The notes under the pieces: generated by a model | Told to the model about the DNA's origin: nothing | Databases searched by the model: none | What the model saw: only the letters and a program-made list of their open reading frames with translations | Translations under genes and position numbers: made by a program | Origin: Bacillota bacterium | GTDB lineage: Bacteria > Bacillota_E > Sulfobacillia > Sulfobacillales > JAIMBI01 | DNA: 33,747 nucleotides | Direction of reading: 5' to 3' | Assembly: GCA_021828405.1 (NCBI GenBank) | Contig: JAKARZ010000022.1 | Coordinates: forward strand, 1-33,747 | Shown: piece after piece, positions 1 to 33,747 of the stretch | How the letters are laid out: every line of letters starts with the position of its first letter | How positions within the stretch are numbered: the stretch's first letter is position 1

Positions 1-2
1 AT

Positions 3-122
3 CCCCGGTTTCTCGACTTCGCGCGCTTCCCAGGGTTCGTGCCGAACGCCGCGGAAGCGTATCGGGCCCAGACCCAAGGCCAGGGGGAGCGCCCCCTTCG
101 GTACCTCCGCGGGCACTGCTGA
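3..122 (+). CDS. C-terminal end of an unrecognised protein (5' end outside window)
   Basis: An open frame runs in from the window edge and stops at TGA 120-122. The last 39 residues read like real protein, with a mix of aromatic and charged residues (PRFLDFARFPGF, then a Q/E/R-rich stretch, ending RYLRGHC). I do not recognise a family and the fragment is too short for a call. It could also be a chance frame, since the DNA is GC-rich and stop-poor. The next 140 bases up to the lipoprotein gene show no gene. Confidence 0.3.
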   Translation, partial: PRFLDFARFPGFVPNAAEAYRAQTQGQGERPLRYLRGHC

Positions 123-265
123 CCCCGCGTGCGCCCGGTGGTGGACGACGCGGCCTGGAATCGCCAGGTGACCCACTGGGTGGCCACGGTCGCGGACGTT
201 TGGCGAGGTCCTTTGGCCACGAACGCGGGTCAGCGCATGCCGCGGCCCGCGTTCGTACCCGTAAC

Positions 266-799
266 TTACCATCCGCCGCTGGAACTGCCGCTGCTGCTTG
301 TGGAGGACAGCGTAGAGACCATGCTGGGCGTTGCGACGGTCCACTTGCCGAACAAGCCTTCGCCAGCCGCCTGGCCGGGCGACGTGTCGCCGCTGTACGT
401 ATACAGCAGATGCCCGTCATACGACACCTGATGGCCGTTGCCGTCCTTGATGACCGCCCATGCCTTGGTGAGGCCTGCGGGGCTTCCCAGGGACGAATGG
501 CTGCTCAACAGCGGGGGCCACAGCGATGCACAGTTGCCGGTGCAGTGGCTGGTGGTGGCCGTGTCCGTCGTTTCCCAATACAGCGTCATGCCCTGGGAAT
601 TGGTCAAGACCGGGATGGACTCGCCCTTGACCGTGGCATGGCCAATTCGGACCGAAGCGATGGGGGACGTGGCTGCGCTGGTCGCAGCCGACGCCGGGGA
701 CTTGGCGCTGGCGGTGCCACAGCCAGCGGCGAGCAGCCCAATTGCCAGGGCTACGCCGGCGGCGGTGGCTTGGAGCGATGCAGATCCACGAAACCACAC
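266..799 (-). CDS. Secreted lipoprotein, COG4315 / Lipoprotein_15 family
   Basis: A 177-residue exported lipoprotein. Seen: a GTG start with an AAAGGGGTGA ribosome site about 9 bases upstream, a hydrophobic segment, then a lipobox LLAAGC that puts the lipidated Cys near residue 27. A Ala/Ser/Thr-rich linker follows. The mature part has the pattern of the 'secreted repeat of unknown function' family: GMTLYWE, then C-x-G-x-C-A-x-x-WPP, then a second half with SYDGHLLYTY and a PGQAAGEG turn. The tail is low-complexity Ser/Gly. Family members are cell-surface proteins without an established biochemical role; the paired Cys may bind a metal or form a disulfide. It is monocistronic here. The family is clear, the function unknown. 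Confidence 0.85.
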   Translation of the reverse strand: MWFRGSASLQATAAGVALAIGLLAAGCGTASAKSPASAATSAATSPIASVRIGHATVKGESIPVLTNSQGMTLYWETTDTATTSHCTGNCASLWPPLLSSHSSLGSPAGLTKAWAVIKDGNGHQVSYDGHLLYTYSGDTSPGQAAGEGLFGKWTVATPSMVSTLSSTSSSGSSSGGW

Positions 800-1434
800 A
801 GTGGAATCACCCCTTTCACGATGACGCGGCGTGGTGCCTGGCCGCAGCCTTCCTCAGAGCCCATTAGCCTACTCGGACTCGCCGTTGTCAAGGGTGTATA
901 GGGCCAAATGGCAGCCGGAACAGGATCTTTCGACCCTAGTGACTGATTTGGCGTACACCGCCTCCAAGCGCAGGACGCTCGAGCGAGGGGAGAATGGCGC
1001 GGCCGTGCACTGGCGGCGGCCCCCCGATGCGGTGGGTAGAGGCGGCCCGGAAGCGGAGTTGGCCGGTGGAGTCGGTCGCGTGGCCCGCGCAGATCGCCGC
1101 GCTCGGGCCATGCTGGGTGGTGGTGGCTCTGCAAGGCGGCGTCGCCCAACGGTCGCGCAAGCTCCCGGCGGGGCGTCCCGGCCAAATCGCGTGCGGCCGA
1201 ATCCGACCGCGTCCGCGAGGGATCACCGGTTTTTGTGCATGGTCGTGGCGCTTTGCGCCCAGAATCGAGCGGTCTCTGCCACGCAGGGCAGCCGGGTGAC
1301 TGATCGGCCGCGCGGCCGGCGATGTTGGCCGTCGCCCGCCGGGGCGGGGGCTGGGGACAGAGACTGAGAATCCTGCGGTCGTTCTATCGCTCCTGACGCT
1401 TGCGTTGAGCGGTTGCGTTCGACACACTGGGCAC
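800..1434. other. About 600 bases without a convincing gene
   Basis: Open frames exist on both strands because the DNA is stop-poor. None has a credible ribosome site, recognisable motif or natural composition (they are Arg/Pro/Ala-rich). No tRNA-like or terminator-like structure stood out. It probably holds the promoter of the lipoprotein gene on one side and that of the membrane transferase on the other, but I could not pick a good -35/-10 pair. Confidence 0.45.
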
Positions 1435-2571
1435 ATGGATGCAGCATTTGGCACCCGCGCCTCACTCGCCCGATGGCCAGCCATCTTTTGGCGCTGGGGC
1501 GTCACGCCGGCGGTGGCGGCGCTGTGGGCATGCCATGAGTTGCTGGTTGGTGCGGCGGCGGTGCTGCCGTCCCCGGCCGGGCCGAATCATGCAACGGCTG
1601 GGCTGCCGTGGATGCGGGGGGATGTGGGATGGTACCTGCGCATCGCCCAGGCCAGCTACGCACACCTTCCTGCCTATAATGCCGCGTATTTTCCCGGCCT
1701 TCCGGCCTACCTTTGGCTCACGCACTGGCCAGCCCTAGCACTCCTGGGGATGCAAGTCGTATTCCTGGCGCTGCTGGTGCAGGTCGGGCGGCTGGCGGCC
1801 GCTTGGGGCCTTGCGGGCTGGCGGGTCATAGTTGCTCAAGCATTGGTAGCACTGGCGCCGGCGGCCGTGTTCTACAGCACAGCCTACCCTGAATGCTGGG
1901 AGGCGCTCGGGCTTTGCGGCGCGCTTTTGGCCATGAAGGCCGGACGGCCGTGGCGCGCCGCCATGTGGGCCGCGCTGGCGGGAGTCGTGGATCCGCTAGG
2001 GCTAATGGTGGGGGTCGGGGCTGGCTTGTGGGTGGGGTGGAGCTTCTTCAGGCGGGACTGGGCTGGATTTCGGGATGGCATCGCGTGGGGCCTAGGCAGT
2101 GTGGCTGCCCTGGCCATGGTGGCGGGCGTGCTGCTCGCCAATGGTCAGCAGGCCTTCGGCTTCATCGGGGCCCAACGCGTGTGGGGGGCTCACTGGCTCA
2201 TTCCGGGGGTTCAGATCTGGCAGGCGATCTTCCAATCCCAAACGCATTATCTCTATACCACAATTGCTTCATTGGCAATCATGCCTGTGGTAATAAGTGG
2301 CTCGGTCGCTTCAGTGTGTGCACTCCACGCAGACCGATGGAGAGCGTCTATGGCCTGGATAGGTGTGGTCATCATAGGGATTACCATGGCGTTTTATACA
2401 AACTATGCGCCTCTGTCGTCCGCAATTCGCTTTGTATCTCTGGATATACCAGCGGCCATCGCCCTCGCGGGGGTGGTAAGCCGTCGCTCTGGATTTATTG
2501 CGGTGGCCTGGGGTGTTCCGTGGTGCGTGTTGGGAGCGAGCCTCTTTACGCATGGGTGGTTTTGGGGCTAG
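1435..2571 (+). CDS. PIG-V-like polytopic membrane mannosyltransferase
   Basis: About 378 residues, almost entirely hydrophobic with roughly nine to ten membrane segments. After the first segment comes MRGDVGWYLRIAQASY and then AAYFPGLPAYLW. This matches the RWD-x-x-WY-x-x-IA-x-x-GY and FFPLYP motifs of GT-C fold PIG-V-type transferases, where the Asp in the first loop is the catalytic acid (here the motif is RGD). A later YSTAYPE segment matches the second conserved region. Such proteins use a lipid-linked sugar at the outer membrane face; the acceptor cannot be told. I prefer ATG 1435 over the in-frame TTG at 1405, but neither has a clear ribosome site. The gene stands alone before the convergent tRNA. 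Confidence 0.7.
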   Translation: MDAAFGTRASLARWPAIFWRWGVTPAVAALWACHELLVGAAAVLPSPAGPNHATAGLPWMRGDVGWYLRIAQASYAHLPAYNAAYFPGLPAYLWLTHWPALALLGMQVVFLALLVQVGRLAAAWGLAGWRVIVAQALVALAPAAVFYSTAYPECWEALGLCGALLAMKAGRPWRAAMWAALAGVVDPLGLMVGVGAGLWVGWSFFRRDWAGFRDGIAWGLGSVAALAMVAGVLLANGQQAFGFIGAQRVWGAHWLIPGVQIWQAIFQSQTHYLYTTIASLAIMPVVISGSVASVCALHADRWRASMAWIGVVIIGITMAFYTNYAPLSSAIRFVSLDIPAAIALAGVVSRRSGFIAVAWGVPWCVLGASLFTHGWFWG

Positions 2572-2781
2572 CGTCAAACGCCGCTGTATGTGGGCCGCGA
2601 CGCGAGCGGCGGCGATGGACCTGCCCGCCGGTGCATGCCGCTGGCCGTGGACGACACCGAAGTGGCCCAGACGGGGCCACGCGTCAAAGCCTCGATCGGT
2701 CTGGGTCCGTGTATCTGTTGGACCGCGTCCCAACTGGGCATGCAGGGAGGCGGGACGGCATCGGAAAGTGCCGACAAAAAT

Positions 2782-2869
2782 TGGTGCCGAAGGCCGGACT
2801 CGAACCGGCACGTGGTGTTGCCACACGCGATTTTGAGTCGCGCGCGTCTGCCAATTCCGCCACTTCGGC
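2782..2869 (-). tRNA. tRNA-Leu (anticodon CAA)
   Basis: An 88-base class II tRNA with an encoded 3' CCA. Acceptor strands GCCGAAG and CTTCGGC pair perfectly, followed by discriminator A and CCA. The anticodon arm is CGCGA - CTCAAAA - TCGCG, which puts CAA at positions 34-36. The T arm reads GCCGG-TTCGAGT-CCGGC. The long variable arm is typical of tRNA-Leu. It reads UUG codons. Confidence 0.96.
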
Positions 2870-2879
2870 AACCACGGTG

Positions 2880-2908
2880 ATTATAGCAGCCGCGCGCACT
2901 AGTGGCAA
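2880..2908 (-). promoter_or_regulatory. Promoter of tRNA-Leu
   Basis: On the minus strand TTGCCA (2903-2908) and a perfect TATAAT (2880-2885) are separated by 17 bases, placing transcription start just before the tRNA 5' end. This is a standard housekeeping sigma promoter. Confidence 0.85.
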
Positions 2909-3146
2909 CATACTCCGGGCTCGCAGAGCCGACCGCACGCTAGCCGTTGGGTCGGTGGGACGATTGGGGAACACCGGCGTCTCCCGGGAAGTCACCCTGT
3001 CGCTTTGGCGAACCGGCGGGACTTTGACCGGGTGGTGAGGGAAAGCAAGCTGGGTCCCGGGGCGCTCCACTGATCGGGGGAACTCCTGTGCTGGTCCGCG
3101 TGCTTCTTGAGCGCAACGGCGCCTCATTCGGTCGATGCCCGCGCAA

Positions 3147-3181
3147 CGTGGGGGTAGCAAGGCTAGCCTCGCACCCCCACG
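3147..3181 (-). terminator. GC-rich hairpin after glnA
   Basis: CGTGGGGGT (3147-3155) pairs with ACCCCCACG (3173-3181). The interior GCAAGG-CTAG-CCTCGC pairs again, so nearly all 35 bases fold into one hairpin. It lies 5 bases past the glnA stop. There is no T-run after it, so it is either a U-less terminator or an mRNA 3' end stabiliser. Confidence 0.65.
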
Positions 3182-3185
3182 CTGC

Positions 3186-4601
3186 TCAGGCGTCGAAGTA
3201 CATCTGGAACTCCAGCGGGTGCGGACGCAGTTGGAGCGGCTCGACCTCGAGGGCCCGCTTGGTCTCCACCCAGGTGGAGAGAAGGTCTTCGGTGAAGACG
3301 CCGCCGGCCAGCAGGAAGTCATGGTCCCGCTCGAGGGCGGTAAGCGCGTCCGCGAGCGAACCGGGAACGCTGGCGATGCCTTCGCGGTCCGCCGGAGACA
3401 ACTCGTAAATATTTTTATCCACCGGCCCAAAGCCCAGCGCCCTTGGGTCCAGCGACCGCCGCACGCCGTCGATGCCCGCCATCATGATGGCCGAAAAGGC
3501 GAGATACGGATTGGCGGCGGGGTCCGGGGTGCGAAATTCCACGCGCTTGGCGGCCGGCGCTTTGGTGACGGGAATCCGGACGGCGGCCGACCGGTTCCCC
3601 AGCGAGTACACCAGATTAACGGGCGCTTCGTAGCCCGGCACCAAGCGCTTGTAGCTGTTGGTGGTGGGGTTGGTGAAAGCGAGCAGCGCCGGCGCATGGG
3701 CCAAGATGCCCGCCAAGTAAGACAGGGCCAGCGCTGACATCCCGCCATAGCCATCGGCGTCATGGAAAAGCGGCTCACCGGCGCGCCACAGTGACTGATG
3801 CACGTGCATTCCGCTACCGTTGTCGCCAAAAAGGGGCTTCGGCATGAACGTGGCGGTCTTGCCGTGGCGAACGGCCGTGTTCTTGACCGTGTACTTGTAA
3901 ATCATGACGGTGTCCGCCTGGCGCTTCAACGTCTGGTACCGAAGATCAATCTCCTGTTGGCCGGCGGTCGCCACCTCGTGGTGGTGCATCTCCACCCGAA
4001 TCCCTTGCCGCATCAGGCATTGGACGATTTCTGTGCGCACCGGGTAAGTGCTGTCCGTGGGGGGCAACGGCGCGTAGCCGCCTTTCGGCCGCACCTCATA
4101 CCCTTGGCGGCGCCCCTCGCGGCTGCTCCACGATCCCTCTGCCGACTCGAGCTCGTAGAAGGCCTCATGCTGACTGGCGCCGTATCGGACCCCGTCGAAC
4201 AGAAAAAATTCTAGCTCCGGGCCCCAGTAGGACACGTCGGCGATGCCGCTGGCCTGGAGATACGCTTCAGCCCGTGCGGCCACGGCGCGCGGATCGCGCG
4301 TGAACGGGCGGAGTGTCGGCTCCGTCACGTCGCCAATGACGGCCAGCGTGGGCACCGGGGCAAACGGATCCATCACGGCGGTCCCGGGATCGGGAACGAT
4401 GACCATATCGCTTTGGTCGATGGATCGGAAGCCGAGCAAGCTGGACCCGTCAAAGGGTACGCCCTGGCGAAACACCTCGGCGTCCACTTCGGCGGCGGGA
4501 AGCGTGAAGTGATGCCAGCGTCCCATGAGGTCGGTGATTCGCAGATCCAGCATCTCGACCGCGTTTTCCTGCATCAGCGCCAATACATCTTGGGCGTTCA
4601 A
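3186..4601 (-). CDS. glnA: Type I glutamine synthetase
   Basis: Makes glutamine from glutamate, ammonia and ATP as a cytosolic dodecamer. About 471 residues, the usual length of the long (GSI-beta-like) class. Motifs in order: FDGSS latch near the N terminus, GPELEFFLFD metal-binding segment, EMHHHEVATAGQQEID, GSGMHVHQSL, the NPTTNSYKRLVPGYEAP nucleotide/glutamate loop, and VEFRTPDP-x-x-NPYL. The region DKNIYELSP corresponds to the adenylylation loop (NLYDLPPE in E. coli) and keeps the Tyr, so adenylylation is possible, although no glnE is present here. Start: the open frame extends to TTG 4619, but the AAAGGGAG ribosome site sits 7 bases before TTG 4601, which also gives the family-typical N terminus. 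Monocistronic, with its own promoter and terminator. Confidence 0.95.
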   Translation of the reverse strand: MNAQDVLALMQENAVEMLDLRITDLMGRWHHFTLPAAEVDAEVFRQGVPFDGSSLLGFRSIDQSDMVIVPDPGTAVMDPFAPVPTLAVIGDVTEPTLRPFTRDPRAVAARAEAYLQASGIADVSYWGPELEFFLFDGVRYGASQHEAFYELESAEGSWSSREGRRQGYEVRPKGGYAPLPPTDSTYPVRTEIVQCLMRQGIRVEMHHHEVATAGQQEIDLRYQTLKRQADTVMIYKYTVKNTAVRHGKTATFMPKPLFGDNGSGMHVHQSLWRAGEPLFHDADGYGGMSALALSYLAGILAHAPALLAFTNPTTNSYKRLVPGYEAPVNLVYSLGNRSAAVRIPVTKAPAAKRVEFRTPDPAANPYLAFSAIMMAGIDGVRRSLDPRALGFGPVDKNIYELSPADREGIASVPGSLADALTALERDHDFLLAGGVFTEDLLSTWVETKRALEVEPLQLRPHPLEFQMYFDA

Positions 4602-4648
4602 GCGGACACTCCCTTTCAAACATGTGACACCCGGTGCGGTACGCGGCC

Positions 4649-4678
4649 ATTATATCTGACATACACGCGGGATGCCAC
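4649..4678 (-). promoter_or_regulatory. Promoter of glnA
   Basis: On the minus strand a perfect TATAAT (4649-4654) lies 18 bases from GTGGCA (4673-4678, 4 of 6 to TTGACA). The predicted 5' leader is about 40 bases and contains only the ribosome site. No GlnR-type inverted repeat was evident. Confidence 0.65.
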
Positions 4679-4748
4679 CGGACAATCTGACACGAAATCT
4701 TTTCAACGGGATCAGTGTGTGTAGGAGGGGGGCGTTTGAGCCTTCGCG

Positions 4749-6980
4749 TCAGGGGCGGGTGTGGGCCACAACGTAGAGGTCGACAAAGTCCACATGCGAC
4801 AGCACGTAGTCAATCGGGTTCATCCGCATCCGCCCGCGCAGGCTCTTCGGGCGGATGGGCTGGCCGACCACCAATTGGGTGACGCCCAGCTCCTCGGCGG
4901 TGTCGGCGATGGTCTGCCCCACCTGGTCGGCGTGGGCGGTGCGCGTGAAAAACCGCGCGTCCAGCCGGTCAGACAGCTCCTGAATGCGCACCAGGTCACC
5001 GCGGGTCTGCCACGTAGACTCGGGCGCTTCCACGACCAGTACCCACAGCTCCCCCTGCAGGCGGTCCGCGAGTCGCCATCCGCGCCGGATGAGCCGCTCA
5101 GCGTGCGGTCGCAGGTTCACACAGACCAAAATTCGTTCCGGCGTGTCTGCTGCGGGGCGGCGCAGGCGGAGGTCGACGTCATCTGCCACCTCCAGCAGCG
5201 CGAGCTCGCGCAACGCGGCCAGGTTAGCCGTTTGAAAAAAATTTGCGAGTGCGCTCTCAATTTTGTCGCGGGCATAAATCTGACCATCGACCAAACGCTG
5301 CTGCAGGGTTTCGGAGGTGACATCGATGAGCTTGATCTGATGCGCGAGCTTCATGAACCAGTCGGGCACCCGCTCGCGCACTTTAACGCCGGTGATGTGG
5401 GCTACCTTGTCGTGCAGGCTCTCGAGGTGCTGAATGTTGACAGCCGTGACGACGTCGATGCCCTGCCCGAGCAGGTACACGATGTCCTGGTAGCGCTTGT
5501 CCCGGGTGCTGCCCGGAACGTTGGTGTGCGCCAGCTCGTCTATCAGCACCACCTGGGGATGCCGCCGGACCACCGCCTGGACGTCCAGCTCCTCGTAGGA
5601 CCGCCCACCAAACTCCATGCGCATCAAGGGAATGACAGGGAGGTCCCCAATTTCCTGCCGCGTGGCCTCGCGTCCGTGGGTGTCGACGAGGGCGGCCACC
5701 ACGTCTACGCCGCGCTCCCGCCAGTCGCGGGCGTCCTGCAGCATCCGAAACGTCTTGCCCACCCCGGGGGCCGCCCCCACATAAATCGTCAGGCGGCCGG
5801 GCAGGTGCGGCTGCTCGGGACCCACCGGCTCAAGATCCGGCGAATGGGTCACCACTTGGTCCTGCACCTTCCACCCGACAATCCGGAGGTCGGCGTAGGT
5901 GAGTTCGCGCAGCAGATGGTGGACCGGCCGCGGGGTGAACATCGTGGTCCAGCGGCGGTCTCGCGCCGGCTGGCCGATGACAATCTGGGTGACATTGAGG
6001 CGCTCGGCGGTGGACAGGATGACCGGCCCCAACTTGCGATCGTTCTGGGGCTCCAAAATCCACTGGGCCCCATACTGGACCGCCAGCGCATGCAACTGCT
6101 CGAGGCGTGCCCGGTCCCGTGGCGACTGCAGGTCCTCGGGCGTGTCGGCCACCGTGAGGGCGTACAGGTCCGCCTTCATGCGGTGGGCCATGCGCTGGCC
6201 CCGGGCCAGCAGCATGGCGGCGCGGGACGGATGGCTCACCGCGACCAGGATGACCTCGCGGGCTCCGACGGGCCCTGGGATGCGCCGGCGGGCGTAGGAG
6301 TGCTCCAGCCGTTCGTCGACGTCCTCCGCCACGGCGCGCAGGGCTAGCTCGCGCAGACCCGACAGGTTTTCGAGACGAAAGAAGTTGTTCAGCGCATGCT
6401 GCACTTGGTTCACCGGGTACACGTCGCCGTCCAAAAGACGCTGGCGCAGCGTCTCCGGCGTCACGTCGATCACGGTCACTTCCTGCGCGCGCTTCACGAA
6501 GTCGGCAGGGATTACCTCGCGCACCGGGATCCCGGTGATCGCCTCGGCGTCCCGGTGGATTCCCTCCAGGTGATGGACGTTCACGGCGGTCAGGACCGAC
6601 AACCCGTGATCCAAGAGGTATTCGACGTCCTGGTAGCGCTTGGCGAAGAGCGAGCCGGGGGCATTGGCGTGGGCCAGCTCGTCAATCACCACGACGTCGG
6701 GATGGCGGGCGACGAGCGCCTCCAAGTCCACCTCGTAAAATTCGCGCCCGCCGACATAAATCGACTTGGGTGGGATAACGTCGAGACCGACGAGCTGTTG
6801 CTCGGTATCGGGGCGGCCGTGGGTGTCGACGTAGCCCACGACGACGTCGATGCCGGTTTGGCGCAGGCGAAGCGCCTCGCGCAGCATGGTATAGGTTTTG
6901 CCCACTCCCGGTGCGGCGCCGATAAAGAGCTTCAAGCCACCCGGGTCGCGCCCAAATTCGGGCACGTGGTCCGTTGACAT
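4749..6980 (-). CDS. Tandem KdpD sensor protein (two KdpD-N + USP modules, no kinase)
   Basis: 743 residues containing the KdpD N-terminal cytoplasmic sensor twice. Copy 1: Walker A GAAPGVGKT at residues 21-29, DTHGRP, a Walker B-like VVVIDELAHANAPGS, VNVHHLE, then a USP-like alpha/beta domain (about 245-370) ending in IVIGQPARD and RIVGWK. Copy 2: Walker A GAAPGVGKT at 402-410, DTHGRE, VVLIDELAHTNVPGS, VNIQHLE, then a second USP-like domain ending LVVGQPIRP and LYVVAH. No membrane segment, HisKA or ATPase domain follows. In KdpD this module binds nucleotide and tunes kinase and phosphatase output to K+ or c-di-AMP. Stand-alone single modules are known in other bacteria; a fused pair is unusual. 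ATG start with a GGGGTGG ribosome site. Divergent from the kinase gene, so probably its partner in trans. Confidence 0.92.
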   Translation of the reverse strand: MSTDHVPEFGRDPGGLKLFIGAAPGVGKTYTMLREALRLRQTGIDVVVGYVDTHGRPDTEQQLVGLDVIPPKSIYVGGREFYEVDLEALVARHPDVVVIDELAHANAPGSLFAKRYQDVEYLLDHGLSVLTAVNVHHLEGIHRDAEAITGIPVREVIPADFVKRAQEVTVIDVTPETLRQRLLDGDVYPVNQVQHALNNFFRLENLSGLRELALRAVAEDVDERLEHSYARRRIPGPVGAREVILVAVSHPSRAAMLLARGQRMAHRMKADLYALTVADTPEDLQSPRDRARLEQLHALAVQYGAQWILEPQNDRKLGPVILSTAERLNVTQIVIGQPARDRRWTTMFTPRPVHHLLRELTYADLRIVGWKVQDQVVTHSPDLEPVGPEQPHLPGRLTIYVGAAPGVGKTFRMLQDARDWRERGVDVVAALVDTHGREATRQEIGDLPVIPLMRMEFGGRSYEELDVQAVVRRHPQVVLIDELAHTNVPGSTRDKRYQDIVYLLGQGIDVVTAVNIQHLESLHDKVAHITGVKVRERVPDWFMKLAHQIKLIDVTSETLQQRLVDGQIYARDKIESALANFFQTANLAALRELALLEVADDVDLRLRRPAADTPERILVCVNLRPHAERLIRRGWRLADRLQGELWVLVVEAPESTWQTRGDLVRIQELSDRLDARFFTRTAHADQVGQTIADTAEELGVTQLVVGQPIRPKSLRGRMRMNPIDYVLSHVDFVDLYVVAHTRP

Positions 6981-7139
6981 GCGCCACCCCCTGCCGCGCG
7001 CGGCTCCGCAGGCGCTCTCGCGCCTCCATAGAAAGTATAGCGTATGGGTGCGGCCAACCTGGCCGGCGCGCGGTCAGCACCCGAGCCGTCCTCCGAGCGG
7101 TACACTTACCCCGAGACGCAGGGGGAAAGGAGGCACGGC

Positions 7140-8798
7140 GTGGGTCACAAGCACGAGTTCGCGCGCCGAGTCCCCTGGGGGAGCCTCCTGCCCTGGGCGC
7201 TCGGCGTGTCCGTGGCGGCGGCGGGCGCGCTGTGGTGGCACACGTCCCGTGCGGCGGCGGCCGCCAATTACCGGGCCTACCTCGAAAGCCAGCAGGCCCT
7301 GGCTTTTTTCCGCGCCGGGGATGCCGGGCGCGCGCGGACGCTGTTGGTGTCCGCCGACCAGGCGATGGGTCTCGCCGGCCATACGCTGGCCACGCCCGGC
7401 GACGCACGGCAGGTGGCCGCGCTGGCGGCGGCGCACCTGGCCGGGGCGACGAGCGGCATACCATCGGCCGGGGCCGTGGGGCTGGCGGTCGCGCTGGTGG
7501 CCTTCATGGCGCTGGGCGGGGCGATGTGGCGCTACGAGCGGCGACTGGAGCGCGAGCAGGCGCGGCGCGAGGAGTGGGAGCGCCAGTGGGCGGAGGAGGC
7601 TCGAGTGGTCGCTGCGGCCGTCTCGGACTCCACGGGGATGAAAGTGGTGCTGGCGCAGGTCCTGGACAGCGTCGTCACCCGACTGAACTTGGAGGAGGCG
7701 CTGCTGCTGCGGTGGCGGCCGGACCGGCCGCTGGATGCCCTCGGACTGTACGCGTTTTCCGGGCGGGCGCCCGGCCGGGCATGGACATCCGTCCCCGCCG
7801 TATACCTGGCCGAAGGTTCCACCGGTGCGGGTCGGGCGCTTTCGACCGGCACGCCCTGGCACCGGGCCGCCGGGGCTTCGCTGCCGTTGCTGCCGGCGTA
7901 CAACCCGCCGGGGACGTCGGCCTACCCCATCGTGGTGGATGGATCCGTGTGGGGGCTGTTGGTGCTGGCGGGCGCGTCGGCGAAAGCCTCGGCGGCTGAG
8001 GGGGACGTGGTACCGCGCACGCGCCATCAGGTGGAAAACCTCTTGACCCAGCTTGCCGCGCGCGCGGCGAGCGATCGGAGCCGGGCTTATCAGGAGACCG
8101 TGCGTCTGCAGTCGGAACTGTTGGCACATGTTTCCCACGAACTGCGCACCCCGATGGGCCTGATTCGGGGCTATGCCCGCACGTTGCTGCGTGAAGGCAG
8201 TCGGCTGTCCCCCGAGGAAGAGACCGAATTTCTGACGGTCATCGCGGAGGAGGCGGAGCGGCTCTCAGTCTTGGTCGACCGGCTCTTGAAAATGGCGGCG
8301 CTGGAGGGCGGAGAGATGGCGCCGGCCCTGACATCGGTGGACGTGGCCGAGCTCGCGGCGACGGTGGTGAGCCAACTGGCTCCTTCGGAGCGCCGGCGAG
8401 TGTCCCTGCACATCGCATCAGGAATTCAAGTCCACGGGGACCGCGAGGGTTTGCTTGAGGTGGTCAGCAACCTGGTGGACAACGCGATCAAGTACTCGTC
8501 CGGGGTGGTCGACGTTTCGGCCGCGTTGCGGGACGGGATGCTGGCCCTGGCCGTGCGGGACAGGGGGCCCGGGGTGTCCGAGACCGAGCTGCCGCGTCTG
8601 TTTGACCGCTTCTATCGGGGCGAGGTGGCGAGGCGCCAGCCCACGGTGCGGGGCACCGGCTTAGGCCTTGGCATCGCGCGGCGCATTGTGCAGAACCACG
8701 AGGGGCGCATTACCGTGTCCAACGCTGGCGGCGGCGGGCTCTTGGTGGAGGTGCTCCTGCCGCAGATGGCGCAGCGGCGCGAGGGGGTGGGCCCGTGA
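7140..8798 (+). CDS. Membrane sensor histidine kinase of the Kdp locus (KdpD kinase half)
   Basis: 552 residues. Two membrane segments (about 13-33 and 110-130) enclose an extracytoplasmic loop of about 75 residues. Then come a charged helix, a GAF-like region (about 180-310), HisKA with HVSHELRTP (His333) and HATPase_c with the N box NLVDNAIKYS (Asn444), DRGPGVSE and GTGLGLGIA. It presumably phosphorylates the regulator encoded next, whose GTG overlaps its stop. Classical KdpD has four closely spaced membrane helices and an N-terminal P-loop/USP sensor; both are absent here, and the sensor modules are on the divergent gene. The frame opens at ATG 7044, but GTG 7140 has a perfect AAAGGAGG site 6 bases upstream and leads directly to a basic N terminus, so I chose it. 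Confidence 0.9.
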   Translation: MGHKHEFARRVPWGSLLPWALGVSVAAAGALWWHTSRAAAAANYRAYLESQQALAFFRAGDAGRARTLLVSADQAMGLAGHTLATPGDARQVAALAAAHLAGATSGIPSAGAVGLAVALVAFMALGGAMWRYERRLEREQARREEWERQWAEEARVVAAAVSDSTGMKVVLAQVLDSVVTRLNLEEALLLRWRPDRPLDALGLYAFSGRAPGRAWTSVPAVYLAEGSTGAGRALSTGTPWHRAAGASLPLLPAYNPPGTSAYPIVVDGSVWGLLVLAGASAKASAAEGDVVPRTRHQVENLLTQLAARAASDRSRAYQETVRLQSELLAHVSHELRTPMGLIRGYARTLLREGSRLSPEEETEFLTVIAEEAERLSVLVDRLLKMAALEGGEMAPALTSVDVAELAATVVSQLAPSERRRVSLHIASGIQVHGDREGLLEVVSNLVDNAIKYSSGVVDVSAALRDGMLALAVRDRGPGVSETELPRLFDRFYRGEVARRQPTVRGTGLGLGIARRIVQNHEGRITVSNAGGGGLLVEVLLPQMAQRREGVGP

Positions 8799-9526
8799 AC
8801 GCCTTGGCGGGCCGGGTGCTGGTGGTGGATGATGAGCCCAAGTATCGGCGCCTCATTGTCACCAACCTGCGTTTCGCGGGCTACGAAACCGATGAGGCGG
8901 AGGACGCGGCGAGCACGCTGCGGGCGCTCGCCGCCGTCGAACCCGATCTGATCCTTTTGGACCTGCGACTGCCCGGAGCGGACGGCGTGCAGCTTTGCCG
9001 ACGCATTCGGGAGCGATCGTGGGTGCCTATCATCATGGTGACCGCGCTGGACGCCGAGCCCCAATTGGTGGCCGGATTGGACGCGGGCGCGGACGACTAC
9101 ATTGCCAAGCCGTTCAGCCCCGAGGAACTCCTGGCGCGCATTCGGGCGGTGCTGCGCCGCCATCGGCAGAGTGTGCCCAGCGAGCAGCTGGTGTGCGGCG
9201 GCGTGGCGCTGGACAGCGACACGCGCACGGTGGCCGCGGACGGGCGCGTGACGCGCCTCACGCCGACGGAGTGGCGGTTGCTCGCCGAGTTTGTGCGGCA
9301 GTGTGGGAAGGTGCTGACGCACGAGTACCTGCTGACCCGCGTGTGGGGGGCCGGGTACCAGTCGGACCATGAGTACCTCCGGGTGTACGTGCGACGCCTG
9401 CGCCAGGCGATTGAAGCCGACCCGCGCCATCCGGTGCGGCTGGTGACCCATGCGGGCATTGGATACGTGTTGAAGCCCCTGGACGCGTCCGCCCTCCCGC
9501 CGGCGGGCGCCGCGCCGCCGCCGTGA
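8795..9526 (+). CDS. kdpE: OmpR-family response regulator, KdpE-like
   Basis: 243 residues: a receiver domain (about 6-120) with acidic pair Asp12/Asp13, phospho-acceptor Asp56 in LILLDLRLPG, MVTALD and YIAKPF, then a winged-helix DNA-binding domain (LTPTEWRLLAEFVRQCGKVLT, VYVRRLRQAIE). The GTG start overlaps the TGA of the kinase gene (GTGA), so translation is coupled. Position before kdpA and a tandem TTTACACC site just beyond its stop make activation of the kdp genes its likely job. The short Ala/Pro-rich tail is not conserved in the family. Confidence 0.92.
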   Translation: MNALAGRVLVVDDEPKYRRLIVTNLRFAGYETDEAEDAASTLRALAAVEPDLILLDLRLPGADGVQLCRRIRERSWVPIIMVTALDAEPQLVAGLDAGADDYIAKPFSPEELLARIRAVLRRHRQSVPSEQLVCGGVALDSDTRTVAADGRVTRLTPTEWRLLAEFVRQCGKVLTHEYLLTRVWGAGYQSDHEYLRVYVRRLRQAIEADPRHPVRLVTHAGIGYVLKPLDASALPPAGAAPPP

Positions 9527-9532
9527 CGCGCG

Positions 9533-9551
9533 TTTACACCGTTTTTACACC
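9533..9551 (+). promoter_or_regulatory. Tandem KdpE-box-like site upstream of kdpA
   Basis: TTTACACC occurs at 9533-9540 and again at 9544-9551, an 11-base period that puts both half-sites on the same DNA face, as OmpR-family dimers require. From memory, the E. coli KdpE site upstream of kdpFABC contains closely similar T-rich TTTATAC / TTTACACC half-sites. The site is 113 bases before the kdpA start, in the only non-coding gap between the regulator and kdpA. A -35/-10 pair downstream is not obvious. Confidence 0.75.
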
Positions 9552-9663
9552 GGGGCGCATAGCGTTCCGGATTTTTTTACGGGCACGCTGGTAAAGTCGC
9601 GTTGACGTGTCGCGGACGGCTGCGGCGTCCTGTTGGATTGCCCAGGGAAGTTGAGGTGGCAAG

Positions 9664-11376
9664 GTGACCATTCCGGGCATTTTGGGAATTGTGCTTTTCA
9701 CGGCAGTGGCGGTGGCCATCGCCAAGCCGGTCGGGCTTTACCTGTACGCGGTGTTCAATGACGGCCGCACCTGGCTCGACCCGGTGATGCGGCCCTTGGA
9801 GAAGCGCATCTATCGCTGGACGGGCGTCAATCCCGCCCAGGAGATGCGCTGGACGCAATATTTTCTTGCCATCCTGGCGTTTAACCTGGTTGGCTTTGTG
9901 GTGCTGTATATCTTCCTGCGGATTCAGGCGGGGTTGCCATTCAACCCACAGCATCTGAAAGACGTGGGGCCGCACCTGTCGTTCAATACGGCGGTGAGCT
10001 TCATGACCAACACCAACTGGCAGGCGTACGGCGGCGAGTTCACCATGAGCTACGTGTCGCAAACCATGCTGGTAGTGCAGCAGGTGCTGTCGCCCATCAC
10101 CGGGCTGGCGATCGTGGTGGCCTTCATCCGGGGGTTCACCCGTAGGAGCGGCTCGAACCTCGGCAACTTCTGGGTGGACCTGGTGCGCGCTGTGTTGTGG
10201 GTCATGCTGCCGGTGTCGCTCATCAGCGCGGTGGTGCTCGTGGCGCTCGGCACCCCGCAGAACTGGATGCCTTACGTGACGGCACACCCTTTGCAGGGGG
10301 GCACGCAGACGATCGCGCAGGGGCCGGTGGCCGGGATGACGGCGCCCATGCAGTTTGGGGACAACGGTGGTGGCTTTTTCAACATGAACGCGGGTCAGCC
10401 TTACGAGGCCGCGTCCGCGGCGTCGCTGCTGTTCCAGTCGCTCCTGGGGGTGGCGGTCCCTGTGGGGCTTACGTACTACTTTGGCAAGGCCGTGAAGGAT
10501 ACCCGCCAGGGCTGGATCATCCTGAGCGCGATGGTGGTCATGTTTTTGGTGGGCGTCTTCATCGTGTACCACGCCGAGGCAGTTGGCAATCCCTTGATCC
10601 ACCGGCTCGGCGTGCGCGGGCCCAACATGGAAGGCAAGGAGGTTCGCTTTGGGCCCGCCTTGTCGTCGCTGTTCGAGACGCTGACGACCGCCGTATCGTG
10701 GGGGTCCACCGCAGCGGCCAACGACAGCCTGATGCCCCTCAGCGCCCTGGTGTTGATGTTCAACATGAAGAGCGGAGAGGTCATCATTGGGGCTTGGGGC
10801 GTGGGGCTCATTGGCATGCTGGCGTTTGCCATCTTGGCTGTATTCCTGGCCGGCCTGATGGTGGGCCGCACACCGGAGTATCTTGGCAAGAAGATCCAGA
10901 GCTTCGAGGTCAAGATGGCCGTGCTAGCCATGATCGCGCCCACCTTCGTTGTCTTGGGCTTCGCCGGCTGGGCGGTCAGCACCAAGGGGGGACTCGCGGG
11001 AATCTTCAATCCAGGCCCGCAGGGACTTGGGGAAGTTTTGTACGCCTATGCCTCCGGTGTGGGCAACAACGGATCGGCGATGGGCGGGCTGGGGGCGGCA
11101 CTGCCCTTCTATACGTGGACGGTGGGATTGGCCATGCTGCTGGGACGGTTTGCCCAGTACATTCCCGCGCTGGCCATTGCCGGGTCCGTGATTGAGAAGA
11201 AGACGGTACCTCCCAGCGCGGGCACTTTCCCGACCAACACCTGGCTGTTTGGTGTGCTCCTGATTGTCACCGTGGTGATCGTGGGGGCGCTGGTGTTCTT
11301 CCCAGCCCTGGCCCTCGCACCCTTGGCTGAGCACTTCGCCCTGTGGGCGGGACATGTCTTTGGGGGAGGGAGCTAG
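9664..11376 (+). CDS. kdpA: Potassium-transporting ATPase K+-binding subunit KdpA
   Basis: 570 residues and about ten membrane helices. This is the channel-like subunit of the KdpFABC high-affinity K+ pump. All four filter regions are recognisable: TNTNWQAYGGE (115-125), GDNGGGFFNMN (232-242), TTAVSWGSTAAAND (341-354) and SGVGNNGSA (464-472). The helix-capping motif GRTPEYLGKK is present. In filter 2 the usual GTN is GDN, and the usual AHPFENPT tail is GQPYEAAS, mild departures from the E. coli type. GTG start with a GAGGTGG-type site. The stop abuts the kdpB ATG directly. Length is normal (E. coli 557). Confidence 0.96.
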   Translation: MTIPGILGIVLFTAVAVAIAKPVGLYLYAVFNDGRTWLDPVMRPLEKRIYRWTGVNPAQEMRWTQYFLAILAFNLVGFVVLYIFLRIQAGLPFNPQHLKDVGPHLSFNTAVSFMTNTNWQAYGGEFTMSYVSQTMLVVQQVLSPITGLAIVVAFIRGFTRRSGSNLGNFWVDLVRAVLWVMLPVSLISAVVLVALGTPQNWMPYVTAHPLQGGTQTIAQGPVAGMTAPMQFGDNGGGFFNMNAGQPYEAASAASLLFQSLLGVAVPVGLTYYFGKAVKDTRQGWIILSAMVVMFLVGVFIVYHAEAVGNPLIHRLGVRGPNMEGKEVRFGPALSSLFETLTTAVSWGSTAAANDSLMPLSALVLMFNMKSGEVIIGAWGVGLIGMLAFAILAVFLAGLMVGRTPEYLGKKIQSFEVKMAVLAMIAPTFVVLGFAGWAVSTKGGLAGIFNPGPQGLGEVLYAYASGVGNNGSAMGGLGAALPFYTWTVGLAMLLGRFAQYIPALAIAGSVIEKKTVPPSAGTFPTNTWLFGVLLIVTVVIVGALVFFPALALAPLAEHFALWAGHVFGGGS

Positions 11377-13437
11377 ATGGCGGCGCAGATAGAGGCAGGT
11401 CGGATCCACTCGGAGAGTCTCGTAGGACCCTCGATTCGGGAGGCATTTCGGAAGCTCAAACCGTCCTGGATGCTGCATAACCCCGTCATGTTCGTGGTGG
11501 AAATCGGCAGCGTGCTCACGACGCTGGATGCCGTTCGGTATCTGGCGCTCGGGGAGGGGCGGTTGTTCACCTTTGTGCTGCAGATTGCCATTTGGCTGTG
11601 GCTCACGGTGCTGTTTGCCAATTTTGGCGAGGCGATGGCCGAGGGGCGGGGCCAGGCGCAGGCAGCCGCCCTGCGGGGGGCTCGCACAGACACGCTGGCC
11701 AACCGGATGGCCGATGGCCAGGTTACCGTGGTGGCCGCGACCGAACTGCGCAAGGGCGACCTGGTTGTCGTGTCCGCTGGTGAGGTGATTCCCAGCGATG
11801 GCACGGTGGTGGAAGGCGCGGCGGCGGTCGACGAGAGTGCCATCACCGGCGAATCCGCGCCCGTGATTCGCGCCAGCGGCACCGACATCGACGCGGTGAC
11901 CGGGGGCACGCGGGTGATTTCCGACCGCATCGTGGTCCAAATTACCGCCAACCCCGGCGAGACGTTTCTGGACCGCATGATCGCGCTCATCGAGAACGCG
12001 GTGCGGCGGAAAACCCCCAACGAGATTGCGCTCGCGATTCTCTTGGCGGGCCTGACGCTGATTTTCGTCGTGGTGGTGCTGTCTACCGAACCCCTGGCGA
12101 TTTACTCGGGGAAGTCCGTGTCGCTGACGATTCTCATCGCGCTCTTGGTGTGCCTCGCCCCGACGACGATTGGCGGGCTCATGTCGGCCATAGGCATCGC
12201 GGGCATGAACCGGATGCTGCAACACAACGTGCTGGCGCTGTCGGGCCGCGCGATTGAGGCGGCCGGCGACGTCAACAGCATCCTGCTCGACAAAACCGGG
12301 ACGCTCACGGTGGGCAACCGGATGGCGACCGAATTCCTGCCGGTGGACGGCGTGGACGCCAACACCCTGGTGGAAGCCGCACTCCTGTCATCGCTTGCGG
12401 ATGAGACGCCGGAGGGGAGGTCGGTGGTGAAGCTGGCGGGGGAGCACTATCACCTCACGCGGGACCGGGACACGATGCCGGGTGCCGAGTTCCAGGGCTT
12501 CACGGCCCAGACCCGTATGAGCGGGGTGGACGTTGATGGGCGCCAGATCCGCAAGGGAGCCCCTGACGCGGTGCGCGCGTATCTGGACGCGGCCAGCAAG
12601 CCCAATGGCGGCCGCCAACTGGAGGAGATGGTCACGGCCATCGGCCGCCAGGGGGGCACGCCGCTGGTCGTCGCGGACGACCGCCACGGGGCACTGGGCG
12701 TCATCCACCTGAAGGATGTGGTCAAGCCGGGGATCCGCCAGCGGCTGTCCGACCTGAAGAAGGCGGGCATCAAGACCGTGATGATCACCGGGGACAACCG
12801 GGTGACGGCGGAAACCATCGCGCGCGAGGTAGGCGTGGATGAGTTCCTGGCGGAGGCCACGCCCGAAAGAAAGCTGGAGTACATCAAGCGCGAGCAGGGC
12901 GAAGGGTATTTGGTGGCCATGGTGGGGGATGGCACGAACGATGCGCCGGCGCTGGCGCAGGCCGACGTGGCCGTGGCGATGAGCAGTGGCACGCAGGCGG
13001 CCCGCGAGGCCGGGAACATGGTGGACCTGGACTCGAATCCCACGAAGCTGTTGGACATCGTGGAAATCGGCAAGCAGATCCTGATCACGCGGGGCGCCAT
13101 GACGACGTTCTCGATTGCCAACGACGTGGCGAAGTACTTCGCCATCATTCCCGCCATGTTCGTGCCGATCTTCCCGGGCCTGGAGGCGCTGAACATCATG
13201 CATCTGACTTCACCGGAGTCTGCGGTGCTGTCGGCCGTGATTTTCAACGCGATTATCATTCCGCTGCTGATCCCGCTCGCGCTGCGCGGGGTGAGCTACA
13301 AGCCGGTGAGTGCCGCGACGCTGCTGCGGAACAACCTGCTCGTGTACGGGCTCGGGGGGCTGGCGCTGCCGTTTGTGGGCATCAAGCTGATTGACCTTCT
13401 GGTCACGGCGCTTCATCTCGTGGTGCTTCATGGTTAG
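11377..13437 (+). CDS. kdpB: Potassium-transporting ATPase ATP-binding subunit KdpB
   Basis: 686 residues, a P-type ATPase (class IA). Order: two N-terminal helices, actuator domain with TGES (regulatory Ser160, equivalent to the inhibitory phosphoserine of E. coli KdpB), two helices with APTTIGG, phosphorylation motif DKTGT (Asp305), nucleotide domain with GRQIRKGA, the hinge MITGDN and [19 protein letters not shown], then TM5 with [11 protein letters not shown] carrying the Asp/Lys pair used for coupling, and the C-terminal helices. It drives K+ uptake with KdpA. ATG follows the kdpA TAG without a gap. Confidence 0.97.
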
Positions 13438-13467
13438 GGCGCGTGGGGCCAGAAAGGGGGAAGACGC

Positions 13468-14046
13468 ATGATTCGCCATCTGTGGACAGCTACGAAGATG
13501 CTAGTCATCATGATCGTGCTGGTCGTGGTGTACCAAGCGGTGGTCACCGGCGTAGCTCAGGTGCTGATGCCGTATCAGGCGAACGGCAGCTTGATTCGAC
13601 ACAACGGGGTGGTGGTGGGGGCCGGCCCCATTGGCCAGGCCTTTACGGCCAAGAAGTTCTTTTGGAGCCGGCCTTCCGCCGCCAGCTACAATGCGGCTGC
13701 GTCCACGGCGTCCAACTATGGGCCCACCAACCCCGCCCTGTTGAAGGAAGTGAAAGCCAACCTGGCGGCCTTCTTGAAAGCCAATCCAGGCGTCAAGCCC
13801 AGCCAGGTGCCGATCGACATGGTCACCAGCTCGGACAGCGGGCTCGACCCGGACATCACCGTGGCGTCCGCGATGATTCAGGTGCCGCGGGTGGCGGCCG
13901 CCAACGGCCTGTCGGCGTCGTCGGTGCGGGCGCTGGTGGTGTCGCAGGAGGTGGGGCGATGGCTCGGGCTCTACGGCCTGCCCCACGTGAACGTGCTGCG
14001 GCTCAACCTGGCGCTCACCACGCTGGCGCGTCACAAGGGATCGTAA
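13468..14046 (+). CDS. kdpC: Potassium-transporting ATPase subunit KdpC
   Basis: 192 residues, with one N-terminal membrane helix (about 10-33) and an extracytoplasmic domain. Family signatures are present: GQAFTAKKFFWSRPSA, YGPTNP, SSDSGLDPDITVASAMIQVPRVA, and VNVLRLNLAL at the end. KdpC stabilises the complex and affects ATP affinity. ATG with an AAAGGGGGAAG site, 30 bases after kdpB. It completes a normal kdpABC set; no kdpF precedes kdpA. Confidence 0.95.
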   Translation: MIRHLWTATKMLVIMIVLVVVYQAVVTGVAQVLMPYQANGSLIRHNGVVVGAGPIGQAFTAKKFFWSRPSAASYNAAASTASNYGPTNPALLKEVKANLAAFLKANPGVKPSQVPIDMVTSSDSGLDPDITVASAMIQVPRVAAANGLSASSVRALVVSQEVGRWLGLYGLPHVNVLRLNLALTTLARHKGS

Positions 14047-14133
14047 CGGCGAGCCTGGGGTATCATGGAGGCATACGAAGCCCGGTGACAGAGTCTCGGA
14101 ACGTGACATGAGGAAGACAGGAGGTTGGTCGAC

Positions 14134-14250
14134 ATGCTGGATGTGCTGGGCATCTTGACCGTGGTGGCGTTTTTCTTCGCCTGCGAGGCGTACATCGGGT
14201 ATTGCGAACGGTTGCGCCGCGCCGAGCATGAAAGCGGGGCTGGGCGATGA
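14134..14250 (+). CDS. 38-residue single-pass membrane peptide upstream of kdpF
   Basis: A small ORF with AGGAGG 9 bases before its ATG. It reads as a short hydrophobic helix followed by a basic end: VVAFFFACEAYIGYCERL, then RRAEHESGAGR. Short unnamed peptides with a hydrophobic helix and a C-terminal Y-x-x-C-(E/D)-x-L element commonly lie just before kdpF in other bacteria, as I recall from many annotated kdp operons. Function unknown. Its TGA overlaps the kdpF ATG (ATGA). An 87-base gap separates it from kdpC; no convincing promoter was seen there. Confidence 0.75.
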   Translation: MLDVLGILTVVAFFFACEAYIGYCERLRRAEHESGAGR

Positions 14251-14333
14251 TCACCATGGTGGTTGGCGGCATCATTGGGGTGCTGGTTTCCTTGTACCTG
14301 TTTTACGCGCTGCTGTATCCCGAACGCCTCTAG
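14247..14333 (+). CDS. kdpF: KdpF small subunit
   Basis: 28 residues: one membrane helix ending in SLYLFYALLYPERL, which matches the Y-L-x-Y-A-L-L-x-P-E-(R/K)-(F/L) signature of KdpF, a lipid-like stabiliser of the KdpABC complex in the membrane. It is translationally coupled on both sides: its ATG overlaps the previous TGA, and its TAG shares a G with the GTG of the next gene. It lies between the two kdpABC sets, in the position kdpF normally has relative to the second set. Confidence 0.88.
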   Translation: MITMVVGGIIGVLVSLYLFYALLYPERL

Positions 14334-15721
14334 TGTCAGGTGCCGCGCTCGAGACGTGGGGCGTCGCCGCCGCCGTGTGGGTCGTGGCAGCGCGCCCCTT
14401 AGGGCGCTATGTGGTGCGCGTGGTGAATCGGGAGCCGACCATGCTCGATCCCTGGCTCACAGGGGTCGAGCACTGGTGTGTGGGGCGTCGCGCCGCGGAG
14501 CCAGCACCTTCCAGAAGCCTCGGGTGGTACGGGCTCGGCGCGATGGCGGTGGCGCTGGCTTGTGGCTGGAGCGCTCGGGTGCTGGGGACGGCCGCGGGGC
14601 CCAGCCCGGTCGTGGGGGCCGTCTTCGCGGTGGCCGCGCTGCTGGGCGGGATGGCGGCCCAGTTGGCGGTGGTGCTGGCCGGGCTGCGCGCGCTGGGGGG
14701 CCATGCGCCCGGCCGCCTGGCGCTTGACTGGATCCGCCTGCTGACCCGCGTCGCGTTGCCGTTCGTCCTGGTGCTGGGGATCGCCTTGGCCGCGGCGGGC
14801 GTGGCGAACAGCGTGCGAGTGCCTCAAGCACTCTTGGACGCGGCGCGCTTGGTGTCCGGCCACAGTGTGTCGGCGGCCGGCCTGGCGTTTTCGGGGTCGG
14901 CCAATGTGATGGCGGTGGCCGCGATGGGCCTGTTGCCGCTTGCGGTGTTTCGCGCGGCGGGGCCACTCACCGGGAGTGTGGCGCTCGGGCGCGCGCTGCC
15001 GCTGGTGCTGGTGGCATGGTTTGGCCTGGTGGGCATCGGGGTCGAGTGGACGAGCGGCATCAGCCTCGCGGGTGTCCCGACGGCCTGGGGGCTTTCGGGC
15101 ACGGCCTTGCACACGGCGGCCGGCGCCACGCTGGGGCTGGGCGCCGGGCCGGTGCTCACCGGGCTGTGGCCTGAGATGCTGGCCACCGCCGGCCAATTGG
15201 CGCAAGTGGCCGGAGGCCCGGTGGGCAGTGGGCTCCTGCCCCTGATGGGTCTCGCCGTCCTGACGGCTGTGGTGGTCAACCTCATGCGGGGGCGCTCACC
15301 CGTCTTCCTAGGTCGGCGCGTGGGGCTGGGAGCCATCGTGGCCGGGGCCGCCCTCTATGGCATGCGGCCCGTGCTGGTGCTGGGAACGCTCGGGGTCATG
15401 GCTGCCGTCGGGCCCCGTTCGGGGTCCCTGGCGATGCGCGTCGCCTCGGTGGCCGCGTCCTTGGGCAGCCCACACCTGGGAGCTATGCCGTGGGCGGGCA
15501 CCCTGGGTGTGCTGAGTCTGGTCGGCACCTATACTCCCTGGGTGATTTGGTTGCGCTGGGCCGGGACCGGGCTCAGACCGGAGCCACGACTGCGGTTCGA
15601 GGAGGGGCTGGTGGGCGCACGGGGGTGGCTTGTCGCGCTGCTCATCGCCAGTATGGTCATGACGGCGCTGCTGTTCCTGCCGGTTTTGGCGCTGGGGCCC
15701 GTGGTGGGGGCTAATTCGTGA
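14333..15721 (+). CDS. Degenerate KdpA paralogue (KdpA2) without K+ filter signatures
   Basis: 462 residues, about 108 shorter than KdpA in the same locus and very hydrophobic. Homology is visible at the N terminus (ARPLGRYVVRVVNRE, then MLDP and TGVEH), at GRSPVFLGRRV (from about residue 320, equal to GRTPEYLGKK in KdpA) and in the C-terminal helix order. None of the four filter motifs survives: TNTNWQ, the NGGGFFN loop, the third filter and NNGSA are all absent, replaced for example by SGSANVMAV and ASLGSPHLGAM. The frame is intact, with no internal stop. The GTG at 14333 overlaps the kdpF stop (TAGTG), which fixes the start despite an open frame further upstream. It is not expected to transport K+ in the normal way. 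Another substrate, proton leak or a regulatory role is possible. Confidence 0.82.
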   Translation: MSGAALETWGVAAAVWVVAARPLGRYVVRVVNREPTMLDPWLTGVEHWCVGRRAAEPAPSRSLGWYGLGAMAVALACGWSARVLGTAAGPSPVVGAVFAVAALLGGMAAQLAVVLAGLRALGGHAPGRLALDWIRLLTRVALPFVLVLGIALAAAGVANSVRVPQALLDAARLVSGHSVSAAGLAFSGSANVMAVAAMGLLPLAVFRAAGPLTGSVALGRALPLVLVAWFGLVGIGVEWTSGISLAGVPTAWGLSGTALHTAAGATLGLGAGPVLTGLWPEMLATAGQLAQVAGGPVGSGLLPLMGLAVLTAVVVNLMRGRSPVFLGRRVGLGAIVAGAALYGMRPVLVLGTLGVMAAVGPRSGSLAMRVASVAASLGSPHLGAMPWAGTLGVLSLVGTYTPWVIWLRWAGTGLRPEPRLRFEEGLVGARGWLVALLIASMVMTALLFLPVLALGPVVGANS

Positions 15722-17658
15722 CGCGGGGCGGGCGGCGCTGCCTCTCGCGTCTCGGCCATCCGGTGCTGGCGGTGCTGGCCGCCGGAACGGCCGTGGCCTG
15801 GATGTGGGCCCTCGCGGGTCCCATGCCGGAGCGCGGCTATGCGGCAGCGGTCGGCAGCCTGTCACTGCTGACCGTGTTCATGGCCCTGTGGACGGAGGCC
15901 GTGGCCGAGGGACTTGGGCGAGCCGCCTCGGGTGCGTTGCAGGGGCGGAACGATACCCCGGCGCGGGTGCTCAACCCGTCCGGCACGGTGAGGCCGGTGG
16001 CAGCCGACGCGCTCCGTCGCGGGCAGCGGATTCGCATTGAGGCCGGAGAGCAGGTTCCGGGCGACGCGGTCGTGGTGGCGGGAGGCGGCACCGTGGACGA
16101 GAGCGCCATGACGGGGGAGTCGGCTCCGGTGTTGAAGCAGCCCGGCGATCTGCTGACCGCCGGCACGATCGTGGTCATGGGTGAGGTGGAGGCGACGGTG
16201 CGCTCCGATCCAGACGAGTGGTATCCGCGCCGGCTGGTGCGCACGATCGAAGGTACCAGTCGCCCGGCGTCGGTGACCGAGCAGACGCTATCGTGGTTCC
16301 TGGGGGTCTTTTCCGGGTTCATGCTGGTGATTGCCCTGTCGCTCGCACCCATCTCGGCCCGGTGGGTGCCCGGTGTGAGCAATCCAGCGCTGTGGCTGGG
16401 TTTGGCTCTTGCCCTGATCCCCACCACGGCCGGCGCCCTGCTGCCCGCCATCGGGTTCGCGGAGCGGCGCCACTTGGCCCGACTGGCTGTAGTGCCGCGC
16501 GGCAGCCGCGCTTTGGAGCGAGCCGGTGACGTCGACACGGTGGTGGTGGACAAGACAGGCACGATTACGGAAGGGCGCCGCACGGCAACCGAGCTGATGC
16601 CCTTGCCCGGAACCTCGCCGGAGACACTGGCGTGGGGCGCGTACCTGGCTTCTGTCCAGGACCGCACGCCCGAGGGCCGCACGGTGGCGGCCCTGGCCGC
16701 CGCGCGCTTGGCCGGGCCCCTGCCGGCCGTTGTGGGCATGCCGGTGCCATTCTCGGCCCGCACGCGCCTTTCGGGCGTGGATCTGCCGGACGGCCGCCAA
16801 ATTCGGAAGGGGGCTATCTCGTCGATTCGGCTGCTGACCGACACGGGGCTGGCGCCGCTGGAGGAACTGGCCGATGGGGTGGCGTGGAGTGGGTCCACGC
16901 CGCTGGCGGTGGTGTTGGACGAGGAGCCCTTGGGCATCGTGCGGCTGGACGACCGGGTGCACCCCGCGGCGCCGGACTGGATGGCCCAATTTCGTGTGCT
17001 CGGGCTCCACACGGTGCTCGTCACCGGCGACCACCCGCTCACCGCCGCGGTGATTGCGAACGCCCTATCGGTGGATGAGTACCGGGCTGAAGCGACGCCC
17101 GAGGGCAAGCGCGCCCTGATTCGCGAGCTGCAGGCCCAAGGGCGGGTGGTGGCCATGACGGGGGACGGAGTGAACGACGCGCCGGCCCTAGCTCAGGCGG
17201 ATGTGGGCCTGGCGCTCGCCGCCGGCGCGCCGAGCGCACAGGAGAGCGCGAATCTGGTGGATCTGGACTCCGAGGCGGGCAAGCTTGCGGCCGTCGTGCG
17301 CATCGGGCGCGAATTGGCCGTCACGCGGGGGGCGCTCATCACGTTCTCGGTGGCGACGGACTTGGCCAAGTATTTCGTGGTGGTGCCCGGCGTCTTGGCG
17401 AGCCTCGGTGTCGGGCTGCTGCCCGGATTCGCCGCCTTGGGGCTGGGGAACCCGGGCCGCACGGTGCTGGCCGCCCTGATCTTTAATTTGCTGTCCATCC
17501 TCGGACTCCTGCCGGTCGCGGTTCGCGGCACCCGCCGCCCAACGGCCCCGTGGGTGCGGCAGCTCGTGGTATGGGGTGGGGCGGGCCTGGTGTCGGCCCT
17601 GGTCGGCATCGTCGCGATTGGGGCCGGCCTGGGCTGGATCGCGCGGGTGTTCGGGTGA
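15718..17658 (+). CDS. KdpB paralogue (KdpB2), catalytic motifs intact
   Basis: 646 residues; the cytosolic N-terminal tail is about 25 residues shorter than in KdpB. Motifs kept: DESAMTGESAPV (Ser135), IPTTAGALLPAIGF in TM4, DKTGT (Asp278), GRQIRKGA in the nucleotide domain, [19 protein letters not shown], and TM5 FSVATDLAKYF with the Asp and Lys. One change is in the hinge, TGDH instead of TGDN. All residues needed for the phosphoenzyme cycle are present, so it should be an active P-type ATPase. GTG overlaps the kdpA2 stop (GTGA). Preservation of this gene next to a filterless KdpA2 argues against simple decay. Confidence 0.88.
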   Translation: MTRGGRRCLSRLGHPVLAVLAAGTAVAWMWALAGPMPERGYAAAVGSLSLLTVFMALWTEAVAEGLGRAASGALQGRNDTPARVLNPSGTVRPVAADALRRGQRIRIEAGEQVPGDAVVVAGGGTVDESAMTGESAPVLKQPGDLLTAGTIVVMGEVEATVRSDPDEWYPRRLVRTIEGTSRPASVTEQTLSWFLGVFSGFMLVIALSLAPISARWVPGVSNPALWLGLALALIPTTAGALLPAIGFAERRHLARLAVVPRGSRALERAGDVDTVVVDKTGTITEGRRTATELMPLPGTSPETLAWGAYLASVQDRTPEGRTVAALAAARLAGPLPAVVGMPVPFSARTRLSGVDLPDGRQIRKGAISSIRLLTDTGLAPLEELADGVAWSGSTPLAVVLDEEPLGIVRLDDRVHPAAPDWMAQFRVLGLHTVLVTGDHPLTAAVIANALSVDEYRAEATPEGKRALIRELQAQGRVVAMTGDGVNDAPALAQADVGLALAAGAPSAQESANLVDLDSEAGKLAAVVRIGRELAVTRGALITFSVATDLAKYFVVVPGVLASLGVGLLPGFAALGLGNPGRTVLAALIFNLLSILGLLPVAVRGTRRPTAPWVRQLVVWGGAGLVSALVGIVAIGAGLGWIARVFG

Positions 17659-18152
17659 GCGCCGTCCGCAGCGTGGTCACCGGCGTGATGGCGCTGTTGC
17701 TGGCCGTGGCCGTGATGTCGGGCTTGTCGCTGGCGACGTCAGCGGCCGTCAGTCGAATCTCGCCACCTGTGGACCTGGGGCCAGCGCCGGCTACGCCGTC
17801 CGGGCGCTTCTGGGAGCGCCCGACGACCGCGAGTGTTGCGCCGGGCGCGGTGGCCCAGGTGGCGCGCCGCCGCGCGCGGCAGCTCCGGCAGGCTATGCCG
17901 AGTCCGGGAGCGGTGCCCACCTCCTTGGTGGCGCCGGTGGGGAGGGCGGCCGACCCCAACATCTCGCTGGGTGCGGCCCTGTTTCAGGTCCCGCGCGTGG
18001 CCGAGGCCACGGGCCTTAGCCCCGCATACCTGCGCGGACTGGTGTTGCTGGGCGCTGCCCGCGGCCTGTTCAATCTCGCCGGGCCGCGCTACGTCAACGT
18101 GGTATGGTTGGACCACCAGGTTGACGCCGCTGTGGGGCCGTCTCACCGATAA
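17655..18152 (+). CDS. Reduced KdpC paralogue (KdpC2)
   Basis: 165 residues, one N-terminal membrane helix and a shortened outer domain. KdpC traces: GRFWERPT (cf. FFWSRPS), DPNISLGAALFQVPRVAEATGLS (cf. the LDPDIT...QVPRVA element) and the final RYVNVVWLD (cf. HVNVLRLN). The middle part with YGPTNP and the SSDSGL stretch is missing or replaced by an Arg-rich segment. GTG overlaps the kdpB2 TGA, so the whole kdpF-A2-B2-C2 set is stop/start coupled. The open frame begins earlier (17550), but that part is a shadow of kdpB2. It ends at a hairpin. Confidence 0.8.
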   Translation: MSAVRSVVTGVMALLLAVAVMSGLSLATSAAVSRISPPVDLGPAPATPSGRFWERPTTASVAPGAVAQVARRRARQLRQAMPSPGAVPTSLVAPVGRAADPNISLGAALFQVPRVAEATGLSPAYLRGLVLLGAARGLFNLAGPRYVNVVWLDHQVDAAVGPSHR

Positions 18153-18182
18153 GGTCGGGGTGGCACCGGTGGCCGCGACCTT
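18151..18182 (+). terminator. Hairpin at the end of the kdp operon
   Basis: AAGGTCG (18151-18157) pairs with CGACCTT (18176-18182). The left arm begins inside the kdpC2 stop codon. Only three T follow, so it is a weak or U-poor terminator, but the position fits. Confidence 0.45.
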
Positions 18183-18749
18183 TGGCAGACTGCACGGCGC
18201 GGGGAGTTTGTCCGGCTTTGGCGGGCCGACACCACAACGCCCGAGGCCACTCGTCACGGGGGTCGCCCATGCCGCCGGCCGTCGGGGTGTATTTCCTGGA
18301 CCGCGGGACGTGGACGCCGCCTGGTTGCGGTCACCCTGGGGAGAGCAGTCCGTGACTTCTCCGCCGCGTCGCGCCGCAAGCACCTCCGGCCACCTTTGGT
18401 GGCGAATCGGCGGTGGGCGCCGAAGCTGAGCCCGGGAGGAGCGGCCACCATCGCCGCGGCGCGCTTGGGGGGCTGAAGATTCGCCAGAGCCGGGTCCCCG
18501 GGGACGTTGATGGATGGGGGGTTGGGATAAGGGCGGGCAGCGGCCCACTTGGCACCGGTGGTGTTCTCGCCGAGGGCTGGGTGCGCGCGAGCCCCTGCCG
18601 GGTTCCGCCTGCGCCCACCCTTTGTCCGCCGGAGAGAAACGGGCCGCACGCCCTGTGCCGCAGTCACGCTGAAGGGCACCCTCTCGCCGACTTGGCTGCT
18701 TCCGCTTCGCGTCGAACGTTGCCGACCAGCAGGGGAAGGGACCGCGAAC
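18183..18749. other. 567 bases without a recognisable gene between two convergent operons
   Basis: The open frames here on either strand are Pro/Arg/Ala-rich and have no motif or ribosome site. Two short stretches recall the T-box core GGGTGG, but no full T-box architecture or downstream gene exists. It is probably a 3' region of both flanking operons, possibly with eroded sequence. Confidence 0.4.
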
Positions 18750-20390
18750 TTAGTGGCCGCGGAAGGCTTCGGCCAGCCACCACGACGGTTCGCCGCGGGT
18801 CACTTTGGCGTCGACGACCATCGGGCGGTCCTGCGGGCCAGCCAGCCAAGCGGCAACGGGTGACAGGTCGGCCGGGGCGCGGACGGTGACTCCGGCGCAG
18901 CCAAAGCCGCGAGCGATTTCGGCGATGTTTGCGGGCGGGAACGTGACGTGCTCGAGGGGATGGCCCCCGGGGCCGAAGTGGTGGACCTCCGCGCCGTAAG
19001 CTTCGTCGTCGTAAACCACCACCAGCAGCCCAAGTCCGAGGCGGACCGCGGTCTCGAGGTCCGCGATGCCCATCAGGGTGCCGCCGTCGCCGAGTGCAGC
19101 CACCGTGAGCCGATCCGGGCGGGCGACCGCGGCACCTATGGCTGTTGCCAGCCCTAGGCCCACAGCCTGAAATGCCTGGGTGAAGACGAAGCCATTGGCG
19201 TCGGGTACCTCCAAAAACATGGTCGGATATCCCATGAAGTTACCCGAATCGACCGCGACCGTTCGTGCGTCCGGCAGCAGGCGGTCGAGGGCAATGGACA
19301 GGGTGCGGGGGTCGATCCTGCCATCTTCCGAGTGTTCGTCATAGGGAACGTCCTGCCAGCGGCCGGCCCGAGCGAGGCGCTCGGCGACCGCATCGGAGCG
19401 GTAGCCTCGGACCGGTCTGGCGCCGCGGCGGTCCAGTTCCCGCTGGACCGCCCTGGCTGCTGCCGCTGTGTCACCCACGATTCCCAGGTTGACGCGGTAG
19501 TGCGCGCCGAGCGCGTCTGGGTCGCTGTCGACTTGGGCGATGGTGGTCCCGTCGCCGACCAGAGCGCCGCGGCGAAGCGTCCATCCGTTAAGTGCGCCTC
19601 CCCAGCCGACCAGCAGATCCGCCCCACGGATGAGGTCGGCCGCGGCCGGGGTGGCGAAACCGCCGCTCACGTCGAGATTGAACGCCACACCCCGAAACAG
19701 CCCGCGCGCGACGGCGGAGGTCGCGAGGAGCGCTCCAACCCGCTCGGACAACTGCACCAGCTCGTCTCTCGCTGAGCGGGCCCCTCGGCCCGCGAGGAAG
19801 ACCGGCCGGCGTGCGGCCAGCAGGGCATCGGTCAACTCCGCGATCGCGTCCGGCAAGGGCTCGGAGAGGGGCACGTTCGGAGCGGCGGGCAGCGTGAACG
19901 GTGCAGCCGGCTCGGCCTGCACCTCGAGCGGCAGGGTTAGGATCACCGTCCGGCGATCGCCGCAGGCGGTGTGGTAGGCGCGGGCGAGGTCGGTGGCGGC
20001 CGTGGCCGCGGAACGGACGCGAACTACGCTTGCGCCCACGGCCTGTGCCAGGGCAGTTTCGTCGAGGTAGAAGTTGGACCGTGGGTTGGTCACCGTGGGT
20101 GCGAGCACCAACAAGGGGGTGCGGCTCTTTGCCGCCTCGGTGATCCCGGTGAGCGCGTTAGTCAATCCCGGCCCTTGGTGCACCGAGAGCACCCCGAGCT
20201 TCCCGCTCACCCGGGCGTAGGCGTCAGCCATCACGGCTGCGCCGCCCTCATGCCGGGCCGCGATAAATTTCGCGCCGCCTTCGGTAAGCGCATTGGTGAG
20301 GTGGAAATTGCCACTTCCTACGAGGCCGAACACGGTGCGGACACCCGCGTGCGCCAGCGCGGTACCGACCGCGCTGGCGACGGTGGTCAT
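18750..20390 (-). CDS. TPP-dependent enzyme of the acetolactate synthase-like family
   Basis: 546 residues in the three-domain thiamine diphosphate layout. The N-terminal PYR domain has FGLVGSGN and the activating Glu in AARHEGGAAVMADAYAR, then VHQGPGLTNALTG. The central domain (about 190-320) has FLAGRGA and GADLLVGWGGALNG. The C-terminal PP domain has ALGDGG, with YDDEAYG where many members have N-x-x-YG. It probably decarboxylates or ligates a 2-oxo acid; the substrate cannot be read from sequence. The ATG at 20390 overlaps the stop of the cyclase gene (ATGA), so the two are coupled. Upstream in-frame codons overlap the cyclase gene and are not used. It could be a decarboxylase acting on the ring-opened product of the partner. 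Confidence 0.88.
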   Translation of the reverse strand: MTTVASAVGTALAHAGVRTVFGLVGSGNFHLTNALTEGGAKFIAARHEGGAAVMADAYARVSGKLGVLSVHQGPGLTNALTGITEAAKSRTPLLVLAPTVTNPRSNFYLDETALAQAVGASVVRVRSAATAATDLARAYHTACGDRRTVILTLPLEVQAEPAAPFTLPAAPNVPLSEPLPDAIAELTDALLAARRPVFLAGRGARSARDELVQLSERVGALLATSAVARGLFRGVAFNLDVSGGFATPAAADLIRGADLLVGWGGALNGWTLRRGALVGDGTTIAQVDSDPDALGAHYRVNLGIVGDTAAAARAVQRELDRRGARPVRGYRSDAVAERLARAGRWQDVPYDEHSEDGRIDPRTLSIALDRLLPDARTVAVDSGNFMGYPTMFLEVPDANGFVFTQAFQAVGLGLATAIGAAVARPDRLTVAALGDGGTLMGIADLETAVRLGLGLLVVVYDDEAYGAEVHHFGPGGHPLEHVTFPPANIAEIARGFGCAGVTVRAPADLSPVAAWLAGPQDRPMVVDAKVTRGEPSWWLAEAFRGH

Positions 20391-21157
20391 TTTTCGACCA
20401 GCGCCAGCACCCGCGCCGGCGATCCAGAACCTGTGACGATCGGCAGCGGCGCGGCGATGACCACCGCCCCGGTGACGGGCAGCCGATCGAGGTTGCGGAG
20501 CTGGGTGAGGCCGCACTTGCCCGCGCCGAGCACCGCCGCGTGGCACGGAAAAGCGGGTGTGAATCCGAACGCCTGGCCCGCGTCCGTGCCCACGGTCTCC
20601 ACTCCGACGCCCAAGAGATCGGTCGCGGCCAGGTACGTGGCGGCTTCGGGTGTCATGCCCGGCGTGTGTGAACCCTGGTCGTCGGCGTTGGCGTATCGTG
20701 TGGGGTCTTCTCCCCGCGCGGACCAGCCGGTGCGGAACAAGAGCCAGCCGTCCTTCGGCAGGAGCCCGTGGTGTTGTTGCCAGTCTTCCAGGTCCTTGAC
20801 GTCGAGCAGGTAGTCAGGGTTCGCCGTGGCCTCGGCGACCCGGTCGATGACGACGGCGGGGCCGATCAGGCGGCGCGGCGGGATCTGGGACACATCCACG
20901 CGGTCTTTGCCGGTCACCCAGTGGTTCGGCGCGTCCAGGTGCGTGCCGGTGTGCTCGCCGGTGCTGAAGTTGTTCCAGTACCAGGCGGGGCCGCGGTCGT
21001 CATACCGACTGATTTCTTCGAGCTGGAACGGCCGCGTCTGACCCCATTCGGGCGGCAACTGCAGGATGGGAGTCGCCGAGTGCAACGGGGACGTGAGGTC
21101 GATGACCTCGATTGATCCATCGATGATCCGCGCTGCCAGCGTAGCGACATTATTCAT
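20387..21157 (-). CDS. Cyclase-family metal-dependent hydrolase
   Basis: 256 residues of the cyclase/kynurenine formamidase-like family (PF04199). The metal-binding signature H-T-G-T-H-L-D-A-P lies at residues 69-77, followed by NHW. Later LLFRTGW, GMTPEAATYLA, LGVGVETVGTDAG and CHAAVLGAG match the conserved core. Members hydrolyse cyclic amides or N-formyl groups (isatin hydrolase, kynurenine formamidase). ATG 21157 gives the family N terminus (IDLTSPL); a longer frame to 21214 is unlikely. It is the first gene of a two-gene operon with the TPP enzyme. No clear ribosome site, so the start is moderately certain. Confidence 0.88.
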   Translation of the reverse strand: MNNVATLAARIIDGSIEVIDLTSPLHSATPILQLPPEWGQTRPFQLEEISRYDDRGPAWYWNNFSTGEHTGTHLDAPNHWVTGKDRVDVSQIPPRRLIGPAVVIDRVAEATANPDYLLDVKDLEDWQQHHGLLPKDGWLLFRTGWSARGEDPTRYANADDQGSHTPGMTPEAATYLAATDLLGVGVETVGTDAGQAFGFTPAFPCHAAVLGAGKCGLTQLRNLDRLPVTGAVVIAAPLPIVTGSGSPARVLALVEK

Positions 21158-21371
21158 AGTCGGCACTATAGCGGGACGACCGCGTGCCGTCAACGGCCTC
21201 CGGGCTCTATGCACGGTAACGTCAAAGTGGTAGTCGATTTGGGGGTGGCCGTGAGGACGTAAAGCGGTGGACGCAGTGAGGAGAAGCCGCCGAGGGCGGG
21301 CCCCGCCGCGTGGGACGGACGTGAGGCCGCCGGTCGGCCGTCGGGCGACCGGTATGGTTGGGGCCGACGGG

Positions 21372-22600
21372 TTAGGCGTCGAGGAACGCGGTCGCCACGT
21401 GGTCCGGTCGGCGATTGAGATAGTTCACCGCCCGTTGGAGATTGGGGACGCCAACCGATGGAGGAAACTCAGCGCCGTATTGCGTCCGCGGGCCGTGCCC
21501 CGTCCGCGGGCCGTGCCCCGTCCGCATTTGCGACCGGTCTGCGTCGTAGATCCCATCGCGTTCCGCGTGCAGAATTTCGATGCGCCCGTGACCCCGGACT
21601 CACGCCCCGATTTGCGCGGCCGTGGCCTGCTCGGGCGGGAGATCGGTGAGGCCAAACACCACTTCCGTGCGGGGGTGGGAGCTGTCCAGCGCGGTCACCT
21701 GGCGGTCAATCCGAAACACGGGGCCCATATGCGGCCAGGCGAGATCGTCATTGAGTACCGTCGTCGTGCGCACCGTCCGCCGTTCGATCCGGCCGTGGCC
21801 CCGATCGACCGTTTGGGCCGGAGGGGGAAAAGTCGGCGAGCTCGAGCGCCGCGCACGCCGCCTGGATGCTCGGTTGGTTCCCTGTCACCTCCCTTACATC
21901 ATGCGCGTGTTTCTCCTGGACGAGGAACGTGGCGGTTGCGGTTGGCGTATGGAGCGCGTCGGTGGGGACGATGTGCCCGGTAATGTCCAGCGGCGCCAAC
22001 AAGTCGCGCAGTCGGGGGATCTCATGGGTTTTGACCTCCCCCGCGACCTGGCGCAGCCCCTGGCCGGTGCGCGGGGACTGCACGGGGCGCGTCCGCGCCC
22101 CATGCACCGAGCCCCGCAGGCTTTGCCCGTCGATCGCGCGGGCCTCGCCCGGGCCGCGGGGATCGGTGTCCAACCAGGCGCTGACCGTGGCATCGACAGC
22201 GTCGGGATCGACCTGCTGCAAGACGCGGCGCAGCGTGGGTTCGCTCGGCACCTGATAGGTGTTGCCCCAACGCGGACACCCGAACCGGCGGCGCCAGTCC
22301 AATTCAAGGTGGTCAGGTCGAGCATCGTCGGGGTGCCTCCCATCAAGGCGGGCGTGAGGAATAGGGCCCGGAGCGGCGCGGCCCCGTCCGGGCTCAGGGG
22401 GCGGACCCAGATCTGTTGGGGCTGGTCGTGGCGGACATAGTGTCGATGCTGGCCCGCGAAGCCGCACGTCCGCCCCACGTCCGTGCACCCCGCCGCCCGA
22501 TGGCTGGTCCCGGCGTACCGGCTGGGGTCGACGAACGTTTCCGCCACCAGGACCGGGTGTCCGTAGACTGCGGTCCAGTCCGCGCGGAGGCCGGGTGTTT
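21372..22600 (-). pseudogene. Broken transposase: DUF4338 (DruA-like) C-terminus fused to an ISAs1-type DDE domain
   Basis: Minus-strand homology is spread over different frames, with at least one in-frame stop. N-terminal part: YGHPVLVAETFVDPSRYAGTSHRA, as in the C-terminal region of DUF4338 proteins, which are also present in some transposases. Next comes an ISAs1/H-repeat transposase pattern: SEPTLRRVLQQVDPDAVD, AIDGQSLRG, VKTHEIPRLRDLLAPLDI, PTDALHTPTAT, VTGNQPSIQAA. In a further stretch come VFGLTDLPPEQATAAQIGA, a stop, then VRGHGRIEILHAERDG, DRSQMRTG and LNRRPDHVATAFLDA before a final TAA. The catalytic HW-x-IE-type region is altered. No terminal inverted repeats were identified, so the IS boundaries are unknown. 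Confidence 0.8.
21484..21519. repeat. 18-base tandem repeat inside the transposase remnant
   Basis: An 18-base unit beginning GTCCGCGGGCC is present twice in tandem (21484-21501, 21502-21519), followed by the first six bases of a third copy. It is in frame and duplicates RTGHGP in the C-terminal RTG-x-GP motif of the ISAs1-type transposase, so it is probably replication slippage in a decaying gene. Confidence 0.8.
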
Positions 22601-23001
22601 TGGGCGAAAGTGCAGCCTGTGTCTCTTCTTGATGGCTCCTTCAGGAGCTCAGCGCACCACATCGGCTCACCGCGGGCAAGCCTATGCGGCCGTTTGACGC
22701 CTCCCGCGCCCCGCTGCGGTCAGCGAATGGGGGACAATCAAGGGGACCCCGCTGTCGGGCCTGGTGTCATCGCCAGGAACACGTGTTGAAGAGAGCCGTC
22801 CGCCGGGAGGAGGCGGCTACGCAGGGAGTACCGGCGTATCCGGGGAGGTTACGCTTCCGTGGGACCTTCCCATTCGGTGTGCCGATGCCACCTGAACCTT
22901 TCCACCGCTAACGCCGGCGGTCAGGACCACCTTTTCGTTCCTGGTGATGGCCTGCAGGACCATCGAGAATGGCTATCGTCCCCAGTGGCGGAGGCAGTGA
23001 C
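22601..23001. other. 400 bases with no supported gene
   Basis: It lies between the transposase remnant and the nucleotidyltransferase gene. Short frames on both strands lack motifs and ribosome sites. It may include the lost N-terminal portion of the transposase and the IS end, but no recognisable residue pattern remains. Confidence 0.4.
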
Positions 23002-23625
23002 TTACAAGCGGGGTCCACCCGGGGAGCGAGATCGCCGCGGATCCGGCAACCCGACCTGTTCGCGCACACGACGCGGCATGAGCGGGGCCAAAGCCGTCCA
23101 GGCTTGGCGCAACCGGGCCACTTGGGTCGGTGACAAACCATAGTCCTGCGGCAGAGCGGCCCAACGGTTCCGATCCACTAGCGGCAGCAATCCGCGAATG
23201 TCGGCCAAATCTTTTTCCCCATGAATTGACGTCCGCCGGTCGATCCACGCGCCAAGCTTGAGAGCCACCAGCGCCTCGACGGGCGGCACCGTAAAGCCCT
23301 GGACCGACGTCGTGAGCGTCAGCAACCGCTCCGGCGGCACCGCCAGCGTCGTGGAATAGTGCTCCACATAGATGTCCAAATCAAAGCCATCGAAGGGCAC
23401 CTCGTACTTGCGCAGACGGTCATTCTTAACTAACCCATACTGCGCCCGCAGCGTGCCCAGTGTGGGATAGTCGACAATCACATCGATGTCTCGCGATTTC
23501 GGCCCCTGCGTATAGCACCAGCTCGCCCAGCCTCCAATGAGGGTGAAGGGAAACTCTCCCCGCAACCGCTGGAGCAACTTCCAGCTCCGCTCCGTGACCT
23601 CGGGGTGGTAAAACTCCTGGCTCAT
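23002..23625 (-). CDS. Nucleotidyltransferase, AbiEii/MNT-like toxin candidate
   Basis: 207 residues. The nucleotidyltransferase core is LIGGWASWCYTQGPKSRDIDVIVD: a Gly-rich turn, then the S-R-D-I-D metal-binding Asp pair. VEALVALKLGAW and GEKDLADIRGLL follow, as in AbiEii and related toxins that transfer nucleotides to RNA. AbiEii proteins are usually longer (near 300), so this is a compact form. The ATG at 23625 overlaps the stop of the preceding gene (ATGA), the usual AbiE order of antitoxin first. The gene ends in an Arg/Pro-rich tail. Role as a type IV toxin or anti-phage module is inference. Confidence 0.7.
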   Translation of the reverse strand: MSQEFYHPEVTERSWKLLQRLRGEFPFTLIGGWASWCYTQGPKSRDIDVIVDYPTLGTLRAQYGLVKNDRLRKYEVPFDGFDLDIYVEHYSTTLAVPPERLLTLTTSVQGFTVPPVEALVALKLGAWIDRRTSIHGEKDLADIRGLLPLVDRNRWAALPQDYGLSPTQVARLRQAWTALAPLMPRRVREQVGLPDPRRSRSPGGPRL

Positions 23626-24227
23626 CGGGCGCACTGCCTTTCCACGGTCTGCATGTAGGGTACGGTCCACCATGCCGGGGATTGCCAGAGATCCACCCAC
23701 ACCTGCGCCCACGGCAGCGGGTCGAGCGGAAGCCAGGGGTCCGGCGCCAGTCCCCGTAAATTGATGAGATGCCGCCGGGTCACGGGCCAGCGATATCCTG
23801 CGAAGCGCTGCTCGATCGCGGCCCACGTATCCGGGGTCGCATACACCCACACCTCACTGGCATCGGCTGGCGTGTGACCGAGCCGCAGTCGGACCGCCGA
23901 GGCCCCGGTGAACGTGGCCGTGGGCACCATGAGCCCTTCGATTTCCGCGGGAGACAGACGCAAGGCAAGAGTCCCGATCCACGCCGGTCGGTGAAAGGTG
24001 GCCCACGCAATACGGCCTACGTGGCGGTTGACCACGTGAAACACCGACCCGTCCGGTCGCAGCGCGCCGGCGCGGACCAGGCCGCCCAACGCGACGCGAA
24101 TCACCTGGGGGGACCGATCCAACGCATGCGCCGCGTCCGCCACGCTAAACACGGGCGCGGCCTGCGTCAGGGCCCACCGCCAGACCCACTCCCGGCGCAA
24201 CGCCATCCCCGGGGCGCGGGACATCAT
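23622..24227 (-). CDS. AbiEi-like winged-helix antitoxin candidate
   Basis: 201 residues. An N-terminal winged-helix region (VFSVADAAHALDRSPQVIRVALGGLVRAGALR, in two halves) is followed by a region with TFTGASAVRLRLGHTPADASEVWVY-type strands, resembling the AbiEi antitoxin layout (wHTH plus C-terminal domain). Such proteins repress their own operon and neutralise AbiEii in trans. Start: AAGGGGG lies 9 bases before a double ATG at 24227/24224, better than the longer frame. Coupled to the nucleotidyltransferase by ATGA. Family assignment is by architecture rather than by a diagnostic motif. Confidence 0.55.
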   Translation of the reverse strand: MMSRAPGMALRREWVWRWALTQAAPVFSVADAAHALDRSPQVIRVALGGLVRAGALRPDGSVFHVVNRHVGRIAWATFHRPAWIGTLALRLSPAEIEGLMVPTATFTGASAVRLRLGHTPADASEVWVYATPDTWAAIEQRFAGYRWPVTRRHLINLRGLAPDPWLPLDPLPWAQVWVDLWQSPAWWTVPYMQTVERQCAR

Positions 24228-24420
24228 CACGGATCGCCCCCTTATGACGTCTAGGGTAGCGCAGTCGAGCGCGGGACTGAAGACACCGAGGCGAGCGGTC
24301 CTGTGCGCCGCGGTCATGAGTCCCGCGCTGATGCCGAGGGGGTGGTGCCGGTGATCACCGGCGGGATGGCGCCCCCGTTGCGCTCAGCATCGCCATGGTG
24401 TCATGCACCGGGCGGGCGCA

Positions 24421-24472
24421 TCAGGAAGGGGCCGTGGATCATGGGGGCGGCGGGCGTCACGCCAGATCCGGA
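24421..24472. repeat. Imperfect direct repeat, copy A
   Basis: About 52 bases beginning TCAGGAAGGG and ending GATCCGGA, closely matched by a copy at 25635-25690. On the minus strand both encode the tail of a DUF1848-like protein (D-A-R-R-P-x-D-P). The two copies flank the Fic remnant. Confidence 0.75.
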
Positions 24473-24498
24473 CACCGAGACGGCCACCGGCGGAACGG

Positions 24499-25435
24499 TT
24501 AGAGGCGGGTCTGGGGGCCGGATGTCTTCGGCCAGGTGGCCGGCACTGCGGCGTGTTGGGTGACCAGGTGAAGCCAACGGTCCAACATGATCTCGGTCGC
24601 CGTCGCCGTGGCGGTGATGAAGGGGACGGGATCGCGGTGGACATGGGCCGCCTCCAACGCGCTCGGGTAGGCTCGGCGAGCGGTTAGGGCGTACAACGCA
24701 GGTGATAATCACTTTTGAGAAGGAGAGCGTTGACCACCAGGCGGCACGTCCGACCGTTCCCATCGGGGAAGGGACGGATCCCCGCGAGGTCAATGTGGGC
24801 GTGGGCCGCAAAGGCCACCGGGTCCTGATCTCCAGGGTCGTGCGTGTACGAGGTCCCCGATGCGGCCATGAGATCCGGAACCCTTGACGGGTTGGGGGGA
24901 ACCCGGCGGGACCCTCGAATGTCGACGGGGATCCGGCGATAAAACCCGGCGTCATTCCCAAGGACCCTTGCATGAGTCGCCGGTGAAGCTCTAGGACCGT
25001 GCCTGCGGTGAGGGGCACCCCCTGGGCGGTGGACTGACGCAAACAGAGCCACGCGGCGTGGGCATTGACCACTTCCAGGTGCTCCTGCAGGGACTGTCCC
25101 GGAATGGTCGTCCCCAATTCGAGACCCTCTTGGGCTTCGTGCAGCGTCCGGGTGTTCCTTTCCAACGCAGTGGTGGCATGGGCGTGCCGCAGGCCGTAGT
25201 CACTGAACAGCGAATCGAGACTGGCTTGGGGGAGGGCAGACGCCTGCCGACGTGGGTCCCGCTTCGCGGCGAGGCGGGCCAGGAGACCGTCCGCCGTCTC
25301 GTCGGGGATGGTGTTCGCCCTCCTGGAATTGGTGCTGTTGACAGCGTTAAGATACAAGAGCTTCCTGGCATTGTTGGCGACGGCGGGGAACCGCTTAAGA
25401 TCCGACGCGGCAAAGCCCGCGGCTTTAGGGGCCAT
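24499..25435 (-). pseudogene. Fic-domain AMP-transferase gene, frameshifted, catalytic His replaced by Arg
   Basis: Fic homology is split over three frames. Part 1 (about 25435-24980): an N-terminal region with FSDYGLRHAHATTALERNTRTL, which corresponds to the (S/T)-x-x-x-E-(G/N) inhibitory helix followed by the NT-x-TL-x-E element. Part 2 (about 24980-24685): GFYRRIPVDIRG and IRPFPDGNGRTCRL, the Fic motif HPF-x-DGNGR. The motif His is CGT (Arg) here, one transition from CAT. Part 3 (about 24690-24499): YPSALEAAHVHRDPVPFI, as in the usual C-terminal helix. The two frameshifts and the loss of the catalytic His agree that AMPylation is gone. Confidence 0.8.
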
Positions 25436-25609
25436 GACGAAGTTGGAGAGGACCGCGCCGACAAGCGGACCGCCCGGGTTGGTGTCCGCCGCACCAGCGC
25501 CGTCCTGCTAGCGCGGTGTCGGTCGGCCATGGAACCCTGGATAAACTCGCCCGTGTCGCGCAGAACCGCGATTGTGTGGGTTGAGGGGGCGAAGGGGGAG
25601 TGGCCACAA

Positions 25610-26130
25610 GGCGGTAGGCATCGGGGCGGAGGCGTCAGGAAGGGACCGTGGGGATCATAGGGGCGACGGGCGTCGCGCGCCCGATCCGGATCCTGAACCG
25701 CGTAGCAATACACGCTCACGCATCGGGCGGGTTGGCCCAAGGCGGGGACGAGGTCGGGTTGGGCCCATACGGAAAAGGCGAGGCCGTAGTCGTGAGCTAT
25801 AGCGGCCAAGTCTGCGCGCAACGCCTGCTGGACAGGCAAACGGGGGTCCTCCACCGAAAAGCCGTAGGTCATGGCCGCCGCGCGAACATGTCGCCCTGTC
25901 TTGCGGTACCACGGCATGGTGGACACAACCACTTCCGTCGTCGCTCCTTGCGTTGCAACGCACAAGCGCTGGAAGGTGGCGTGGAGCCACGCTGCGTCGG
26001 TGAGGGAGGTGAGGAGGAAGGGATCGCACCGCCACAGCGCCACGTGCGGCCCGACGCGATGCGCGAGCCGATGCAGGGTGGCCATCGCCCGGTCGCTCGG
26101 CGGCACAACGGACTCCAGCGCCCGGGGATA
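25610..26130 (-). pseudogene. 5'-truncated DUF1848 gene
   Basis: From just after a TGA (26131-26133) the frame reads YPRALESVVPPSDRAMATLHRLAHRVGPHVALWRCDPFLLT in pieces, then TTEVVVSTMPWYRKTGR and an end with CVSVYCYAVQDPDRARDA. This follows the DUF1848 pattern (TGYP-x-x-LEP-x-VPP, VGP-x-x-VWRYDP, Y-x-KT, terminal C/YCYA cluster). The family's N-terminal SVSRRTDIPA region is missing and no start with a ribosome site exists, so this is a remnant. The function of DUF1848 is not established; its Cys cluster is thought to hold an Fe-S centre. Confidence 0.6.
25635..25690. repeat. Imperfect direct repeat, copy B
   Basis: About 56 bases, the partner of 24421-24472 with scattered substitutions and a few single- to double-base insertions. 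It lies at the 3' end of the DUF1848 remnant and is probably the parental copy. Confidence 0.75.
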
Positions 26131-26298
26131 TCAGGCCAAATAACATCAGGAGGATGCCCCAGGATGCGGTGCATCAGCTCGGTCGCCGCGCCCGAAGACC
26201 CGTTACTCGGGGTTCAGCGTGTTCAGGGAGCGCAGGCTCCAAACCATGCGAAGGCGCGGGGGCGCAGACCGGTCGCCCATCCGGCACGGCGCGAACCG

Positions 26299-27066
26299 TC
26301 AACGCGGGGGAGGGGAGCCGTCGGCGGGGACCGTATCCGCTTCGAGACGATCGATGATGAGCGTACTCAGCCACGACTGGGTATCCACCGCGTCGATGCC
26401 CAGATCGCGGAGCGCTTGCACCGCGTTCGACCGTTCGGCCACCGCCAGGATGGCGCCGGAGGGAGCGGCCCGATGGGCTTCAATGGCCGCCATGAGCACG
26501 TCGCCGTCGCTGGCCCCGACAATGAGGATTTGTCGGGCTCGCTCCAGATGCGCCTTGGCCAGCACGTGCGGATTGGCCGGGTCCCCGACGATGACGTCCA
26601 TGCCCGCGTGGTCAGGCAAGTGCCCACGATCCACGTTCTCCGCGACTAGGACAACATGCGGATGGCGCGCCAGCAGGTCGGGCATCAGGTGCGGAATGAG
26701 GGAACTGAAGCCGAGGACCACCCAGTGGTCCTCGGCGCGGGTGTGATGCATCCCCAACAACCTCCTCAGGTGCAAACTGGCGAGCGCGCTGGACCACTCG
26801 GCAAAGGCGGCGGCCAACAGCGGAATCACCGTCAGCATGGTGGCCATGGCGATGATCCGCCCCCCCACGGAGTGGGGCACCACATCGCCGTAGCCGACGG
26901 TCGTGGCGGTGACGACCGCCCAATACAGCCCCACGAACCAGCGCACATGCTGGTCCAGGCTGAAGGCCGTGGCCCCCGCCACCACGCCCACGAGGGCCAG
27001 CACCGTATAGTGCCACGCCGGCCGGGCACGGACGCGATTGAAAAGGATCTGGAGCAGTCCCACCAT
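26299..27066 (-). CDS. Two-TM potassium channel with RCK/TrkA-N-like domain
   Basis: 255 residues. TM1 (about 19-37), a pore helix, the K+ filter TVGYGD at residues 56-61, TM2 (about 67-88), then a cytoplasmic Rossmann-like domain (about 110-230) with WVVLGFSSL, VVLVAEN, DVIVGDPANPHVL, RARQILIVGASDGD and AVAERSNAVQAL. It resembles the MthK/Kch-type channel with an RCK gating domain; the first Gly-rich loop is GFSSLIP rather than G-x-G-x-x-G, so nucleotide binding may be altered. Start: GGAGGCGC about 10 bases before ATG 27066 favours this Met over ATG 27102, which lacks a ribosome site. Together with Kdp it suggests attention to K+ balance, though it lies 8 kb from the kdp operon. Confidence 0.9.
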   Translation of the reverse strand: MVGLLQILFNRVRARPAWHYTVLALVGVVAGATAFSLDQHVRWFVGLYWAVVTATTVGYGDVVPHSVGGRIIAMATMLTVIPLLAAAFAEWSSALASLHLRRLLGMHHTRAEDHWVVLGFSSLIPHLMPDLLARHPHVVLVAENVDRGHLPDHAGMDVIVGDPANPHVLAKAHLERARQILIVGASDGDVLMAAIEAHRAAPSGAILAVAERSNAVQALRDLGIDAVDTQSWLSTLIIDRLEADTVPADGSPPPR

Positions 27067-27232
27067 CGCTTCGGCGCCTCCGTGTGTGAAACTCGTGTCC
27101 ATTCATAGGGACCGGTGCAAACCGAAGCCCCGGGGAGAAGGTCCCCGCAAGCCCACGACTTGAGCCGAGGGCTCTGTGGCGCTCGCTCAGGATCAGTGAT
27201 GCGGAGGGAAGGGGGCCGCCTGTACCATTATA
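27067..27232 (-). promoter_or_regulatory. Promoter -10 and structured leader of the K+ channel gene
   Basis: A perfect TATAAT lies at 27227-27232 on the minus strand; no good -35 is seen. The leader of about 150 bases folds into at least two hairpins: GAGCC-CTC-GGCTC and CGGGGA-CCTTC-TCCCCG. The length and structure allow a riboswitch or attenuator, but I could not match a known class. Confidence 0.4.
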
Positions 27233-27263
27233 GCCGTTCGGCGTGACCGACGGACGCGGGTCG

Positions 27264-28030
27264 CTACGGCACCGGGGTGGGAACCTTCACCCCCGCCCCC
27301 GGCAGGCCCACGAAACGGGCTTCGGCGGGACAGCCCACGGCCACGGCGGGAATCTGGCGTTCGGCGAGGGCGGCGAGCGCACGGTCGACGGCATTCTGGG
27401 CGGAGCCGCCCGTCCAGGGGGCGGTGTCGGATCCGCGGGTGAGGACCGAGGGGGCAGCACCGGCGAGCACCCCCGGGTCAAACCACGCGAACGCGAGGGG
27501 AACGCGGGATCCTTGGCAGGACTGGCATGCCACCGGGGATGCGTGGGCACGGTGGCGTTGATCAGGGCATCGAGCCGGGTGCGGGCCGGCAGATCGAGCG
27601 GCGTGACGGCGCACCCGTACGTCTCGGCCAATGGAGCGACGTTCGCCGCGGTCACGGGCACTCCGGTATCGTCCGTGGCGTGAGGCTAATGGAGCGGAGG
27701 GCACCAATCCCGTGCGGTGAACCACAGACTGGCCGCGTGGGGCACCGGCACCCCATCGACCGCGCCGATCGGGCACGGCGGGTCGTCGTAGAAGGGAAGG
27801 CGCGCGTGAGTCTGCCGGGCGGTGAGGGCGGCGGGAAGGTCCGCCTCCCGCACGGGACCCCGGCCCGGCCGTCCCAGTTCAACGCCGGAGCCAATTTGGG
27901 CGGCGGCGACATACAGCGTACCGTCATCGCCGATCACCCCGACCCACCAGCGATCCAGGGAGGGATGGGGGGTGAGGCGGCTGGGACCGGTCGGGAAGTA
28001 GCGCCCATGGTGGGCGGGGCAGATGCGCAT
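27264..28030 (-). pseudogene. Broken unknown gene (in-frame stop plus frameshift)
   Basis: Three natural-looking protein segments lie end to end on the minus strand. Segment 1 (28030-27686) begins MRICPAHHGRYFPTGPSR, continues WWVGVIGDDGTLYVAAAQIGSG, and ends WFTARDWCPPLH at a TAG. Segment 2 continues in the same frame to about 27540 (VPVTAANVAPLAETYGCAVTPLDL, ALINATVP). Segment 3 continues in another frame to a stop at 27264 (VPLAFAWFDPGVLAG, ALAALAERQIPAVAVGCPAEARFVGLPG). Composition and continuity suggest one gene of about 255 codons with two lesions, or two adjacent small genes. I do not recognise the family. Confidence 0.45.
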
Positions 28031-28155
28031 GACACACCGTCTAACGAGGATGGTGCGGGCAGGAGATAGCTAGATCGTGAAGACGCTGACGGTGGCCATG
28101 AAACCACACGAAGGACACCGGCAGAGGCTCGCAGCGTCGTGAGCCCGACAAAATC

Positions 28156-28386
28156 TTAGTGGTGAACTTTGGCCACGAAGCACGGCCCGACAATCTCGCC
28201 AGCGGCACAGCGGGCGGTAGGGGGCAGATTGTGCAGGCGGCCCTCTTCGTTGCAGACCAGAACGAGGTCGTCGTTTAAATGGACCGCCTCAATGTAGCCA
28301 CCGACAATGTCCTGCATGCTATGGATGTCGTTGGGAATGTGTTCGAGGCGCGGCGCCGACTGGGCACGAAAAACTAAAACATCCAC
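28156..28386 (-). CDS. DUF3846-family small protein
   Basis: 76 residues. The core QDIVGGYIEAVHLNDDLVLVCNEEGRLHNLPP matches, in order, the (Q/K)-x-x-VGGYIE, (L/I)-(V/I)-C-NEEG-(K/R)-L and LP blocks of DUF3846. These small proteins of unknown function are frequent on phages, plasmids and other mobile DNA. ATG with AAAGGAG about 14 bases upstream, a slightly long spacing. It stands alone, downstream of the AAA-like/kinase pair on the same strand, with a 147-base gap. Confidence 0.75.
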   Translation of the reverse strand: MDVLVFRAQSAPRLEHIPNDIHSMQDIVGGYIEAVHLNDDLVLVCNEEGRLHNLPPTARCAAGEIVGPCFVAKVHH

Positions 28387-28443
28387 GGAGGGAGTCTCCT
28401 TTCGCGATGGGAGTCACTTGAGGAAATTCGACTTGTACCCGAG

Positions 28444-28469
28444 AGCCCGGGTGCGCCAGCGCCCGGGCT
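28444..28469 (-). terminator. Hairpin after the AAA-like gene
   Basis: AGCCCGGG (28444-28451) pairs with CCCGGGCT (28462-28469) around a 10-base loop. It lies about 65 bases past the stop of the 28534-29238 gene and ahead of the DUF3846 gene. No T-run, so termination strength is uncertain. Confidence 0.45.
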
Positions 28470-28533
28470 AGGCTCCTTGCACGACAGTCGCGGCGACGAG
28501 TACCGTGTTTTTGTACACGTTGCACCACGGCGC

Positions 28534-29238
28534 TCAAGTGTCCCGCAACAATTGCTGACGCGCATTGATCGCTGGTCCCAGATAGTCCAGCGGGGAACCG
28601 TGACGATGCTCCGCCTCCCATGCCCGGTGGGCCATGTGGCCCGCCCACGCGACATCTCCCCAACTGAAGCCGGCCATCAGTTGAGCGAAGGCATTGACCC
28701 GCGCAGGGGTGCTGGAAGGATCCAGCGTAGTGATAGCCCAGTCGATGAGACTATCACCATTCGGGCCGGGAATCCCTAAGATGTCGTCGAAGCGGCGGCG
28801 CAGAGCAATGGCATGCGGGCGGTCCGGCGTGCGCAGGATCACCCAAGAGTGGGCGGGCACGGAGTCGACCCATTCGAGAAAGACGGTCCACCAAGGATCT
28901 GTTTGGAGCAGATCATTGGGCTGAATCAACCACGGGTCGGGCCGTAGCATGATCACACTCGGGGTGTCCGGCGCCCATGTACTGACCGCCTGCAGGCGGC
29001 GGCCGGGCGCTTGCGTGCGCCAGGCCGCTAACGAAATCGGCCGCATCGGCAAGCCGGTCGCCGTGGCAATACGCTGAATCACCCCCCGTTGGCCACAGTC
29101 GGCCGGCCCGAACAGGATGAGGCGCGTAGGCGACCGATCCGTGGGCTTCTCGCGGTGCTTGTACGCGTCAATCCACCCCGTGATGCGTCGTTCCGTTTCC
29201 ATCGGGAGATAGAGACGTTGCGCGACCACGACGCTCAC
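28534..29238 (-). CDS. AAA-like protein with degenerate Walker motifs
   Basis: 234 residues. Near residue 40, LILFGPADCGQRGVI sits where an AAA+ ATPase would have G-P-x-G-x-G-K-(T/S); the Lys is Arg or Gln. Further on, SVIMLRPDPWL takes the place of Walker B, HSWVILRT fits the sensor-1 strand, and a helical end resembles the AAA lid (ALRRRFDDILGIPG). So the fold looks like a DNA-polymerase-clamp-loader or MoxR-like ATPase that has lost nucleotide hydrolysis. GTG start overlaps the stop of the P-loop kinase gene (GTGA), so the pair is coupled and may act together. No closer family recognised. Confidence 0.55.
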   Translation of the reverse strand: MSVVVAQRLYLPMETERRITGWIDAYKHREKPTDRSPTRLILFGPADCGQRGVIQRIATATGLPMRPISLAAWRTQAPGRRLQAVSTWAPDTPSVIMLRPDPWLIQPNDLLQTDPWWTVFLEWVDSVPAHSWVILRTPDRPHAIALRRRFDDILGIPGPNGDSLIDWAITTLDPSSTPARVNAFAQLMAGFSWGDVAWAGHMAHRAWEAEHRHGSPLDYLGPAINARQQLLRDT

Positions 29239-29846
29239 AGTCGGAGCGCTCGGGTCGGCGTGGGTAGCGTAAGCGCTGTGTCGACGGCGAAGTGCAGGTC
29301 GGTTACCGGCCCCTCGTTCATGATCGCTCGGTCACAAACCCCCATGGCCAGCAGTTGCGAGACCTGGCGCTCGGTGGGGTGTTCGGCCCAGTCGCCCGGG
29401 GGGAGCGTGCCGTCGCGCGCCAGGATCCGTCCCATCCGCAAGTGGGGTGGGGCGGACAGACCGATCACCCGGGCGTGGGGATACTTGGCGTGGAAGACTT
29501 CATACTCCTGCAGCAGGCGAACGTCCGCGATGACCCAGGGACGGCCAGGGTGTTCGCGAACACTCCGATTGACCGAATGGACCGTGAGTTTGATGAGCAT
29601 CTGGGGGTCCCAGGATCGGAGCAGGTCGCCGACATCTTGGAGTTCCCGCCGCAGTTTGGCGGGCCGCCCCTGGGGATAGCGCACCTGCCAGACGGGATCC
29701 CAGACCGGGTCCTCCACCAACCGGTGCAAGGCGTCAGCTACATGCACGACGTGATACCCATGCTGATCGGCCAGATACTGGGCCACGGTATCCTTGCCGG
29801 ATCCGGCCGCGCCGATTAACAGGACGGGCGGCAGAGACCGCGTCAT
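29235..29846 (-). CDS. P-loop kinase, dNMP kinase-like
   Basis: 203 residues. The N-terminal GAAGSGKDTVAQYLADQHG is the Walker A form GSGKDT seen in phage deoxynucleoside monophosphate kinases and adenylate-kinase relatives, followed by VVHVADALHRL as in the substrate-binding helix (F-A-D-x-L). VIADVRLLQEYEVF matches the strand ending in D-V-R of that family, and RVIGLSAPPHLRMGRI fits the LID entry. It probably phosphorylates a (d)NMP. Excellent AGGAGGT site 7 bases before ATG 29846. First gene of the coupled pair. The context suggests phage-derived cargo. Confidence 0.75.
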   Translation of the reverse strand: MTRSLPPVLLIGAAGSGKDTVAQYLADQHGYHVVHVADALHRLVEDPVWDPVWQVRYPQGRPAKLRRELQDVGDLLRSWDPQMLIKLTVHSVNRSVREHPGRPWVIADVRLLQEYEVFHAKYPHARVIGLSAPPHLRMGRILARDGTLPPGDWAEHPTERQVSQLLAMGVCDRAIMNEGPVTDLHFAVDTALTLPTPTRALRL

Positions 29847-29957
29847 TCAGAACACCTCCTGATTGGGGGGGATGGCAACACAAGGCCAACTGCCGCCCAT
29901 GGGTGGTGGGAACGGGCCTTGCGTAGGGGTCGGGGGCGGTCCCGTCGCAGACGGAAG

Positions 29958-30317
29958 CTAGTCGCGAAAGCGCCCAGAGTCACTCGAAAAAGGGAGGGTG
30001 CGTTCGGTGCGGGCCCGTTCCGCGTGTTGGAGACGAGGCAGCAGATCCTTCAAGTAGTAGTCCGACAGCACGGATAGGCCGTGCCCCGACACTTCAATGA
30101 TTTCGAATAGGAGCGCGCGCTGATTGGCTTCGTGCAAATGGCCCCACACCCAGAAGTAGGCCGCGTCGAGCTCTGCCAAGAGATTCTCCCTCACGGTCGG
30201 TGTCGGAAAGGACTGGCGGAACGACTCAGGCGAGCGGCGCAACAGGGCCAGCAACTTCCGGCGCATCCTCCACACAGACCAGTGACGCCAGCGCTCCGCA
30301 CCAAGCAACGGGGACAT
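29958..30317 (-). CDS. Unknown 119-residue protein
   Basis: No family recognised. The protein is Arg-rich and helical at the N terminus (WRMRRKLLALLRRSPESFRQ), with an aromatic middle (AAYFWVWGHLHEANQRAL) and SDYYLKDLLPRL near the end. No signal peptide or membrane helix. AAGGAGG is 9 bases before ATG 30317, which supports it as a real gene. It follows the secreted CAP-like protein gene on the same strand with a 65-base gap. Confidence 0.6.
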   Translation of the reverse strand: MSPLLGAERWRHWSVWRMRRKLLALLRRSPESFRQSFPTPTVRENLLAELDAAYFWVWGHLHEANQRALLFEIIEVSGHGLSVLSDYYLKDLLPRLQHAERARTERTLPFSSDSGRFRD

Positions 30318-30382
30318 GATGGATCGCCTCCTTGTGCGAAAAACAGGGCGGCGATTCCCGCCGCCCTGTGCGATTAAGCCGC

Positions 30383-32062
30383 TTACGCCGGAAGAATGTG
30401 CGGCGGCACCGTGATCGTGGTCTCAGCCGAGACGGCCTCGGCCGCGGTGTTGGGCGCCAACGGGTCTTTGGCGTACACCACCACATGGTAGGTGCCGGCC
30501 TCGGTCGGCAACACGGTCCATGTGTGCACGGGGCTGTAGGCACCGCTGGATTCCCAAGCCCCGGTCGGCAATTGCCACCAGAGCTGATAGACCGGATCCG
30601 TGAGCCCGGTCGCCTGGGCCGTGACGGTAAACGCCTGCTGAACCGTGCCGCTGGACGGCGCGGTGAGCGTCACGGCACTGCCCACGTTGAGAATGGCCGT
30701 CTGCGCTGCCGCATGATCCCAGTGGCCCGCCGCCACCTGCTCGGGGTCCAGCGCATACACCGCGACGGCGTAACTACCCGCGGACAAGTTGGATAGGATC
30801 AAGGTGTTCGTCGGACTGTAGCCTTGGGCCAAGTGCCACTGGGCCTGCGTCCCGCGGACCCAGAACTGATAGAGCGGTGTACCGCCTGCGGTGCTGGTGG
30901 CCGACGCCGCCAGGGTGACGGTCGTGCCCGCCGCAACCACGCCGGCGGGAACGCCCGACAGGGTGAGGGCCGTGACCACCGGATGCGGGGCCACCGAGAC
31001 CGTCAGCACCGTGGGGAGCCCGGTCCCGCCTCGGTGGGCAAACACCGCGAGTGTCCAATCGCCCGGGGAGGTGGGCGTAAACGTCAGCGTCGGTCCCGAC
31101 TGGAACGGCACCAGCACGCGCCAGAGTCCCGTGCGCGGCGATTGGCCCCACACCTGATAGGTGGTCCCGGACGCCGCGGGCACGGTGAGCGTCACCGCCT
31201 GCCCCACCTGGACATTCGATGGAGCAACCGACACGGCGGGCGGCAACACGGGCGACGCCTCGGCGACCGGGTTCCAGCCGCCCGCCGTTCCCGCGCCCGC
31301 CTGCTGGGCCTGCGTCCACGTATAGCTATAGGATACTGACGGCGCACTAAAGGCATTGGCGATCGCGGCATCCGACACCCCACCGGGCTCCACCACCTGC
31401 GCGGCTCCCAACGCCAACTGATTGAGGGAGGACCCGGACGTCATGAACACCCGATGCCACTCGGTCAAGATGTTGTTGCGGTGGCCCCAGCATCCCGCAG
31501 CCGTGGCAGATGTGCAATCGAGGTTCGGCGTATTCGCGGCCCCGGGACCCGCCCAACCATCTTGATACATCCAAAGATAGTCGCTACCCAGGGGCGACAC
31601 ATCCCCCGCCCAAATGGAGTTCCACGCCCCGGTGCTCCCCACCGGATCGATCCGCTTTTGGGCGCCAATCAGCGCGACCGCATTTAAGGCGACCGTCATC
31701 CCGGGGATCGGTTGCTCGCCCCGCACGACGCGTTCGAGATCCGTGAGTACAAAAATCTGCTCCGCCCCGGTCAGGGTCGTCCAGTCCGTGGGCAACATCA
31801 GGGGGCCCAACCCTTCAGCGGCGCGAGCGTGATCCAGGGCGGCGACCGTCGCCTGCGTGCAGGCAAACGACGCCGTCCCATGGACATCGCAGGCCGCATA
31901 AAAGTTAGGGTCGGGAGCAATGTTGGCCGGAGGATCCGGCGGGGCGTAGGTAGAGGCGGGGGCAATGGCCAAGGCGAGTGGCAACACGGCAATCAGTCCC
32001 TTCGGCAAACATGTGCAGTTAGCAACAATGTTAGGTGACGACGGAAGAAATGCCAAACCCAT
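30383..32062 (-). CDS. Secreted CAP-like domain protein with surface repeats
   Basis: Up to 559 residues. An N-terminal signal-like segment (LIAVLPLALAIAPASTYA) is followed by a CAP/SCP-like domain (about 50-250): ATVAALDHARAAEGLGPL resembles the first helix (N-x-x-R), AGDVSPL and the CWGHRNNIL segment resemble the CAP C-terminal signature. Then come three Ig-like repeats of about 90 residues sharing YQ-(V/F)-W, a Y-S-P-T/V-x-T element and a final (Y/V)-V-V-Y-A-type strand, common in secreted Firmicute proteins. Probably cell-surface or extracellular. The start is uncertain: ATG 32062 lacks a ribosome site, and an in-frame TTG/GTG nearer the signal is possible (before LPKGLIAV or LPLALAI). 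The mature protein is little affected. Confidence 0.72.
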   Translation of the reverse strand: MGLAFLPSSPNIVANCTCLPKGLIAVLPLALAIAPASTYAPPDPPANIAPDPNFYAACDVHGTASFACTQATVAALDHARAAEGLGPLMLPTDWTTLTGAEQIFVLTDLERVVRGEQPIPGMTVALNAVALIGAQKRIDPVGSTGAWNSIWAGDVSPLGSDYLWMYQDGWAGPGAANTPNLDCTSATAAGCWGHRNNILTEWHRVFMTSGSSLNQLALGAAQVVEPGGVSDAAIANAFSAPSVSYSYTWTQAQQAGAGTAGGWNPVAEASPVLPPAVSVAPSNVQVGQAVTLTVPAASGTTYQVWGQSPRTGLWRVLVPFQSGPTLTFTPTSPGDWTLAVFAHRGGTGLPTVLTVSVAPHPVVTALTLSGVPAGVVAAGTTVTLAASATSTAGGTPLYQFWVRGTQAQWHLAQGYSPTNTLILSNLSAGSYAVAVYALDPEQVAAGHWDHAAAQTAILNVGSAVTLTAPSSGTVQQAFTVTAQATGLTDPVYQLWWQLPTGAWESSGAYSPVHTWTVLPTEAGTYHVVVYAKDPLAPNTAAEAVSAETTITVPPHILPA

Positions 32063-32076
32063 GCTGGGATATCGCG

Positions 32077-32430
32077 CTAGGCGCCCTGCTGTTCAGTCGG
32101 CCAGCGGTCAGCCGCCTGCATCGCGAAAACAAGTGCTGCCACCGATTCCACAGACGTGGGATGCGGAACCGACAGTCCCCAGGCGGTATGCTGAACCGGC
32201 GGCAACGCATACGCCGCACACGCATCGTCGGCGGCATCTCCCAACGCCCAGAGCCGAAACGCCGTCTCGCCGCCGTCGTGGAGCATGTCCGCTGCGGGAT
32301 CCCATATCAGCGTCATGCCGTCGCCATCGGACCACTCGACGGGGGCGTGAAGGAGCACAATGCCGTCCCCGTCGCCCCCCAGGGTCTCCCGTCGGAAATT
32401 CGCCGGCAAGGTATCGAGCCAGGAGTTCAC
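32077..32430 (-). CDS. Unknown acidic 117-residue protein
   Basis: No family recognised. Acidic, soluble, Trp- and Ala-rich, with GDGDGIVLLHAPVEW, TLIWDPAADMLHDGGE and AFRLWALGDAADDACAAYALPP. GTG start with a GAGGAGG site 7 bases upstream, which supports translation. It precedes the secreted protein gene on the same strand with almost no gap, so they may be one operon. Confidence 0.6.
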   Translation of the reverse strand: MNSWLDTLPANFRRETLGGDGDGIVLLHAPVEWSDGDGMTLIWDPAADMLHDGGETAFRLWALGDAADDACAAYALPPVQHTAWGLSVPHPTSVESVAALVFAMQAADRWPTEQQGA

Positions 32431-32656
32431 AACAATGCCTCCTCAGAAGGGAACTACATGCGGCGCAGAACCGTCGGACAACGACCCCGTGGGCCGGGCG
32501 GGGTCCCCGAAGTGTTCAGCCAAAACCACTCGACGCAAACGTGACATGTGTGGTGTTTGCGACCGGTGGCCGTGTCAACCACACCAAGCCATGAGCCCCG
32601 GACCTGACGCGCAGCGGAGGGCCGGGGCATCCAGCGTCCACGGTGCCAGGCCAACA
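32431..32656. other. Intergenic region with a 7-base inverted repeat
   Basis: GTGTGGT (32548-32554) and ACCACAC (32578-32584) face each other across 23 bases, upstream of the acidic-protein gene and downstream of the recombinase gene. On the minus strand a TTGACA (32573-32578) lies inside it but no matching -10 follows, so whether this is an operator or promoter is open. No gene here. Confidence 0.3.
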
Positions 32657-33229
32657 TCAGCGAGGGGCTTTCTTGACATCCGTGTTTAACCCCAGAATCA
32701 CCCGGTACACGGTGGCACGGGAAACGTGCAGGGCGTCGGCCACATCGGCGACGGGTCGGGTGGTCAGCAACTGGCGCGCCATCGCAACTTGGTCCAGCGT
32801 TAATTTGGGAGGGCGTCCTCCAATGCGACCCCGAGCCCGGGCGGCGGCTAAGCCCGCTTGAGTGCGCTCCCGAATCAACGCCCGCTCGAATTCGGCCAAC
32901 GCCCCGAAGATATGGAAGATCAATTGGCCGCCGGCCGTGGTGGTGTCCATCTGCTCGCTCAAACTACGAAAGCCGACGCCGCGATGGTGCAGGTCCTCGA
33001 TCACATGCATCAGATGCGAGAGGGAGCGGCCCAGGCGGTCCAGCTTCCACACCACCAAGACATCGCCCGCCCGTAGATGATCGAGGGCTTCGGTCAAACC
33101 TGGGCGTTCGGTGGTGCTCCCGGAGAGCACATCCGTAAAGAGCCGGTCGCACCCGGCCTGGTGCAGCGCATCCTGTTGAAGACTGAGCGTCTGCTCGGCC
33201 GTCGAGACCCGGGCGTAGCCGATCAGCAT
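32657..33229 (-). CDS. Serine recombinase (resolvase/invertase family)
   Basis: 190 residues. The catalytic domain starts MLIGYARVSTAEQ with nucleophile Ser9; later come LSGSTTERPGL, VVWKLDRLGRSL, GQLIFHIFGALAEFERALI and RERTQAGLAAARARGR, all typical of small resolvases/invertases. The C-terminal helix-turn-helix is present (VADVADALHVSRATVYRVI). Such enzymes resolve transposon cointegrates or invert DNA. Start: AGGAGGTG lies 7 bases before ATG 33229; the longer frame to 33262 lacks this. Just upstream (33293-33314) CTGCGACAG and GAGACAG-type direct repeats could be part of a crossover (res) site, which is inference. Confidence 0.9.
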   Translation of the reverse strand: MLIGYARVSTAEQTLSLQQDALHQAGCDRLFTDVLSGSTTERPGLTEALDHLRAGDVLVVWKLDRLGRSLSHLMHVIEDLHHRGVGFRSLSEQMDTTTAGGQLIFHIFGALAEFERALIRERTQAGLAAARARGRIGGRPPKLTLDQVAMARQLLTTRPVADVADALHVSRATVYRVILGLNTDVKKAPR

Positions 33230-33420
33230 GGGCGGCACCTCCTGGCGCGTCGCAAAACTCATGGGGGACGGCTCGATGAGACGGTTTGATTCTGCGACAG
33301 AGTTTTGAGACAGTGAAAGCTAAGCCGTGCGGTAGGCCGAGCGAGTGGGGCGGCGTGTTGCACAAACGTTCGTTTATGCGACGGGCAGGGGCGCGTCGCC
33401 GTAGACGGTCTCGCCCCTGG

Positions 33421-33426
33421 TATAAT
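33421..33426 (+). promoter_or_regulatory. -10 element of the antitoxin/toxin operon
   Basis: A perfect TATAAT 61 bases before the antitoxin ATG. The -35 region is not canonical at 16-18 bases, which may mean that an activator helps or that an extended -10 element is used (CTGG precedes it). Confidence 0.55.
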
Positions 33427-33486
33427 GAAGGCAGGCGGACTGTTGGGAATTGGGTGCGGAACAGGAGACCGTCTGGGGGTGCGCCA

Positions 33487-33720
33487 ATGACCGACCGGAG
33501 CCAGCAGATTCTCACGCAGGCGATGTCCTTGTCCCCTATGGAGCGGGCTGAGTTAGTGGAGGAGTTGTTGGCCACTTTTGATTTTCCGTCCCGCACGGAG
33601 ATTGACACCGGATGGCGTGTTGAGGCAGAAGACCGCCTGGAGGCTTTTGAGCGAGGCGACATGCAGGCGATTCCGGCCGATGAGGTATTTCGGCGAATAC
33701 AGTGGCCTTCGACGACATGA
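33487..33720 (+). CDS. Addiction-module antitoxin (Unstab_antitox family, PF09720)
   Basis: 77 residues. The pattern LSPMERAELVEELLATFDF, EIDTGWRVEAEDRLEAFERGD, then IPADEVFRRI matches the TIGR02574 family of small helical antitoxins (LSP-x-ER-x-EL-x-x-x-L, EAE-x-RL-x-A-x-x-x-GE, IP-x-EEV-x-x-R(I/L)). It blocks a RelE/ParE-type toxin encoded next. ATG with GGGGGTG about 6 bases upstream. Its TGA overlaps the start of the next gene. Confidence 0.85.
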   Translation: MTDRSQQILTQAMSLSPMERAELVEELLATFDFPSRTEIDTGWRVEAEDRLEAFERGDMQAIPADEVFRRIQWPSTT

Positions 33721-33747
33721 GAGTTGCGTTCCTGCCCGTGGCCGCCG
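33717..33747 (+). CDS. Toxin partner, first 10 residues only (cut by window edge)
   Basis: ATG overlaps the antitoxin stop (ATGA). The visible start, MRVAFLPVAA, fits the first strand of RelE/ParE-family toxins (hydrophobic strand followed by A or E-rich helix). The rest lies outside the window, so the toxin class cannot be confirmed. Confidence 0.6.
   Translation, partial: MRVAFLPVAA

Follow-up and report, generated by a model that had tools for sequence, protein, structure and literature searches.

What can a Kdp-type complex do when its channel subunit has lost the K+ filter? Kdp is the classic example of a P-type pump to which a channel has been joined, and the available part of PMC12629597 places selectivity in KdpA and promiscuity in KdpB. 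A natural complex without the filter but with the pump would be a direct test of this division of labor. The question is raised by a stretch of 33,747 nucleotides of Bacillota DNA, called here the window, in which an ordinary kdp operon (set 1) is followed by a second, altered set of kdpA, kdpB, and kdpC genes (set 2):

4749..6980, minus strand: 743-aa protein that fuses two KdpD N-terminal (KdpDN) domains, encoded divergently to the kdp operon (Pfam PF02702 in two stretches, plus Usp; synteny in the clade)
7044..8798, plus strand: KdpD-like histidine kinase (GAF-HisKA-HATPase by Pfam), with no KdpDN domain matched
8795..9526, plus strand: KdpE-like response regulator (Pfam)
9664..11376, plus strand: KdpA1, 570 aa, ordinary, with filter motifs present (Pfam KdpA)
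11377..13437, plus strand: KdpB1, 686 aa, ordinary KdpB
13468..14046, plus strand: KdpC1, 192 aa, ordinary KdpC (Pfam, 223.5 bits)
14134..14250, plus strand: short open reading frame (sORF), 38 aa from the ATG at 14134 (alternative start, TTG at 14125), penultimate gene of operon 1
14247..14333, plus strand: KdpF, 28 aa, last gene of operon 1 by gene order in relatives
14333..15721, plus strand: KdpA2, 462 aa, without K+-filter motifs (Pfam, residue loss, omega, AF2 model)
15718..17658, plus strand: KdpB2, 646 aa, P-type ATPase subunit that retains the catalytic and ion-site residues (Pfam, alignment, omega)
17655..18152, plus strand: KdpC2, 165 aa, with two deletions (Pfam, alignment)

The gene order D-E-A1-B1-C1-sORF-F-A2-B2-C2 is common to the clade that carries set 2, being spread over two contigs in G001. 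As originally predicted, paralogs of KdpA, KdpB, and KdpC lie coupled behind a normal kdpABC: in the window, the GTG start of kdpA2 at 14333 shares one base with the TAG stop of kdpF, and 4-base overlaps join kdpA2 to kdpB2 and kdpB2 to kdpC2. In the window, G001, G002, and G005, the stop of kdpF overlaps the start of kdpA2; in G003 the two are adjacent. The overlap of the genes suggests that set 2 is coupled to kdpF and is probably made under shared KdpDE control; a scan for promoters and terminators gave matches at chance level. The possibility that the two fused KdpDN domains serve two KdpB targets was rejected, as domain number does not track kdpB number across the order (for example, two KdpDN domains with one kdpB in G013, G019, G020, and G030; one KdpDN domain with two kdpB genes in G016 and G025).

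Where the original prediction read a kdpF-A2-B2-C2 set, gene order in relatives places kdpF at the end of operon 1. Within the clade, kdpC1 and kdpF are separated by the sORF, as in all eight other type I operons whose fetched region reaches that point. Five type I relatives (L064 to L067 and L069) also end in kdpC-sORF-kdpF, with no Kdp set in the 1.8 to 5.8 kb fetched behind, and kdpF was therefore assigned to operon 1. KdpF is 96 to 100% identical within the clade, compared with 91 to 96% for KdpB1 and 47 to 70% for KdpA2. The sole KdpF found by tblastn is that of operon 1, in a search with a 28-aa peptide that a diverged KdpF could escape; the KdpF of operon 1 may serve both sets.

KdpA2 is a distant member of its family. 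Read from 14228 (497 aa), it scored 59.8 bits against Pfam KdpA (PF03814; cut-off, 22.6), compared with 684.6 bits for KdpA1, and its profile matched PDB KdpA structures with an E value of 2.1e-12. An N-terminal alignment with KdpA had been proposed; such a match exists but is weak (16 of 55 residues identical to KdpA1; E value, 0.004), and the homology comes mainly from the C-terminal half and from the profiles. The predicted shortening by about 108 residues was borne out (462 versus 570 aa). The patterns of filters 1, 2, and 4 were missing from all 12 KdpA2 rows, which comprised five genomes and seven database proteins, among them P0006, a 279-aa fragment ending before filter 4; canonical KdpA rows carried these patterns in 34, 36, and 36 of 36 cases, respectively, and the two lacking the filter 1 pattern read SNTNWQ. 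A looser filter 4 pattern, N[NG]G, matched a single KdpA2 row (P0007). Filter 3 and its flank were altered. The original description of KdpA2 as having lost the K+-filter motifs is confirmed, although single residues persist: in all five genomes, Gly is still aligned at Escherichia coli positions 232 and 345, and Ser at position 469.

Other pore positions have also changed. The vestibule arginine, Arg493, is T or A in all five KdpA2 proteins, and V496 is replaced. At filter 2 position 233 (H177), around which the KdpA2 alignment is uncertain, four have His and one has Arg where all 36 canonical rows have Gly. A pore helix 3 position (H260) is likewise His in four and Arg in one, compared with Phe in 35/36 canonical rows, and in TM8 Arg 345 of KdpA2 is present in 5/5, where canonical rows have His (21 of 36) or Pro (14 of 36). 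This gain of positive charge in the former pore argues against a simple wide cation entry via KdpA2. An AF2 model of KdpA2 (pLDDT, 81.9; pTM, 0.87) resembles KdpA, KtrB, and TrkH of the SKT superfamily, with ten membrane helices and pore helices 2 to 4 but without pore helix 1 and the first pore loop; it was built from 54 rows, 46 of them ordinary KdpA. A model from six clade rows only gave nearly equal helix limits at a pLDDT of 39.4 and a pTM of 0.29, so that the predicted fold is without independent support.

The alignment confirmed the predicted retention of TGES, DKTGT, GDGVNDAP, and the M5 Asp/Lys pair in KdpB2: T75, E161, S162, P264, T265, T266, D307, K308, T309, F377, K395, D518, D522, D583, K586, and N624 were kept in 5/5. 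The tunnel gate Phe232, present in 35/36 canonical KdpBs, is M in four and V in one of the five, and KdpB2 is only 41% identical to KdpB1. Counting columns near-invariant in 36 canonical KdpBs and absent from all five KdpB2 proteins, losses were proportionally fewest in the P and N domains (21/111), intermediate in TM1-2 (4/15) and the A domain (14/40), and most in TM3-4 (16/34) and TM5-7 (19/50). KdpC2 differs from ordinary KdpC by two deletions, and its Pfam match (53.2 bits; cut-off, 24.1) is limited to profile positions 89 to 181 of 182. In the window, the combined fraction of G, A, R, and P is 0.41 to 0.45 in KdpA2 to KdpC2 versus 0.31 to 0.32 in KdpA1 to KdpC1, a sign of weaker constraint.

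Of 42 genomes in the order, 4 carry the filterless KdpA2 and its operon, and seven database proteins share the filter loss, four of them copies from those same genomes. The homologs thus form a conserved clade, and the lone decayed copy that would have undercut the original prediction can be set aside. Outside the clade, no filterless KdpA was found by profile search among the 7,993 protein-database candidates sharing most words, in 154 genomes of the class, or in 398 genomes drawn from the phylum among the at most 10 and at most 4 candidates scored per genome; a plasmid search with KdpA2 gave no match. PF03814 scores across the class included no intermediate, with family-spanning matches at about 600 bits or more and the best pieces from the KdpA2 clade at 26 to 29. 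Other low matches in the class covered the family partially, several beginning at a contig end, and two weak ones (G071 and G107) fell under the cut-off.

Set 2 is maintained by selection. Omega was 0.085 to 0.111 for KdpA2 (5 of 10 pairs, dS under 2.5), 0.042 to 0.074 for KdpB2 (6 of 10 pairs, unsaturated), and 0.105 to 0.243 for KdpC2 (3 of 10 pairs), and omega = 1 was rejected in 30/30 pairs of the three genes. The expected purifying selection on kdpA2 and kdpB2 is thus present (omega, about 0.1 and 0.05), and the view that set 2 is no plain pseudogene stands, given omega far below 1 and clade-wide retention. A slowly decaying remnant, open by chance or after a very recent loss of function, could appeal to the faster evolution of set 2 than of set 1 (omega of about 0.1 for KdpA2 versus 0.012 to 0.039 for KdpA1) and to a high GC content that makes stops rare: stop-free shuffles were obtained 199 times in 2,000 for kdpC2, 16 in 2,000 for kdpA2, and 0 in 2,000 for kdpB2. 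However, all five lineages keep the frames of set 2 open and in one order at KdpA2 identities down to 47%, and for the clade taken together decay is refuted; as an explanation it is highly improbable, with some room, judging from sequence, for a function lost very recently in just the strain of the window.

The tandem arrangement could also suggest that set 2 is a duplicate of the neighboring kdpABC, but the KdpB tree, which covers that subunit only, makes this explanation as good as untenable. KdpB2 grouped with set II, apart from E. coli and type I, with support of 100/100, and AU tests rejected its grouping with type I KdpB (p-AU, 1.05e-5), with KdpB1 of its own genomes (p-AU, 2.3e-4), and with E. 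coli KdpB (p-AU, 1.2e-4). Before counting, 7 of 50 KdpB rows (three second readings of KdpB2 rows and four short) and 7 of 48 KdpA rows (four second readings of KdpA1 rows and three misread short) were left out. By its placement in the tree, KdpB2 belongs with the other type of ordinary Kdp in the order rather than being a copy of KdpB1. A clade of KdpB2 with the tandem set II KdpBs of G014, G006, and G007 alone was also rejected (p-AU, 0.012); the KdpB2 branch is long (2.73 in the midpoint-rooted drawing) and its composition odd.

We tentatively favor a reading of KdpA2-KdpB2-KdpC2 as a repurposed Kdp pump that no longer selects for K+ at its ion entry. The KdpB tree and gene order suggest descent from a second, ordinary Kdp pump that followed the first kdp operon, rather than from a duplicate of pump 1. 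Sequence comparison shows what changed in one subclade of this Bacillota order: the K+ filter, the vestibule arginine, and parts of KdpC are gone from the second pump, while the phosphorylation site, the residues of the ATP pocket, and the ion site in the membrane remain in the ATPase subunit. KdpB2 may still cycle on ATP and move a monovalent cation, with KdpA2 now serving as a ten-helix scaffold or vestibule in place of the filter; selectivity would therefore be low or different, for instance, toward NH4+ or Rb+-like ions, or toward K+ at high concentration. A precedent is the E. coli filter mutant G232D, which remains coupled and also transports Rb+ and NH4+, KdpB being termed relatively promiscuous in the accessible portion of that report (PMC12629597). 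In E. coli, F232I and F232A lower transport by 80 and 65%, respectively, according to the available part of PMC8385062, so that set 2, in which F232 and R493 are lost, may transport poorly or not at all. The positive charges gained in the former pore, the faster evolution of KdpA2 than of KdpA1, and the composition of set 2 also weigh against this reading.

The main rival, close behind the repurposed pump although somewhat unlikely in itself, is that set 2 is a partner modulating pump 1, through mixed assembly with KdpF, KdpA1, or KdpB1 or through competition for KdpF or the KdpD serine kinase. Its position behind the kdpF of operon 1 in 5/5, the meeting of the kdpF stop with the kdpA2 start, and the retention of S162 in every KdpB2 are consistent with such a role, as are the loss of filter and vestibule arginine and the positive charges added in the former pore. 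A pure regulator, however, would have no need of a whole ATPase with its ion site; KdpB2 is far from KdpB1, with a much changed membrane part, and KdpF is conserved like pump 1 while KdpA2 is not. It is less likely still that set 2 pumps a single, definite new substrate or pumps in a new direction, such as ammonium uptake or cation export by KdpB2 alone. The retained KdpB2 ion site and the missing parts of KdpA2 and KdpC2 would fit, the clade-specific His and Arg residues of KdpA2 could be new functional residues, and a Kdp with a broken filter can carry NH4+ (PMC12629597, available part). A glutamine synthetase gene lies beside the KdpDN gene in the window, G002, G003, and G005, but it adjoins the sensor gene rather than set 2, synteny within one clade is weak evidence, and nothing points to a particular substrate.

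Set 2 could, with due reserve, be the first example in nature of a filterless P-type pump of the Kdp family, its channel subunit turned scaffold and its ATPase moving another ion or working in reverse, while the normal Kdp of the same operon handles K+. No description of such a filterless Kdp paralog was present among the literature matches listed, in a coverage largely outside subscription journals. Set 2 would also illustrate a route by which a tandem paralogous pump is freed from K+ duty and then altered.

Compared with KdpFABC of the E. coli type (PDB 5mrw, 7nnp, and 6hra), set 2 shares PF03814 homology, the KdpB P-type motifs with D583/K586, and a KdpC subunit by Pfam; it differs in the missing filter motifs, the replaced R493 and V496, and the absent first pore loop of the predicted KdpA2 structure, as well as in the replaced F232, the KdpC2 deletions, and the lack of a detected KdpF of its own. 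The orphan KdpB of G011 and G012 (L073 and L074) is another derived set II relative, whose placement in a clade with KdpB2 is compatible with the data (p-AU, 0.189); unlike set 2, it has no kdpA or kdpC found alongside (the L074 contig begins about 240 bases upstream), and, unlike in KdpB2, its M4 IPTT reads IPLP, with D583 gone in one of the two. The intact set II pump of G014 (L055), directly behind kdpF, resembles set 2 in following kdpC1-sORF-kdpF and in its side of the KdpB tree, but its KdpA retains the filter motifs. The E. coli KdpA mutants G232D and Q116R, as presented in the available part of PMC12629597, likewise combine a defective K+ filter with an intact KdpB; these are laboratory point mutants with coupled transport, whereas in set 2 the filter has been lost naturally and KdpB has changed with it.

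The second Kdp set of the window, KdpA2-KdpB2-KdpC2, lies directly behind an ordinary kdp operon (set 1, or operon 1) in the following order.

7044-8798, + strand, KdpD-like histidine kinase (Pfam)
8795-9526, + strand, KdpE (Pfam)
9664-14046, + strand, KdpA1, KdpB1 and KdpC1 together (Pfam)
14134-14250, + strand, sORF, a small conserved open reading frame between kdpC and kdpF
14247-14333, + strand, KdpF, a peptide gene upstream of kdpA2
14333 (GTG) to 15721, + strand, KdpA2 (Pfam KdpA, 59.8 bits)
15718-17658, + strand, KdpB2 (KdpB homology)
17655-18152, + strand, KdpC2 (Pfam KdpC, 53.2 bits)

As judged from sequence, set 2 combines an intact P-type ATPase subunit with a filterless relative of KdpA and a reduced KdpC, and the three are jointly conserved and coupled. 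KdpC2 is reduced, as originally noted, and KdpA2 is indeed about 108 residues shorter than KdpA1 (462 versus 570 amino acids), its Pfam KdpA score being 59.8 bits (read from position 14228) compared to 684.6 bits for KdpA1. KdpB1 and KdpB2 share 41% identity over 606 columns. In a search of solved structures, a profile of the KdpA2 clade (the window and genomes G001, G002, G003, and G005) matched Escherichia coli KdpA (E value, 2.1e-12), and KdpB2 matched E. coli KdpB (E value, 6.2e-122).

Seven homologs of KdpA2 (47 to 89% identity) were found in the protein database; a profile query returned the same seven and one ordinary KdpA. A genome scan identified KdpA2 in three MAGs titled Bacillota bacterium (loci L001-L003 of G001-G003), and a search of the order added G005. 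Since four of the seven database proteins repeat these genome copies (full identity or 98 to 99%), the 12 aligned KdpA2 rows represent eight distinct copies. The K+ filter patterns 1, 2, and 4 were missing from all 12 rows, one of which (P0006) is a fragment ending before filter 4, compared to their presence in 34, 36, and 36 of 36 ordinary KdpA sequences; the two exceptions at filter 1 read SNTNWQ. The original observation of filter motif loss is upheld for filters 1, 2, and 4, and at filter 3 it stands in part: this segment and the sequence flanking it have been replaced, although Gly345 (E. coli numbering) is retained in all five genome copies. So are Ser469 and an aligned Gly at 232, which lies beside a gap; deletions in KdpA2 make the alignment uncertain at filters 1 and 2. 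Among 129 near-invariant columns of ordinary KdpA, 35 (22 of them Gly or Pro) are retained in all five copies and 74 are missing from all five. R493, described as fully conserved in PMC12629597, is T or A in all five, and V496 is P; the E370 position holds Q in three and E in two, and the R400 position holds R in four and H in one.

Several charged residues are peculiar to the clade (window KdpA2 numbering). H177, in the uncertainly aligned filter 2, is His in 4/5 and Arg in 1/5 copies versus Gly in 36/36 ordinary sequences; H260, in pore helix 3, shows the same His/Arg split versus Phe in 35/36. R345 in TM8 is Arg in 5/5 versus His in 21/36 and Pro in 14/36, and R220 and R421 correspond to Trp and Pro, respectively, each in 35/36.

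Set 2 relatives come from draft genomes or from database proteins without gene context. Within the order, 4 of 42 genomes gave strong matches to the filterless KdpA2. Among the matches listed for 154 genomes of the class, at least 16 genomes reached an E value of ≤1e-15: the four KdpA2 genomes and 12 scored as ordinary KdpA by Pfam. In a phylum sample of 398 genomes, G002 alone reached ≤1e-30 among the matches listed. Class-wide, Pfam KdpA matches covering most of the family scored about 600 bits or more, lower-scoring ordinary matches were partial, and the best pieces of the KdpA2 clade scored 26 to 29 bits.

The kdpF stop and KdpA2 start overlap by one base, and kdpF had been assigned to set 2. 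However, five operons of the type of set 1 (type I; L064, L065, L066, L067, and L069) end in kdpC-sORF-kdpF, with no further Kdp set found in the 1.8 to 5.8 kb fetched behind them, and kdpF is therefore the last gene of operon 1. The same ending occurs in L055, L062, and L063; L068 and L070 do not reach this place. Within the clade, identity to the window is 96 to 100% for KdpF versus 47 to 70% for KdpA2. The sORF, present in the clade and in all eight other type I operons whose fetched region covers the place, may encode a membrane peptide that belongs to the pump.

The Kdp gene that follows kdpF in L055 (G014) is a kdpA, which belongs to an intact, ordinary kdpABC of the order's other type (set II), and in L062 and L063 (G006 and G007) kdpDE and then set II follow; the set II KdpA proteins of all three carry filter motifs. 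A KdpB tree (43 rows) placed KdpB2 on the set II side with 100/100 support, versus E. coli and type I. Within the order and outside its own clade, KdpB2 matched set II KdpBs best (up to 532 bits, 47%) and KdpB1 less well (403 bits, 41%). Grouping KdpB2 with type I KdpB (p-AU, 1.05e-5), KdpB1 of its own genomes (2.3e-4), E. coli KdpB (1.2e-4), or the tandem set II KdpBs alone (0.012) was rejected; grouping with orphan KdpBs of G011 and G012 was not (0.189). KdpB2 has a long branch and an unusual composition, which limits how precisely its sister group can be placed. The KdpB tree and gene order suggest that set 2 is an ordinary second Kdp pump altered in place.

No kdpA or kdpC was found next to the orphan KdpB-like genes (L073, 7580-9667, +; L074, 243-2339, +) in these loci. 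In the orphans, M4 IPTT reads IPLP and GDGTND reads GDGTDD, and one lacks the M5 Asp; that in L073 adjoins two genes for the KdpD N-terminal domain (KdpDN). In the window, a 743-amino-acid protein with two fused KdpDN domains (4749-6980, −) is separate from its histidine kinase. All four clade genomes encode the two KdpDN domains in a single frame; elsewhere in the order they occupy two neighboring frames in several genomes and are single in others. In E. coli this domain is a serine kinase acting on KdpB (PMC11018627). A glutamine synthetase gene (3186-4619, −) adjoins the KdpDN gene, likewise in G002, G003, and G005. Downstream of set 2 lie thiamine-pyrophosphate enzyme and putative cyclase genes (18750-21214, −; also in G001, G002, and G005), a weak transposase-associated match (DDE_Tnp_1_assoc; 21748-22662, −; 21.6 bits, under the curated cutoff), and, about 8 kb away, an ion channel with a TrkA-N domain (26302-27102, −).

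Selection was assessed with our own implementation of pairwise codon models (F3x4) on the window, G001, G002, G003, and G005; absolute omega (dN/dS) values are approximate, and ranges are from pairs with dS of <2.5 alone, the remaining pairs being saturated. Omega was 0.085 to 0.111 for KdpA2 (5/10 pairs), 0.042 to 0.074 for KdpB2 (6/10), and 0.105 to 0.243 for KdpC2 (3/10), compared to 0.012 to 0.039 for KdpA1 (10/10) and 0.010 to 0.027 for KdpB1 (7/10). Purifying selection on set 2 was confirmed, omega = 1 being rejected in 30/30 pairs (smallest test value, 25, for KdpC2). Set 2 is therefore conserved, yet less strictly than set 1. The combined share of G, A, R, and P is high in set 2 proteins (in the window, 0.44 in KdpA2 versus 0.32 in KdpA1) and also in the same operon's kinase (0.41), a pattern consistent with GC pressure in the host combined with weaker constraint.

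With purifying selection on all three genes, a decaying remnant is very improbable and hardly tenable for the clade; a duplicate of set 1, for which the adjacency of the two sets might speak, is less tenable still, given the placement of KdpB2 with set II. We tentatively favor set 2 as a pump that remains ATP-driven but has lost K+ selectivity, KdpB2 still driving cation transport. The positive charges gained in the former pore weaken this reading and favor a sealed scaffold, in which an ion, if any, would reach KdpB2 by another route. The main rival, somewhat less probable, is that set 2 acts as a partner of pump 1, behind whose operon it is encoded; that set 2 pumps a single specific new substrate, or pumps in a new direction, seems rather unlikely. 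For a pump without K+ selectivity, E. coli Kdp offers a comparison: according to PMC12629597, the filter determines selectivity, and the filter mutant G232D is still coupled and transports Rb+ and NH4+ too.
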